Below are positions 1 through 57,605 of a DNA stretch of 57,605 nt, piece after piece (position 1 is the first letter of the stretch; every line of letters begins with the position of its first letter). Source of the DNA: Candidatus Abyssobacteria bacterium SURF_5 (GTDB lineage: Bacteria; Abyssobacteria; SURF-5); the NCBI GenBank assembly GCA_003598085.1, contig QZKU01000067.1:1-57605 (forward strand). The letters are read 5' to 3'. A program made the translations under genes and the position numbers. The notes below the pieces were generated by a model. It saw only the letters and a program-made list of their open reading frames with translations. It ran no database searches and had not been told where the DNA came from.

Positions 1-150
1 TTCAAGTATCCTCTTCAGACACTCGATATACAGGATTTAGTTCATGCTTTTCAATTATTTATGACTTTTTCTCACCCACAAATTCTCATGAGGACCCATT
101 TTTTTATTAGCGAAAATCAGCGAAATCCGAGGATAATCAGTTCACGTTCT

Positions 151-1191
151 TTAATCTTTCGTTGTGTCCACGGTCGGCACTACCGACATTCCCACCCTCA
201 GCACGTGCGGGTTCGGGTAGTCCTCCAGCACGATCTTCACCGGCACTCGCTGGACCACCTTTACGAAATTCCCCGTCGCGTTCTCGGGCGGAAACAGCGA
301 AAAGACCGCGCCGGTACCGGCCATGATGCTCTCGACTCGCCCTTTGATTTTGACACCCGGATAAGTATCGACCTCGATTTCGACCGGCTGGCCCACCTTG
401 ATTCGCTCGAGCTGAGTTTCCTTGTAATTCGCAACGATCCAGATGTCGTCGAGCGGGACAACCGACATCAGCGGCTGGCCCGGCTGGATGCGGTTGCCGA
501 CCTCGGCCGACTTGCGCGTGATATAGCCTTCAGACGGCGATCGGATTTCGGTATACTGCAGGTTCAGGCGAGCCTCATCCAGCTCCGCCTGCCGCTTCAG
601 CACGAGCGGGTGCATTCCCTCGACCGAGCCGAGTGCGGCCCGCGCCCGCTGCAGCTCCTCCTGCGCGGCCCTGACGGCCGCCTCCGAGACTCTTTTGCTG
701 GTTGTCGCTTTATCGTGCGCCTCTTTCGATGCGATCCCGCTTCTGGCCAGCTCCTCAGCCCGCCGCAAATCGACCTCAGCCTGGTTCAGCGTCGCCCTCG
801 CGTGGGCAAGCCGCGCCTCGGCCACCTGCACGGCGGCCTGCATCTGCGCGACCTCGTTCCTCGCAAGCTCGAGAGCGGCCTCCGAGTCGCGAACGGCGGC
901 CTCAAAAGTGGCAGGATCGAGCCGTACCAGCAACTGATCCTTCACCACCGATTCATTGTCGGTCACCAGAACTTCCGAAATCGTGCCGGGTACCCGCGAG
1001 CTGATCGAGTGGATGTGTCCGTGGACGTAAGCGTCGTCGGTCCGCACGTAGATCTGGGCCCTCCGCCAAAAGAAGAACGCGACAGCGACCGCGCATACGA
1101 CAAGCACGAGCAGGGTGGTAACCGCTATTTTCCTTCGGCTCGGCGGCTGCGCCGGCTGGCCGGATTTTTTCTCCTCACTCTCCCGATTCAT
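151..1191 (-). CDS. HlyD/EmrA-family membrane fusion protein
   Basis: This 346-residue protein is a periplasmic adaptor of an efflux system, linking an inner-membrane transporter to an outer-membrane channel. One membrane segment lies at about residues 21-42. It is followed by the typical TDDAYV motif, a biotinyl-lipoyl half-motif, a long Ala/Glu/Arg-rich coiled-coil hairpin (about residues 95-190), the second lipoyl half (residues PSEGYITRKSAEVGN) and a beta-barrel containing the NYKETQL motif of EmrA-like proteins. I chose the ATG at 1191 because GAGGAAAG lies just upstream on the minus strand; an in-frame start 14 codons earlier has no such site. The partner permease (EmrB-like) would be downstream, beyond the left edge, so substrate and full operon cannot be seen. 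The family call is secure; drug specificity is not. Confidence 0.9.
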   Translation of the reverse strand: MNRESEEKKSGQPAQPPSRRKIAVTTLLVLVVCAVAVAFFFWRRAQIYVRTDDAYVHGHIHSISSRVPGTISEVLVTDNESVVKDQLLVRLDPATFEAAVRDSEAALELARNEVAQMQAAVQVAEARLAHARATLNQAEVDLRRAEELARSGIASKEAHDKATTSKRVSEAAVRAAQEELQRARAALGSVEGMHPLVLKRQAELDEARLNLQYTEIRSPSEGYITRKSAEVGNRIQPGQPLMSVVPLDDIWIVANYKETQLERIKVGQPVEIEVDTYPGVKIKGRVESIMAGTGAVFSLFPPENATGNFVKVVQRVPVKIVLEDYPNPHVLRVGMSVVPTVDTTKD

Positions 1192-1821
1192 GATCTTTCC
1201 TCTAAAGTGCGATAGGGAAAGCCCCGGCTGCATTCCACAGCCGCCGGGCTTCCCCCCCTAAAAAAATCTTACCATGAAACCGGAGAAGCTTTCAACAGCG
1301 AAGGGGACTGACTCCCTTTACGGAATTCATGTCTTTTTGAATTCTGTCCCCGAAGCTAACCGAAAATACACCGCCGATTGAGCGAAGCGAAATCCCGCTC
1401 GCCCCGCGGGATCCCCGAAGCTAACAACCACCTGTTTCTCCACGGATTTTCTCGGATTAACTCGGATTACTTCAACCGCCGATGGACGCTGATAAACGCC
1501 GAAAATACACCGCCGGTTGAGCGAAGCAAAGGATCTCTCTTCCGCTGAGCGGAGAGCGAAGTCACGCGTCTCGCGTGATCATTCGTGCGCAGGTCGAAGG
1601 CAGAATCCGTTCTCCTGCCTTCTTGTAACCGCCGATGGACGCTGACGTGGCAGCGGGGCATGCTGTGACCGAAACAAGTGGCAAAACTTCCCATGCGTGA
1701 CGGAAGAAAAGGAGACATGAACCTTATGTCGGATTTTCGTGTCCTCGCTTTTCCATACGAGGATTTAAATATTCTGTGAGCGTTGCGCTCAATGATCGAT
1801 TGCCGCTTGGTGAAATAATTC
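1192..1821. other. Repeat-rich intergenic region
   Basis: No convincing gene is present. Besides the dispersed element at 1299-1356, a 30-bp direct repeat (CGAAAATACACCGCCG followed by TTGAGCGAAGC) occurs at 1361-1390 and 1500-1529. A CCGCCGAT-type repeat occurs at 1474-1503 and 1627-1646; it is the same family that brackets the GxxExxY gene at 14.7-15.1 kb. A minus-strand open frame over 1467-1838 is built largely from these repeats and has no recognisable product. Confidence 0.6.
1299..1356. repeat. Dispersed repeat copy 1 (GGGGAC...GTCCCC ends)
   Basis: A 58-bp element begins GCGAAGGGGACTGACTCC and ends CTGTCCCCGAAG, with two internal GAATTC sites around a T-run. A second, slightly diverged copy is at 25305-25376. 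The GGGGAC and GTCCCC ends are complementary, so it can fold into a hairpin. It looks like a REP-type intergenic element; no transposase of the RAYT type is in the window. Confidence 0.6.
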
Positions 1822-1851
1822 TTGACTAAATTTCCCATTTAATAGTATATT
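1822..1851 (+). promoter_or_regulatory. Sigma70-type promoter for the parB-like/dam pair
   Basis: TTGACT (1822-1827) and TATATT (1846-1851) are separated by 18 bp, and the ATG of the ParB-like gene is 42 bp past the -10 box. The match to consensus is good; use is inferred. Confidence 0.6.
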
Positions 1852-1892
1852 GGCGATATTCAGACAGCTTAATCTATATTCGGGAGGAAGCC

Positions 1893-3236
1893 ATGGCAGG
1901 TTATGACATTAAAGAAATCCCCCTTGCCAACTTGCTACTGGATGTTGAAAACCCACGCCATGATCTTGTCGAAAGCCAAAAAGGAGCAATTCAGGCTATG
2001 CTTGATGACCAGCAAGATAAGCTGCTTCATTTAGCAGAAGATATCATTGAAGCCGGTCCAAATCCTTCTGAGGCACTACTCGTTATTCCTCATCTAGGCA
2101 ATGCTAATTTGTATGTTGTGCTGGAGGGAAATCGTCGTATAACAGCTTTGAAAATCTTGGAAACGCCTGCAATTCTGGATGGGGATACTCCCCGACAACT
2201 GCGAGAAAAATTTCGAAAGCTAAGCCTTTTATACAAACGAAACCCTGTGGATCGAATTCCATGTGCGATTATGCAGAATAGAAAAGCCGCGGATAGATGG
2301 ATAAGGCTCAAACATACAGGCGAAAATCAGGGAAGAGGTGTTGTCGCATGGGGCGCAAAGGAAGTTGCTCGATTCAATGAAAGGCTTGGCAAAAAATCAC
2401 CCGCTCTTCAGGTTGTTGATTTTGTCAAAGATAAAATTGAAGCAAAAAGCGATTTACGTAAAAGGATTGAAGAAGTCTCTGTCACCAACCTTATGCGCTT
2501 ACTGAAGGATCCATACGTCAGGGAATTTCTTGGAATTGAGATTGCTGGAGGCGAAGTCAAATCCGATCTGCTGCCTGAAGAAACATTAAAAGGTCTGAAA
2601 AAGATTGTTATCGATTTAGCCGACAATCGAATTAACGTAAACGATATTAGATCAAAAACAGACAGGGTGGATTACATTGAGACGTTTCGAAAAGGAGATG
2701 TTCCCGATCGTTCAAAACAATCTGCGGCTCAGTGGGGCTTGGAATCCGCAAAAGAAAATGTTTTCGATGTGAAGAAGGAAACAACGGGAAAAAGAAGTAA
2801 ACCCGTATATACAAAGCGAAAGACTCTAATACCATCAAGTTTTATAATAAAGATTGATCACCCTAGAATCAACAGCATATATAGAGAATTGAAGAAACTG
2901 GATTTAGATGTATATCCAAATGCCGGCGCAATAGCGTTCCGGGTCTTCTTTGAGTTGAGCATTGATCATCATATCGAGAAAAATAATCTTCCCATTCATG
3001 AAAATTCAACATTAAGTAAGAAGGCGGAGGCGGTGATGACCGATTTAAAGAAGAAGAAGCTTCTCCAAGAGAATCAACTGAAGCCCATTCATGTTGCTAT
3101 CTCGAGTCCTCACTCGCTTCTCTCAATTGACACTATGCACGCATATGTCCATAATAAACATCTTCTTCCTAAGCCTAGAGAACTGAAGCAAGCTTGGGAC
3201 GAAATGCAGGAATTCGTGGAGAATTTATGGGCATAA
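1893..3236 (+). CDS. ParB/sulfiredoxin-fold N-terminal domain protein
   Basis: This 447-residue protein begins with a ParB-like nuclease/Srx-fold domain (about residues 5-110). Visible signatures are the opening IPLANLLLDVENPRHD, typical of the fold's first strand, and the LEGNRRITALK motif. The remainder is charged and not assignable. Proteins of this build are not chromosome-partitioning ParB; they occur on mobile elements and next to DNA methyltransferases. Here the gene sits one base before a Dam-like methylase, in the same direction and behind one promoter, so the two are probably a functional pair. GGGAGGAAG precedes the ATG. Base composition is clearly A+T-richer than in the flanking kilobases, suggesting transfer. 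Whether it cuts, nicks or only binds DNA or nucleotides cannot be told from sequence. Confidence 0.75.
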   Translation: MAGYDIKEIPLANLLLDVENPRHDLVESQKGAIQAMLDDQQDKLLHLAEDIIEAGPNPSEALLVIPHLGNANLYVVLEGNRRITALKILETPAILDGDTPRQLREKFRKLSLLYKRNPVDRIPCAIMQNRKAADRWIRLKHTGENQGRGVVAWGAKEVARFNERLGKKSPALQVVDFVKDKIEAKSDLRKRIEEVSVTNLMRLLKDPYVREFLGIEIAGGEVKSDLLPEETLKGLKKIVIDLADNRINVNDIRSKTDRVDYIETFRKGDVPDRSKQSAAQWGLESAKENVFDVKKETTGKRSKPVYTKRKTLIPSSFIIKIDHPRINSIYRELKKLDLDVYPNAGAIAFRVFFELSIDHHIEKNNLPIHENSTLSKKAEAVMTDLKKKKLLQENQLKPIHVAISSPHSLLSIDTMHAYVHNKHLLPKPRELKQAWDEMQEFVENLWA

Positions 3237-3237
3237 G

Positions 3238-4200
3238 ATGATGAGATACTACACGCCGTTGCGATATCCTGGCGGAAAAGGAAAACTGGCCGATTTCATT
3301 AAGTTGATAATCCGGGGAAATGGACTGCTTGATAGACATTATGCAGAACCATACGCCGGCGGAGCAGCGGTGGCGTTAAGTTTACTTTTTGATGAATATG
3401 TCTCCGAAATACATATCAATGATATCGATGAAACACTACATGCTTTTTGGCATTCCGTGTTGTACGAAACACGGGATTTGTGCACCTTGATAAGTAAAAC
3501 TCCAGTGACTCTCAAAGAATGGCATTGTCAAAAAAATGTTCAAGAGAATCCTAAAGGACATTCGAAATTGGAGATAGGTTTCTCGACATTCTTCCTCAAT
3601 CGCACAAATCGCTCAGGAATAATTACGGGCGGTGTCATTGGAGGAAAAAAACAGGAAGGAAAATGGAAAATTGGAGCGCGATACAATAAGAGTCAGCTGA
3701 TACATCGAGTACAAAAAATAGGAAAATACAAGGATAGAATTCACTTATACAATTTAGATGCTTTCATGTTTATTACATCTGTTCTTGAGCACCTTGACCA
3801 AAGGATGCTGGTTTATTTAGATCCTCCTTATCTAAAGAAGGGAAGAAGGCTTTATCGGAATAATTATCAATACAATGATCATGTAAAGATCTCTGACTTG
3901 ATTCGAGCACGACTTAAACAAAACTGGGTAATCTCATACGATTATTCTTCCGAGATATCTGCGCTCTATCATGATTATAATCAACTTATATATCAAATCC
4001 CCTACAGCGCAGGGAAAAGGTACAGAGGTTCCGAGGTTGTCATATATTCAAAAACCTTGACGATTCCGGCCTGTATTGACCCGTTGGAGGTGAATAGGAA
4101 ATCTCGCAACTCAAACGAGCTTGGGAAGATTCAAATTCAACTTCCGGTACCAAAGGTCGGAGGCCGTTGCCTCGATACCAAGGGGAGAAGCCGGGACTAA
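3238..4200 (+). CDS. Dam-like D12-class N6-adenine DNA methyltransferase
   Basis: This enzyme transfers methyl from S-adenosylmethionine to N6 of adenine in DNA. Class signatures are present in order: RYPGGKGKL near residue 9, EPYAGG at 37-42 (SAM-binding motif I) and DPPY at 195-198 (catalytic motif IV), then the late motif RGSEVVIYSK that normally lies close to the C-terminus. At 320 residues it is about 40 longer than usual; the tail after about residue 275 is not family-like and contains short inverted repeats at the DNA level, so it may be read-through into foreign sequence. It starts one base after the ParB-like stop, and both genes are A+T-rich. There is no restriction endonuclease beside it, so it may act as an orphan or mobile-element methylase, or with the ParB-like protein as a defence or anti-restriction pair. 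The recognition site is unknown. Confidence 0.9.
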   Translation: MMRYYTPLRYPGGKGKLADFIKLIIRGNGLLDRHYAEPYAGGAAVALSLLFDEYVSEIHINDIDETLHAFWHSVLYETRDLCTLISKTPVTLKEWHCQKNVQENPKGHSKLEIGFSTFFLNRTNRSGIITGGVIGGKKQEGKWKIGARYNKSQLIHRVQKIGKYKDRIHLYNLDAFMFITSVLEHLDQRMLVYLDPPYLKKGRRLYRNNYQYNDHVKISDLIRARLKQNWVISYDYSSEISALYHDYNQLIYQIPYSAGKRYRGSEVVIYSKTLTIPACIDPLEVNRKSRNSNELGKIQIQLPVPKVGGRCLDTKGRSRD

Positions 4201-4364
4201 GGAGGGCTTTATCATATCCTTTGCTAATGCAGAACTTGGATCGCAGCTTCAAAAAAAAGTGATCCAGATTTCAAAGAAGTGAAAAGCAGCAAGCCGGATC
4301 TGAATTTAAGGGAGAAGCGTCCAACAGGGACAATGAAAACATAAAACGGGAGAGGAGGGATAAC

Positions 4365-4768
4365 ATGGCATGCACATTGAATAAACCGGCAGGCACAGGA
4401 GGATGCACGCTAAATAAACCAAGAGGTAAGGGGGGATGCACGCTGAATAAACCCAAGGGTGCAGGTGCACCTTAAACCAACCACATGGAGAAGGCTCGGG
4501 TTGCACATTGAACCAGCCACATAATAAAGGTGCGGGATGCACGCTGAACCAGCCCCTCGGCAAGGGTGCAGGATGCACCCTTAATCAGCCTCTGGGTAAA
4601 GGCGCAGGATGCACTCTCAATAAACCTCTTGGGAGAGGCGGATGTACCCTGAATCAACCGGCTGGGAAAGGCGCAGGATGCACCATAAACAAACCTAACG
4701 CGGCTTGTATGTTGAATCATCCTCGCGGGAAAGGTGGTTGCACATTAAATAAACCTGAAGGAAGATGA
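4365..4768 (+). CDS. Cys-repeat peptide, putative multi-core RiPP precursor (split by a 1-nt deletion)
   Basis: A strong AGGAGG (4353-4358) lies six bases before ATG 4365. Reading gives Met-Ala and then tandem units of consensus CTLN-K/Q-P-x-GKG-A-G. The first frame stops at 4473-4475 after 36 residues. Frame +2 opens at TGC 4466 and continues the same repeats without a break to TGA 4766-4768. At the junction every other long unit reads GCAGGATGCAC but here it is GCAGGTGCAC, so one A appears lost. With that base restored the product is 134 residues with twelve units of 9-12 residues, starting at bases 4371, 4404, 4437, 4466, 4502, 4538, 4574, 4610, 4643, 4679, 4706 and 4739. Cys1, Asn4 and Pro6 are invariant. 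There is no leader or signal peptide. The stop overlaps the start of the radical SAM gene. I do not recognise a described family. Confidence 0.75.
4371..4765 (+). repeat. Twelve coding repeats of 27-36 bp
   Basis: The units repeat at the peptide level but vary in synonymous codons: Thr is written ACA, ACG, ACC and ACT, and Leu uses all six codons across units. Most unit lengths are multiples of three (33 or 36 bp; one 27 bp). The exception is unit 3 (4437-4465), which is one base short. This pattern means selection on the peptide, not recent DNA slippage. Confidence 0.85.
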
Positions 4769-5913
4769 CATCTAAGAACTTGTCAAATTCAGTTCATGAA
4801 GCCTTGTCTTGTGAGCTTTTGGTTACCACATTTTGCAACATGTCTTGTACTTACTGCCTCGCTCGGCACATGAATCCGGCCCATATGGATGAAGAACTCG
4901 GGAAAGCGGCTATTGACATGTTCATGTTTCTTAGTGAGGGTGCTAAGACGCTAGACATCACTTTTACGGGAGGAGAACCGCTCCTCAATCTCCCCCTAAT
5001 CAGGAAGCTGTCTCATTATGCAAAGATAAAAGCCGAAAAAGCCGGGGCAGAGATAGGATTTGTATTAAAGACGAATGGAATTATTCTGGATCACCAAATC
5101 ATGGACTTCTTAAAAAGTCTAAATTTCAAAGTTGTCATCAGTGTGGACGGTCTTCCTCAGACGCATGACATTTATCGGAAGGACCGCAATGGAGAAGCAA
5201 CACAGAAAAAAGTTGTCTCTAATCTCAAGGACCTCATAGCGAAAGGCGCTTCGTATGTTGCTAGTATCACTGTGCATCCGAATTGCGCAAGCGCTCTCTT
5301 GACTAATGTTCTCTACCTGCACGAGTCGGGAATTAAACAAATCGACATAGGTCCGGTCTACGGTACTGCCGAATGGACTGAGGAGACAATCTCGGAATTG
5401 GTAACTTCTATCCTGAACATCGCTGCTTACACGTGGAAGGTGAACAAGAACAAAAGCATTCTTGAAATTGGACCGCTCTACAAAAATTCCGAGCACGTAG
5501 GGGGAGGGCTTTCTGATTCTTGGGGGTGTGGTGCGGGATTTACGAATCTTGCTTTTCTGCCGAATGGGCAAATTACAGGTTGTAGCGCATTAGCTTATCT
5601 TGCTCCAAATTTTCCTTGGCTTATTTTAGGACATCTTAATAATGGTCTCGATGATTCAGCACTCAAACATTTCCTCGTACATTCTTTGGACAATATTGAA
5701 AATCGACCTCGATGCGCAGGCTGCAAAACCGCCCCTAACTGTACTGGCGGATGTCTTGCGATTAATCTCTCGACAACTGAATCCGCGCTTTTACCGCCTT
5801 CTATATACTGTCGAATGATTTCAACAATCCCAACCGCATGGAATGTAGCTTGGGGAGGCAGGTTTGAAGAAGCTAAAAATGAAGTTCCCCCCGTTTTTTG
5901 GACAGGTAGGTAA
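4765..5913 (+). CDS. Radical SAM/SPASM peptide maturase
   Basis: A 382-residue enzyme expected to cleave S-adenosylmethionine reductively and modify a peptide through a radical. The CX3CX2C cluster motif is C24, C28, C31 (in TTFCNMSCTYC), the GGEP motif is at 69-72, and a C-terminal SPASM region has C255, C273, C317, C320, C326, C330 and C349, enough for two auxiliary 4Fe-4S clusters. This layout is typical of maturases of sactipeptides, ranthipeptides and related RiPPs. The ATG overlaps the stop of the Cys-repeat gene (ATGA), implying translational coupling and making that peptide the likely substrate. No transporter, protease or RRE protein is adjacent, and no N-terminal RRE domain is evident. 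The last ten residues may come from the end of the IS3 element that follows. The class is firm; the substrate is inferred from linkage. Confidence 0.9.
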   Translation: MTSKNLSNSVHEALSCELLVTTFCNMSCTYCLARHMNPAHMDEELGKAAIDMFMFLSEGAKTLDITFTGGEPLLNLPLIRKLSHYAKIKAEKAGAEIGFVLKTNGIILDHQIMDFLKSLNFKVVISVDGLPQTHDIYRKDRNGEATQKKVVSNLKDLIAKGASYVASITVHPNCASALLTNVLYLHESGIKQIDIGPVYGTAEWTEETISELVTSILNIAAYTWKVNKNKSILEIGPLYKNSEHVGGGLSDSWGCGAGFTNLAFLPNGQITGCSALAYLAPNFPWLILGHLNNGLDDSALKHFLVHSLDNIENRPRCAGCKTAPNCTGGCLAINLSTTESALLPPSIYCRMISTIPTAWNVAWGGRFEEAKNEVPPVFWTGR

Positions 5914-5960
5914 GCTATAATATTGGAGCTTGAGAAGGTCCAGAGAACGGGAGAGAGTGC

Positions 5961-6239
5961 ATGGCGAAGAAGCGGAGAAAGCACAGCGACGAGTTCAAAG
6001 CGAGAGTGGCGTTGGAAGCAGTTCGAGGGGTGAAGACGCTGAGCGAATTGAGCTCCACCTATGGCGTGCACCCGACGGTGATCGCGCAGTGGAAGCGGCA
6101 ACTCCTTGATGGCGCAGCCGGAGTTTTCAGCCGGGCAAATGGCACGAACGGCAGAAGCGAAGAAGAGATCAGCGCGCCCTTGTACGAGGAGATCGGGCGC
6201 CTGAAAGTAGAATTGGACTGGCTCAAAAAAAAGCTCTAA
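5961..6239 (+). CDS. IS3-family transposase OrfA
   Basis: This 92-residue protein has the N-terminal helix-turn-helix of IS3 OrfA (KKRRKHSDEFKARVALEA, then YGVHPTVIAQWKRQLL) and a C-terminal leucine-zipper-like helix. It ends at an A8 run followed by a stop, the usual place for -1 frameshifting into OrfB; the -1 frame does continue into orfB here. An AGAGAG-type ribosome site precedes ATG 5961. Alone it binds DNA but cannot transpose, since the orfB catalytic part is missing. Confidence 0.9.
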   Translation: MAKKRRKHSDEFKARVALEAVRGVKTLSELSSTYGVHPTVIAQWKRQLLDGAAGVFSRANGTNGRSEEEISAPLYEEIGRLKVELDWLKKKL

Positions 6240-6596
6240 GCGTTCCTCGCGAGGTCAAACGGACATGGATCAATCCATCGCACAAAAAGCTCTCTGTGGC
6301 CATGCAGGGCGCTCTGGTCGGCCTCTCTCGTTCCAGCTATTATCACGAGCCGCCGTCGGGAATCGAGAGCGAAGAGAATCTCGCGTTGATGCGAGTGATC
6401 GACGAGTTGTATCTCAAGCGGCCGTTCTACGGAGCGCCGCGGATGACTCACTGGCTCATGGAAATCGGGTACCGGGTCAACCACAAGCGCGTGGAGCGGC
6501 TGACGCGCTTGTGGGGGCTGTCCCGCCGTTGGAGGGATCCCTGGGCCACATACGAGTCGTCCACACCCGGAGCATCTGGTGTATCCATACCTGCTA
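6230..6596 (+). pseudogene. IS3-family transposase OrfB, truncated
   Basis: The -1 frame entered at the A8 run gives a typical OrfB start (VKRTWINPSHKKLSVAM), then LSRSSYYHEPP and FYGAPRMTHWLMEIGYRVN, the HTH_21 region. A second frameshift occurs near 6520-6530: the family sequence SRPHPEHLVYPYLL continues in another frame from about 6543. Everything after that Tyr-Leu-Leu, including the whole DDE integrase core, is absent. The copy is dead. Confidence 0.85.
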
Positions 6597-9500
6597 GTGC
6601 TGTGGGACCTTGTGAAACCACCTGGTCTCCAAGCTTGTAACTAGCTTCAATGGCGCCTCATTCATATCGGCCCCGCGCACTCGCCAAAATACGTAGGAAT
6701 TATTCGGTATCCTGTTCCAGATAGTGATTGGCATTGACCAGTTTTCCTGACGGATAAGCAAATGCAGATGTTCATATGTCGAATAATAGGTCGTGAAACC
6801 TGGTGAAAAACTAAAATCAACGGCGAAAACATTCTCAATGCCTCCATCCGGTGACCAAACAAAAACTGGAGGCGAAGATAAATCTACTTGATCTGAAGGA
6901 GATTCCAAATAGATTTCAGTCAGTCCGGGACAGTCAGGGTCGTCTCTGTCGGCAAAGCCATCACAGTCGTTATCAAGCCCGTCGACACACGCCTCCGGAA
7001 CCGGCTGGCCTTCATCACAGGTATCTACCTGCTCGCCCCCCTGACAGCCAAGGTCGCCTGTCGAGGCGCATTCACCCACTCCGCAACTAGTTTGCTGGGC
7101 ATACCATTCCTCATCGACGCCGTCGTCTGTTGTAAAGCCATCGCAGTCATTGTCCAGCTTGTCGCACAGTTCGGGTCCGGCGCCCTCAAAGGGGTCGCAG
7201 ACCTGCGGCACGCCGTCTATGCAATTATCGATAGTATGCTCGCAAACACCTAAACCGCATGTTGTATATCCTAGATCATCCGCCTCGTCATTTAAGCCAT
7301 CACAGTCGTTATCGAGGGTATCACAAACCTCTATCGATGGGACGCCTTCGGTACATGTATCTACCTGCACGCCCGCCTGACATTCAAAGTCACCTTCGGC
7401 CGCGCATTGGCCAACGCCACAGCTTGTCGGTTGATTATACCAGGGCTCGTCAATGCCATCGGCCGTTACCGCATTGCAGTCGTTATCGATGCCGTCGCAG
7501 ATTTCAAGAGCAGTTGGAGTAACCGTGTCACAGGCATCTCCGACACCGTTAAAGTTGCAATCCTCTTGATAGGGATTATAGGTGTTGATGCAGTTGTCAT
7601 CGCATCCTTCCACCATGCCTCCTGTGCACGGGTAATCACCTGTCACAGTGCTGCCGTCACCATCGTCTAATACACCGTCGTTGTCGGAATCCGTTGTCCC
7701 CAGAACCACCTCTATTATCACCGTCGAATAACAGGGAGCCCTGTCGTAAACCGGAACTCTCTCGTCAGGGTCGATTGCGATTTGGAAATTATGAGATCCA
7801 ACAGATAGCGGATCAAACTCGCATGGAGGGAGCGCCGAAGCTTCTCCGGCCAGGAGTTGCGGAACAACTATCGTGCAGGACTGTCCATCGTCTGCCTCGA
7901 TGACTACGTCAAAGTCATTGGCATCGGCATCACCATCTTCGTTTGAGATGGTTGCGGTAAGGGACGGATTATCATCATTCGTAAGTGGTGAAGGACTGAC
8001 GACTACTGCTTTCGTACTTAGTTGAGCTTTGAGTGTAGATGGATCAACAGTTTCGAAGATGAAGGCATATGTCGCTCCCTCGGCCGCTTCAACAATTTGA
8101 TACTGACCGGCGATACCGCTAAATTTCACATACGCCTCGAGAGTGTTTGTTGTCGGCAATCCCGGTAATGGCCAGCCATCATTGGTTTCTTCGTATCTAT
8201 ATGTATCACCAGGATTGAAGACCCTTGCTGGAACAAAAGTATGAGAAGCAAAATTCTTCGTGTAAATACTCCCCCACTGATCCACACATTCAGCTTGAAC
8301 CTGAAACCTATCAACGGCCTTGGGCGAAGAGCCATAGTACTGAACCTCAAAAAAAGCTGTGTAGACACTACTTGTCACGTAGGGCGGGTCTTCAAGTAAG
8401 CCGATACCGCTTATGATTGTGAATTCCACCTCCGGATCTGGTTCTGGGGGTGGCGGTGGTTCCGGCGGATCCTCGGACAGGGTCTTTACCACGAGGAGAT
8501 TGCTGCGAGCAACTTCCTCAAAAGTTGCTGTTAACGCAACAACTTGAATTCCATAGGAGGTGTCAGGTTCAAGCGGACCAAATGACCATGTGTCGGCTCC
8601 GTTTATCGGGCCCTGAGCCTGTCCATTTAGGTAAGTTTCATAAAACGGAGCCCAGGAAAGATCTTCCCATCTGATGTCAATATATGTTCTTCCGACATCT
8701 TCGGCAAAGACAGTGATTCTCGGCTCCTCCTCCGGAATGATTATTTTTGCCTCGTTTGACGACCCCAAGAAGGTCCCGTCATGGTCCACTGCCGCTATTT
8801 GATAACTCACCTCCGTCTCCGGTTTAACGCCATTATCATAGATGATAGAATCTGAAGTAGGGGTAAATGCAAAACCATTACGGATTAGACGGTAAAAAGG
8901 AGCGCCATAGGGATCCAGTTGGACAGATATCTTTGCCTGAAAGGGCGACACAGCTTCGGCGGAAATAATGAGATCTTCATAGCCGCCCAGCGCTATTTCA
9001 AAGCACGCCAGATTAAATACATTTACGTCGACACCGTCCCATATCATGTAGCCGCCTTCAAAATCTTGCTGGGTCGGGATCGAAACACCGTTGATAAAAA
9101 ATTCTCTTGAAGTCGGGCAGCCTAATTTGACCCCGTCACCTACGTCCATATCTGGGCCGCCATTGTATCGGTATTTGTTCCAGAAACGTCCGTGAAGCGA
9201 AAACGCTTCCAGCGCACCTGGTTTATACATGATGCAACACTCTCCCAGATCGCCACCATCGAAGTTCTGTATCCAATAGTTCCACCACGTATGCGCCTGT
9301 TCCGGGTACCCCGCATCGCTATATACATTACCAAGAGACACAGCTCTGCCATGGTCGTTATATGCCTGGACAATGAAGGGGCTTACAGCGGGATCCCAAC
9401 CCCGCTCCGTCTCTCCTGCGCATACTTCGTTTTCATACAGATACTCAGCGACGCCACCCGTTACAGGGTAGTAGAGTTTAAATTTATTTCGAAAGTCTTG

Positions 9501-10301
9501 TCTTTGGAACGTTTGGTATTGGTAAAGTGGGGTGATTGCAAACTCCTCGATAGAAAGAACCTTGAATATGGGATTTTCGGGATACCGTCCTCGCACGTGA
9601 GGGGTCACAGGTAACACCATGTCGAGACCAATGTCGCTTATATTGTAAATTACGTTTTGCCCGTTATAATGACTTCCCCAGCCGGGCTCATTATAGTCTC
9701 CGTAAGGATCATTTACTATGATCCGATTTGGCGCGTCAGTACCCACAATTACGAAATAGTGACAGATTGCACCGGGATCGTCACATTCCAGACCAATTTT
9801 CATGTGTCCTACTAGGGGCCGGCCTTCATTCAACTCTTGCTCAATTTCAGCCATTAGATTTGTATAGGTCCATGAATCAGGAACATCAAAGCTGTGATTA
9901 CTCAGATAGCTCGCAATTTTCGTGGGATCGGTTCCCCAATACCCGCCGCCAGCATCAACAATAATGTAATTATGAGCCCCGGCAGATTCATTTCCATCAC
10001 AATCGTACGCCCAACGTGCGGTATAATCTTGTCCGGAGAAGTCCTTGAATCCATCATAGCCGTTATAGATATACCACCCCTTGTAATCGCTGAGATTATC
10101 AGGCAATAAGCCATAGTAATTCGCTAGCATCACGGAGCACGTAGGACCACATGCATTACAGCCGTAAAATACCCTCCGTTCCATATCCAATACCTGATGA
10201 ATGTATGGAACATCCAGCGACACGCACTGTTGAGCTTGAGCGGTGTTGACTGAAAGTATTGAGAAGAGGATAATAGCTGCCAAACTGCGTGCCATTCGCA
10301 T
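6594..10301 (-). CDS. Secreted C39-like cysteine peptidase with FN3 and MopE-type repeats
   Basis: A 1235-residue exported protein. A signal peptide (about residues 1-22, ending TAQA) leads to a C39-like papain-fold domain with the Cys motif ACGPTC near residue 48, a later CHYFVIVG (His) and VNDPYG (Asp). There follow a long region of unknown fold, FN3-like segments, a Pro-rich linker, a thrombospondin-3-like calcium stretch (DSDNDGVLDDGD) and four MopE-type LDNDCDG/IDNDCN Cys-Asp repeats. The last 109 residues (6597-6923) match the C-terminus of the M6 protease at 16446. I chose ATG 10301 for its GGAGG six bases away and a clean signal peptide. The stop codon and final few residues appear to come from the IS3 remnant. 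Probably a surface or secreted hydrolase or adhesin; substrate unknown. Confidence 0.8.
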   Translation of the reverse strand: MRMARSLAAIILFSILSVNTAQAQQCVSLDVPYIHQVLDMERRVFYGCNACGPTCSVMLANYYGLLPDNLSDYKGWYIYNGYDGFKDFSGQDYTARWAYDCDGNESAGAHNYIIVDAGGGYWGTDPTKIASYLSNHSFDVPDSWTYTNLMAEIEQELNEGRPLVGHMKIGLECDDPGAICHYFVIVGTDAPNRIIVNDPYGDYNEPGWGSHYNGQNVIYNISDIGLDMVLPVTPHVRGRYPENPIFKVLSIEEFAITPLYQYQTFQRQDFRNKFKLYYPVTGGVAEYLYENEVCAGETERGWDPAVSPFIVQAYNDHGRAVSLGNVYSDAGYPEQAHTWWNYWIQNFDGGDLGECCIMYKPGALEAFSLHGRFWNKYRYNGGPDMDVGDGVKLGCPTSREFFINGVSIPTQQDFEGGYMIWDGVDVNVFNLACFEIALGGYEDLIISAEAVSPFQAKISVQLDPYGAPFYRLIRNGFAFTPTSDSIIYDNGVKPETEVSYQIAAVDHDGTFLGSSNEAKIIIPEEEPRITVFAEDVGRTYIDIRWEDLSWAPFYETYLNGQAQGPINGADTWSFGPLEPDTSYGIQVVALTATFEEVARSNLLVVKTLSEDPPEPPPPPEPDPEVEFTIISGIGLLEDPPYVTSSVYTAFFEVQYYGSSPKAVDRFQVQAECVDQWGSIYTKNFASHTFVPARVFNPGDTYRYEETNDGWPLPGLPTTNTLEAYVKFSGIAGQYQIVEAAEGATYAFIFETVDPSTLKAQLSTKAVVVSPSPLTNDDNPSLTATISNEDGDADANDFDVVIEADDGQSCTIVVPQLLAGEASALPPCEFDPLSVGSHNFQIAIDPDERVPVYDRAPCYSTVIIEVVLGTTDSDNDGVLDDGDGSTVTGDYPCTGGMVEGCDDNCINTYNPYQEDCNFNGVGDACDTVTPTALEICDGIDNDCNAVTADGIDEPWYNQPTSCGVGQCAAEGDFECQAGVQVDTCTEGVPSIEVCDTLDNDCDGLNDEADDLGYTTCGLGVCEHTIDNCIDGVPQVCDPFEGAGPELCDKLDNDCDGFTTDDGVDEEWYAQQTSCGVGECASTGDLGCQGGEQVDTCDEGQPVPEACVDGLDNDCDGFADRDDPDCPGLTEIYLESPSDQVDLSSPPVFVWSPDGGIENVFAVDFSFSPGFTTYYSTYEHLHLLIRQENWSMPITIWNRIPNNSYVFWRVRGADMNEAPLKLVTSLETRWFHKVPQH

Positions 10302-10670
10302 TTTGTGCCTCCGATTTCCTGCCCCGCACACGTAGTTTTCAATTTTGCGGAAGCTCAATGAGCAAGAAAGCTTCTTATCAAGATACACTTAAATTAAAGC
10401 CTATAACATATACAACACTTTGAATGTACATGTCAAGAAATTTATTTTGAATGTCCTTTGCAGATGGTAACTCCTCTAGCACGCCAGATAGAAATGCTCT
10501 CCCGGGAGGGGGGGTTTGCCGGTTGCGCCGTCGACTCGTTTCGGCGTAATGCGCGGATTGAGGCCAATGTTTTCACTACGGATTTTCACGGATATTCAGG
10601 GATTGGAGAGGCAGGCCGCAGGCTGTAGTCGAGGCGCCATGGCCATAGTAGGAGGAAGAAAGACACCTAT
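10302..10670. other. Intergenic region without a recognisable gene
   Basis: The part nearest 10301 is the leader of the C39-like gene. Around 10574-10597 there is a TACGGATTTTCACGGATATT segment of the same flavour as CACGGATTTTCTCGGATTAA at 1441-1460, a degenerate dispersed repeat. I see no promoter of good quality or coding frame. Confidence 0.4.
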
Positions 10671-11067
10671 TCATTGCAGTGCGTCTAGAACACCTGCGCG
10701 TACTTTGCACGCGAGCTCGACGGTTTTGCGGGCTTCGTCAGGCGTCGCATCCGGACGATCTCCCGGATACCGCAACTCAACTCCATAGGGCGTGAGCACG
10801 ATTACATCACGTGATGAAGCAGCAAGGTTCGCATTGCAAGTCTCGGCAAGATCCAACAGTTCTTTCGTGTGTTTTTGGGAATGCTACCTGATGTGATGTC
10901 AAGAAGGCCTTCAAATATTTTTCGGCGGCTTGTTGACTGTGAAAAGCAATAGAGTTGGCGAAAGCGGCGCCCTCCGCCATCAAATGTTCAGCCAAGTCCG
11001 TGTCGGAATCAGCCTTGCGAAGCCATTCAGCGATAAGCTTACGCTTGATGTCCTCAGGCGGCCTCAT
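10671..11067 (-). pseudogene. HEPN-domain protein, frameshifted
   Basis: The N-terminal half reads as a HEPN protein (SQQAAEKYLKAFL is the family signature) from ATG 11067 to the TH of FPKTH. A one-base insertion near 10870 then breaks the frame, and the rest (KELLDLAETC through YPGDRPDATPDEARKTVELA) continues in the neighbouring frame to 10671. HEPN proteins of this kind pair with MNT nucleotidyltransferases as toxin-antitoxin modules; the MNT remnant overlaps its start. Both halves are decayed, so the module is probably inactive unless the frameshift is an assembly error. Confidence 0.7.
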
Positions 11068-11290
11068 AGATCACTTTCCCGTATCTGTTGGCTGGATAGG
11101 CGATGCCGCCGATGACATCTTTGCTTTCCTCAAACCACTGTTTGGAGATGAGAATAATATCAAAAGGATGCCCCATGCCTCTGAGCGAGCGACGAATCTG
11201 AACGTAGTATTGTTGCCTGTCCGTCAGGTACTGGTTTTTGCCCCTTTTGAAGATCTCGTATTCCAATTTGTTTCTCAAGCACCCAGCTTT
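11054..11290 (-). pseudogene. MNT-type nucleotidyltransferase, 3' remnant
   Basis: Only the C-terminal part of a minimal nucleotidyltransferase is recognisable (RSLRGMGHPFDIILISKQWF, then IAYPANRYGKVIYEAA). The GSx10DxD catalytic motif that should lie upstream is missing. Its stop overlaps the HEPN start by 14 bases, the usual arrangement of MNT-HEPN pairs. The 5' boundary is uncertain, and from 11291 to 11601 I see no gene. Confidence 0.55.
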
Positions 11291-11601
11291 GCACTTGTTC
11301 CTCAAAAGTCCCCTACAACGTCCAATCGGGACCGACATCGGCTCGATCAAAATTGTCAGCAAAAACCACCACGGACGCCACCTGGGAAGCTATGCGAAAG
11401 AATTTAACCCGACAGGATAATGTTTGTCAAGCGAAAAATGTTCCATCCCCATTTCCGCGAACACTCAAAGCGCGCGTGACAAGCCAGCGCGAATTCTATG
11501 TTACTCGCCATTCCTTCTTTGGCTTTGGTATTGTCGAAGAGGGGCGCGAATCGAACAGACGGCAGGGGACGGATCGAAGAAGGAATCTGGATTTACTTGA
11601 A

Positions 11602-12906
11602 TCATTTCTTTCTCTTAAAAACCTCCAGCAATTTCTCAACCACGTTTGACGCGTGCGCCACATGAAGCGCCTTATGTACGGTTTCCTGGACAGAAGGCTC
11701 CTGCAGCAGCGCCTGCAAAATGTGGCGCGCATCTGGCGCCGGAGCTCCGTCCTGTTCGGACAATGAGCGCGCCAGCGCCATGACCCTCTGGGCCGAACGC
11801 TTGAACCGAACATTCTTTGGTATCTCTGCCTTCTCCTTGTGCTCAATGCAGCACCGAAGGTTCTCGGCGAAATCTATCGCGTCCACCTTGGTCTCCTGAA
11901 GCCAGCACGAGAATGTCTCCCGCTCGTTCGATGCGATCGACATAAGCAAATGCATTGGATCAACCATGTCGATGCCCGAGGCTGCGGCCTCCCTTTCCGC
12001 CGCATCGAGAATTCGGCTCAGACAAACATTGGCGTCCGCATCCTTTCTTGTAGTTCCATCCATCTGCAAGGTTCCGACGATTGCCATGACATCCGCAAAA
12101 TCTTGAACTCGATCTTCGGGCTTTTTTTCCAGGCACTGCATGAGCATCTTTGAAAAGCCCTCCGGCAAATCCTTTCGTAATTCCGCCGGAGCAACGGGAA
12201 CTGCTGTCTTGATCTTTTGGGCCAGCTCATTCCAGTTGCTGCCGACGAACGGCGGAGTCGCGCACGAAAGATGATACATCAGCGCCCCGAATGAATAGAT
12301 GTCGGTCCGCTTGTCAACTTCGTGAGGACAATCAAATTGTTCAGGCGATACGTAGGGAAACGTGCCGAGCATGTCGCAGGTTCCGGTGAGGACCGTGCTG
12401 TCGACAGCGCGCGCTATCCCGAAATCCGAAATCTTGATTGTGCCGTTTCGGTCAAGCATCACGTTCGCCGGCGTCAGGTCTCGATGAACGATGCCGCGAA
12501 TTCCGTCCGGCGTCATGCAGTTATGGACATACACGAGGCCGGTGGCAATCTCTTCCGCAATCTGCAGGAGCCGTTCGACCGGCAACAATGCCCTCTTCTT
12601 TATGAAGTCGAAAAGAGAGCCGCCCTCGACCCATTCCATGAAGAGGAAGGGACGCCCCTCGATCTCTTTCACCGAGTAAGCCCGTACAATGTTCGGATGA
12701 CTGCCGATGGCGACCCATATCTTCATTTCGCGCCGGAAACGGGCTACCATCGCGGCATCCTTCAGAAACTCGTCGCGCACGGTCTTGGCCGCCCGCCTCT
12801 CGCCGGTTTCAATATGCTCCAGCAGATACACGTATGCCATCCCGCCGCCGAGAAGATTAGTTATTCGATACCGCTCATCAAGAATCTGTCCGATCTGTTT
12901 TGCCAT
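11602..12906 (-). CDS. Ser/Thr protein kinase fused to a Clp N-terminal-type domain
   Basis: Residues about 12-270 form a Hanks-type kinase: Gly-rich loop LGGGMAYVY, the Lys of AAKTV, catalytic HRDLTPANVM and DFGIA, then YVSPEQ and the DIYSFG helix. Residues about 285-430 have two repeats resembling the Clp_N domain of ClpA/ClpB/ClpC: AAEREAAASGIDMVDPMHLLMSI and, later, FKRSAQRVMALARS followed by ARHILQALL. No transmembrane segment or PASTA domain is present, so this is a cytosolic kinase. In ClpC the N-domain binds adaptors or phospho-arginine-marked substrates, so the fusion may direct phosphorylation to proteins in the proteostasis system; that is inference. The start ATG has only a weak AAGAGA upstream. 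No cognate phosphatase is adjacent. Confidence 0.88.
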   Translation of the reverse strand: MAKQIGQILDERYRITNLLGGGMAYVYLLEHIETGERRAAKTVRDEFLKDAAMVARFRREMKIWVAIGSHPNIVRAYSVKEIEGRPFLFMEWVEGGSLFDFIKKRALLPVERLLQIAEEIATGLVYVHNCMTPDGIRGIVHRDLTPANVMLDRNGTIKISDFGIARAVDSTVLTGTCDMLGTFPYVSPEQFDCPHEVDKRTDIYSFGALMYHLSCATPPFVGSNWNELAQKIKTAVPVAPAELRKDLPEGFSKMLMQCLEKKPEDRVQDFADVMAIVGTLQMDGTTRKDADANVCLSRILDAAEREAAASGIDMVDPMHLLMSIASNERETFSCWLQETKVDAIDFAENLRCCIEHKEKAEIPKNVRFKRSAQRVMALARSLSEQDGAPAPDARHILQALLQEPSVQETVHKALHVAHASNVVEKLLEVFKRKK

Positions 12907-13135
12907 ACTTCATATCTCTTGTTCCTTGGTACCCATTCGTTTGAGGCGGTTTCTATCTCTCATTTTTTTTGTTCCAAAGCATGTTGGTGCGCTCTCGCCC
13001 CCTGCGCCGTAATCCATTTGCTGCTTCGCGTCTTGAAATCTTGCCGCCTGGCTTCATCAAGCCTTGCCTCCGCTCAAACTCTCGCATAAAGTTGCAATTC
13101 AGTATAGACGAAATACGCTCATATGTGCAAAGACC

Positions 13136-13164
13136 TTGACAACCAATTTACCCGCTGTTAGTAT
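13136..13164 (+). promoter_or_regulatory. Sigma70-type promoter
   Basis: TTGACA (13136-13141), 17 bp, TAGTAT (13159-13164), 40 bp ahead of the TPR ATG. Good consensus; function inferred. The 12907-13135 stretch before it shows no gene I can support. Confidence 0.6.
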
Positions 13165-13204
13165 CATTCATAGCTTATTGGTTAAAAACTGGCACAAATG
13201 TTAT

Positions 13205-13831
13205 ATGGACTTGATTTCCTCTCTCGAAACGAAGATTCTCCAGAATCCGAATGAACCTTCCCTTTACTACAGCCTCGGGAAGGCCTTTCTCGCCCAAAGA
13301 GACTTGAAGCTGGCGGCGGCATCCTTCAAGAAAGCGGCCTCCCTCGCGCCCAAAGAGGTCAGGTATCACCTGCGGCTCGGTCAGGTATGTGTGAAAATGC
13401 GGCAGCCCGAGTCGGCAATCCGCGAATATAATGCGGTCCTCGCCGTCGACCCCGACAACATCAGCGCGCACATGCACTTGGGCCTCATCTTCGAGTTCTT
13501 CTGCTTCTGGCCTTCTGGAATGACAAAGGAAATTTTCCGCGCTGTCAAGAGTTCTTTTGACTTTTCCTTCGCTGCCGGTTTAGAATATCTGGCAACGGCG
13601 ACCCTCAGAAGCGATTCAATCGAAGCAGAACTTCCTGCGCAACTAAATCAATTCAATATCTTCGCAGATGAAACGTCATCAGACACGGCGCAATTTCTTG
13701 CAGACACTGCCTCTTTTCCCTGCCGGAATGTGGGCGGCCGCACAGAGCGGCGCTTCCGAACAATCGGCGGCGAAACCGTCATGGAACGCAAAAGTCATCG
13801 TTGCTCAGCGGCCATCGCTCCTGAACCCTGA
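13205..13831 (+). CDS. TPR protein, probably truncated at its 3' end
   Basis: From ATG 13205 the first ~97 residues form tetratricopeptide repeats: YYSLGKAFLAQRDLKLAAASF, then YHLRLGQVCVKMRQPESAIREY and the start of a third (AHMHLGLIFE). After that the repeat pattern is lost and the frame runs 164 bp into the DUF362 gene, which is read in another frame. The tail is therefore probably not native: the gene was cut or frameshifted around 13490. It is likely a small scaffolding protein; no partner can be named. Confidence 0.55.
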   Translation: MDLISSLETKILQNPNEPSLYYSLGKAFLAQRDLKLAAASFKKAASLAPKEVRYHLRLGQVCVKMRQPESAIREYNAVLAVDPDNISAHMHLGLIFEFFCFWPSGMTKEIFRAVKSSFDFSFAAGLEYLATATLRSDSIEAELPAQLNQFNIFADETSSDTAQFLADTASFPCRNVGGRTERRFRTIGGETVMERKSHRCSAAIAPEP

Positions 13832-14669
13832 CAAAACACCCGCTGGCGACAAGATCAAAAAAATTCTGGACGAAGCTGTTGTCGCTTTATCCGGAAAATC
13901 GGACGCCTCCTCCGCATGGAAAAGCTTTTTTTCTTCAGGCGATGTGGTCGGCATCAAGGTGAACTGCCTCGCCGGACGCGACCTGTCGAGCCATCCCGAA
14001 CTCGTTGCGGCCATTGTTGAGGGAGTGGCGTCGGCCGGAATCCCGAAAGAAAAAATCATTGTCTGGGATCGGACCGAGCACGACCTGCTATCGGCGGGGT
14101 TCTCACTAAAAGGCCTCGACGGCGCGCGGGTTTTAGCAACCGATTCGCGCGGCGCCGGCTACGAGTCCGATATCGAATTCTCCGGCGAGATCGGCTCCTG
14201 TTTCAGCAGGATCATCTCGCGCATCTGCACGGCAATCGTTAATGTGCCCGTCCTGAAGGACCACGATCTGGCCGGCGTCTCGCTCGGCATGAAGAACTTC
14301 TACGGCGCAATCCACAATCCGAACAAGTATCACGACAACAACTGCAATCCGTTCGTGGCGGACCTGTGCGCGCACCCGTACATCAAAAACAAGCTGCGGC
14401 TGGTCGTGTGCGACGGCCTGATCGCGCAGTATCATGGCGGCCCGGCTCCGCGCCCGCAATGGGCATGGCCCGCAGCCACGCTGCTTGTGGCTGACGATCC
14501 CGTCGCCGCGGACAAAATCGGTTGGGACATCATCGAGCAAAAGCGAAAAGAAAAAGGGATGAAACCGCTGAAGGAAAGCGGCCGCGAACCGAAGTACATC
14601 GAAACGGCGGAAGAGCGGGGATTGGGAACCGCCGATCCAGGAAAGATCTCAAAACTTTCTGTCTCTTAG
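13668..14669 (+). CDS. Tat-exported DUF362 domain protein
   Basis: A 333-residue protein opening with a twin-arginine motif (TRRNFLQ, residues 6-12) and a hydrophobic stretch. It has the DUF362 core: GDVVGIKVNCLAGRDLSSHP, then VWDRTEHDLLSAGF, an NVPVLKDHDLAGVSLGMKNFY segment and a C-terminal VADDPVAADKIGWDII. DUF362 proteins often accompany iron-sulfur or radical SAM genes, and here a Tat-type AmmeMemoRadiSam enzyme follows after an inserted GxxExxY cassette. The biochemical role is unknown. No good ribosome site precedes the ATG, but the Tat motif fixes the start. Confidence 0.8.
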   Translation: MKRHQTRRNFLQTLPLFPAGMWAAAQSGASEQSAAKPSWNAKVIVAQRPSLLNPDKTPAGDKIKKILDEAVVALSGKSDASSAWKSFFSSGDVVGIKVNCLAGRDLSSHPELVAAIVEGVASAGIPKEKIIVWDRTEHDLLSAGFSLKGLDGARVLATDSRGAGYESDIEFSGEIGSCFSRIISRICTAIVNVPVLKDHDLAGVSLGMKNFYGAIHNPNKYHDNNCNPFVADLCAHPYIKNKLRLVVCDGLIAQYHGGPAPRPQWAWPAATLLVADDPVAADKIGWDIIEQKRKEKGMKPLKESGREPKYIETAEERGLGTADPGKISKLSVS

Positions 14670-14697
14670 GCCTGAAACAGGGAAAAGAAAGAAAGGG

Positions 14698-14717
14698 AAC
14701 CGCCGATGAACGCCGAT
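14698..14717 (+). repeat. Left arm of 20-bp inverted repeat around the GxxExxY gene
   Basis: AACCGCCGATGAACGCCGAT. The exact reverse complement occurs at 15102-15121. Related sequences are at 1474-1503 and 1627-1646. Confidence 0.85.
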
Positions 14718-15085
14718 TGGATTTGGATCGATTAACGGAAAGAATAATTGGATGCGCATATACAGTCAGCAATACACTCGGAGCCGGATTCGTTGAAAAG
14801 GTCTATGAAAACGCTTTGGCGATTGAATTGCGGAAGGCTGGCATAAGAAGGCAACAACAGTTCCCCATCAAGGTAAAATATGAAGGCGAAGTAGTTGGCG
14901 ATTTTACAGCAGATATAATGGTTGAAGATACTGTTATCCTGGAACTAAAGGCAGTTCGCGCGTTCGATGAAGGACATGTTGCGCAGTGTATGAATTATTT
15001 AAGAGCCACGGGTTTTCCAATATGCCTACTCATTAACTTCGGCAAACCAAAAGTTGAAGTAAAAAGAATTGTTCAAGATTTTTGA
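14717..15085 (+). CDS. GxxExxY family protein
   Basis: About 122 residues if it starts at TTG 14717 (TTG 14723 is an alternative; no ATG fits). The family signature is clear: the GxxExxY segment GAGFVEKVYENAL, then QQFPIKVKYEGEVVGDFTAD, VILELKAVRAFDEGHVAQ and CLLINFGKPKVEVKRIV. The Asp and the Glu-x-Lys placement resemble a PD-(D/E)XK nuclease core (FTAD ... LELK). The role is unknown; such genes are scattered in environmental genomes. The gene is bracketed by a perfect inverted repeat, whose left arm overlaps the start, and it lies between two Tat-signal genes that would otherwise be adjacent. Confidence 0.8.
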   Translation: MDLDRLTERIIGCAYTVSNTLGAGFVEKVYENALAIELRKAGIRRQQQFPIKVKYEGEVVGDFTADIMVEDTVILELKAVRAFDEGHVAQCMNYLRATGFPICLLINFGKPKVEVKRIVQDF

Positions 15086-15101
15086 TCAAATATCGGCGTT
15101 T

Positions 15102-15121
15102 ATCGGCGTTCATCGGCGGTT
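15102..15121 (-). repeat. Right arm of 20-bp inverted repeat around the GxxExxY gene
   Basis: Exact reverse complement of 14698-14717. It ends six bases before the ATG of the radical SAM gene and thereby takes the place of a normal ribosome binding site. A further partial copy of the unit precedes it at 15092-15101. Confidence 0.85.
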
Positions 15122-15127
15122 GAAACA

Positions 15128-16312
15128 ATGATTTTGCGCAGGGATTTTCTTGTCAAAGCGGGAGTTACCGTTGCCGGGGTTGGCGGGTCGATAGCCGCTT
15201 TGAAATGGCTGAACAGGGGCGGCAAAGCGCAGGTTTCCGAGGTATCGGCGGCGGGCGAGGCGGCGGCCGGAGAAAGTCTCCCAGAGGCGCCGTCGGACAT
15301 TTTCGTTCGCGAGGCGATGCATTACAAGAAACTCGAGGAGGGCAAGGTCGAATGCGAGGTCTGCCCGCGCGCCTGCAAGGTGGCCCCGAAAGAGCGCGGC
15401 TACTGCGGCGTCCGCGAAAACTTCGGCGGCTCGTATAAGACCCTCGTATATGGGCGGGCCTGCTCGATCAACGTCGATCCAATCGAAAAGAAACCCCTCT
15501 TTCATTTCCTTCCCGGCGCGCGCGCCCTTTCGCTCGCGACCGCCGGCTGTAACATCGAATGCAAGTTCTGCCAGAATTGGGAGATTTCGCAGTTCCGGCC
15601 CGAGCAGGTGAGAAGCATCCATTTTCCGCCGGAGGCCGTCGTCGCGAAGGCGATCGAGGGCCGGATCGAGTCGATCGCGTTCACATATACCGAGCCCGTT
15701 GTCTTTTATGAATACATGCACGACACCGCCAAGCTCGCAAAGGAAAAAAGCATCAAGAGCGTGATGATATCGAACGGCTATATCAAGGAAAAGCCGATGT
15801 CCGAGCTGTGCGAGCATCTGAGCGCGGTGAAGATCGATCTGAAAGCGTTCACCGAAAAATTCTATTCCGAAATGTGCAGCGGCAAGCTTCAGCCCGTGCT
15901 GGACACGCTGAAGTTGTTGAAAAAGAAAAAGATGTGGTTCGAGGTCGTCGTTCTCATTATCCCAACTCTCAACGACGATCCCGGGGAAATCGCCGATATG
16001 TGCGCATGGATTGTGACGGAACTGGGTCCCGATGTCCCGATCCATTTCACCCGCTACCATCCCACCTATAAGATAAAAAATTTGCCTCCCACCCCGATCC
16101 GCACGCTTGACCGCGCGCGTGAAATCGCGCGAAAGGCCGGTCTGAATTACTCATATGTCGGAAATGTGCCCGGCCATGAAGGGGAATCGACCTATTGCCC
16201 GAATTGCCAAAGAGCGGTTGTTCGGCGCGTCGGCTTCGGCATAGCGAGCGTTGAGCTCGAAAAGGGGAAATGCAAGCATTGCGGGTGGACAATCGCCGGT
16301 GTCTGGACCTGA
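15128..16312 (+). CDS. AmmeMemoRadiSam-type radical SAM enzyme with Tat signal
   Basis: This 394-residue protein matches the AmrS/PflA-like radical SAM family: an N-terminal Cys set (ECEVCPRACKVAP and GYCGVREN), the cluster motif C141, C145, C148 in AGCNIECKFC, then SIAFTYTEPVVFYEY and the RYHPTYK region. The C-terminus carries two CxxC pairs (YCPNC and CKHC), a zinc-ribbon-like tail. Unusually, the protein starts with a twin-arginine signal (LRRDFLVKAG plus hydrophobic stretch), so it may be folded with its clusters and exported or membrane-anchored. AMMECR1 and Memo partner genes are not adjacent. The upstream DUF362 gene also has a Tat signal. The substrate is unknown. The start has no ribosome site because repeat DNA lies there. 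Confidence 0.88.
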   Translation: MILRRDFLVKAGVTVAGVGGSIAALKWLNRGGKAQVSEVSAAGEAAAGESLPEAPSDIFVREAMHYKKLEEGKVECEVCPRACKVAPKERGYCGVRENFGGSYKTLVYGRACSINVDPIEKKPLFHFLPGARALSLATAGCNIECKFCQNWEISQFRPEQVRSIHFPPEAVVAKAIEGRIESIAFTYTEPVVFYEYMHDTAKLAKEKSIKSVMISNGYIKEKPMSELCEHLSAVKIDLKAFTEKFYSEMCSGKLQPVLDTLKLLKKKKMWFEVVVLIIPTLNDDPGEIADMCAWIVTELGPDVPIHFTRYHPTYKIKNLPPTPIRTLDRAREIARKAGLNYSYVGNVPGHEGESTYCPNCQRAVVRRVGFGIASVELEKGKCKHCGWTIAGVWT

Positions 16313-16372
16313 AGCACGGAAATAATTTTCCTGCAGCAAAAGAAAAAATTAGCTTATAGGATAAGTTTATGG

Positions 16373-16378
16373 TATAAT
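16373..16378 (+). promoter_or_regulatory. Possible -10 box for the M6 protease gene
   Basis: TATAAT at 16373-16378 lies 67 bp before the chosen start; the -35 region (TTAGCT, 16349-16354) is poor, so this is tentative. Confidence 0.35.
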
Positions 16379-16445
16379 GGTTTCACTTTTTCATGAAGGT
16401 TTCATTACGAGCGGGTCCGCTTATTCACTTCAACAGGAGGTCGAA

Positions 16446-18188
16446 ATGGTTCGGAGACAGGCGGTTACGAGTCTTATGTTGTTCCTTTTCATCGCTTTTA
16501 CTGCGGGCGGTTTCGCACGCGAGGCATCCGCGATGCCGCCCCACCCCGAGCTCTTGCGCAAATACCGTGAGGGCAAGATTGCTATTCCCGAATTCCTGAA
16601 GAACCCCGAGTTGCTGAAAAGCCGGGGTATCAATGTGCCGCCGAAGAAAATCAGCGCCCTCGAACACCTTTTTTCAGAGAAGCGCCTGTCGGGGCCGGAG
16701 GGCGATTTCAAGGCGCTCGCTCTTCTGGTGGATTTCTCCGATAACCTCTCACAAGTTGGCGCCGCCTATTTCGACACGCTCGTCTTCGGTACCGGGACGG
16801 GCACGGTTAGGGATTTCTACACGCAGGTCTCTTACGGAAGCCTCACGATTGTGACGGTGAATCTGCCAAGCGCAGTGGGTTGGAGTCGTGCTTCGCAGCC
16901 CTATGCCTATTATACGGATGGCGAATATGGGCTCGGAACATATCCTCAAAACGCACAAAGGCTGGTCGAAGAAGTTGTCGATGCCGCCAACGCTGTTGTC
17001 GATTACTCTCAATATGATAATGACGGCAACGGCGTCGTCGATGCTCTCTTTGTCATACATGCCGGCAGCGGCGCGGAGCTCACAGGAAGCACGAGCGACA
17101 TCTGGTCGCATCAGTGGGCAATCAGCCCGCGGTACAAGGACGGGGTTTACATTTACCCGTATTCGATGGAGCCGGAATACTGGTATACCCCGGGCGACAT
17201 GACCATCGGCGTCTATTGCCACGAACTTGGCCACGTCTTCGGACTCCCCGACCTGTACGACACCGACTACAGCTCGCAGGGCATCGGCCGGTGGAGCCTG
17301 ATGGCGGGCGGAAGCTGGAACGGGACGCTGGGCAATTCGCCCGCTCATCCCGACGCCTGGAGCCGGATCGGCCTCGGATTTGCAGATGCAACCATCGTGA
17401 CGCAGGATTTTGACGGCGCCTCCATAGCGGCCATAGAAAATGCAGGCGGCGACATCTATCTTCTCTGGGACTGCGGCCTGTTTAATGACGAGTTCTTCCT
17501 CGTGGAGAACCGGCAGAAAATCGGCTATGACGCCGCCTTGCCGGGAGCTGGCCTGCTGATCTGGCACATCGACCAGGCCAAGACGAATAACACGCGCGAA
17601 TGTCTCAGCCAGGAAAACTGTGACTGCATCAATCATTTTCTCGTGGCTCTTGAACAGGCGGACGGCCAACTTCACCTGGAAAAGGGTCTGAACTCGGGAG
17701 ACGCCGGCGATTGCTTCCCCGGCTCGACAAACAAGCGCTCATTCGATCTCTCCACCAACCCCAACAGCGGTTCTTACATCGATTGTGATTCGGAGGTCGC
17801 CGTCTCCAACATCAGTAATTCCGCCACCACGATGACCGCCGATTTCGCCGTCTGCTCCACGTCTGGTCTAACACAGATTACGCTCACCTCCCCAGCCAAC
17901 GGGGCCGGCTTCTCCGCGCCGCCTACGTTTGAATGGTCTGCGGACGGCGGCTCGAACAATGCGTTTGCCGTCGATGCGAGCCTGTCTCCGACCTTCTCCT
18001 CGTATTATTCGACATATGACGATCTTGGTCTGCGGATCTACGGAACGAGTTGGACAGTTCCGTTGGGTGTGTGGAACAAGATACCCGCGGGTTCACCGGT
18101 GTACTGGAGGGTTCGTGGAGCCGACCTGAGCATAAAGCCGCTAGATGTCGTCACCAGCGATCAGGTATGGTCGTTCTACAAGCAGTAA
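16446..18188 (+). CDS. Secreted M6-family metalloprotease
   Basis: A 580-residue exported zinc protease. A signal peptide (about 1-30) is followed by the immune-inhibitor-A-like M6 domain with the zinc motif H259-E-L-G-H263 and the downstream GLPDLYD, then the Met-turn-like WSLMAGGSW. The last 106 residues (17868-18185) form a domain of the type FEWSADGG...FAVDASLSP...YWRVRGAD that is also at the C-terminus of the C39-like protein; it may be a sorting or binding module. ATG 16446 is chosen because AGGAGG (16435-16440) is five bases upstream. Together with the C39-like protein and the GH32 gene that follows, it suggests use or processing of external polymers. Confidence 0.9.
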   Translation: MVRRQAVTSLMLFLFIAFTAGGFAREASAMPPHPELLRKYREGKIAIPEFLKNPELLKSRGINVPPKKISALEHLFSEKRLSGPEGDFKALALLVDFSDNLSQVGAAYFDTLVFGTGTGTVRDFYTQVSYGSLTIVTVNLPSAVGWSRASQPYAYYTDGEYGLGTYPQNAQRLVEEVVDAANAVVDYSQYDNDGNGVVDALFVIHAGSGAELTGSTSDIWSHQWAISPRYKDGVYIYPYSMEPEYWYTPGDMTIGVYCHELGHVFGLPDLYDTDYSSQGIGRWSLMAGGSWNGTLGNSPAHPDAWSRIGLGFADATIVTQDFDGASIAAIENAGGDIYLLWDCGLFNDEFFLVENRQKIGYDAALPGAGLLIWHIDQAKTNNTRECLSQENCDCINHFLVALEQADGQLHLEKGLNSGDAGDCFPGSTNKRSFDLSTNPNSGSYIDCDSEVAVSNISNSATTMTADFAVCSTSGLTQITLTSPANGAGFSAPPTFEWSADGGSNNAFAVDASLSPTFSSYYSTYDDLGLRIYGTSWTVPLGVWNKIPAGSPVYWRVRGADLSIKPLDVVTSDQVWSFYKQ

Positions 18189-18226
18189 GAGAACTAAGGA
18201 AGGATTCTGCAGGTGTAGAGCAAATC

Positions 18227-18271
18227 GGGCATCCCCGGGAATCGGGAAGACACCGATTCCTGAGGATGCCC
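18227..18271 (+). terminator. Inverted repeat after the M6 protease gene
   Basis: GGGCATCC ... GGAATCGG pairs with CCGATTCC ... GGATGCCC. It is a strong stem 38 bp past the stop but lacks a clear T-run, so it is either a weak terminator or a transcript-stabilising hairpin. Confidence 0.45.
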
Positions 18272-18362
18272 TTCCCGCTTCGGAAGCGAACCCGTAAGGT
18301 GCTCTCGCCTTCAGGTTTTATTCAGAGACTTTCCCTGCACAACTTTCACCGGAAAAACCGGA

Positions 18363-19808
18363 ATGCCAGAATCAAAGCCAACTGACGCCATGCGCGCTTT
18401 GCGGGAGGCGATCCCTCGCGCAAACGCCGATCCTGCCCGCCCTGCTTACCACTTCGTTCCGCCGGCCCAATGGATGAACGATATCAACGGGACGATATTT
18501 CACAAGGGCCAGTACCACGTCTTTTATCAGCATAATCCATTTGGCGATATGCCGACGGGGGAGAAGCTGGCCCACATGCATTGGGGACACGCCCGCAGCA
18601 GCGATCTCGTGAACTGGGAACATCTGCCCATCGCGCTCGCTCCTTCTCTTGAGACGGGCGAGAAAAGCTGCTGGTCCGGCTGTGCCGCAATCGACGGCAG
18701 CGGCGATCCCATCATTATCTATACTTCGGTTTCCGAAGATCAGATGCCTTTCACAAAACCATTTACGCAAGCGGCCGCTCTCGGAGACGAGCGCCTGCTC
18801 TCATGGAGAAAATACGGGCGTAATCCGATCCTCTCGATTGAGAAGCACGGCCCTCCTCGTTCAAGCGGCGAGTGGCGAGACCCGTTCGTCTTCAAGACTG
18901 GCGCTGGCACATTCCTGATCCTCGGCGCCTGTGGAGATGCGGGAATCCCTCTTTTCCAGGCGCGGGACGAAACGTTACTGAATTGGAAGCATGTGGGCAG
19001 TCTCGCGCCTGAGAATGTGGAGTGCCCGAATTTCTTTGAACTGGGCCGGAAATGGATTCTGATCTCGTCACCGTTCGATTTGGTCAAATATGCGGCGGGA
19101 ACATTCGACCTTGAGTCTCTTGAATTCTCGCCTCAGGCTGTCGGCATCGTCGACTGGGGCGCCTGCTATGGAACGAACGTCCTCACCGATGATATGGGGC
19201 GCCGCATCCTGTTCGGCTGGATTCCCGGCTGGAATTGGGAACTTTTTCAAATCGGGCGCGGATGGAATGGGTGCATGGCGCTGCCGCGGGTACTGACGCT
19301 CGATGCCAAACACCGCATACTGCAGGAACCGGCGGCCGAGCTGAAAAAGCTTCGAGTGCACGAAAGTCTCGTTGAAAAAACTAAGGTGGCTCTTGATGAC
19401 TCGCAAAGCCCCTTGCGCGCGCAGATCGATTTTCAGAGCGAAGTTCTGGCTGAACTCTCCGCCATTACCGCCGCCGAATGCGGGCTCCGGTTTTTCTCCG
19501 GCGAGAACGTGATCGATATCAAGTGTCACCCGCAGAGATTGCTCATTGAGGTAGCGGATACGCCCGTTCCCCTGCCGTCCGGCGAGCAATCGCGTCTAAG
19601 TCTGCACGTTTTCATCGACAGATCAGTAGTCGAGATCTACATAAATGACGGAGAGGTGGTCGTCTCGAAAATGTTTAATACCGCCCTGACGAACCCGCGG
19701 TTGGAAGTATATGCCCGGGATGGCAGCATGAAGATCGATTCGCTGCGCGTTTGGAGACTGAACGCGGCTGAACGGAAGTTCGCTTACCCAGAACTGGATA
19801 ATATCTGA
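18363..19808 (+). CDS. Glycoside hydrolase family 32 (beta-fructosidase)
   Basis: A 481-residue enzyme hydrolysing beta-fructosidic bonds (sucrose, sucrose-6-phosphate, levan or inulin). Family landmarks: WMNDING with nucleophile D40, the FYQHNPFG motif, the RDP motif with D173 (EWRDPFVF) and the EC motif with acid/base E220 (NVECPNFF), followed by a C-terminal beta-sandwich (about 340-470) with the late HVFIDRSVVEIYINDGE signature. There is no signal peptide, so the enzyme is probably cytoplasmic. No sugar transporter or PTS gene is next to it, and exact substrate cannot be set. The ribosome site is weak (ACCGGA). Confidence 0.92.
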   Translation: MPESKPTDAMRALREAIPRANADPARPAYHFVPPAQWMNDINGTIFHKGQYHVFYQHNPFGDMPTGEKLAHMHWGHARSSDLVNWEHLPIALAPSLETGEKSCWSGCAAIDGSGDPIIIYTSVSEDQMPFTKPFTQAAALGDERLLSWRKYGRNPILSIEKHGPPRSSGEWRDPFVFKTGAGTFLILGACGDAGIPLFQARDETLLNWKHVGSLAPENVECPNFFELGRKWILISSPFDLVKYAAGTFDLESLEFSPQAVGIVDWGACYGTNVLTDDMGRRILFGWIPGWNWELFQIGRGWNGCMALPRVLTLDAKHRILQEPAAELKKLRVHESLVEKTKVALDDSQSPLRAQIDFQSEVLAELSAITAAECGLRFFSGENVIDIKCHPQRLLIEVADTPVPLPSGEQSRLSLHVFIDRSVVEIYINDGEVVVSKMFNTALTNPRLEVYARDGSMKIDSLRVWRLNAAERKFAYPELDNI

Positions 19809-19814
19809 AGTCGC

Positions 19815-21212
19815 TTATGCGCTCTCGGATGCTTCGAGCGGCAGCAGAATCTTGATGGTAGTCCCCTTTCGACGCTTGCTCGTTATCAGGATCTTTCCAC
19901 TGTGAGCTTCCACAATTCTCTTGCAGATTGGAATTCCGAGGCCGGCGCCATATTCTTTGGTGGTGACGAAAGGCAGCTGAATCCGGTCGATATCCCTCTT
20001 TGGAATTCCGCAGCCGCTGTCGGCTATCGAGAAGGAAACGGTTCGCGATCGTCTCGCCTTTGAAATACCGGATGAGATTGTCAATGTCCCCCCTGCGGGC
20101 ATTGCTTCTATCGCATTGGAAACCAGGTTCATGAGAACGCGTGTGATCTTCTGCCGATCGATACAGATCGTATCGTTTCCATTTTTCAGGTTGAGGCGAA
20201 GATCGAAAAGCTGCAACTTGGTTCCCATGGTCGCCAATGCGTTCTCCACTACTTCCCTGATTGCGCACGGCTCCTTGTTCAGATTGATATGTTTGCCGTA
20301 GTCGAGTAGTTCGCTGCCCAGGGTGTTCAGGATGCCGACCGCATACGTGATCTCATCAAGAAGCTGCAGTTGATCGGTATAGGATGCCACTTTCGGGCGC
20401 AACGCATCGCAGCTCATCCGGATGATCTGGAGAATATTCCTGATCTCGTGGGCCACGGTCGAAAGCATGCGCCCCATCTCAACAAGATTCTCGGCCTGTC
20501 GCAACTGTTCGCGCTCCTCATCGATTTTTAACCGCAGCTTTTTCGAGAGGCGGGAATATCTGCTCCTTGTTTTCTCGACCGTCTCCCGAAGCTGCTCCTG
20601 GTGAAGGGCGGCCGAAACATAAGCGGCAAATACCGAGGCGCTCTTTGCGTCCACTTCCGTGAAGCCGCCGGCCTTATTTGCGAGGTACAGAATTCCGGCG
20701 GTTTGAGAGTGGAGCCGTACGGGCATGAGCAATACATTTTTGATTCGGATGTGCCCGGAGCCGGTATGCGGCCGCCCTGCATAAACAAAAGAATTCATGC
20801 GGATGTAGTGGCCGCTCCGAACAACTTTTTTACAGAGACCTTGCACCGTCAGTGAGTGGATCGGTCCGCGGGCGCGCCCGGCCGCGCCGAAAAAACACAG
20901 CTTGCCAAACTTTTCTTTCCGCGCCAGCAGGATGTCGACCAGCGATGCGCCTAAAAAATTTTTGCATGTCCGGCAGATATCCTTTGCCGCCGTCGAGAAA
21001 GCACGGTTCTGAGCAACGGCGAGCGCTCCTTCCAAATAAGACGTTTCGACAACGGCAGGGGGGGATTCGGACAAAATCGCGGGCTCCTGTTTCTTTGCTC
21101 GCTGTTGCAGCAATTCTTCAAGGCTCACGATGCGGGCGCGCAGTGACTTCAGCTCGGAAACGAGATGCGCCTTTGTTTTCTTTTGGTCTTCCGCGATGGC
21201 TGTGCTTATCAT
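19815..21212 (-). CDS. GAF-domain sensor histidine kinase
   Basis: A 465-residue soluble kinase. An N-terminal coiled coil (about 10-42) is followed by a GAF-like sensory domain (about 60-205), a second coiled coil, a HisKA dimerisation domain with phospho-acceptor H255 (STVAHEIRN) and a HATPase_c domain with N-box (NLVSNAIEAMP), DSGCGIP (G1) and GAGLGIPICK (G2). No membrane segment is present, so it senses an internal signal. ATG 21212 is chosen for the AAGGGAG upstream. No response regulator is adjacent, so it is an orphan kinase here; its catalytic region resembles that of the kinase at the right end of the window. Confidence 0.9.
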   Translation of the reverse strand: MISTAIAEDQKKTKAHLVSELKSLRARIVSLEELLQQRAKKQEPAILSESPPAVVETSYLEGALAVAQNRAFSTAAKDICRTCKNFLGASLVDILLARKEKFGKLCFFGAAGRARGPIHSLTVQGLCKKVVRSGHYIRMNSFVYAGRPHTGSGHIRIKNVLLMPVRLHSQTAGILYLANKAGGFTEVDAKSASVFAAYVSAALHQEQLRETVEKTRSRYSRLSKKLRLKIDEEREQLRQAENLVEMGRMLSTVAHEIRNILQIIRMSCDALRPKVASYTDQLQLLDEITYAVGILNTLGSELLDYGKHINLNKEPCAIREVVENALATMGTKLQLFDLRLNLKNGNDTICIDRQKITRVLMNLVSNAIEAMPAGGTLTISSGISKARRSRTVSFSIADSGCGIPKRDIDRIQLPFVTTKEYGAGLGIPICKRIVEAHSGKILITSKRRKGTTIKILLPLEASESA

Positions 21213-21451
21213 AAACTCCCTTTCCTTCACGTCCTGTATCAGGCAAGGGATGACGCTCGCGTTGAGGTGCAGGATAGGTCTGGAGATGGAATGAAATGAT
21301 AGCTCGATGGGCTTCCGCATTCCGCACTGCAGGTGAAGGGGGAACCTTTTTCTCTTGCGGCCCCACTCCCTAACCAGAAAAAGTTCCTCTAGCTCCTCCA
21401 GTCATTTAGCCCAAGTCTGTCACATCCGACCCGGTAAGGCAATATCAGAAT

Positions 21452-22315
21452 CTAAATATTTTTTTCTTTTCTGCAAATCAGCTCTTTCAGCTTTTCCGCC
21501 GAATTTCGCATCACCGCGAGCACCTCCAGTGGATCGGCGCCTCCGTTGGTCACTTCCAGCAGCCACGGTCCGTGATAACCGTTGCGCAGGATCAGCTCTA
21601 TTGTGGCGTTCCAGTCCACGGAAGCGGTAAAAGGCGGTTTGTGTTCGTCATAGGCGCCATGATTGTCTGAGAGGTGCGTCGTGATGATCGGATGGCTGAC
21701 CCGCCGAAACATCTCGAACGTGCCGGGGTTTATATTAGCATGGCTGGAATCGAAGCAGATGCCGAAGATCCGCGGGTTCAGGGCCTCGAGCAGGCGCAAA
21801 AAGTGCTTCTCGCTTCCGCCAACGTCGTTTGCGCAGAGGTTCTCGACGGCAATGCGGACTCCATTATCCGCGGCGATTCTCTCGATCTCCTCAAAACTGC
21901 GTATGCTGTTGCTGATGCGCCGATCGTGTTCGTATTGCGCTGTTTTGTCCGTTGAATTCAGCGAGCCACCGGGATGGACAACCACTATGGTTCCTCCCAT
22001 CTTCCGGCAGTTCTCGATAGAGAGAACGACCTCGGAAACGCTTTTTCTGCGGGTGGAGGTGCTTTCGGACGAGATATCCGATCCCCCCTCGCACGGCGAG
22101 TGCACCGAACGAATCCACATGCCGCAGTCGCTCGCCATCTTCTTTACCTCGTTTGCCATCGACGCAGAATAGATATCGAACCACGGCACGTGCCCCCAGA
22201 TTTCAAAAAATCGAAACCCGTTCTTATATGCGGCCTCGAAAGCCGTCTCATTCAATGGGTCCCAAAAAAGATCGGACTGCAACCCGAAATCCAAAGATAT
22301 CGCCGATTCGTTCAT
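21452..22315 (-). CDS. Sugar phosphate isomerase/epimerase-like TIM barrel (AP endonuclease family 2 fold)
   Basis: A 287-residue protein with a xylose-isomerase-like barrel: FFEIWGHVPWFD, VHSPCEGG, VVVHPGG, VAVENL-type IAVENLCAND, ICFDSSHANI, TTHLSDNHG and PWLLEVTNGG are the metal- and substrate-binding strands in order. The His/Asp/Glu set fits a divalent-metal isomerase or epimerase. Start 22315 has GGAGATGG upstream. The neighbours are unrelated, so the actual sugar is unknown. Confidence 0.85.
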   Translation of the reverse strand: MNESAISLDFGLQSDLFWDPLNETAFEAAYKNGFRFFEIWGHVPWFDIYSASMANEVKKMASDCGMWIRSVHSPCEGGSDISSESTSTRRKSVSEVVLSIENCRKMGGTIVVVHPGGSLNSTDKTAQYEHDRRISNSIRSFEEIERIAADNGVRIAVENLCANDVGGSEKHFLRLLEALNPRIFGICFDSSHANINPGTFEMFRRVSHPIITTHLSDNHGAYDEHKPPFTASVDWNATIELILRNGYHGPWLLEVTNGGADPLEVLAVMRNSAEKLKELICRKEKNI

Positions 22316-22468
22316 TCCACCATCTCCAAAGTTGAAGTATGCCCCAGGAGCAGCTTCATACATCATAATAACATGATTCAAAAAACGAACCGACGAATGG
22401 CAACATAATGAGAAATCCATAAGCGAAAATGCACGGAACAGGACTGAAAAACATGGTCGTCAGCCCGT

Positions 22469-22498
22469 TTGACACGCCGTGAGAAAACCACATATAAT
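22469..22498 (+). promoter_or_regulatory. Consensus sigma70 promoter for the 99-residue protein
   Basis: TTGACA (22469-22474), 18 bp, TATAAT (22493-22498). Both hexamers are perfect. The start site would be near 22505, leaving a leader of only about 15 nt that contains the ribosome site. Confidence 0.75.
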
Positions 22499-22519
22499 GA
22501 ACGTGAGGAGGATTTCAAG

Positions 22520-22819
22520 ATGTTCGAAAAAGGAAGCCCGTTACGGGTATCGATTGACATCGGCGGCTCCGGTGTGCGAGAGTTGCATTTTGTCGGAAAA
22601 GTGGTGATAGACGCCGAAGACTTCATGGCGATTCAGTTCGACACCATCATTCTCCCGAAAATGGAAATCAAATCGGCTGACCAAATTCCCGACAAACCTC
22701 TTGAAGAAGTGTTGGGAACTGAAATATCAGCCTCCGACGCCGTTAAGCGGCTCAAACCGCCAAAGGTGGAGAATGTCAGGTTTATTCAGGAAACCGTCAA
22801 GAAGAAAGCCAAGTCCTAG
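22520..22819 (+). CDS. Small conserved-looking protein of unknown function
   Basis: This 99-residue, mixed-charge protein has no signal or membrane segment. It starts at ATG 22520 behind GAGGAGG with an eight-base gap and a fully consensus promoter, so it is likely well expressed. The first half is beta-rich (SPLRVSIDIGGSGVRELHFVG) and the end is Lys-rich. A PilZ-like fold was considered but the RxxxR and DxSxxG motifs are missing. I do not recognise it. Confidence 0.6.
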   Translation: MFEKGSPLRVSIDIGGSGVRELHFVGKVVIDAEDFMAIQFDTIILPKMEIKSADQIPDKPLEEVLGTEISASDAVKRLKPPKVENVRFIQETVKKKAKS

Positions 22820-22848
22820 CCGGGAAGCGCGATTGACAGCATCCTGCT

Positions 22849-23013
22849 TTAGCTCTTTTTCGATGTAACCGGAACGAATCCGGTAATGAGTTTTTCCGTC
22901 TTTCTGCTGCCGCATTTCGGGCACTTCCGCTTCCCCTTTTCCATCTGGCTTACGGACAATTTCTCCAAGAATTTCTTTTTACACGCTGTGCATCTGAATT
23001 CGTACACCGGCAT
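22849..23013 (-). CDS. FmdB-family zinc ribbon protein
   Basis: A 54-residue protein with the FmdB pattern: MPVYEFRCTACKKKF, then KCPKCGSRKTEKL. Cys9, Cys12 and the later CPKC pair form one zinc site. AGGAGG lies ten bases before the ATG. These proteins are described as putative regulators, but the role is unproven. It converges on the 99-residue gene. Confidence 0.85.
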   Translation of the reverse strand: MPVYEFRCTACKKKFLEKLSVSQMEKGKRKCPKCGSRKTEKLITGFVPVTSKKS

Positions 23014-23166
23014 GAGAAATTTTCCTCCTCATATCGAAAAAATAGCCGCTGTCGCACGTATGGAGAAACCGCTTGCTTGCGCCGTCTTGCGCAATGCGGG
23101 CTCTTGAATAATATTATATTCTAGCAACAAAATGTTTCAAGGAAACAGGCCAAATAGGATTTTTGG

Positions 23167-23195
23167 TTGCAACTTTTCTGATGTAGCTGTATAAT
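23167..23195 (+). promoter_or_regulatory. Sigma70-type promoter for the GspN-like operon
   Basis: TTGCAA (23167-23172), 17 bp, TATAAT (23190-23195), 35 bp before ATG 23230. Confidence 0.65.
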
Positions 23196-23229
23196 CTTGC
23201 AATTTCAGGGGGCGCATTCCGGAACTGCC

Positions 23230-23724
23230 ATGAAACTATTAACGAGGTCCGCGGTAGACAAGATCATGTGGAAGATCGGAAAGCAAACGTCCCGCGAAAT
23301 GTCTCTCGAGGCCGAGCGGTTCAACAAAGAACAGCCGCTCCTGGCCACCTTCGTCAATGCGTTCACTGCCGAACTTCCGCCGCAGGCGCGCGATCTTACT
23401 CTGTACCTTGCCTACCTGACGTGGCGAATTTTCGAGGGCGGCGGCAATAAAACCTCCCACGTGTCCGCCAGCATCATTCTCGATCAGATACAGCAGAACT
23501 GGTTGTTCATCGAACGCTTCGTTCGCATGCGCAAGATGGAGGCCGGCAGTTATCTCAGTGAAATCGATTTTCTTTCCCAACCGCACATTCTCGATTACAT
23601 CGCTTCGATCGCCCTGGCCGAGGGCAGAAGCAACGGCATCGCCGAGCATCATCTGGGATACATGGTCTTCGTCCTCAAAACTGTTCTCGATTCGCTCGAT
23701 GCAGCCGGAACTGAATCGCCGTGA
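23230..23724 (+). CDS. Hypothetical alpha-helical protein
   Basis: This 164-residue protein is predominantly helical and soluble, with segments such as LTLYLAYLTWRIFEGGG and HHLGYMVFVLKTVLDSLD. No family is recognised. I chose ATG 23230 over the upstream frame start because it lies a normal distance from the promoter at 23167-23195. The next gene (GspN-like) overlaps it by four bases, so they form an operon. The sequence does not indicate function. Confidence 0.65.
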   Translation: MKLLTRSAVDKIMWKIGKQTSREMSLEAERFNKEQPLLATFVNAFTAELPPQARDLTLYLAYLTWRIFEGGGNKTSHVSASIILDQIQQNWLFIERFVRMRKMEAGSYLSEIDFLSQPHILDYIASIALAEGRSNGIAEHHLGYMVFVLKTVLDSLDAAGTESP

Positions 23725-24743
23725 TCGGCTCTATGTCTGGTGAAACTGTTGCTCGAAAACTATATCCGGAAAACCTTCTCGATAATGAAAGCCGTCTGTC
23801 TACGACCGTGAAAAAGCTTGTATCGGTTATCCTGTTAGTCGGGGCGCTCGCGTTCCTCGCGATCTTTTTCGCGCGCCCCTATCAGCGGCTCGAGCGCCTG
23901 ACAAACCAACTTCTTGTGGAACGAGCGCCGGGGCTGAAGCTCGAAGGCGTCGACATCCGGTTTCCCGCCTCCATTACTCTCACGAATCTCGATATCCCTG
24001 TCCGCTTAAACAAGAACGAGCGGCGGCTCCGCATCGAAAAACTCTCGGGCAACCTTTCGGTCCTGCCCCTCTTGAAAGGAATCCTGGAAACCGAAATGGA
24101 TAGCGACTTTCTCGGAGGCATTCTCTGGATTCAAGTCCGCACAAAGGCGCTACCGCAAAATCCCGGCCCGGGCCTGCCTCCCTTGGTTTTCGATGCCCGC
24201 GCGAGGCGCCTCGACCTCGTACAGGTATGCTCGCTGCTGGAGACCCCGCTTCCCGTAACCGGCCGTTGCGATATAGATGCGGAAGGCACCATGCAGCAGA
24301 ATCAAATTCAATCCTTGCGCGGATCGGCGCTGCTTATCGGAGACCATATAGAAATCCCGCCGGTCAACTCCGAATCCGTCTCGCTTCCCGCGAACCATTC
24401 CGCCGAAGCGAGGGCCAAAATGACGTTTGACCAGGGAAAAGTGCTCATCCAGGATTTTCTCCTTACCGGTTCAGCCTATGATCTCTCCGGGACCGCAACC
24501 GTTGCTCTTGAGGAACCATTTGAAAACAGTCCGGTTGACGGCTCGATCGGAATGATCTTCAAAGAACGATTTGCAATTACTGACCGCAGGTTATCAGGCG
24601 ACAGCGCCGATAGTATTGCAGATGCCCTAGTAAACAGCAAAAGTCGCGTCACTTTTAAAGTTTCGGGAACCCTCGACAGCCCCGGCGCTGAAATCGATGT
24701 AGCCTCCTCACTCACCCCCCTCATGAAGCACCTCGCCCGTTAG
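23721..24743 (+). CDS. GspN-like (type II secretion) protein
   Basis: This 340-residue protein has one membrane segment (about residues 32-49, VSVILLVGALAFLAIFFA) followed by a periplasmic, AsmA/GspN-like region with repeated beta strands (GLKLEGVDIRFPASITLTNLDIP near the start, FKVSGTLDSPGAEID near the end). Those two signatures are typical of the GspN proteins of delta-proteobacterial-type secretion systems. GTG 23721 overlaps the previous stop (GTGA); ATG 23733 is equally possible. No other T2SS genes are next to it except a small GspF-N-like ORF downstream. Confidence 0.7.
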   Translation: MIGSMSGETVARKLYPENLLDNESRLSTTVKKLVSVILLVGALAFLAIFFARPYQRLERLTNQLLVERAPGLKLEGVDIRFPASITLTNLDIPVRLNKNERRLRIEKLSGNLSVLPLLKGILETEMDSDFLGGILWIQVRTKALPQNPGPGLPPLVFDARARRLDLVQVCSLLETPLPVTGRCDIDAEGTMQQNQIQSLRGSALLIGDHIEIPPVNSESVSLPANHSAEARAKMTFDQGKVLIQDFLLTGSAYDLSGTATVALEEPFENSPVDGSIGMIFKERFAITDRRLSGDSADSIADALVNSKSRVTFKVSGTLDSPGAEIDVASSLTPLMKHLAR

Positions 24744-24936
24744 TCTCGTTTCCCAACCGATAATCATCCTGCGACACTGCTCATCAATCTGGAGCATGAC
24801 CACGCTACCGATTCCCGCTCCTCATTAAGAAGTCTAATTCAGAAGTCATTGATTATGAGCCACTTGTAGGTTGCTCGATTTATTGGCATTTTAATTGCCT
24901 TCATTACGAAATAGAATTTCAGGAGGTGCGGGATTT

Positions 24937-25137
24937 ATGAAAAAATTTTTCTTTATCGCGCTGAAACAGGGAAAAACGTGCGAAGGCATTATTCGCGCGG
25001 AATCCATTGACCGTGCCCGGCGCAAACTGATGCGAGAAGGGATGGAAGAAATCAATCTTGCTATCCTTCGCTCTGATGAGTTGGACTTTCTCGATATGGA
25101 CGACCACGTCGAGGAGTGCGCGAACCCAGGAAATTGA
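24937..25137 (+). CDS. Small protein resembling the GspF N-terminal segment
   Basis: A 66-residue protein starting at ATG 24937 behind AGGAGG. The pattern FFIALKQGKTCEGIIRAESIDRARRKLMREG mirrors the opening of GspF/PilC proteins, in which a Lys-Gly turn is followed by an Ala-Glu-Ser-x3-Ala-Arg helix. The rest of GspF (membrane domains) is missing and there is no decay behind it, so it may be a stand-alone domain. The gene ends before a strong terminator. Confidence 0.55.
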   Translation: MKKFFFIALKQGKTCEGIIRAESIDRARRKLMREGMEEINLAILRSDELDFLDMDDHVEECANPGN

Positions 25138-25195
25138 CGAGGTAGGCAGCACGCGGGACATGTGCGGCGAAAGCCGCGCGCACTCTTGTAAACGG

Positions 25196-25232
25196 CAGGC
25201 CGGAAATTTCCGGCCTGCTGCTTTTTTTTTTG
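25196..25232 (+). terminator. Rho-independent terminator
   Basis: A perfect palindrome, GCAGGCCGGAAA/TTTCCGGCCTGC (25196-25219), is followed by GC and a run of ten T. It closes the GspN-like/small-protein transcription unit. Confidence 0.9.
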
Positions 25233-25557
25233 ACCGAACCCGGACGTTCACCCCATGAGCACGAGAGTCACTCTGTCCAACGGTACCGACCGGTCCTGTC
25301 CCAAGCGAAAGGGGACTGGCTCCATTTACGGAATTCATGCTTTTTGAATTCGTGGAATGGTGCCTGTCCTCGAAGCAAGAACGGTCGCTCAATCGCAGAC
25401 ACCTTCTCCGTCCCCATCGCAAAGTGGACGCGAATTCTCGGACAATCCCGCAGTTCGCCGATGAGCGGCGAGGTAGTCTTTCATGTCCACCGCGCCAAAG
25501 GTTCTCCTTCAGGAAACCGCAATGCCACACACGCAAACGGAGCTTTTCTGCTCGCGG
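25233..25557. other. Intergenic region with one dispersed repeat
   Basis: No gene is supported. The repeat at 25305-25376 is the only recognisable element; several overlapping open frames show no family signature. Confidence 0.45.
25305..25376. repeat. Dispersed repeat copy 2 (GGGGAC...GTCC ends)
   Basis: It shares AGGGGACTG, TTTACGGAATTCATG, TTTTTGAATTC and CTGTCC.CGAAG in order with 1299-1356, with a 12-bp insertion before the right end. Confidence 0.65.
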
Positions 25558-25587
25558 TTGACTCGACCTCGTCCACAATGGTATAAT
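25558..25587 (+). promoter_or_regulatory. Sigma70-type promoter for the TetR gene
   Basis: TTGACT (25558-25563), 18 bp, TATAAT (25582-25587), 64 bp before the start codon. Confidence 0.65.
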
Positions 25588-25651
25588 TTTGTTTCGATAA
25601 GATTTTGAATCCCATTCAGAAGATGAAATAAAAGGGACATAAGGAGAGATC

Positions 25652-26284
25652 ATGGGGGTAATCGAGCGAAAAGAACGCGAGAAACAGGCGCGCAGGCAGG
25701 CCATTCTTGATGCCGCCCGCGAATGCTTTTTCAGGAATGGATTTGATGCGACCACGATCTCGCACATCGCCGAGACGGTGGAGCTGAGCACCGGCACGCT
25801 GTACCTCTATTTCAGGAACAAAGAGGAGATCTACGTTTCCATCCTCGAGGAAGGTCTTGACATCCTGTATACCCTGATGAAGAAGTCGGAACCTCCTCAT
25901 GCAACGGCGAGGGAAATAGTGCAGGGCTACGCGAATGCGTACTATCAGTTCTATACCGATTACGGTCAGTACTTCGACATCATGTTCTTTCTCAGGAGGC
26001 CGGATAAACAGATTTTGCTGGAGGGCGAGCTCAAAGAGAAACTCGAGCGGAAATCGCTCAAATGTCTTTCACTTTTGGAGTCAGCGATCAAGCAGGGAAT
26101 AGCCGAAGGCGATTATCGCGTCGTGAACCCGTACGAGGCGAGCCGGGTGCTTTGGGGGACGATGAACGGGTTGATGCTCATCCATGAAAAGAGAACGGAA
26201 GAAATAACCAAGCAGAAACTGCCTCGACTCATCCAGGTCGCGGTTTCACTGCTGCTCGACGGGATCAGGGCCAAAAAAGACTGA
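25652..26284 (+). CDS. TetR/AcrR-family transcriptional regulator
   Basis: A 210-residue repressor-type protein. The N-terminal helix-turn-helix is about residues 12-58: ILDAARECFFRNGFDATTISHIAE followed by STGTLYLYFRNKEEIY. The C-terminal ligand-binding domain is all-helical, as in TetR_C subfamilies (WGTMNGLMLIHEKR). AAGGAGAGATC precedes ATG 25652. It faces the RND efflux operon tail to tail, so that operon is the likely target; a palindrome at the efflux promoter is a candidate operator. Confidence 0.9.
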   Translation: MGVIERKEREKQARRQAILDAARECFFRNGFDATTISHIAETVELSTGTLYLYFRNKEEIYVSILEEGLDILYTLMKKSEPPHATAREIVQGYANAYYQFYTDYGQYFDIMFFLRRPDKQILLEGELKEKLERKSLKCLSLLESAIKQGIAEGDYRVVNPYEASRVLWGTMNGLMLIHEKRTEEITKQKLPRLIQVAVSLLLDGIRAKKD

Positions 26285-26300
26285 GGACGAAGAAATATAG

Positions 26301-26570
26301 CTACAGAGAAGGAGAGCGATCAAGAAACCGCAGGATTCTCCTGCGGTTTTTTTTCAGGTATTCCTCGAGTTCTTCGGGCGCGATCTGAAATTCTGTAAGG
26401 GCTTTGGCGATTTCTTTTTCCGCCGAGATGTTCCAGTGTCCCTCGCGTTCGAGACCGGCCCTGGCGACGGCGATGGCGAACAGCCACTCTTCCTTTTCTT
26501 TCCTTTTCCTTAACTCCTCAAGCAGTTGTTTGCCGCTGTATATCTTGGCCAATCGATGCCTCGCTGTCAC
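26301..26570 (-). CDS. Small helical protein at the end of the efflux operon
   Basis: This 89-residue, Lys/Glu/Arg-rich helical protein starts by overlapping the stop of the RND gene (ATGA), so it is co-translated with it. It has no signal peptide. The + strand terminator of the TetR gene lies inside its 3' end. No family is recognised. Confidence 0.6.
   Translation of the reverse strand: MTARHRLAKIYSGKQLLEELRKRKEKEEWLFAIAVARAGLEREGHWNISAEKEIAKALTEFQIAPEELEEYLKKNRRRILRFLDRSPSL
26326..26354 (+). terminator. Rho-independent terminator of the TetR gene
   Basis: AACCGCAGGA, a three-base loop, TCCTGCGGTT and a run of eight T. It sits 42 bp after the TetR stop, inside the convergent small gene. 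Confidence 0.85.
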
Positions 26571-29500
26571 GGGACGGCTGGAGGGTTGTCCGCTTCGGCT
26601 TTTTCTTTCTTTTCCACGAGTTCCTGGGGATGCAGAAGCCTGAGGAATGTGATGTAAACTTTATGAGCAAATAAATCATTGACATAATACGCTGTGGGAA
26701 TTACAATCAGCGTCAGGATAGATCCGAAGACCAATCCTCCCATCAGCGAAACCGCCAGTGGCCTGCGCATTTCCGCACCCGATCCTCCCATAACAGCCAT
26801 CGGGATAAGCCCCAAAATAGTGGTGAGCGTTGTCATCAGGATTGGACGCAGCCGTGTCCCACCCGCCTCGATGAGTGCCTCCCTTACCGGCATCCCTTTC
26901 CCTCGCAGTTGTGTAACGTAGTCTATGAGGACAATCCCGTTGTTGACGATGATTCCCGCGAGCATGATGACGCCGATGCCTGAATTCACCGAAAGGGTCA
27001 TGCCTGCGAGATATATGGCCCAGATCGAGCCGGTGAACGCGAACGGCACCGAGAACATGATGGTGAAGGGGTGAATCAGGGATTCAAATAGTGCGGCCAT
27101 GATCATATAAACGAGAACGATCGCCAAAAGAAGCGCCAGCGCGAGTTGTCCTTGTGATTCTTTCATGTCCTCATACGACCCGCCGTACTCGACAAAGTAA
27201 CCCAAAGGCAAATGCATGGACGATAGCGACCTTTGAATATCCCTCACCACGCTGTCGAGATCGCGCCGCGCAAGCGATTTCGAAAGGAAGAAACCGGAGT
27301 CGCTGCCTTCGCGTTGTTCCAGATAATTGGCAAGAATGCTGACCGATCGCTTCTGGTTATCCCGGAATATTCTCACCGGGCCGGAGCCGACGTCCACGCT
27401 TGCAAGGTCCGACAGATGAATTAATCCGCGTGCAGGCGTTATGAGCGGGATTAGGCCAATGTCCTCGAAGCTGTCACGGTCCTTCTCGCTCAGGCGTACT
27501 CGGATATCGATTTCCTCTCCCTTTTCGTCATACTTGCTTGCCACCGTCCCCTTGACCGCCGTTTCGAGTATTTTGGAGACGCGCGCTACGTCGAGTCCCA
27601 GTTGGGCCAGGCGCTCGCGGTCAAACTGTATCTGGAGTTCCGGACTGCCGAAGGTGAAGGTTTCTTCAACATCTACCAGTCCATCGATATTCTGCATTCG
27701 CCGCACCGCTTCTTGGGAGAGATCGCTGAGCGTTTCCAGGTCGCTCCCGAATATGGTTATCTCGATCGGCTTGCCTTCGCCCGCCCCGACGGAGCGGCTT
27801 TGCAAGTTGACGAAACTATACTTCACAACGCCAGGTATCCGCAGCACCTCTCTCCTTATGCTGTCGTTGACCTGCTCCACTGTTCTTTGGCGCTCCGACT
27901 GGTCAGCCAGGTTTATGATGAAGAAAGCCTGCTTGCTGTCCTCGCTGTCGCTGGTTGAAGAATGCCCGATGACCGCGTGTTCGGTCTTCACTTCGGGGGT
28001 GGCGAGAATGACTCTTTCAATCTGACGAGACACCTTATCGGTTTCCTCCAGGCGGGTCCCCCGCGGCAACTCGACTTCGATCATGAACGTCTCGTCATTG
28101 GCCGTAGGCATGAACTCCTTCCCGATGATAATCAGGATATAGATGCTCGAAATCCACATCAGGTTGGCCAGCCCGATGGTAATAATCTTGTGGTCAAGGA
28201 TCCAGCCGATCAGCCGGCGGTAGTTTCTCTTTACGTACGTGAAATACCAACTCTCGGTTGTTGTTCCGCTTTCCTTGAACGCAAGCAGCTTCGAGCCCAT
28301 CATGGGAACCAGAGTCACGGCCACGAACAACGAGGAAAGCAGCGAGAAGGTGACCGTAAGCGCAAGGTCGGTGAAAATGCGTGCCGCTAATCCGGTGGTG
28401 AACATGATCGGGATGAAAACGGCCACCGTCGTCAGCGTAGACCCTGTTATTGCCCCGACGACTTCATTCGCGCCTCGACTCGACGCCGTCAACCGATCCT
28501 CCCGCTCCTCGTCGATATGGCGAAAGATGTTCTCGATAACGACGATTGAATTATCCACCACCATGCCGACAGCCAATGCGAGCCCGCCGAGCGAAATCAT
28601 GTTGATGGTCATTCCGCTGAAGAACATGGGAAGAAATGAGGAAAGCAGCGAGATCGGAATCGCGACGGCGATGATGATCACCGGCCGGAAATGCCGGAGA
28701 AACAGGAAGAGAACAATGACGGCAAGAACACTCCCCTGCCACAGGTTGTCCCACACGTCGGCTATGGCTCTGTTGATGAAATCCGCCGAATCAAAATTCT
28801 TGGTAATCTCCACGCCGGGCGGCAAGTGAGCTTTCAGTTCATCAAGCTTGTCCCAGACTCGTTTTGAGATCTGCACGCTGTTTCCGCCTGATTGCTTGAC
28901 GATCATCATCATGACGGAAGGATGTTCATTGTCGCGGGATAAGACGGTGTCTTCCTCATGCGTGTCATATACTTTTGCAATATCGCGCAGGCGGATGATC
29001 TTCTCATTATTGGCGCAAAGGACCGCGTTCTCTATTTCGCTCAGGCTTTCGAACTCGCCGAGGGCCCGCACCAAATAATCCTTGTGTCCCTCCTTCAGAT
29101 TGCCGACCGACAGGTTCAGGTTCTCCCGATTCAGGCAACCCACTACCGCGTCAAGCCCCAAGCCGGCGGCGGTGAGTTTGTCCTGGTCGACGGCCACGTG
29201 TATTTCCCGTGCGGCGCCTCCGAAAATCATGACGGCGGCCACGCCTTCGACGGCTGCAATCGGGTCTTCCAGATAATCTTCGGCCATCTCATCGAGTTGG
29301 TACGGGGTATTGCCGCCGCCGGATACTCCTACGCCCATCAGCGGGATATCGGATGGATCGTACCGCTCGATGCTGGGACGCTCCGCTTCTTCCGGCAAAA
29401 AGTCGGCTATCTGGTCGAGTTTTTCTCGTATATCCTGGGCAGCGAGGTCCATATTCGTGCCCCAATCGAACTCGATGACAACCATGGAGAGATCGCGCTC

Positions 29501-29752
29501 GGAGATGGAGTTGATTTCCTTTACGCCATCCACCCGGCTGACGGCGCCTTCGATGGGTTTGGTCAGAGAATTCTCGATCTCCTCTGGCCCAACACCCTCA
29601 TATTCTGTGAAAACGACTGCGACGGGGAATTTCAGTTCAGGAAGCAAATCGACGGGTATTCGGAAGAATGAAGCGGCTCCGAGAACGATCAGGACCAGGA
29701 CAAGCATCATAGCGGCTACGGGACGGCGGACGGAGAAATCAGCAAGCGACAC
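26567..29752 (-). CDS. RND efflux transporter (AcrB/HAE-1 type)
   Basis: A 1061-residue inner-membrane proton antiporter. It has the typical start SLADFSVRRPVAAMM, first membrane helix, two large periplasmic loops, the GMVVDNSIVVIENI segment in TM4 that carries the proton-relay aspartate, and GIIVNNGIVLIDY in the C-terminal half. GTG 29752 is chosen because it gives the family's usual N-terminus and has GGAGAG upstream; it lies four bases after the adaptor stop. The adaptor gene precedes it, but no outer-membrane channel is in the operon. Substrates cannot be inferred. Confidence 0.95.
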   Translation of the reverse strand: MSLADFSVRRPVAAMMLVLVLIVLGAASFFRIPVDLLPELKFPVAVVFTEYEGVGPEEIENSLTKPIEGAVSRVDGVKEINSISERDLSMVVIEFDWGTNMDLAAQDIREKLDQIADFLPEEAERPSIERYDPSDIPLMGVGVSGGGNTPYQLDEMAEDYLEDPIAAVEGVAAVMIFGGAAREIHVAVDQDKLTAAGLGLDAVVGCLNRENLNLSVGNLKEGHKDYLVRALGEFESLSEIENAVLCANNEKIIRLRDIAKVYDTHEEDTVLSRDNEHPSVMMMIVKQSGGNSVQISKRVWDKLDELKAHLPPGVEITKNFDSADFINRAIADVWDNLWQGSVLAVIVLFLFLRHFRPVIIIAVAIPISLLSSFLPMFFSGMTINMISLGGLALAVGMVVDNSIVVIENIFRHIDEEREDRLTASSRGANEVVGAITGSTLTTVAVFIPIMFTTGLAARIFTDLALTVTFSLLSSLFVAVTLVPMMGSKLLAFKESGTTTESWYFTYVKRNYRRLIGWILDHKIITIGLANLMWISSIYILIIIGKEFMPTANDETFMIEVELPRGTRLEETDKVSRQIERVILATPEVKTEHAVIGHSSTSDSEDSKQAFFIINLADQSERQRTVEQVNDSIRREVLRIPGVVKYSFVNLQSRSVGAGEGKPIEITIFGSDLETLSDLSQEAVRRMQNIDGLVDVEETFTFGSPELQIQFDRERLAQLGLDVARVSKILETAVKGTVASKYDEKGEEIDIRVRLSEKDRDSFEDIGLIPLITPARGLIHLSDLASVDVGSGPVRIFRDNQKRSVSILANYLEQREGSDSGFFLSKSLARRDLDSVVRDIQRSLSSMHLPLGYFVEYGGSYEDMKESQGQLALALLLAIVLVYMIMAALFESLIHPFTIMFSVPFAFTGSIWAIYLAGMTLSVNSGIGVIMLAGIIVNNGIVLIDYVTQLRGKGMPVREALIEAGGTRLRPILMTTLTTILGLIPMAVMGGSGAEMRRPLAVSLMGGLVFGSILTLIVIPTAYYVNDLFAHKVYITFLRLLHPQELVEKKEKAEADNPPAVP

Positions 29753-29756
29753 GACT

Positions 29757-30866
29757 TCACTCTCCGATGACGCGGACAGCCGCGCCCTGCGCCAGGCCGT
29801 AAGCGCCTTCAACCACTACCTGGTCGCCCTCGCGAAGCCCGCTGAGAATCTCGACTTTCTCGCCGTCGCGGAAGCCGCTGGTAATCTCCAGTCTGTCCAC
29901 TTTCCCATTCCTCACGGCGACCACAAAATACTTTCCTTCTTCTTCAATAGAAGCGGATTTCGGGATGATGAGCGCATCGGAATGCAGGCCGACTTCGATC
30001 TCCGCCCGTGCCAGCATCCCCGGCTTCAACACTTCCTCCGGATTGGCCACCCCGATAGTCACTCGAAACGTGCGGGTAGCCGGATCGATGGCAGGCTGAA
30101 TTCTGATAATCTTTCCGCCGAACTCCATATTCGGGTAGCCATCAATGGATATCGTTGCATCCTGTCCGAGGCGGGTTTCCGAAAAACGCGTATCGCTGAC
30201 CCCCACTTCCACCTCTACCCGGCTGATGTCCGCCACTTCGAACAGCGGCTGACCCGGAGAAACCCGTTCGCCCAGGTCGACAAACCGGTCAATAACAGAA
30301 CCGCCGAACAGGGTGGTGACATTCGCGTCGGCCAGCTGATTTCTCGCAAGGTCAAGATCGGCTACAGCCTGTGTCACCGAGGCGTCGGCAACTTCAAAAG
30401 AGCTCTTGGCAAGGTCATACTGCTGCTGTGAGCTGATGCCCTGAGCGAGCAATTCCTGCGCCCGCTCCCAATCCGTTTTTGCCTTCGCAAAATTCGCCTC
30501 AGCCATCTGCAGTGCGGCCTCGGCCTGGCGAACGGTCAGGATCATGTCGGTCTTCTCCAATTGCACAAGACAACTGCCGCCGGCAACGCGGTCTCCGACA
30601 TCAAACATAACCTTCTCAACCTTGCCCGCAATCTTTGAACTCACCTTCGCTTGATTCAGGGCCTGAACCGTTCCCACCGCCCGGATTATCGATCTTATGT
30701 CCGACCGGACAACCGGGGCCACCTTGACGCTGACGGCAAATTCCGGCGCCGTCTCGGACGCGGCGGCAACCGTATCCCGCTTCTTTGAGCATCCGGAAAA
30801 CAAAAATGAGACGCCGGCAAACACGAGAAAAAAGAAACCCGCCACGCGGGTGGTACTAATCCTCAC
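29757..30866 (-). CDS. RND membrane fusion protein (lipoprotein)
   Basis: A 369-residue periplasmic adaptor. A lipoprotein signal peptide ends in the lipobox LFSGC; then come the lipoyl halves (SKIAGKVEKVMFDVGDRVAGG and later VIDRFVDLGERVSPGQPLF), a short coiled-coil hairpin and the beta-barrel and membrane-proximal domains (PAIDPATRTFRVT, ALIIPKSAS, EGDQVVVEG). GTG 30866 has AGGGGG seven bases upstream; an ATG nine codons earlier lacks a site. It is the first gene of the efflux operon. Confidence 0.93.
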   Translation of the reverse strand: MRISTTRVAGFFFLVFAGVSFLFSGCSKKRDTVAAASETAPEFAVSVKVAPVVRSDIRSIIRAVGTVQALNQAKVSSKIAGKVEKVMFDVGDRVAGGSCLVQLEKTDMILTVRQAEAALQMAEANFAKAKTDWERAQELLAQGISSQQQYDLAKSSFEVADASVTQAVADLDLARNQLADANVTTLFGGSVIDRFVDLGERVSPGQPLFEVADISRVEVEVGVSDTRFSETRLGQDATISIDGYPNMEFGGKIIRIQPAIDPATRTFRVTIGVANPEEVLKPGMLARAEIEVGLHSDALIIPKSASIEEEGKYFVVAVRNGKVDRLEITSGFRDGEKVEILSGLREGDQVVVEGAYGLAQGAAVRVIGE

Positions 30867-30934
30867 TAAGATCCCCCTTTCCGCCTCGAGCAAACACGCC
30901 CTTTAATAAAGAACGTGCACAGGGATTGCCTACC

Positions 30935-30963
30935 AATATATCAGAACCTTGCCCGATTTGCAA
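30935..30963 (-). promoter_or_regulatory. Promoter of the efflux operon
   Basis: On the minus strand TTGCAA (30963-30958) is followed after 17 bp by TATATT (30940-30935), 68 bp before the adaptor start. Confidence 0.65.
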
Positions 30964-30976
30964 CCTCAGAAGGTTG
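30961..30976. promoter_or_regulatory. Candidate TetR operator palindrome
   Basis: CAACCT-CAGA-AGGTTG is a perfect six-base inverted repeat overlapping the -35 box of the efflux promoter, a position suited to repression. Assignment to the TetR protein is inference from proximity. Confidence 0.45.
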
Positions 30977-31087
30977 AAAAAGACTAGATGAAATTGCGCC
31001 TATCGGCATTCACTTCGATCTTTCATCGGCGCCGGAGGCTCGACATCGTTTTCCTGCGGAATTACGGGTTTTTCAGCCTGTTTTTGC

Positions 31088-31116
31088 TTGACAACACCCG
31101 CGGCATGTGCTAATAT
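31088..31116 (+). promoter_or_regulatory. Consensus promoter of the Wood-Ljungdahl cluster
   Basis: TTGACA (31088-31093), exactly 17 bp, TAATAT (31111-31116). The start site would be near 31123, about 180 nt before fhs. Confidence 0.75.
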
Positions 31117-31122
31117 GCAATC

Positions 31123-31303
31123 CGGCGTGGAGGACTGTGGCGTCTTCCCTCAAGAAGCAGTTGTGGACATCCATTGAAGGCTTACCCCAGTCGGATGGAT
31201 AGTCCTGTTTTCGCTCATTCCGCTTGCTGATTTGCCTTGCAGCGGGAGAATTACGAATGGTCTACGGGTACAAGGGGCGTCTCGGGCAACGAGGAGGAAT
31301 CAG
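31123..31303 (+). promoter_or_regulatory. Long structured 5' leader of fhs
   Basis: A ~180-nt untranslated leader. GGACATCCA (31165-31173) pairs with TGGATAGTCC (31196-31205) with one bulged A, and GGACT at 31132-31136 could instead pair with the same AGTCC. A further stem forms between CCGCTTGC and GCAGCGG just before the ribosome site GAGGAGG. It matches no riboswitch class I can recall, including THF and SAM types. Regulatory function is inferred from length and structure. Confidence 0.4.
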
Positions 31304-33016
31304 ATGGCAAAGGTGAAGAAAATCAGGAGCGATATAGAAATCGCACAGTCTATCAAGTTAAAGCCGATCGAAGAGATCGGCGCGATGATGGGCCTGAGCA
31401 GGAATGATCTGGAACTGCACGGCGACTACATCGCAAAGATCAAGCTCGATGTCATTGACCGCCTGAAAAAGAGGCCGAACGCGAAATATATTGATGTCAC
31501 CGCAATCACTCCCACCCCGCTTGGAGAAGGAAAAACCGTCACCACCCTCGGTACCGGCCTTGCCCTCAACAAAATCGGGAAGAAAGCAATCATAGCTATT
31601 CGCCAGCCTTCGATGGGACCTACGTTCGGTATTAAAGGCGGCGCCGCCGGCGGCGGCTATTCACAGGCGCTCCCGATGGAAGACTTCAATCTGCACCTGA
31701 CCGGCGATATACATGCCGTCACCATGGCGCACAACCTCTGCACCGCATATCTTGATAACCACCTGTGCAAGGGTAACAAACTCGGCATCGACCCCTACAC
31801 CATTACGTGGAGGCGGGTCATGGACGTCAGCGACCGCATGCTCCGCAATATCGTCACCGGTCTCGGCGGCCGCATGGACGGCATTCCGCGCGAAAGCGGC
31901 TTTGATATCTCCGTCGCTTCCGAGGTGATGGCGATTCTCGCCCTCACCACCGGATTGAAGGATATCCGCGAGCGCCTCGGCCGCATCGTTGTCGCGTTCA
32001 CCAAAGACGGCAAGCCGGTTACTGCGGAAGACCTGAAAGTCGCCGGCGCGATGACGGTCCTCATGAAAGACGCTATCAAGCCCAACCTGATGCAGACAAC
32101 CGAGCAAACGCCGGTCCTGGTGCATGCGGGACCGTTCGCCAATATCGCCCACGGCAACAGCTCGATTCTCGCCGATATGATCGGCATCAAGTCATGTGAA
32201 TACCTGGTCACCGAAAGCGGGTTCGGCGCCGATATCGGGATGGAGAAGTTCCTCAACATCAAGTGCCGCATGAGCGGACTCACGCCCGACTGTATTGTGC
32301 TCGTGTGCACCGTGCGCGCCCTCAAGATGCACAGCGGCAAATTCAGGGTTGTCGCCGGCAAACCGCTCGGTCCCGAGCTGATCAAAGAAAACATTCAGGC
32401 AATCGAGGAAGGCATCGTCAACCTCGAAAAACATATCGAGAACGTGAAGCTGCACGGCCTCGAATGCGTGGTCGCCATCAACAAGTTCGCGACCGACACC
32501 AGGAACGAAATCAAATTTATCAAACAGCACGCGGAAAGAGCCGGCGCCTTGGCCGCCGTTCCCAGCGAGGTTCATGCAAAAGGCGGCGAAGGCGGACGCG
32601 AACTGGCCGAAGCCGTTGTGGCCGCGGCCGAAAAAGAAAAGAAATTCAAGTTCCTCTATCCGCTCAATATGTCAATCAAGGAGAAGATCGAAACGATTGC
32701 CACCAAAGTGTATGGCGCCTCCGCCGTCGATTATTCCCCGCTGGCAAATGAGCAGATTGAGCGGTATACTAAAGGTGGATTCGACAAAATGCCGATTTGC
32801 ATGGCAAAGACGCACCTGTCGCTCTCGCACGACCCGAAACTCAAGGGCCGCCCGACAGGCTTTACGCTGCCTATTCGCGAAGTTCGCGCGTCCGTCGGCG
32901 CTGGGTTCCTCTATCCGCTGTGTGGTACCATGAGCACCATGCCCGGCCTGCCGTCCGTTCCCGCCGGCGAAGCGGTGGATATCGGCAGGGACGGCCGCGT
33001 TGTCGGCCTTTTCTAA
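31304..33016 (+). CDS. fhs: Formate-tetrahydrofolate ligase
   Basis: A 570-residue cytosolic enzyme joining formate to THF with ATP, the first THF step of the methyl branch of the Wood-Ljungdahl pathway. The family's P-loop-like ITPTPLGEGKTVTT is at about 68-81, followed by RQPSMGPTFGIKGGAAGGGYSQ-type sequence (near 97-117), EDFNLHLTGD and a C-terminal GTMSTMPGLPS. Length is normal. ATG 31304 has GAGGAGG upstream; an earlier in-frame start has none. It opens a co-directional run that reaches acsE. Confidence 0.97.
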   Translation: MAKVKKIRSDIEIAQSIKLKPIEEIGAMMGLSRNDLELHGDYIAKIKLDVIDRLKKRPNAKYIDVTAITPTPLGEGKTVTTLGTGLALNKIGKKAIIAIRQPSMGPTFGIKGGAAGGGYSQALPMEDFNLHLTGDIHAVTMAHNLCTAYLDNHLCKGNKLGIDPYTITWRRVMDVSDRMLRNIVTGLGGRMDGIPRESGFDISVASEVMAILALTTGLKDIRERLGRIVVAFTKDGKPVTAEDLKVAGAMTVLMKDAIKPNLMQTTEQTPVLVHAGPFANIAHGNSSILADMIGIKSCEYLVTESGFGADIGMEKFLNIKCRMSGLTPDCIVLVCTVRALKMHSGKFRVVAGKPLGPELIKENIQAIEEGIVNLEKHIENVKLHGLECVVAINKFATDTRNEIKFIKQHAERAGALAAVPSEVHAKGGEGGRELAEAVVAAAEKEKKFKFLYPLNMSIKEKIETIATKVYGASAVDYSPLANEQIERYTKGGFDKMPICMAKTHLSLSHDPKLKGRPTGFTLPIREVRASVGAGFLYPLCGTMSTMPGLPSVPAGEAVDIGRDGRVVGLF

Positions 33017-33043
33017 AGGTAAACAGAAGACGGAGTTCCAAAC

Positions 33044-33595
33044 ATGGCTGTCAAGGAGATAACCGAAACTCAGCTCGACCAGAGCCTGCTTGACGAAGTC
33101 GAGAAAAAGGCTCACACGAAAGTCTCTTCATGCTTTCAGTGCCTGAAATGCTCGAGCGGATGTCCTCTCTCTCGCGAGATGGATTATCTCCCCGCCCAGA
33201 TCATCCGGATGATCAATCTGGGACTCCGAGAAGAAGTGTTGAAAAGTCGCACCATCTGGGTATGCGCGTCGTGTGAAACCTGCACGACGCGCTGCCCGAA
33301 TGATATCGATATCGCTCACGTCATGGACACGCTGCGCGAATTGTCCCTGCGCGCGGGCGTGGCGGAAGAAGAAGAAAACCTCAGGCGCTTCCACGAGGCC
33401 TTCCTCTCCGCGATTAAGACGTGGGGGAGAGTGCATGAAATCGAGATGATCGGCAAATACAAGCTGAAGACACGCACCTTCATGGAAGACAGGGACATCG
33501 GAATGAAGATGTTCAAGCGCGGCAAGATCAAACTGCTTCCGGAGCCGATCAAAGGGAGAAAAGCGGTAAGAAAGATATTCAAGAACACCCGGTAA
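33044..33595 (+). CDS. hdrC: HdrC-like heterodisulfide reductase subunit
   Basis: This 183-residue electron-transfer subunit has two 4Fe-4S motifs: C30, C33, C36, C40 (SSCFQCLKCSSGCP) and C74, C77, C80, C84 (CASCETCTTRCPND). The rest is helical as in HdrC. It lies 27 bp after fhs and precedes hdrB and hdrA. In an acetogen context HdrCBA does not reduce CoM-S-S-CoB; it passes electrons between ferredoxin/NADH-type donors and another enzyme, here probably MetVF. Confidence 0.92.
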   Translation: MAVKEITETQLDQSLLDEVEKKAHTKVSSCFQCLKCSSGCPLSREMDYLPAQIIRMINLGLREEVLKSRTIWVCASCETCTTRCPNDIDIAHVMDTLRELSLRAGVAEEEENLRRFHEAFLSAIKTWGRVHEIEMIGKYKLKTRTFMEDRDIGMKMFKRGKIKLLPEPIKGRKAVRKIFKNTR

Positions 33596-33604
33596 AGCGA
33601 CTCG

Positions 33605-33646
33605 CGCCGGTTTCCGCTCGCACCGTGCGGAAAACCCCAACCGGCG
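33605..33646 (+). other. Hairpin in the hdrC-hdrB gap
   Basis: CGCCGG ... CCGGCG encloses a second stem TTTCCGC/GCGGAAA. A 141-nt gap here is the longest inside the pathway cluster. There is no T-run, so it may affect processing or stability of the mRNA rather than end it. Confidence 0.4.
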
Positions 33647-33736
33647 GAAAAGATGCTTGGACTTCGTCTCCAACAGACAGAGCAGCAACGCCGGAATGAT
33701 CGTGCATGGAGACTGAAGAATCTCCAGCAGCGGAAA

Positions 33737-34615
33737 ATGGCAATGAAAGTAGCGTACTACCCTGGCTGTTCCCTCCATGGAACGGCTGAAGAATACGACG
33801 AATCAACGCGAATGGTTTGCAACGGGCTCGGCATCGAACTGGAGGAGCTCGAGGACTGGAACTGTTGCGGCGCCTCGTCCGCCCACGCCACAAATGATAA
33901 ACTCGCCGTCGCGCTGGCTGCGCGAAACCTCGCGCTCGCAGAGCAGGCGCGCCACCAAACGCTCCTGATCCCGTGCTCAGCCTGCTATCAGCGCCTGAAA
34001 TCCGCCGACGCCCGCATCCGGAACGATCAAAAGCTCGGCGTCGAAATGGCTTCCCTGACCGGAATGCCATATTCGGGCAAGCTCGAAATCCTGCAGATCA
34101 TCCAGATACTGGCCCGCCCCGAGATGCTCGAGAAGGTCCGCGAGAAAATCAGAAAACCGCTCAAAGACCTGGCAACCGTCTGCTATTACGGGTGCCTGAC
34201 AGTGCGGCCGCCAAAATATACACAAGTTGCCGATTATGAAAATCCGATGTTCATGGACGAGCTGATGCAGGCAGCGGGCGCCGCCAACCGCTTCTGGTCC
34301 TATAAAACCGAATGCTGCAGCGCCGGTCTTGCGATGGCGCGCTCCGATGTAACTAAAAAATTGGCGGGTATCCTGCTGAGGATGGCCGACGAGGCCGATG
34401 CCGAATGCATCGTCGTCAGTTGTCCGATGTGTCATGCAAATCTCGACACGCGACAGGATGCGCTGCTGGCGGAAAGGCAAATTCCCAGAAAAATCCCGAT
34501 CCTTTATGTCACCGAGTTGTTGGCGCTTGCAATGGGGATTCAAGCAGTAGGAAAGCTGTGGCCAAAACATCTGGTCGATCCGCGTCCGCTTCTCACGGCG
34601 AAAGGACTTGCATGA
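33737..34615 (+). CDS. hdrB: HdrB-like heterodisulfide reductase subunit
   Basis: This 292-residue protein has two Cys-rich CCG-type domains that hold the noncubane 4Fe-4S clusters in methanogen HdrB: the start is YYPGCSLHGTAEEY, then DWNCCGASSAH near residue 42, and in the second half YYGCLTVRPP, ECCSAGLAMA and SCPMCHANLD. The first Cys pair is followed by Ala rather than Gly-x-x-Cys, so one CCG motif is not textbook. ATG 33737 or ATG 33743 can start it. It sits between hdrC and hdrA. Confidence 0.92.
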   Translation: MAMKVAYYPGCSLHGTAEEYDESTRMVCNGLGIELEELEDWNCCGASSAHATNDKLAVALAARNLALAEQARHQTLLIPCSACYQRLKSADARIRNDQKLGVEMASLTGMPYSGKLEILQIIQILARPEMLEKVREKIRKPLKDLATVCYYGCLTVRPPKYTQVADYENPMFMDELMQAAGAANRFWSYKTECCSAGLAMARSDVTKKLAGILLRMADEADAECIVVSCPMCHANLDTRQDALLAERQIPRKIPILYVTELLALAMGIQAVGKLWPKHLVDPRPLLTAKGLA

Positions 34616-34646
34616 GCAGTACGATTTCAGTAGGGGAGTAAACGAA

Positions 34647-37600
34647 ATGAGTAAACCAGCAGGTAACGGCGACGGGAAGCGGTCGGTAGGCGCCATCCTG
34701 GTGGTCGGCGGCGGTATCGGCGGAATGCAGGCGTCGCTCGACCTCGCGAACGCCGGATTCAAAGTCTATCTCGTCGAAAGAAGCCCCTCCATCGGCGGCA
34801 GGATGGCCCAGCTCGATAAGACATTCCCCACCAACGACTGCTCGATGTGCACGATCTCGCCGAAACTGATAGAAGTCGCCAAGCACCTGAATATCGACCT
34901 GATCACCTATTCCGACGTCGAATCGATCGAGGGCGAGTCGGGCAATTTCACCGTCCGCGTAAAATGCCGGGCCAAATCGGTCGATTACAGCAAGTGCACC
35001 GGCTGCGGCCTGTGCTCCGAGAAATGTCCCACCAAGGTGGACAGCGAGTTCGAAGCAGGCATTGGCAAACGGAAAGCCATCTACGTGCCCTATCCGCAGG
35101 CCGTCCCGAACAAGCCGGTCATCGACCGTGAGCACTGCATGAAATTCACAAAGGGCAAGTGCGGCGTCTGCCAGAAAAAATGCCCGACCGGCGCAATCGA
35201 TTACGAACAGAAAGATGAAATCCGGGAGTTGAAGGTGGGCGCCGTCATTCTCGCCCCCGGCTATGATCCCGTCGATGCGAGCGTGCGGCCCGAGTATGGA
35301 TTCGGCCGCTATAAGAACGTCATTACCAGCCTGCAGTACGAGCGCCTCCTGAGCGCGTCGGGCCCGACACAGGGGCACATCAAGCGCTCCTCCGACGGCG
35401 TCGCCCCCCGCAGGATCGCTTGGATTCAATGCGTTGGCTCGCGCGACAAAACATGCGGCAATGAATACTGCTCCTCCGTCTGCTGCATGTACGCCACCAA
35501 AGAGGCGATCATGACCGCCGAGCACGAAAAGGAAGCGAAATGCACCATTTTCTTTAATGATATACGCGCTTTCGGGAAAGGCTTCGAACGCTATTATATC
35601 GGCGCCGAGAAGGACAACGGCGTCAGCTACATCCGCGGCATCGTCTCCACAGTCCGCGAGATGCAGAAAACCAAGAACCTGCTTATCAAATATGCTTCCG
35701 ATGACGGCGAAGTGAAGGAAGAGGAATTCGATCTGGTCGTTCTCTCGGTCGGCTTGAAACCGTCGGCGGATAGCAAGCGCCTCGCCGAAATAGCCGGTAT
35801 CAAGCTCGACAGTCACGGTTACGCGCTCGCCTCCACGTTCAGCCCGAACCGGTCCTCGCGGCCCGGCGTGTTTGTCTGTGGCGCTTTCCTCGCGCCCATG
35901 GATATTCCGGAAACGGTCATGACCGCCAGCAGCGCGGCGGCCGCCTCGGCCGAGCTGGTCGCGCAGGAACGAGGATCACTCGCGGCTTACAAGACGTACC
36001 CCGACGAGCGAGACGTGGCCCAGGAAGAGCCGCGGGTCGGAGTATTTGTCTGCCGCTGCGGCACCAATATCGCGCGCGTGGTGGATGTGCCGAAAGTGGT
36101 CGAATACGCCAGGACGCTTCCGTACGTCAAATTCGCCGCCGAATCCTTATTCTCCTGCTCGACCGATACGCAGAAGATCATCACCGACGCTATTAAAGAA
36201 AATAATCTGAACCGCGTCATCGTTGCGGCATGTACTCCGGCCACGCATGAGCCGCTGTTCCAGGACACTCTCAAGGAGGCCGGTCTCAACAAGTTCCTCT
36301 TCGAAATGGCCAACATCCGCAACCAGTGCTCCTGGGTTCACCAGGACCCTGAACTGGCCACGGAAAAATCCAAGGACCTCGTGCGCATGGCCGTCGCTCG
36401 CGCGCTCACCCTCGAATCGATCAAGCAGCTCCAGTCGCCGGTTACGCAGAAGGCGCTGGTCATCGGGGGCGGACTCTCGGGCATGACCGCCGCTCTCTCG
36501 CTCGCGCGACAGGGATTCGAGGCGTATCTTGTCGAAAAGAGCGATACGCTCGGAGGTTTCCTTAACCGCCTGCACTACACGCTTGCCGGCGACGACGCTC
36601 AAAAGCAGCTCAAGCAATTGGTCAACGAGGTCAACGCGGAAAGCCGGATCAAAGTATTCACGAATGCCGAGGTCACAGAATTTTCCGGCCACGTCGGCAG
36701 TTTCCACGCCACGATCAAGACTCAGAACAAGAAAGAGAAAATAGACATCGGCGCCGTCATCGTTGCCACCGGCGCAAGCGAATACAAGCCGGCGGAATAT
36801 CTCTACGGGCAGAATCCTAACGTCCTGACGCAGCTCGAACTCGAACACAAAATCGCAACCGAGCCCGATGCGGTCAGGAAGGCGCAGAAAATCGTCATGA
36901 TTCAGTGCGTCGGCTCCCGCGATCAGGAGCATCAATATTGCAGCCGCGTGTGCTGCGGGCAGGCCGTGAAGAACGCCTTGAAGCTGAAAGAGCTCAATCC
37001 CGCCGCAAAAGTTTACGTGCTTCATCGCGACATCCGGACATATGCAGGCAAAGAACTTCTCTATCGCGATGCCCGCGAAAAGGGCGTTCTGTTCCTGCGG
37101 TACGACCTCGAACATAAGCCGGAGGTGAGCGAACCGGGAGGCGCGCTGAGCGTGAAAGCGCGCGATGTGAGCATCGGCGCCACGTTGAACATACGGCCCG
37201 ATCTGGTCGTTCTGAGCACGGGAATCGTGCCGCATGAGACCAATACCACGCTCGGGCCCCTGCTCAAAGTATCGCTGGACAGGGACGGCTTCTACCTCGA
37301 AGCGCACCTCAAGCTCAGACCGCTCGATTTTGCGAGCGAGGGCATGTTCCTCTGCGGATTGGCGCACTCGCCCAAATATATCGAGGAAAGCATCGCGCAG
37401 GCTCGCGGCGCGGCCTCGCGGGCTGCGCACCTGCTGTCAAAGGACTCACTCACCGTCGGCGGCGTCATATCCGTCGTTGACGGCGAGAAATGCGTGGCTT
37501 GCCTCACCTGCGTGCGCGTGTGTCCCTACGGTGTGCCTGCCTTCAATCAGGAGACCGGCGTCGTCTATATCGAGCCGGCTTCCTGTCAGGGATGCGGCAT

Positions 37601-37700
37601 TTGCGCCGGCGCGTGCCCGAACAAGGCAATCGAGGTTCAGCATTATAAGGATCGCCAGGTCATCGCCAAGTGCGACGTCCTGTGTGAAGCAAAGAATTAA
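34647..37700 (+). CDS. hdrA: Double-length HdrA-like flavin/iron-sulfur subunit
   Basis: A 1017-residue protein that is two HdrA modules in tandem. Module one has an FAD fold (VVGGGIGGMQASLDLANAG), the HdrA Cys stretch TNDCSMCTISPKLIEVA, two ferredoxin motifs (CTGCGLCSEKCP; CGVCQKKCPTGAI) and the NEYCSSVCCMYATKEA loop. About residue 460 an HdrA N-domain begins (GVFVCRCGTNI), then a second FAD fold (VIGGGLSGMTAALSLARQG), a second YCSRVCCGQAVK loop and a C-terminal double ferredoxin (CVACLTCVRVCP; CQGCGICAGACP). Two FADs and at least four 4Fe-4S clusters are expected, so it could bifurcate electrons. It is followed by mvhD. ATG 34647 has GGGGAG upstream. Confidence 0.92.
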   Translation: MSKPAGNGDGKRSVGAILVVGGGIGGMQASLDLANAGFKVYLVERSPSIGGRMAQLDKTFPTNDCSMCTISPKLIEVAKHLNIDLITYSDVESIEGESGNFTVRVKCRAKSVDYSKCTGCGLCSEKCPTKVDSEFEAGIGKRKAIYVPYPQAVPNKPVIDREHCMKFTKGKCGVCQKKCPTGAIDYEQKDEIRELKVGAVILAPGYDPVDASVRPEYGFGRYKNVITSLQYERLLSASGPTQGHIKRSSDGVAPRRIAWIQCVGSRDKTCGNEYCSSVCCMYATKEAIMTAEHEKEAKCTIFFNDIRAFGKGFERYYIGAEKDNGVSYIRGIVSTVREMQKTKNLLIKYASDDGEVKEEEFDLVVLSVGLKPSADSKRLAEIAGIKLDSHGYALASTFSPNRSSRPGVFVCGAFLAPMDIPETVMTASSAAAASAELVAQERGSLAAYKTYPDERDVAQEEPRVGVFVCRCGTNIARVVDVPKVVEYARTLPYVKFAAESLFSCSTDTQKIITDAIKENNLNRVIVAACTPATHEPLFQDTLKEAGLNKFLFEMANIRNQCSWVHQDPELATEKSKDLVRMAVARALTLESIKQLQSPVTQKALVIGGGLSGMTAALSLARQGFEAYLVEKSDTLGGFLNRLHYTLAGDDAQKQLKQLVNEVNAESRIKVFTNAEVTEFSGHVGSFHATIKTQNKKEKIDIGAVIVATGASEYKPAEYLYGQNPNVLTQLELEHKIATEPDAVRKAQKIVMIQCVGSRDQEHQYCSRVCCGQAVKNALKLKELNPAAKVYVLHRDIRTYAGKELLYRDAREKGVLFLRYDLEHKPEVSEPGGALSVKARDVSIGATLNIRPDLVVLSTGIVPHETNTTLGPLLKVSLDRDGFYLEAHLKLRPLDFASEGMFLCGLAHSPKYIEESIAQARGAASRAAHLLSKDSLTVGGVISVVDGEKCVACLTCVRVCPYGVPAFNQETGVVYIEPASCQGCGICAGACPNKAIEVQHYKDRQVIAKCDVLCEAKN

Positions 37701-37768
37701 GCACGCGCGGCACGTGGTTGAAATGCCGCCTTAGGTTTTCACCGGTACCTACTGAGGAGAATCGCGTT

Positions 37769-38254
37769 TTGGAAGGACTCAATTTCGTTCCGAAAATCGT
37801 CGCCTTCTGCTGCCAGTTCTGCGCCTATAACGCCGCGGACCTGGCGGGCTCGATGCGGCTGCAGTACTCGCCGTACGTGCGCATCATCCGGCTCCTGTGC
37901 ACCGGCAAGATTGACAGCCTTTACATCCTGAAGGCTTTTGAGGATGGAGCCGACGCCGTCTTTGTCGCCGGGTGACTGGAAGGCCAGTGCCATTTCCTGG
38001 AAGGAAATCTAAGAGCGAAAAAGCGCGTCGAATTCACCAAAAAACTTCTTAAGGAGGCAGGCATAGAGCCCGAGCGGCTGGAAATGTTCAATATGTCCGC
38101 CTCGATGGGACCAAAATTCGCGGAGACGGCCGACGAGATGACCGAGCGCGTGCGCAAGCTCGGGCCAAGCCCGCTGCGCAACGGCCGCGCCGACGAAAGA
38201 ATCGAACAACCTGAACCGGCGGTTACGGAGAAGAATGAGGGAGAGGCGAAATGA
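37769..38254 (+). CDS. mvhD: MvhD-like subunit, selenoprotein (UGA at 37973-37975 read as Sec69)
   Basis: A 161-residue iron-sulfur protein that links HdrA to a redox partner. TTG 37769 with GAGGAG nine bases upstream starts it. Family sequence reads CCQFCAYNAADLAG, RIIRLLCTGKID, then ADAVFVAG, an in-frame TGA, LEGQCHFLEGN and a normal C-terminus to 38254, overlapping folD. In MvhD the residue after VAG is a conserved Cys of the cluster site (usually AGCxxGDCH), so TGA stands exactly where Cys is expected, as in known selenoprotein MvhD members. A hairpin 16 nt after the TGA fits a bacterial SECIS. The reading frame continues for 93 codons with full family similarity, so a pseudogene or sequencing error is unlikely. 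Gene callers without Sec would split or drop it. Confidence 0.9.
37992..38008 (+). promoter_or_regulatory. Candidate bacterial SECIS hairpin of mvhD
   Basis: ATTTCC, loop TGGAA, GGAAAT: a perfect six-bp stem whose 5' edge is 16 nt after the UGA, inside the coding region as bacterial SECIS elements are. The loop holds a GG pair; whether SelB binds is not shown. Confidence 0.6.
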
Positions 38255-39141
38255 CAGCGAAGATCATCAGCGGAAATAAGATTGCCGAAGAGATGCGGGC
38301 CGAGATGAAAAAGGAAATCGAGGACCTGAAGGCCAAGCATAACCTGGTTCCCGGTCTCGCGGTCGTGCTTGTGGGAGAGAACCCCGCATCGGTCGTCTAC
38401 GTGCGCAATAAAAAGAAGTCATGCGAGGAGATCGGCATCAACTCCTTCGAACACAAACTTCCCGCCGATACGTCCGAAGAGAAGCTTCTGGCGCTCGTGG
38501 ACAAATTGAACAACGACGACTCCGTTCACGGCATCCTCGTTCAGTTGCCGCTCCCAAAACAGATCGACGAAAACAAGGTGCTCAACAAGATCATTCCGAC
38601 CAAGGACGTCGACGGATTCCATCCCTTTAACGTCGGGCGCATGCTGGTCGGCGACCCCATCTTTCTGCCCTGCACTCCGCACGGCGTCCAGCAAATGCTT
38701 GCCCGCAGTGGAACGAAAATCGCCGGCAGCCACGTCGTGATCGTCGGTCGCAGCAACATCGTCGGAAAGCCGGTCGCCGCAATCCTCGTGCAGAAGGCGA
38801 AAAACGCCGACGCAACCGTCACCATTTGTCATTCCCGCACCAAAGACCTTCCCGCCGTATGCCGGTTGGGCGACATCCTCATTGCCGCCATCGGCGTGCC
38901 GGAATTCATCAAGGCCGATATGGTTAAGGAGGGCGCGGTCGTAATAGATGTGGGTGTCAACAGGGTTGAAGATAAATCGAACCCCAAAGGCTTCAAACTC
39001 GTTGGAGACGTTGACTTTGAGGCATGCAAGGAGAAGGCGAGCGCGATCTCGCCGGTCCCGGGCGGCGTTGGCCCGATGACCATCACCATGCTCCTGCACA
39101 ACACCATCAGGGCCGCCAAGTTAAAGAACAATATCGCATAG
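38251..39141 (+). CDS. folD: Bifunctional methylene-THF dehydrogenase/methenyl-THF cyclohydrolase
   Basis: This 296-residue FolD interconverts formyl-, methenyl- and methylene-THF and so covers two steps of the methyl branch. Signatures: VGENPASVVYVRNKKKSCEEIGI with the catalytic Lys, ILVQLPLPK, PTKDVDGFHPFNVG, the nucleotide-binding VVIVGRSNIVGKPVA and the end PVPGGVGPMTITMLLHNT. It overlaps mvhD by four bases. Confidence 0.97.
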   Translation: MTAKIISGNKIAEEMRAEMKKEIEDLKAKHNLVPGLAVVLVGENPASVVYVRNKKKSCEEIGINSFEHKLPADTSEEKLLALVDKLNNDDSVHGILVQLPLPKQIDENKVLNKIIPTKDVDGFHPFNVGRMLVGDPIFLPCTPHGVQQMLARSGTKIAGSHVVIVGRSNIVGKPVAAILVQKAKNADATVTICHSRTKDLPAVCRLGDILIAAIGVPEFIKADMVKEGAVVIDVGVNRVEDKSNPKGFKLVGDVDFEACKEKASAISPVPGGVGPMTITMLLHNTIRAAKLKNNIA

Positions 39142-39204
39142 TGTGATCGAAGTTACAGTAAAAAAGAACGATTTCTGATAGAGTCGTTTGGAGGTTGAAG
39201 ACCA

Positions 39205-39873
39205 GTGATTGTAGGCGAACGAAAACCCTTTGACGAAATCCGGGAAATGCTCAAGGGTTATAAGAAAGTCCTGATTCTCGGATGTCGCACCTGTGTCGCC
39301 GTCTGCATGGCCGGCGGCGATAAGGAGGTCGAACTGCTCGGCTCGCAGCTTCGTATCGCTTCCAAGAAGGACGGCGTCGAGCTCGAAATCATCGAGGACG
39401 CCATCGAGCGGCAATGCGATCGCGAGTATATGGAACCCATCCGCGAAAAGGTCGAGCAGGTCGATGCCGTGCTCTCGATGGCTTGCGGATGCGGCGTCCA
39501 GTTCATGGCTGAAATGTACAGCGACAAGCCCGTGCTGCCGGCGATCAACACCAACTTCATCGGCGTCAACGAGGATGTCGGCGTGTGGACCGAGCGCTGC
39601 GGTCAATGCGGAAACTGCGTGCTTCACCTCACCGGCGGCATCTGCCCGATTGCGCGCTGCTCCAAGTCCCTCCTGAACGGACCCTGCGGCGGGTCGCAGG
39701 ACGGCAAGTGCGAGATCAGCAAAGACGTCGACTGCGGGTGGCAGCTCATTTATGACCGCATGAAACAGCTCGGCCAGCTCGACAAGCTCGAAGAGGTCAT
39801 CCCCGCGAAAGACTGGAACACCAGCCGCGACGGCGGACCTCGAAAGGTCGTCAGGGAGGACGTGAAGATATGA
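39205..39873 (+). CDS. metV: MetV, Cys-rich partner of methylene-THF reductase
   Basis: This 222-residue protein corresponds to the zinc/iron-sulfur subunit of acetogen methylene-THF reductase. Cys motifs include LGCRTCVAVCMAGG, ACGCGVQFMAE, ERCGQCGNCVL, CPIARCSKSL and LNGPCGGSQDGKCEI, enough for clusters and a zinc site. GTG 39205 has GGAGG ten bases before it. Its stop overlaps the metF start by four bases. In Moorella-type acetogens MetVF forms a complex with HdrCBA-MvhD, and all six subunits are encoded here in one run. Confidence 0.9.
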   Translation: MIVGERKPFDEIREMLKGYKKVLILGCRTCVAVCMAGGDKEVELLGSQLRIASKKDGVELEIIEDAIERQCDREYMEPIREKVEQVDAVLSMACGCGVQFMAEMYSDKPVLPAINTNFIGVNEDVGVWTERCGQCGNCVLHLTGGICPIARCSKSLLNGPCGGSQDGKCEISKDVDCGWQLIYDRMKQLGQLDKLEEVIPAKDWNTSRDGGPRKVVREDVKI

Positions 39874-40802
39874 AGGCGGGCAGCAACCTCGAACGGATTC
39901 TGACCGAAGGCAAATTCGCGGCGACCGCGGAACTCGGCCCGCCCAAAAGCGCCGACGCCGAGGCAATCAGAAAAAAGGCGGCCATTCTCAAGGGCAAGGT
40001 CGATGCCGTCAACATCACCGATAACCAGACCGCGATTGTCCGCATGTCAAGCATTGGCGCCGCAAAATTAACGCTCGACACCGGGCTCGAACCCATCATG
40101 CAGATGGTATGCCGCGATCGAAACCGCATCGCAATGCAGAGCGACATCCTCGGAGCGGCCGCGCTCGGCCTTAAAAACATGCTCTGCCTCACCGGCGACC
40201 ACCAGAAAGCCGGTAACCATCCCACCGCGAAAAATGTTTTCGATATCGATTCCCTCCAGCTTCTCCAGATAGTCAAAAACATGCGCGACAACAAGGTCTT
40301 TCAGAACGGCGAGGAAATCCGCAACACGAAGAAGGCGCCGATCGTCGAGCCCAAGATGTTTCTGGGCGCCGCCGAAAATCCGTTCGCGCATCCCTACGAG
40401 TTCCGTGCGATCCGCCTGGCAAAGAAAATGAAGGCGGGCGCCGATTTTATTCAGACCCAGTGCATATTCGATATTCCCCGGTTCAAGGAGTGGATGAAAG
40501 AAGTCGTCGATCGGGGCACCCACGAGAAACTGTTCATCCTGGCGGGCGTGATGCCGATCAAGTCCCCCAGGGTCATCGAATATATGAAGAACAACGTCCC
40601 CGGGATGTCCATTCCGGACGAGTTGGTCAAGCGCATGAAGGGAGCAAGCGACCCGAAGGAAGAGGGCGTGAACTTTGTGGTCGAGTTGATAAATGAAGTC
40701 AGGCAGATTGAAGGCATACGGGGAGTGCACATTATGGCGGTCGAATGGGAAGAGATAGTTCCCTCGATCGTCGAACGTGCCGGCCTTCTTCCCAGGCCGT
40801 GA
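39870..40802 (+). CDS. metF: Methylene-THF reductase, catalytic subunit
   Basis: A 310-residue TIM-barrel flavoprotein that reduces methylene-THF to methyl-THF. Signatures: AELGPPKSAD near the start, VDAVNITDNQ, LCLTGDHQKAGNHP (FAD loop), KAGADFIQTQCIFD with the Gln/Thr substrate strand, and VEWEEIVPSI near the end. No NADH-binding fusion is present, so electrons come from a partner, presumably MetV with HdrCBA-MvhD. Confidence 0.95.
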   Translation: MKAGSNLERILTEGKFAATAELGPPKSADAEAIRKKAAILKGKVDAVNITDNQTAIVRMSSIGAAKLTLDTGLEPIMQMVCRDRNRIAMQSDILGAAALGLKNMLCLTGDHQKAGNHPTAKNVFDIDSLQLLQIVKNMRDNKVFQNGEEIRNTKKAPIVEPKMFLGAAENPFAHPYEFRAIRLAKKMKAGADFIQTQCIFDIPRFKEWMKEVVDRGTHEKLFILAGVMPIKSPRVIEYMKNNVPGMSIPDELVKRMKGASDPKEEGVNFVVELINEVRQIEGIRGVHIMAVEWEEIVPSIVERAGLLPRP

Positions 40803-40907
40803 GCCTGGTTCTCAAACGGCGAATTTGGGTTTATCATCGACCGGCGGCTGCGCCACGGAGGCGCCTGCAGAACTGATTCCGGCCGATGGCTTCGTAAGGA
40901 GAGCCTC

Positions 40908-42866
40908 ATGAAAGAACGATCCATAGATAAAGCAACCTTGCAGATGATCGAGAAGGCGAAATGCGAGAACATCTGTACCGCATTCGACCGGTCCGACCAA
41001 CAGGACCCGCGCTGCGGGTTCGGCGAGCTTGGCGTGTGCTGCCAGCAGTGCTATATGGGCCCCTGCAGGGTCGACCCCTTCGGAAAGGGAGCTCAATTGG
41101 GGGCGTGCGGCATCGACGCCGACGGCATCGTCGCTCGCAATATCGCGCGCGCAACCGCCGTGGGAGCTTCCGCGCATTCCGACCACGGCCGCGACGTCTC
41201 TCACAACCTGCTCATGACCGCTGAGGGAAAAGTGCAGGGATACGAGATCAAGGATGAGCGCAAGCTTATGATGCTCGCGCAGGAACTGAACATTGACTCC
41301 AGCGGCGACGTAAAAAAGGTGGCCGCTGAGGTTGCCGAGAAATGCCTTCAACTGTTTGGCCAGCAGCACGGAGAAATACCGTTCGCGCAACGCGCGCCCG
41401 AGAAGCAAAAAGAGCGCTGGCGCAAGCTGAAGGTCATGCCCCGGGGGATCGACCGCGAAATCGTCGAAGTTCTCCACATGGTGCACATGGGGATGGACGC
41501 CGATTACTATAACACGCTGCTCCATGCAATCAAGGCGGCTCTCGGCGACGGCTGGGGCGGCTCCATGATAGCCACCGACCTGAGCGATATCCAGTTCGGC
41601 TCGCCCACTCCGATTCGCTCGAAAGCCAACCTCGGCGTGCTCGGTGAGAATACGGTGAACATCATACTCCATGGCCATGAACCGACCCTGTCGGAAATGA
41701 TCGTGAAAGTCGCCCGCAGCCCCGAAATGAAGAAGCTGGCCAAGGAGCAAGGTGCTGAGGACATCGTCGTCGCCGGCATCTGCTGCACAGCCAATGAAAT
41801 TCTCATGCGGCAAGGGGCGCCCCTGGCCGGCAACTACCTCCAACAGGAACTTGCTATTGTCACCGGCGCCGTCGAAGCAATGATCGTGGATGTTCAGTGC
41901 ATCATGCCCGGCCTGAATCAGGTTGCTCCCTGTTTCCATACCAAGCTGATCACTACCAGCAAGAAAGTGAAGATTCCCGGAGCGACCCACTATCAGTTCG
42001 AGGAAGAGCGAGCGGTGGATATCGCAAAGGAAATCGTGAGCGCGTCCGTTCTGAATTACAAGAATCGCAAGCGTGACCGCATGCAGATTCCCAATGAAAG
42101 CATGGACCTCGTCGCCGGCTTTACGACGGAGAACATATTCTACAACCTCGGCGGGAAGTTCCGCCCATCGTACAGGCCCCTCAACGAGGGCATCATCAAC
42201 GGCCGTCTGCGCGGTGTGGTTGGTGTGGTCGGCTGCAATAACACTAAAACGGTACACGATTATAATCACCTCACCTTTGTTCAGGAGCTGCTGAAGCACG
42301 ATGTGCTGGTGGTCACCACGGGCTGCTCAGCCCACTGTCTCGCCAAACATGGGTTGCTCGACCCCGAGGTCGGACTCAATTCCGTCGGCAACGGCTTGCG
42401 CGAAATCTGCGAGGCCGTTGGCATTCCGCCCGTCCTGCACGTCGGCTCCTGCGTCGACAACTCGCGCATTCTCACCGCCTGTATCGAGATGGTGAAAGAA
42501 GGCGGCATCGGCGCCGACCTCAGCCAACTCCCGGTGGCCGGCTCCGCTCCAGAAGCCATGAGCCACAAAGCCACCTCGATCGGCCTCTATGTCGTTGCCT
42601 CCGGAATCACCGTTCATTTCAATCCGCCGTTCCAGGTGCACGGCAGCAAGAAAGTGCTCGAATACCTCAGCGACGGAATGGATAAGGATTTCGGCGCGCA
42701 TTTCGTCTTCGAGGCCGACCCCAAAAAGGCCGCGAAAAAGATCATCGAGCACCTCGACAAGAAGCGCGAGGCGCTCAAGCTGAAACCCATGATGTACCCG
42801 CCTCTCGATGGCGAAGCAGGCGCTAAAGTCGCAGGAAAAAAAGCAGCCGCACCCGCGGGTAACTGA
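40908..42866 (+). CDS. acsA: Anaerobic CO dehydrogenase catalytic subunit
   Basis: This 652-residue nickel-iron enzyme (CooS/AcsA) reduces CO2 to CO at the C-cluster. The N-terminal Cys run carries the B and D clusters (FGELGVCCQQCYMGPCRVDPF). Downstream are GICCTANEILMR, the catalytic GVVGVVGCNN, TTGCSAHCLAKHG, HVGSCVDNSRI and the late ATSIGLYVVASGITVHF. ATG 40908 has AAGGAGAG upstream. It precedes the polyferredoxin and acsB, so it serves acetyl-CoA synthesis; the CooC/AcsF nickel ATPase is not in the window. Confidence 0.96.
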   Translation: MKERSIDKATLQMIEKAKCENICTAFDRSDQQDPRCGFGELGVCCQQCYMGPCRVDPFGKGAQLGACGIDADGIVARNIARATAVGASAHSDHGRDVSHNLLMTAEGKVQGYEIKDERKLMMLAQELNIDSSGDVKKVAAEVAEKCLQLFGQQHGEIPFAQRAPEKQKERWRKLKVMPRGIDREIVEVLHMVHMGMDADYYNTLLHAIKAALGDGWGGSMIATDLSDIQFGSPTPIRSKANLGVLGENTVNIILHGHEPTLSEMIVKVARSPEMKKLAKEQGAEDIVVAGICCTANEILMRQGAPLAGNYLQQELAIVTGAVEAMIVDVQCIMPGLNQVAPCFHTKLITTSKKVKIPGATHYQFEEERAVDIAKEIVSASVLNYKNRKRDRMQIPNESMDLVAGFTTENIFYNLGGKFRPSYRPLNEGIINGRLRGVVGVVGCNNTKTVHDYNHLTFVQELLKHDVLVVTTGCSAHCLAKHGLLDPEVGLNSVGNGLREICEAVGIPPVLHVGSCVDNSRILTACIEMVKEGGIGADLSQLPVAGSAPEAMSHKATSIGLYVVASGITVHFNPPFQVHGSKKVLEYLSDGMDKDFGAHFVFEADPKKAAKKIIEHLDKKREALKLKPMMYPPLDGEAGAKVAGKKAAAPAGN

Positions 42867-42878
42867 AGGAGTGAACCG

Positions 42879-43511
42879 ATGGCCGGAATGACAGTAGTGA
42901 GGCCGAAGCTCTGTACCGCGTGCAAGACGTGCGAACTGCAGTGCGCTTTGGCACACTCGAAAAGCAAGAACCTGTATGCAGCTATCTACGAAAAGCCCCT
43001 CCCCGAGGGAAGGGTAACCTTGAAAAAGGCGAAACGCGTCGTCGTGCCCATCCTGTGCAGCCACTGCGAGAATCCGCCGTGTGTGGCCGCATGCCCGGAG
43101 CACGCCCTCTATAAAGACGATAGATCCGCGCCCACCCTGCTGGACGAGAGCAAATGCACCGGCTGCGGCCTGTGCATCGAAGCCTGTCCCGTGGGCGCTC
43201 TCCAGATGGACCGCGCAGGAAAGATCGTCCTCAAGTGCGACCAGTGCGTCGAGCGCCAGAAGGAAGGACTCCTACCGGCCTGCGTCACCGGGTGCCCGAC
43301 CGGTGCACTCGAGTGGCACACGAGCCGGATTCAATATAAGATCGACCCCGAGCTCTGCAAGGCGTGCGGCTCGTGCATCAAAGTGTGCCGCGCGGATGCA
43401 ATCACGGGCGCGAAGAAAACACCGCACGTGATTAACTCGGAAAAATGCATAAAATGCGGCAACTGCTTCACCGAATGCCCATTCGATGCAATTGCTGTGG
43501 TGGACCTGTGA
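42879..43511 (+). CDS. CooF/HycB-like polyferredoxin
   Basis: A 210-residue electron carrier with six CxxC-type segments: CTACKTCELQCAL, CSHCENPPCVAACPE, CTGCGLCIEACPVGA, CDQCVERQ...CVTGCP, CKACGSCIKVCRADA and CIKCGNCFTECPFDA, enough for about five or six 4Fe-4S clusters. It follows acsA by 12 bp and probably delivers electrons to the CO dehydrogenase. It is longer than classical CooF because of two added C-terminal ferredoxin motifs. Confidence 0.9.
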   Translation: MAGMTVVRPKLCTACKTCELQCALAHSKSKNLYAAIYEKPLPEGRVTLKKAKRVVVPILCSHCENPPCVAACPEHALYKDDRSAPTLLDESKCTGCGLCIEACPVGALQMDRAGKIVLKCDQCVERQKEGLLPACVTGCPTGALEWHTSRIQYKIDPELCKACGSCIKVCRADAITGAKKTPHVINSEKCIKCGNCFTECPFDAIAVVDL

Positions 43512-43564
43512 GCCCTGGAAAGAATTCTGTCAAACGCTGACACGCGCATAACGGAGGTAAGAAA

Positions 43565-45742
43565 ATGTCGAAAATAGTAGCTTCTGCGGCCATTCGCGGA
43601 GCGCATTCATGGGTGGAAGAGGCGGAGGCCGATCTCAAAAAGGCGATTGAATCAAAAGGGGAAGATCAGAAGCTGGAATTCCCGGAGACCGCTTTCTACC
43701 TGCCCATGGCTTACTCTCTCCTGGGGATGGAAGCGAAAAGTCTTGGCGATGCAAAGAAAATCCTGACGAGGACCCGCCAGTTGCTGCCGCCGGTCCCGAG
43801 CGACAAGGTCTGGCTGCCGTACCTCGGGCCGACGCTCGATGCCGGCATCGCAACGCTGCTCTCCACCGAAGTGATCACCGCGCTCAGATACTTGCGCGGC
43901 GAGCTGCCGGCCGAGGGCGATCAGGGCTTCATCTCCGATACGATCCTGCGATCGCTCGGCATCCAGCTGGTGGACGGCCGCATGCCCGGTTTCGCCGCCA
44001 TTCTCGGATCGGCGCCCAGCAATGAGATCGCGGTGAAAACCGTTCGCGAGCTCCAGCAGCGCAACATCCTTGTGTTCCTGTGCGACGATACCAACGGCAA
44101 AACGATGCGCCAGCAGCTCGAAGAGGAAAAGGTCGAAATGGGCTGGGACACCTACATCGTGCCGCTCGGGCCCGACCTCGTTTCCGGCATCTATGCTCTC
44201 AACTGGGCGATGCGCGGCGCGCTCACGTTCGGCGGACACAAGCGCGGCGAATTCGTCAAGTGCCTCGAGTACCAGCGCGACCGCGTGTTCGCGTTCGGGC
44301 TCGTGTTCGGCGAGGTGACCGACCGGCGCTATGCCGTCGGAGCGGGCGCCATCAATATGGGGTTCTGCGTCATCGCCGATACCGATATTCCGGAAATCCG
44401 GCCGACCGGCGTCACCCTGTTTGAGGCGCTGGTGCGCGAGCGAAATTATGAAAAGATCGTGCCCACCTGCATTCAGACCCGCGGCGTGAAAGTAAAGATC
44501 GAGAAGGTTCCGATTCCGGTAAACTACGCCGCCGCCTTCGAGGGAGAACGCGTTCGCAAAGACCAGCTTGCGGTCGAATTCGGCGGCAAGGCTTCCACCG
44601 CCTTCGAGTGGCTGCGGATGAAGCCGCTGGATCAGGTCGAGGACGGAAAAATCGAGGTCGTCGGGCCCGATGTCGACACCGTTCCCGACGGCAAAGCGCT
44701 GCCGCTGGCTATCATCGTCGATGTGGCCGGCCGAAAAATGCAGCATGACTTCGAGCCGATCCTCGAGCGCCAGATTCATCACCTGATCAACGGCGCCATG
44801 GGAGTCATGCACGTCGGCCAGCGCGATATCGTCTGGATTCGCATGAGCAAGGACGCCAAGGCCAAGGGGTTCAAATGCCGGCATTTCGGCGATATTATCC
44901 ACGTAAAACTCCTGCAGAATTTCCCTGCAATTGCCGATAAGGTGCAGGTGACGATCTATACGAAGAAGGAAGACGTCGAACGACTGCTGGCGGAAGCAAA
45001 GAAAAGCTATGCCGAAAGAGACGCTCGCGTGGCCGGCATGACCGACGAGAGCGTGGACACCTTCTACTCGTGCACGCTGTGCCAGTCGTTCGCCCCCAAC
45101 CACGTGTGCATCATCAGCCCCGAGCGCCTCGGACTCTGCGGCGCTTACAACTGGCTCGACGGGAAGGCCGCTTTTGAAATCAATCCGACCGGCCCGAATC
45201 AGCCGGTGGAAAAGGGTTCGACCATCGATGCGGTCAAAGGACAGTGGGAAAACGTCAACAAGTTCGTCTCCCAGAAGTCGAACAAGAAGATCGAGACCTT
45301 TAACGCCTACTCGATGATGGAAAACCCGATGACCTCCTGCGGCTGCTTCGAGTGTATCGTTGCGATCGTACCGGAGGCCAACGGAGTCATGGTTGTCAAC
45401 CGCGAGTATTCCGGCATGACCCCGAGCGGAATGCCGTTCTCCACGCTCGCCAGCACCACCGGCGGCGGATTGCAGACACCGGGCTTCCTCGGCGTCGGCA
45501 AGATGTACATCACCAGCAAGAAGTTCATCTCGGCCGACGGCGGACTTGGGCGTATCGTCTGGATGCCCAAGGACCTGAAGGAGACCGTGCGCGAGCGCCT
45601 CGAGGCGCGGGCAAAGGAACTCGGTCTGGACGATTTCCTGAACAAAATCGCCGACGAAACTGTCTGCGACAACGCCGCCGACTTGCTCCCGTTCCTCGAG
45701 AAGGTGGGTCATCCGGCGCTGACCATGCCGCCGATGTTCTAG
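43565..45742 (+). CDS. acsB: Acetyl-CoA synthase catalytic subunit
   Basis: A 725-residue bacterial-length enzyme that joins methyl, CO and CoA at the Ni-Ni-[4Fe-4S] A-cluster. Cluster cysteines are C503, C506, C515 and C525 (CTLCQSFAPNHVC, then GLCGAYNW), and the Cys-Gly-Cys dinickel motif is C592-G-C594 in TSCGCFEC, all offset by three from Moorella thermoacetica numbering. The N-terminal CODH-contacting domain is present, unlike archaeal CdhC. GGAGG lies eight bases before the ATG. Confidence 0.97.
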   Translation: MSKIVASAAIRGAHSWVEEAEADLKKAIESKGEDQKLEFPETAFYLPMAYSLLGMEAKSLGDAKKILTRTRQLLPPVPSDKVWLPYLGPTLDAGIATLLSTEVITALRYLRGELPAEGDQGFISDTILRSLGIQLVDGRMPGFAAILGSAPSNEIAVKTVRELQQRNILVFLCDDTNGKTMRQQLEEEKVEMGWDTYIVPLGPDLVSGIYALNWAMRGALTFGGHKRGEFVKCLEYQRDRVFAFGLVFGEVTDRRYAVGAGAINMGFCVIADTDIPEIRPTGVTLFEALVRERNYEKIVPTCIQTRGVKVKIEKVPIPVNYAAAFEGERVRKDQLAVEFGGKASTAFEWLRMKPLDQVEDGKIEVVGPDVDTVPDGKALPLAIIVDVAGRKMQHDFEPILERQIHHLINGAMGVMHVGQRDIVWIRMSKDAKAKGFKCRHFGDIIHVKLLQNFPAIADKVQVTIYTKKEDVERLLAEAKKSYAERDARVAGMTDESVDTFYSCTLCQSFAPNHVCIISPERLGLCGAYNWLDGKAAFEINPTGPNQPVEKGSTIDAVKGQWENVNKFVSQKSNKKIETFNAYSMMENPMTSCGCFECIVAIVPEANGVMVVNREYSGMTPSGMPFSTLASTTGGGLQTPGFLGVGKMYITSKKFISADGGLGRIVWMPKDLKETVRERLEARAKELGLDDFLNKIADETVCDNAADLLPFLEKVGHPALTMPPMF

Positions 45743-45833
45743 ATAATTCGGCGCAAATTTGCAGTTCTAATTTAACGGCAGATCTCGGGCCCCTGCGGAC
45801 CGCGATCTGCCGTACATCAAAAGGAGAGGACTC

Positions 45834-47177
45834 ATGGCACTGACAGGTTTGGACATCTACAAGTTGCTACCAAAAACCAACTGCGGAGAATGCAAGTCCC
45901 CCACGTGCCTCGCTTTCGCCATGCGGGTCGCCCAGAAGCAGGCGTCTCTGGATCAATGCCCGCACGTCACCGCGGAAGCCAAGGAGAAACTGGGCGCGGC
46001 CTCCGCTCCGCCGATTCAACTCGTCACCATCGGCACGGGTGACGCCAAGGTCTCAATTGGCAACGAGACCGTCATGTTCAGGCACGAGGAGACGTTCCAT
46101 CACAAGGCCGGAGTCGCTGTCACCATGTCCGACAAGCTGTCCGAGGCCGACATCGCTGCGCGCGCCGACAAGATCGTGCACCTGATCTTTGAACGCGTCG
46201 GCACCAGGATTGCCGTTGATATGGTCTGTGTGATGAACGACTCCAACGATCCGGCCAAGTTCGCCGCCGCAACCAAGATCGTCGCCGAAAAATGTCCGAT
46301 GGCGATCATTCTCGGCAGCGAGAATCCGGACGCACTCAAGGCCGCCCTCGACGTCTGCGCCGATAGACGCCCGCTCCTGTGCGGAGCCACTGCGGCAAAC
46401 GTCCAGGCGGTCGCCGCGCTCGCAAAGGAAAAGAATTGCCCCGTCGTCGCCAAGGCCGACGGCCTTGAAGCGCTCGCGGAGCTCACGCAGAAAATCTCCG
46501 CCGCCGGAGTCAAAGAGATCGTTTTATACGCAGGCGAACAAGGCGTTCGGCAGACCCTCGAGGACCTCACGAAGGTGCGCCGCTACGCGCTCAAAAAGAC
46601 GTTCCGCCCGCTCGGTTACCCGCAGATGGTGTGCGTGATGAACGGCGCCGACCCGTTGCTGACCGTCCTGAAGAGCTCGACCTTCATGGCAAAATATGCC
46701 GGCATCGTCGTGACCGATGCCATCGAGCCATGGCAGCTCATGCCGTTGCTCACCGTCCGCATGAACATATATACCGACCCGAGAAGCCCGATCCAGGTCG
46801 AGTCCGGCATCCATCGCGTCGGCGAGACCACCGACAAGTCGCCGCTTATGATTACAACCAACTTCTCGCTCACCTATTACACCGTTGAAGGCGACGTTGA
46901 AAGCTCGAAAGTGCCGACCAATATCCTCGTCGTCGATACCGAAGGCACCTCCGTCCTCACGGCATGGGCGGCGGAAAAATTCACGACCGATCAGATTGCG
47001 GCCGCAATGAAGAAACACGAGGTCGAAAAGATCGCTCCTCACAAGAAGGTCATCATTCCGGGCCTGATCGCGGTCGAAAGCGGCAAGCTTCAGGAAGAAA
47101 CCGGATGGGAAGTAGTTGTGGGCCCGAAGGAATCTTCCGGCATCCCGTCTTACCTGAAGGCCAATTGGGGCAGTTGA
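45834..47177 (+). CDS. acsC: Corrinoid iron-sulfur protein, large subunit
   Basis: This 447-residue subunit carries the 4Fe-4S cluster at C17, C20, C25, C42 (TNCGECKSPTCLAFAMRVA ... DQCPH), a TIM barrel and a C-terminal B12-binding domain. It receives the methyl group from AcsE and gives it to AcsB. The C-terminus GPKESSGIPSYLKANW is typical. It is followed three bases later by the activator acsV. Confidence 0.96.
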   Translation: MALTGLDIYKLLPKTNCGECKSPTCLAFAMRVAQKQASLDQCPHVTAEAKEKLGAASAPPIQLVTIGTGDAKVSIGNETVMFRHEETFHHKAGVAVTMSDKLSEADIAARADKIVHLIFERVGTRIAVDMVCVMNDSNDPAKFAAATKIVAEKCPMAIILGSENPDALKAALDVCADRRPLLCGATAANVQAVAALAKEKNCPVVAKADGLEALAELTQKISAAGVKEIVLYAGEQGVRQTLEDLTKVRRYALKKTFRPLGYPQMVCVMNGADPLLTVLKSSTFMAKYAGIVVTDAIEPWQLMPLLTVRMNIYTDPRSPIQVESGIHRVGETTDKSPLMITTNFSLTYYTVEGDVESSKVPTNILVVDTEGTSVLTAWAAEKFTTDQIAAAMKKHEVEKIAPHKKVIIPGLIAVESGKLQEETGWEVVVGPKESSGIPSYLKANWGS

Positions 47178-47180
47178 CGA

Positions 47181-49088
47181 GTGGCTGAGTATAAGATCAC
47201 ATTTATGCCCGACGCAAAAACGGCAGCCGCCTCCCCTGATGAGACCATACTCGACGCCGCTCAGCGTGCGGGCGTCTATGTCCATTCCCTGTGCGGCGGC
47301 GACATGATCTGCGGCAAGTGCCGCGTTATCATCTCGCAGGGGCAGGTGTTCGAAGAACAGCATATGCTGCTGTCACGCGAAGAAGTGCAGCGCAATTATG
47401 TGCTTGCGTGCGCGAGCCATCCGCGCAGCGACCTCGTCGTCGAAGTTCCCATCGAGTCGCGGATGGAGGGCAAGAAAATCCTTATCGACCAGGATGCGCA
47501 GCGCTTCAGTGGTTTGGCCAGAGTCGATTTGACCAAGTATGATTTCGCGCACGCGCCGCTCACAGAGAAGATTTTCCTCGACGTGCCCGTCCCCTCTCTC
47601 CAGGACAGCCTGTCGGACCTGAGCCGCCTCTTTCGCTCGATCCGTTCAAAGGTGGACGCCCCCATCATGCAGACCGGCCTCAAAAACATCCGGCGCGTCC
47701 CGCAGGTACTGCGGCGCGGCGACTGGAAAATCACCTGCACGCTCGGCGAGCGCGGGGGCACCATCGAGGTCCTCGAGATCGAGGAAGGCGATACCTCGGC
47801 CCGAAATTACGGCGTCGCGGTCGACGTCGGAACGACGACCGTCGTCACACATCTCATCGACCTCACCACCTCGAAGGTGCTCGCGACCGACGCGACGTAC
47901 AACTCGCAGATCGCCTTCGGCGAAGACGTCATCACCAGGCTCATTTACGCCAAGGAAGAGGTGGGCGGCCGCGAGCGTTTGCACGAGGCCATTGTCGGCA
48001 ACCTCAATATGCTGATTAACAACATCGTTACCGAGGCCGATGTCAGTATCCAGGACGTAACCTGCGTGCTCTGCGCAGGAAATACGACCATGATGCACTT
48101 CCTGCTGGACCTCGACTCCTCCAATATCAGGCGCGAACCCTACATACCGGCCGCGGCCTTCATCCCGCCCATCAGGGCGATCGAAGTCGGCATCCAGATC
48201 AATCCGCGCGGCCTGCTGTACGCGGTTCCCGCCGTCAGCAGCTACGTGGGCGGCGACATCGTCTCCGGAGTCCTCGCCTCAGGCATCTACCGCTCCAATG
48301 AGCTCTCGATGCTCATCGACGTGGGCACGAACGGCGAGATCGTCGTCGGCAATAGCGAGTGGATGGTCTGCTGCTCCGCTTCGGCAGGCCCTGCATTCGA
48401 GGGCGGCGAAGTGAAATTCGGCATGAGGGCCACTCATGGCGCTATCGAGAAAATCAAGGTGAGCGACGGCGGAGAGTCCGTTCAAATGGTCGTCATCGCC
48501 GAAGAGAAACCCCGCGGCATCTGCGGGTCCGGCCTGATCGATGTCATCTCCGAGCTGCGCAGACAAAAAGTCGTCGACAGAACCGCCAAATTCTCCGACC
48601 CCGGCTTCTGCAGCCGGCTGAGAAAGTCGGAAGATGATACCGTCGAATACGTGATCGCCTATGCCGACGAGACCGCGATGGGGCGCGACATCGTTATCAC
48701 GCAGCCCGACATCAACAATCTGGTCCGTTCGAAGGCGGCCGTTTTTGCGGGCGCATCCGTTCTCATCAAGAGCATGGGCCTCGGTTTTCACGACCTCGAA
48801 CGCCTGTATATCGCGGGCGGATTCGGCAATTATCTCGATCTATCCGCCGGCGTCGCCATCGGGCTCTTACCCGATATCCCGCTTGAGAAAGTCAGATTTA
48901 TCGGCAACAGCTCGCTCAACGGCGCAAAGCTGGCGATATTGTCGAAGGAGGCGTTCGCCGAGGTCGAGCGAATCGCCCAAAAAATGACGTACATCGACCT
49001 GAGCAGCAACCTGCAGTTCATGGATGAATACAGTTCCGCTCTGTTCTTGCCGCATACCAACCTGGAACTGTTTCCGTCGGTCAATTAG
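47181..49088 (+). CDS. acsV: Reductive activator of the corrinoid protein (RACo/ASKHA)
   Basis: A 635-residue ATPase that reduces inactive Co(II) corrinoid back to Co(I). The N-terminal 2Fe-2S ferredoxin has C38, C44, C47 (CGGDMICGKC) and C77 (LACASHP). The DUF4445/ASKHA part has GVAVDVGTTTVVTHL, SYVGGDIVSGVLA, LIDVGTNGEIVVG and YIAGGFGNYLD. GTG 47181 starts it, immediately after acsC, and acsD follows. Confidence 0.95.
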   Translation: MAEYKITFMPDAKTAAASPDETILDAAQRAGVYVHSLCGGDMICGKCRVIISQGQVFEEQHMLLSREEVQRNYVLACASHPRSDLVVEVPIESRMEGKKILIDQDAQRFSGLARVDLTKYDFAHAPLTEKIFLDVPVPSLQDSLSDLSRLFRSIRSKVDAPIMQTGLKNIRRVPQVLRRGDWKITCTLGERGGTIEVLEIEEGDTSARNYGVAVDVGTTTVVTHLIDLTTSKVLATDATYNSQIAFGEDVITRLIYAKEEVGGRERLHEAIVGNLNMLINNIVTEADVSIQDVTCVLCAGNTTMMHFLLDLDSSNIRREPYIPAAAFIPPIRAIEVGIQINPRGLLYAVPAVSSYVGGDIVSGVLASGIYRSNELSMLIDVGTNGEIVVGNSEWMVCCSASAGPAFEGGEVKFGMRATHGAIEKIKVSDGGESVQMVVIAEEKPRGICGSGLIDVISELRRQKVVDRTAKFSDPGFCSRLRKSEDDTVEYVIAYADETAMGRDIVITQPDINNLVRSKAAVFAGASVLIKSMGLGFHDLERLYIAGGFGNYLDLSAGVAIGLLPDIPLEKVRFIGNSSLNGAKLAILSKEAFAEVERIAQKMTYIDLSSNLQFMDEYSSALFLPHTNLELFPSVN

Positions 49089-49136
49089 GAATTGAATGGA
49101 AGTTTTCTTATAACTCGTTGAGAAACGGAGGAACGT

Positions 49137-50093
49137 ATGGAGAACATAGCCGAAAAGTGGACAACCAAGGTGAACACGGTTACCATCGGCGCCACAAAGG
49201 CGCAAGGCGGGACCCGAGAGAAAACCGTGACCATAGGGGGGAGCAGCACGTTGCCATACCTGAATTTCGAGGGTTCCTGGCCCAATCCTCCGGCAATCGC
49301 GATTGAAGTGAACGACGTCGCCCCAAACGGCTGGGCCGAACCGCTGGCCGATGCCTATGGCGATGTGTGGAACGACCCTGCCAAATGGGCGAAGCGTGCA
49401 GTCGAATACGGCGCCGAGCTCATCTGCCTCATGCTGAGGGGCGTTCATCCCGATTTCGAGAACCGCTCCGCCAATGAGACCGCCGGCGTCGTCAAAGACG
49501 TGCTCAACGCCGTCGGTGTCCCCCTCATTATCTGGGGATGCGGCGACTTCAAAAAGGACAACGACGTAATGCCGAGCGTCAGCGAGACGGCCAAAGGCGA
49601 AAACTGCCTGCTCGGAACGGCGGTCGAAAAAAATTATAAGACCCTCACCGCCTCATGTCTCGCCGACGGCCACAAGATCATCGGCGAATCCCCGCTCGAT
49701 ATCAACATCGCCAAGCAGGTGAATATCCTCATTTCCGAAATGGGATTCAAACTCGAGGACATCGTCATCTTCCCCGCGACCGGCGCCCTCGGATACGGCA
49801 TGGAGTACAGCTACTCGATCATGGAACGCGGTCGTACCGCCGGGCTCTCGGGCGACAGGATGCTCGCTCAGCCTGTCATCTGCACCGTCGGCCCCGAAAC
49901 CTGGCGCGTGAAAGAAGCCAAAGCCTCAGCGCAGGAATTCCCGGCGTGGGGCGACCTGAAGAAACGCGGACCACTGTGGGAAGCCACGTGCGCAGCCACA
50001 CTCCTGCAATCCGGCGGCGAGCTCATGGTCATGCGCCATCCGGAAGCCGTCAGCAGCTTCAAAAAACTCGTGGCGGAGCTTTCAGCGAAATAG
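49137..50093 (+). CDS. acsD: Corrinoid iron-sulfur protein, small subunit
   Basis: A 318-residue TIM-barrel partner of AcsC. It has VTIGGSSTLPYLNFEG near the N-terminus, IAIEVNDVAPNGW, the LICLMLRGVHPD strand, CLADGHKIIGESPLDINIAKQ and VIFPATGALGYGMEY. GGAGG precedes the ATG. A long perfect inverted repeat separates it from acsE. Confidence 0.95.
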   Translation: MENIAEKWTTKVNTVTIGATKAQGGTREKTVTIGGSSTLPYLNFEGSWPNPPAIAIEVNDVAPNGWAEPLADAYGDVWNDPAKWAKRAVEYGAELICLMLRGVHPDFENRSANETAGVVKDVLNAVGVPLIIWGCGDFKKDNDVMPSVSETAKGENCLLGTAVEKNYKTLTASCLADGHKIIGESPLDINIAKQVNILISEMGFKLEDIVIFPATGALGYGMEYSYSIMERGRTAGLSGDRMLAQPVICTVGPETWRVKEAKASAQEFPAWGDLKKRGPLWEATCAATLLQSGGELMVMRHPEAVSSFKKLVAELSAK

Positions 50094-50099
50094 GAAAGA

Positions 50100-50173
50100 C
50101 CAGGGGGTCAGACCTACACATTTTACAAGACTTGTTATGGGCATTTGTAAAATGTGTAGGTCTGACCCCCTGG
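50100..50173. repeat. Perfect 29-bp inverted repeat between acsD and acsE
   Basis: Arms 50100-50128 and 50145-50173 are exact reverse complements (outer bases CCAGGGGGTCAGACC, inner end TTTTACAA) around a 16-nt loop. This GGGGTCAGACC-type sequence resembles REP elements mobilised by REP-associated tyrosine transposases. In RNA it forms a very stable hairpin seven bases before the acsE ribosome site. Confidence 0.9.
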
Positions 50174-50190
50174 AAGAGAAGGAGGAGAGA

Positions 50191-50994
50191 ATGTTTGTAA
50201 TCGGCGAAAGACTCAACGGAATGTTCCTGGACGTGCGCAAGGGCATCCAGACCAAAGATAAGTCCATTATTCAGAAGGTCGCCCTCGATCAGGTGAAGGC
50301 CGGCGCTAACGCACTAGATATCAACGTCGGGCCGGCATCGGACAAACCGCTCGAGGTCATGGTCTGGCTGGTCGAGGCCGTTCAGGAAGTTACCAGCATC
50401 ACCCTCAGCATCGATACTCCAAAGTTCGACGTCATGAAGGCCGCCATGCAGGTCTGCAAGAATCCGATCCTTATGAATTCGACCAAGGGAGAGGAAGCCA
50501 AGCTCGACAAGTACATGCCGCTGGCCAAGGAATATAATGCCTCCATCATTGGGCTTACCATCAATGAAAAGGGGATTCCCAAGACCGTCGACGCCCGCGT
50601 CGAAACCGCTGCCCTGATCGCCGCAAAAGCCATGGAATTCGGAATCGACATGGACAAGCTCTACATCGATCCCATCGTCATGCCGGCCAACGTCGCGCAG
50701 GATCAGGCGCCGATCGTTCTCGAGGCCATCAAACAGTTCGCCTACCTGAGCAGCCCGCCTCCTCATATCGTGGTCGGGCTCAGCAACCTCGGGCAGGGCG
50801 CCAAGGAACGCGAGCTGCTCACCCGCATCTGGCTGAGCATGGCCGTCATGAACGGGCTCGATGCCGCCATTATGGATGCGGCCGACAAGGAAATGCGCGA
50901 TGCGTTCATTACCGCGGAATTGTTGATGAACAAGGCGATTTACAGCGACTCTTATATCAGGGCATACGACGCCAGCCATAACCATATCGACTAA
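50191..50994 (+). CDS. acsE: Methyl-THF:corrinoid protein methyltransferase
   Basis: A 267-residue pterin-binding TIM barrel that transfers methyl from methyl-THF to AcsCD. Signatures: FVIGERLNGMF, GANALDINVGPASDKP, SIDTPKFDVMKAAM, MNSTKGEE, and GLSNLGQGAKERELLTR. ATG 50191 is chosen for GGAGGAG upstream; the frame is open farther 5' only because it runs through the inverted repeat. It ends the pathway cluster. Confidence 0.96.
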   Translation: MFVIGERLNGMFLDVRKGIQTKDKSIIQKVALDQVKAGANALDINVGPASDKPLEVMVWLVEAVQEVTSITLSIDTPKFDVMKAAMQVCKNPILMNSTKGEEAKLDKYMPLAKEYNASIIGLTINEKGIPKTVDARVETAALIAAKAMEFGIDMDKLYIDPIVMPANVAQDQAPIVLEAIKQFAYLSSPPPHIVVGLSNLGQGAKERELLTRIWLSMAVMNGLDAAIMDAADKEMRDAFITAELLMNKAIYSDSYIRAYDASHNHID

Positions 50995-51018
50995 TAGATT
51001 TCTCATATCAGCATGCAG

Positions 51019-51047
51019 GGGCGGCCCCGTGTGGCCGCCCGTTGTTT
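51019..51047 (+). terminator. Possible terminator after acsE
   Basis: GGGCGGCC, a six-base loop, GGCCGCCC, then GTTGTTT. The stem is strong and 25 bp after the stop, but the T-run is weak. It also resembles the repeat family GGGGCGGCCCCGTGTGGCCGCCC common as a REP-like element. Confidence 0.5.
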
Positions 51048-51240
51048 AATCAGGTACGGCATCGTACAACTGGATATGCCTACTCGGTCCGGCTATGTAA
51101 GGTCCGAAAGGCCCTGTAGGGCGCGGCGCGCGGTGCCCGCTTCACCAAATAGTACGGTGGGCGACGCTGCGGGCCCTCCAATGTATAGTCAGACCATTCG
51201 TGCACAATTACCGGCGTGGCGCTTGTGTCCCTCGACGTAG

Positions 51241-51260
51241 GGGCACGGCGTGCCGTGCCC
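51241..51260. repeat. REP-like palindrome
   Basis: GGGCACGGCGTGCCGTGCCC, a near-perfect palindrome of a widely scattered intergenic type. The 50995-51318 gap holds no gene that I can support. Confidence 0.6.
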
Positions 51261-51318
51261 GGTTCGTACAATTATAGGTGCGACCCCATGGCCGCCCAAT
51301 TCAACCGGAGACAACACC

Positions 51319-51741
51319 TTGACCAAATCAAACATCCAAACAACCCTCTCAATCGTCAAGCCTGACGGCTTTCAAAAACGACTCGTCGGAAAAATCATCC
51401 AGCGCTATGAAGAGGCCGGCCTCGAACTTATGGCCATCGAACGCCTCCACATGTCGCGCCAGAAGGCTGAAGGGTTTTATGCCGTCCATAAGGAGCGCCC
51501 CTTCTTTGGAGAACTGGTTGAATTCATGACCTCCGGCCCGTCCGTCGTCATGGCGTGGCGCGGCGACAACGCCATCGACGTCGTCCGTGAAATAAACGGC
51601 GCGACCGATCCGAAAAAAGCCGTCCCCAACACCATCCGCGCGCTCTGGGGCGCCAACATCCAGAACAACATCGTCCACGGCTCCGACAGCCCCCAAACGG
51701 CCAAATTCGAAGTAGGCTACTTCTTTCCGGGGCTTGCGTAG
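51319..51741 (+). CDS. ndk: Nucleoside diphosphate kinase
   Basis: This 140-residue enzyme transfers the gamma phosphate between nucleoside triphosphates and diphosphates via a phospho-histidine. It has SIVKPDGFQKRLVG, the KERPFFGELVEFM loop, RALWGANIQNNIVHGSDS with the catalytic His, and the end FFPGL. The catalytic motif reads NIVHGSDS, as normal. TTG 51319 gives a standard N-terminus with GGAGAC upstream. It is a stand-alone housekeeping gene. Confidence 0.95.
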   Translation: MTKSNIQTTLSIVKPDGFQKRLVGKIIQRYEEAGLELMAIERLHMSRQKAEGFYAVHKERPFFGELVEFMTSGPSVVMAWRGDNAIDVVREINGATDPKKAVPNTIRALWGANIQNNIVHGSDSPQTAKFEVGYFFPGLA

Positions 51742-52269
51742 CAGCGGTGAAGCCCCAACCAGACTTTGGAGTTTTGAGATAACATTTCACTCTTGTCCAA
51801 GATAATTTTCAAGAGCAGAATATGGTCCCGAACGTTACGCCGATCCGATGGATATTGCAGAAGAAAGAAGAAGAAGGAATCTTTCGACAGGAGGTAACAG
51901 AGGAAACAAAAAACGGGAATATCTTTTTCCTCCGTTATCTCTGTTACCTCCTGTTTGAGACGTTTCTTCTTAGATCAACACATTGGGGAAAAGTCATTTT
52001 CAGCAGACAAGGGAACCTTGAAAAACCGCAGGTTTTTAATCTCTGAGATGTCGTTCTGCGATTATCTTGGACAGGGATGACAGCTTTATCCGGCTGGGAT
52101 GCTCGAGTCGGCATGAAGCCGCCAAAGGCGAAGTGGAATTTTTCCAGAAACGGACACTTGTCAACTCCTCCCTACCCGGTCGAGACGGCGAGAAAATCCG
52201 CTGTCTTCGCCATCCACACTCCAACAGCATCGCCTCGGACAGACGGATTGTCTTTCGTTTTACTTAAAA
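51742..52269. other. Intergenic region with an inverted repeat
   Basis: Apart from the 16-bp inverted repeat at 51887-51954 and a small stem AAAAACC-GCA-GGTTTTT at 52021-52037, I see nothing coding. An 80-codon open frame at 52077-52319 has no ribosome site, crosses the promoter of the next gene and has no family resemblance. Confidence 0.5.
51887..51954. repeat. 16-bp perfect inverted repeat
   Basis: ACAGGAGGTAACAGAG (51887-51902) and its exact reverse complement (51939-51954) flank a 36-base spacer that itself has GGAAAC/TTTCC complementarity. Probably a REP-type element. Confidence 0.7.
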
Positions 52270-52298
52270 TTGACAGGGCACCTGATCTGTGCTACGAT
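52270..52298 (+). promoter_or_regulatory. Sigma70-type promoter for the PAS kinase pair
   Basis: TTGACA (52270-52275), 17 bp, TACGAT (52293-52298), 65 bp before the GTG start. Confidence 0.6.
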
Positions 52299-52363
52299 CA
52301 AAGTAGGTTACCTGCCTAAACGCAGTGGCAGAACATGCCTTTTGATCCCTTCAAGGTGGTTTC

Positions 52364-54760
52364 GTGAATCTTTCAGAGGAATCCAGGCAAAAGCCCTCCG
52401 AGGAACTGAAGACAATCCGGTCTCAAATCGCAGATTTGAAAAAACGGGAGGCCGACCGCGAGGGGCGCTTTCAGTCGTTGTTCAATGAGATGACGGAAGG
52501 CTTCGCTCTTCATGAAGTCATCTGCGATGACTGGGGCGAACCCTGCGATTATCGGTTCCTGGAGGTGAACCCCGCCTTCGAGCGGCTCACCGGCCTCAAG
52601 CGCAGCAATGTCATCGGCAAGACCATTCGCGAAGTGCTGCCCGACATCGAGACGCATTGGATCAAAACCTATGGCCGTGTCGCGCTCTCCGGCCGACCCG
52701 CCCGCTTCGACCAATATTCGGCCCCCCTCAAGCGCCATTACCAGGTTTTCGCTTATCGGCCGGCGCCAGGACAATTCGCGGTCCTCTTTGCGGATATAAC
52801 CGATCGCAAGAAGACCGAACAGAGGCTCGAAAATGCCCTCGTCGAGGCCGAAACGCGAGAACGCCAGATGACCGCTCTCCTCAAGGCCTCCCGCGCCGTA
52901 CGCGAAGAATCGTCTTTCGCAGACGCCGCCCGGCGGATATTCGAGGTGTGTTGCGAGGTAACGGGCGCGACCTCCGGCTATCTGGCGCTCCTCTCGGAGG
53001 ACGGCCGTGAAAACAAGGTGGTGTTCCTCGAATCCGGCGGACTACCGTGCGACGTCGACCCTCGACTGCCGATGCCGGTTCGCGGGCTGCGCGCGGAAGC
53101 CTACACGACCGGACGAGTCGTCTATGACAACGATTTCGCCGGCAGCGCGTGGATGCGTTTCATGCCGCAAGGGCATGTCGCCGTGCGCAATGTCATGTTT
53201 GCGCCGATGAATCTTGATGGAAAGACGATCGGCCTGCTCGGCCTGGCAAATAAACCGAATGACTTTGCCGAGGACGATGCATCCGTGGCCGGCGCGCTCG
53301 CCGAAATTGCAGTCGTGGCTCTGCAACGGGCATATCATGAGCAGGCGCTGCGGGAGAGTGAAGAGAGATACCGTTCGCTTGCGGAAAACGTGCCGTCGAT
53401 CCTCATGCGCTACGACGCCGATCTGCGGGTCGTTTACCTCGGTCACGCGGCGGAGGCGATCACGGGCATCCCGTCCGGGAATTTCATCGGAAAAACCAAC
53501 GCAGAGGCGGGAATGCCCGCACACATGAGCGCCTTGTGGGATGGCGCCGTTCGCGAGGTCTTCCACACGGGAAAGAGCAAGGACCTGGAATTTGACTTGC
53601 CCTTGGAAAAGGGAACGAGGACTTTTTATCTCAGGCTCGCACCCGAATCCGGACAGGGGCGCGAGGTTCAATCCGTGCTGGGGATCGCAACCGATATGAC
53701 CGAGCGCAAGCGCGCCGAGGAGGTCATCATTCGGGCGAAGAAAGAATGGGAGCTGACCTTCGACACCGTCCCCGATCTGATGGCGATCCTGGACCTGAAT
53801 CACCGCATCGTGCGCGTCAATAAGGCGATGGCTGACCGCCTCGGCGTCTCGCCCCAACAGTGCATCGGACAGCGCTGCTATGAGGCCGTCCACGGGATGA
53901 CATGTCCGCCCGATCCCTGTCCGCATACTCTCACCTGTCGTGACGGAAACGAACATCAGGCCGAGGTGCACGAGCCTCGCCTTAAAGGCGATTTCCTCGT
54001 GAGCACCACTCCGCTTTACGACGAGGAGGGCAAACTCATCGGGTCCATTCACGTCGCTCGCGACATTACCGAACGAAAAAAGGCGGAGGACAGGCTGAAG
54101 AAATCGCTGAAGGAAAAGGAAGTGCTCCTTAAGGAAATACATCATCGTGTCAAGAATAACCTTCAAATCATCCACAGCATGCTCAACCTGCAACTCCGTT
54201 ATCTGAAGGATGAACAGGCAATAGCGCTGTTCAAAGAGAGCCAGAACCGCGTTTTCTCGATGGCTCTCATCCACGAAAAATTATACCAGTCCGATTCGCT
54301 TACAACGATCGATCTGCCGGACTATATCGGAAAGATTATCGCTAACCTGTTTCAGTCTTACGGCGTGAGCGAGAGAGTCATAAAACCCAAAATAGACGTG
54401 GAAAACCTTTCGCTCGACGTAAATTCAATAATTCCCTGCGCATTGATTATCAACGAACTCGTTTCGAATTCGCTCAAGTACGCTTTTCCCGCCGCTTCAG
54501 CTTCCTCTGAAGGCGGAAAGGGCGAGATCCGCATCGATTTGCTTCGCGATCTCGGCGGCCGGTTCGTCTTGATTGTCGCCGATAACGGTGTCGGCCTTCC
54601 CGAGAGTTTTGAAATACATAAGTCCAAATCCCTGGGACTTCAATTGGTGACCGTGCTGGTGAAACAACTGAACGGAACGATTGAGATGGGAACCGGCGCC
54701 GGCGCCGAATTCAAGATCACGTTTGGGCCGGCGCGGGAGGAGAATTCAAGCAATGCCTGA
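52364..54760 (+). CDS. PAS-GAF-PAS-PAS histidine kinase (HisKA_2 type)
   Basis: A 798-residue soluble sensor kinase. In order: a coiled coil, a PAS domain (about 35-150), a GAF domain (about 165-325), two further PAS domains (about 330-450 and 455-575), a HisKA_2 domain (LLKEIHHRVKNNLQIIHSMLNLQ) and HATPase_c (IINELVSNSLKYAFP; VADNGVGLP). The third PAS has a Cys-rich stretch (QQCIGQRCYEAVHG, then PPDPCPHTLTC) known from many anaerobe PAS domains and possibly redox-active. GTG 52364 has only a weak AGGTGG site. The gene overlaps the next by eight bases, so the two probably form one signalling pathway. Confidence 0.9.
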   Translation: MNLSEESRQKPSEELKTIRSQIADLKKREADREGRFQSLFNEMTEGFALHEVICDDWGEPCDYRFLEVNPAFERLTGLKRSNVIGKTIREVLPDIETHWIKTYGRVALSGRPARFDQYSAPLKRHYQVFAYRPAPGQFAVLFADITDRKKTEQRLENALVEAETRERQMTALLKASRAVREESSFADAARRIFEVCCEVTGATSGYLALLSEDGRENKVVFLESGGLPCDVDPRLPMPVRGLRAEAYTTGRVVYDNDFAGSAWMRFMPQGHVAVRNVMFAPMNLDGKTIGLLGLANKPNDFAEDDASVAGALAEIAVVALQRAYHEQALRESEERYRSLAENVPSILMRYDADLRVVYLGHAAEAITGIPSGNFIGKTNAEAGMPAHMSALWDGAVREVFHTGKSKDLEFDLPLEKGTRTFYLRLAPESGQGREVQSVLGIATDMTERKRAEEVIIRAKKEWELTFDTVPDLMAILDLNHRIVRVNKAMADRLGVSPQQCIGQRCYEAVHGMTCPPDPCPHTLTCRDGNEHQAEVHEPRLKGDFLVSTTPLYDEEGKLIGSIHVARDITERKKAEDRLKKSLKEKEVLLKEIHHRVKNNLQIIHSMLNLQLRYLKDEQAIALFKESQNRVFSMALIHEKLYQSDSLTTIDLPDYIGKIIANLFQSYGVSERVIKPKIDVENLSLDVNSIIPCALIINELVSNSLKYAFPAASASSEGGKGEIRIDLLRDLGGRFVLIVADNGVGLPESFEIHKSKSLGLQLVTVLVKQLNGTIEMGTGAGAEFKITFGPAREENSSNA

Positions 54761-57215
54761 CGCAAAGATACTAATAGTCGAGGACGAAGGCATCGAGGCT
54801 CTGGACATGCAACAGAGACTGGAGTCTTTCGGATACACGGTTTCAGGTGTTGCCTCAACCGGGAAGGAAGCCATCAGCATGGCAAGGGAGACGCGTCCCG
54901 ACCTGATTCTGATGGATATCATGCTGCAGGGAGACGTTGACGGCGTGACGGCCGCGGAAGACATCCGCACCCGCTTCGATATTCCCGTCATCTACCTCAC
55001 CGCATACGCGGACGAGCATACGCTTCAGCGCGCAAAGAAAACAGAGCCCTTCGGCTATATCGTGAAGCCTTTCCAGGAACGGGAATTGCACATTACGATC
55101 GATATGGCGCTGTACAAGCATACGATGGAGAGAAGGCTGAGAGAAAGCGAGAAATGGCTCTCGACAACGCTCCGAAGCATCGGAGACGCCGTCATCGCCA
55201 CCGATAGGAGCGGCCTGATTACGTTCATGAATCCCGTTGCCGAAGCTCTAACCGGCTGGAGTCTCGAGGAAGTCCGGCATAAAGAACTCCATGAAGTCTT
55301 TAAAATAATCAACCTCAACACGCACCGGCCGGTGGAGTCCCCCGTCTCAAAAGTTCTTCTCGACGGCACTATCCAGGGTCTCGCCAATCATACAATACTC
55401 ATAACCAGAAGCGGCGCCGAAATCCCGATTGATGACAGCGCCGCGCCCATCAGAGATGATAACGGTGACATCATCGGCGTCATCCTTGTATTCCGCGACG
55501 TGACCGAGCGCGTTCGCGCGGAAGAGGAGTTGCAAAAAGCCCACGATGAATTGGAAATGCGCGTTAACGAAAGAACGGCGCAACTGATTCAGGCGGTCAA
55601 AGAGTTGAAAGAGGAAGTATCCCGCCGTACCGCCGCGGAAATCGCCTTGCGGGCGAGCGAGCAGGCCGTCAAGGCCGAACGGAAAAGATTTTTTGACGTC
55701 CTCGAGATGCTGCCCGCCTATGTGGTGCTGCTCACGCCCGATTATCACGTGGAATTTGATAACCGCTTCTTCCGCGAGCGCTTCGGCCAATCTTATGGGC
55801 GCCGCTGCTTCGAATACCTCTTCAATCGGACGGAGCCATGCGAAGTCTGCGACACGTTCAAGGTCCTGAAAACCATGGCTCCTCACGAGTGGGAATGGCT
55901 CGGACCGGACGGGCGCAACTACTACATATACGACTTCCCCTTCGTCGATTCGGACGGCTCGACGCTCATCCTCGAAATGGGCATCGATATCACGGAACAG
56001 AAACAGGCGCGGGAAGCCCTGCAGAACCTGAATCAGGTGCTTGAGCAACGCGTCGCCGAACGGACGACAGCTCTGCGCGAGAGCGAGGAAGACCTGAACC
56101 GCGCGCAGGCGGTGGCGCATACCGGCAGTTGGCGTCTCGACGTGCGGCGGAATGAGTTGCGATGGTCCGCCGAAACTTACCGGATATATGGCATTCCCGA
56201 GGGAACGCCGTTGACGTATGAAACATTTCTCGACTGCGTTCATCCGGATGACCGCGAGTACGTGGATCGCAAATGGAATGCCGCCGTGAGCGGCGCCCCC
56301 TACGACATCGAGCACCGAATCATCGTCGATGGCGCCGTCAAGTGGGTCCGCGAGAAGGCGGAACTCGAATTCGACGAAACGGACGCTCTGCTCGGCGGAT
56401 TCGGCACCGCACAGGACATCACCGAGCGCAAACAGGCCGAGCAGGCCCTGCGCATCAGCGAGGCCCGATACCGACAACTCTCCGAAAGTCTCGAGGAAAC
56501 GGTCAAGAAACAGGTCGATGAACTGCGACAGGCGCAGACTCTGGCGGCTATCGGACAGATGGTGTCGGTCGTGGCCCACGAGATCAGAAATCCGCTGCAC
56601 ATGATCACCTTTGGAATCGAAAATCTGCAGAGAGCGCTGGGACATATCCCGCAGAATCCGGAGATTCCGAATATCGTTGAAGAAATCGAGTACGGCTCAA
56701 AACTTATGGATAGCGTCATCACGGAGTTGCTGCATTACGTGCGACCGGTCACCGTCGACCGTTCCTGGTGGTCAATCCGCGACATCGTTCAGCACGCACT
56801 GACCCTTGTCGATCATAAACTCCGCAATATCTCCGTCCGGATCGACGTCGAACAAACGCAGATTTTCGCCGACGCCCAAAAATTGACAAGAGTCTTTGCC
56901 AATATCATCTCAAATGCGGCCGATTCCATGCCGAACGGCGGAACCCTCACAATCTCCGGGCGCCCCTTCGAAAGCGAACGGACCGCCTTGCTCAAAATCT
57001 GCGTTTCCGACACCGGCTGTGGAATCGATGAAAAAACGATTCATAAAATCTATGAACCGTTCTTCACCACAAAAACCAGAGGAATAGGACTCGGCATCCC
57101 CATCTGTAAAAAACTCATCGAGGCGCATGAGGGCCGGCTTGCGATCGCGAGCAAAATCAAGCAGGGAACCACCGTCGAAATTACGCTTCCCCTGCAAAAC
57201 TCCGAAACGCAGTAA
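54753..57215 (+). CDS. Receiver-PAS-PAS-PAS histidine kinase hybrid
   Basis: An 820-residue protein. An N-terminal receiver domain (1-120) has D55 as phospho-acceptor in ILMDIMLQG and the Lys of GYIVKPF. Three PAS domains follow (about 140-260, 310-430 and 445-560), joined by long coiled coils, then a HisKA domain (VSVVAHEIRNPLH) and HATPase_c (NIISNAADSMPNGG; DTGCGID; GIGLGIPICK). The receiver may be phosphorylated by the upstream kinase and switch this kinase on. ATG 54753 has GGAGGAG upstream. There is no output domain, so a downstream regulator lies elsewhere. Confidence 0.92.
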   Translation: MPDAKILIVEDEGIEALDMQQRLESFGYTVSGVASTGKEAISMARETRPDLILMDIMLQGDVDGVTAAEDIRTRFDIPVIYLTAYADEHTLQRAKKTEPFGYIVKPFQERELHITIDMALYKHTMERRLRESEKWLSTTLRSIGDAVIATDRSGLITFMNPVAEALTGWSLEEVRHKELHEVFKIINLNTHRPVESPVSKVLLDGTIQGLANHTILITRSGAEIPIDDSAAPIRDDNGDIIGVILVFRDVTERVRAEEELQKAHDELEMRVNERTAQLIQAVKELKEEVSRRTAAEIALRASEQAVKAERKRFFDVLEMLPAYVVLLTPDYHVEFDNRFFRERFGQSYGRRCFEYLFNRTEPCEVCDTFKVLKTMAPHEWEWLGPDGRNYYIYDFPFVDSDGSTLILEMGIDITEQKQAREALQNLNQVLEQRVAERTTALRESEEDLNRAQAVAHTGSWRLDVRRNELRWSAETYRIYGIPEGTPLTYETFLDCVHPDDREYVDRKWNAAVSGAPYDIEHRIIVDGAVKWVREKAELEFDETDALLGGFGTAQDITERKQAEQALRISEARYRQLSESLEETVKKQVDELRQAQTLAAIGQMVSVVAHEIRNPLHMITFGIENLQRALGHIPQNPEIPNIVEEIEYGSKLMDSVITELLHYVRPVTVDRSWWSIRDIVQHALTLVDHKLRNISVRIDVEQTQIFADAQKLTRVFANIISNAADSMPNGGTLTISGRPFESERTALLKICVSDTGCGIDEKTIHKIYEPFFTTKTRGIGLGIPICKKLIEAHEGRLAIASKIKQGTTVEITLPLQNSETQ

Positions 57216-57605
57216 GATCACCCCTGTTAACCTCGCCATATTCGCCACCGACCTTCCTGTCGGGAAAAATGAGGTTACGGCGCCCGTTCGTCCTCAATTT
57301 TTTGACAGCCGGCAGATTATGACATATCATACAGGGACTCAACCTAACGCCATTCGCTTAAGGCGAGCCTGACTGTTTTTTGTGCGGACTGTATTCTGCC
57401 GCTCTCTTGAATTTCCCCTTTTGGAAAAGGGGGACTAAGAGACTGTCCTATAATGGGTTTGGCGCCGATGACAGAACGGTATCAACAAGTCAGGGTAACC
57501 CGTCAATCCTGCGAAAGCAGAGATTTTGTTGATGCATACGATTTTACATTGATCATTTAATTTTTGAGATATTTGGAGCTTGCCGAAGAATGACATCCGT
57601 GATTC
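57216..57605. other. Terminal intergenic region
   Basis: No gene is seen before the right edge. CCCCTTTTGG/AAAAGGGG around 57415-57434 is a palindromic REP-like unit, and CCTATAATGG near 57449 could be a -10 box, without a good -35. Confidence 0.4.

Follow-up and report, generated by a model that had tools for sequence, protein, structure and literature searches.

What does a chain built almost wholly of short cysteine-containing repeats do when its gene runs straight into that of a radical SAM/SPASM enzyme? Such a pair lies in the 57,605-nucleotide stretch of Candidatus Abyssobacteria DNA that we analysed, hereafter the window. The initial annotation had proposed a leaderless twelve-fold repeat peptide matured by the adjoining enzyme, perhaps through a thioether in every repeat, and had taken the motif as not known from any described family. 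We consider it probable that the pair is a rare two-gene leaderless RiPP-like cassette in which a PapB/SCIFF-related enzyme modifies the repeat units of a chain of about 128 aa. That the first gene encodes the substrate of the adjoining enzyme is the part of this reading in which we have strong confidence.

The twelve units start at positions 4371, 4404, 4437, 4466, 4502, 4538, 4574, 4610, 4643, 4679, 4706 and 4739 and follow one another at spacings of 27, 33 or 36 nt, all multiples of three, except for the 29 nt between units 3 and 4 (Table 1). When the 5.1-Mb genome was searched with a one-unit pattern, all 10 matches fell at the array, compared to 0 for the reversed control. Most of what had been noted from the sequence is borne out: each unit has one Cys, Cys1, Asn4 and Pro6 are invariant in 12 of 12 units (24 of 24 when the relative described below is included), the TGA stop of the array overlaps the ATG of the maturase in an ATGA at 4765–4768, and a leader is absent, the first unit beginning at residue 3 in both arrays.

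Table 1. Features of the repeat cassette and its neighbours (window coordinates)
Feature	Position	Strand	Evidence
PD-Lambda-5_A-like defence protein, neighbour	1893..3236	+	PADLOC E 1.2e-155
PD-Lambda-5_B-like adenine methyltransferase, neighbour	3238..4200	+	PADLOC E 8.1e-121; Pfam MethyltransfD12 E 7.9e-18
Shine-Dalgarno-like stretch gagaggaggg	4351..4356, approximate	+	upstream of ATG 4365; sequence gagaggagggataacATGGCA
5' part of the repeat gene as assembled, units 1-3, 36 aa	4365..4475	+	ORF from ATG, TAA 4473-4475
Twelve CTLN-[K/Q/H]-P units with Gly-rich spacers	4371-4768	+	sequence
Unit 3/unit 4 junction, one base short	4437..4466	+	29 nt vs 30 nt in L032
Units 4-12, -1 frame, ending in TGA at the maturase ATG	4466..4768	+	sequence
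Radical SAM/SPASM maturase, 382 aa	4765..5913	+	CxxxCxxC at 24-31, seven auxiliary Cys, no N-terminal RRE
IS3-type transposase remnant, neighbour	5961..6640	+	Pfam HTH_Tnp_1 E 5.5e-9, HTH_21 E 6.1e-13

The array had also been taken for a single, strongly initiated ORF of twelve units. The initiation signal is indeed strong, with GGAGGG preceding ATG 4365, but the frame opened by this ATG covers units 1–3 only (MACTLNKPAGTGGCTLNKPRGKGGCTLNKPKGAGAP, then a stop), while units 4–12 lie in the −1 frame. The last upstream stop of the −1 frame is at 4448, the frame is open from 4451 and its first possible start is a TTG at 4508. Inspection of the overlap revealed neither a canonical −1 slippery heptamer nor a long homopolymer. 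Programmed −1 frameshifting was rejected on this ground and because the frame of the relative is intact without any shift. As far as can be seen from the DNA, the break would stem from a genuine frameshift mutation or from faulty draft assembly rather than from a programmed event, and unless the assembly is at fault the system may be inactive in the window genome.

To look for relatives we scanned one genome per species, 84,980 species in all, with a two-unit DNA pattern (CT-[L/I/V/F/M]-N-[K/Q/H/N]-P, the leading unit of each pair being required to use TGC), a design by which looser motifs are missed. Eleven stretches were found; ten are chance matches with no repeat ORF in any of them, and one, L032 (CADDYS010000015.1), is a true relative. 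Its array is an intact 128-aa ORF of twelve units that is preceded by GAGGAG and starts ATG GTC TGT ACT ATT AAT (M-V-CTIN). It is by the length of its junction between units 3 and 4 that the window array is judged to be one base short. Since both arrays share the start M-x-C-T, the lack of a leader cannot be an artefact peculiar to the window copy. Six bases after the L032 array begins a maturase 47 % identical to that of the window over 334 residues, at which point the contig ends. The pairing of peptide and radical SAM/SPASM enzyme is thus conserved at both known loci (2 of 2), and so is the arrangement by which a RiPP class is recognised, a dedicated precursor gene paired with its modifying enzyme. 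Homologous maturases lacking such repeats had been named as evidence against the proposal; in a partial search of this kind, the sole homologue found with more than about 31 % full-length identity does have adjoining repeats (n = 2). Since the twelve units recur, unbroken and identically ordered, in a second and unrelated genome, we conclude that the family is real though rare.

The two arrays correspond unit for unit and in order. The paired spacers (window/L032) begin with PAGTGG/PAGTGG, PRGKGG/PRGTGG, PKG.../PKGGG and PHG.../PHG... and finish with PNAA/PNAT, PRGKGG/PRGKGG and PEGR/PEGK. Over the whole array the spacers share 32 identities in the observed order, whereas 100,000 shuffled orders averaged 20.8 and never exceeded 31. 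Across the 24 units Cys1, Asn4 and Pro6 never vary and Thr2 is found in 23. Only L, I or V occurs at position 3 (mostly Leu in the window, Ile/Val in L032), and position 5 is mostly Lys/Gln. Asp is absent from all units, and besides a few His there is no aromatic residue in or after the CTxNxP motif. Among the units of the window array pN/pS amounts to 0.10 (0 within units 1–3, 0.11 within units 4–12) and among those of L032 to 0.06, in comparisons where synonymous sites are saturated; it is 0.12 between the window and L032. With pN/pS of about 0.1 or less in both arrays, selection has acted on each unit separately. Judged by sequence comparison, the array is old, its unit number and order have been retained, and each unit has been under selection, also past the frame break.

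These data bear on whether the window locus still functions. It may instead be a cassette of real ancestry that is decaying as a pseudogene within a mobile defence island and has no present function, a reading to which we give somewhat less than even chances. It would account for the one-base break after unit 3, for the IS3 remnant directly downstream, which begins about 50 bases past the maturase stop, and for the low GC content of the neighbouring defence genes and the maturase (0.41–0.45 vs 0.54 for the window). On the other hand, units 4–12 keep both their low pN/pS and the stop/start overlap beyond the break, and the maturase is intact, which argues that the break is recent, or not real but a draft-assembly error within a repeat.

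The surroundings of the two loci are alike in one respect: the cassette is co-directional with, and just downstream of, genes for DNA modification or defence. In the window the PD-Lambda-5 A and B pair (GC 0.41) looks complete and lies directly upstream; in L032 a XamI-type restriction-modification pair is upstream in the same direction and a serine recombinase is nearby. The cassette has probably moved horizontally, and carriage on mobile islands would fit these surroundings. No tRNA that could serve as an integration site was found in the window, and no known RNA family in window positions 1–16000. One might suppose from the shared position that the cassette contributes to the activity of the defence systems next to it. 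We regard this as very unlikely, because the PD-Lambda-5 and XamI-type systems are unrelated to each other, the association stands at n = 2, and defence islands gather unrelated cargo. For lanthipeptide clusters, colocalisation with exchange and defence genes is treated in PMC12715929. In L032 a short zinc-ribbon protein (MPTTGEKPGKGTYKCTNCGQ...CPKCSG; about 1709–1849, minus strand) occupies the gap that separates the CTIN repeat gene from the methyltransferase; we noticed no counterpart of it in the window.

How rare is the cassette? A protein scan of genome contigs with the window maturase found none, no further member was present in 386 diverse genomes or in 397 genomes near L032, and the maturase was not found in two genomes of the host's family. 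On viral contigs the fixed-spacing repeat DNA pattern gave 0 matches against 8 for the positive control, and the maturase profile gave only segments at 23–37 %; a viral pattern match at L023 has no repeat ORF and was set aside as chance. In the phage and plasmid collections, tblastn with the maturase gave only matches below 60 % identity (21–32 % among the matches listed), and the repeat peptide gave no member. A text search of the literature for the motif gave nothing on topic among the matches listed.

The enzyme itself is as first described. The radical SAM/SPASM ligand set is complete, consisting of the cluster cysteines C24/C28/C31 and seven auxiliary ones (C255, C273, C317, C320, C326, C330 and C349), and all are present in L032 except the last, which is lost to the contig end. 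The best named profiles are, in order, PapB, QHNDH maturase, nif11-type and SCIFF, all below their cut-offs, and the best PDB sequence match is 5wgg (phmmer E 8.8e-24), which we take to be the SCIFF maturase CteB. The AlphaFold2 model of the maturase was set aside (pLDDT 46). In a tree of 20 maturases, a small set with long branches, the window and L032 enzymes are each other's closest neighbours (100/100) within a five-row group (98/97) that also includes L040, L041 and L066.

In PapB-, SCIFF- and sactipeptide-type maturases, substrate recognition is generally ascribed to an RRE that holds the leader. Both cassette enzymes have only 23 residues before the first cluster Cys, which thus stands at residue 24 in the window maturase compared to residue 77 at least in the listed relatives whose sequence is not truncated at a contig or locus boundary. 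With the first cluster Cys so early, the RRE is missing from the maturase, and no separate RRE gene was noticed beside either copy.

The closest likeness is to PapB, the maturase of PapA/PapB (freyrasin; NF047865), whose profile is covered from 4 to 326 of 330 (E 9.7e-56), and in both cases one enzyme faces several Cys-based sites in a peptide. The scores of 189.4 bits for the window and 162.9 bits for the partial L032 enzyme are nevertheless below the 340-bit NCBIfam cut-off. An RRE and a leader belong to the PapB system, which links CX3D, whereas the cassette has neither and offers CX2N. None of the marks of the PapB family (340 bits, an N-terminal RRE, a precursor with leader and CX3D/E) is found, the precursors starting with M-A/V-C and carrying C-T-L/I-N. 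Because the 386 genomes contain no NF047865 member over the cut-off, they provide no true PapB precursor for comparison. The radical SAM/SPASM layout is shared with SCIFF maturases (ScfB, TIGR03974) and CteB-like relatives. The cassette enzyme reaches 138 bits there against a cut-off of 425, the SCIFF peptide is short and has six Cys, unlike the repeat peptide, and the SCIFF maturases compared have the radical SAM motif about 94–111 residues into the frame. The CXXX-repeat maturase family (TIGR04115) likewise combines a radical SAM/SPASM enzyme with a repeated Cys target, but the score is 90.8 bits against a cut-off of 350. Taken together, the claim of a new family holds insofar as the maturase matches no family over the cut-off in the libraries used; a Cys-repeat peptide beside a PapB/SCIFF-like enzyme is, however, a known kind, and the cassette is therefore a variant of it. 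A likeness of the repeat to JDVT-CTERM was dismissed as chance (11–12 of 35 positions, no stretch passing alone).

Two of the cassettes in the five-row group, L040 and L041, weakly resemble CefB (NF038107) and also have repeated single-Cys motifs adjoining the enzyme. They differ in their Cys spacing of about five residues with aromatics, in a leader-like N-terminal stretch in L040 and in the size of their maturases. The latter, of 429 and 439 aa, score below all NCBIfam cut-offs (L040:1276-2562 with 3565-3858; L041:3-137 with 395-1711), and the peptides with Cys about every fifth residue read FDCPGFFDCP... and FKCYTGFNCTGRFSCTG.... They are possibly an unnamed ranthipeptide-like family.

We propose the following mechanism for the cassette. 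Gene 1 would encode a leaderless chain of about 128 aa with twelve C-T-(L/I/V)-N-(K/Q)-P-(x-G-x-G)-G units, and gene 2 a PapB/SCIFF-related radical SAM/SPASM enzyme that, having no RRE, would read the repeat unit in place of a leader; with neither leader nor RRE, recognition must lie in the unit. The enzyme would abstract a hydrogen and join each Cys sulfur to a carbon within that Cys's own unit, with the invariant Asn4 as the favoured acceptor, and the outcome would be up to twelve small thioether rings per chain. A Cys thioether within the unit is our best guess since Cys and Asn are invariant, aromatics are scarce and thioether formers are among the nearest named relatives. The thioether suggested at the outset stands by analogy with those relatives, the nearest profiles including PapB- and SCIFF-type maturases, and we rate it slightly above even. 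Asn as the acceptor is more tentative, with less than even chances. PapB cross-links Cys to Asp/Glu with 0–6 residues between and is described as carboxylate-binding (PMC9413430), and Asn has no carboxylate, unlike the group that PapB binds; ruminococcin C does use Asn as an acceptor (PMC8188230). Removal of the RRE from ThnB, PapB and RumMC2 abolished or impaired cross-linking (PMC8188230), and the RRE-less enzyme may work differently from these three. The two loci known comprise one broken precursor and one maturase cut by a contig end. In its most specific form, an RRE-independent leaderless system in which each unit is both recognition site and core and twelve Cys-to-Asn (i, i+3) thioether staples work as a whole, the proposal is unlikely to hold in every part. 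If it does, a naturally occurring relative that dispenses with both RRE and leader would reveal how a target is read from the core alone, and would provide a simple one-enzyme route to many staples in a repeat peptide. With two genes, the system is also small and amenable to E. coli.

Alternatively, the enzyme may carry out another reaction: a thioether to another residue or to an adjacent unit, a C–C bond, an epimerisation, or a cyclopropane on the Leu/Ile/Val at position 3. The chemistry of radical SAM/SPASM enzymes is diverse, and TvgB acts many times on the repeated TVGG motif of TvgA to make cyclopropylglycine (PMC9062424), a precedent that the restriction of position 3 to L, I or V would fit. 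TvgA/TvgB nevertheless differs from the cassette in its motif, which has no Cys, in its product and in its five-gene cluster. A position that is mostly Leu in one array and Ile in the other is a poor target for one specific C–H reaction, the Cys is invariant in 24 of 24 units and the nearest profiles include several enzymes that form Cys thioethers; a cyclophane is further argued against by the near absence of aromatics. We therefore hold another reaction to be unlikely.

The fixed unit number and order suggest that the functional product is probably the whole chain rather than excised units. A conserved order suits a folded repeat protein equally well, and twelve units in fixed order would be unusual for excised cores. 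The repeat protein may accordingly be a small beta-solenoid, each unit giving a strand (CTIN) and a turn (QPxGxG) with ladders of Cys and Asn, which the enzyme staples or modifies and whose role is that of a folded rod and not of a secreted peptide. AlphaFold2 drew the chain as twelve evenly spaced strands, solenoid-like (pLDDT 65, pTM 0.59; two-row alignment). The nearest fold matches, all non-significant, include bactofilin, CAP, ice-binding proteins, a lipase and other repeat-built beta proteins, and tblastn with the peptide gives weak compositional matches to autotransporter and VWA proteins. Yet no PDB fold matches at E <= 0.001, AlphaFold2 readily draws solenoids for tandem repeats, here from two rows, and the adjoining radical SAM/SPASM gene points to modification. 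We consider the folded rod improbable; the modelled solenoid would be either a rival of the RiPP reading or a complement to it.

Returning to the RiPP-like cassette, a point against it is that it holds no transporter or peptidase gene. Radical SAM proteins are numerous in the genome (65 matches), and a second one, of 394 aa, lies at 15128–16312 of the window, some distance from the cassette. Near the cassette but outside it, at 6594–10388 on the minus strand, is a protein of 1264 aa that combines a C39-like peptidase domain with a MopE-type metal-binding motif. As GG or AG closes most of the spacers ahead of the next Cys, a peptidase link to the cassette is conceivable.
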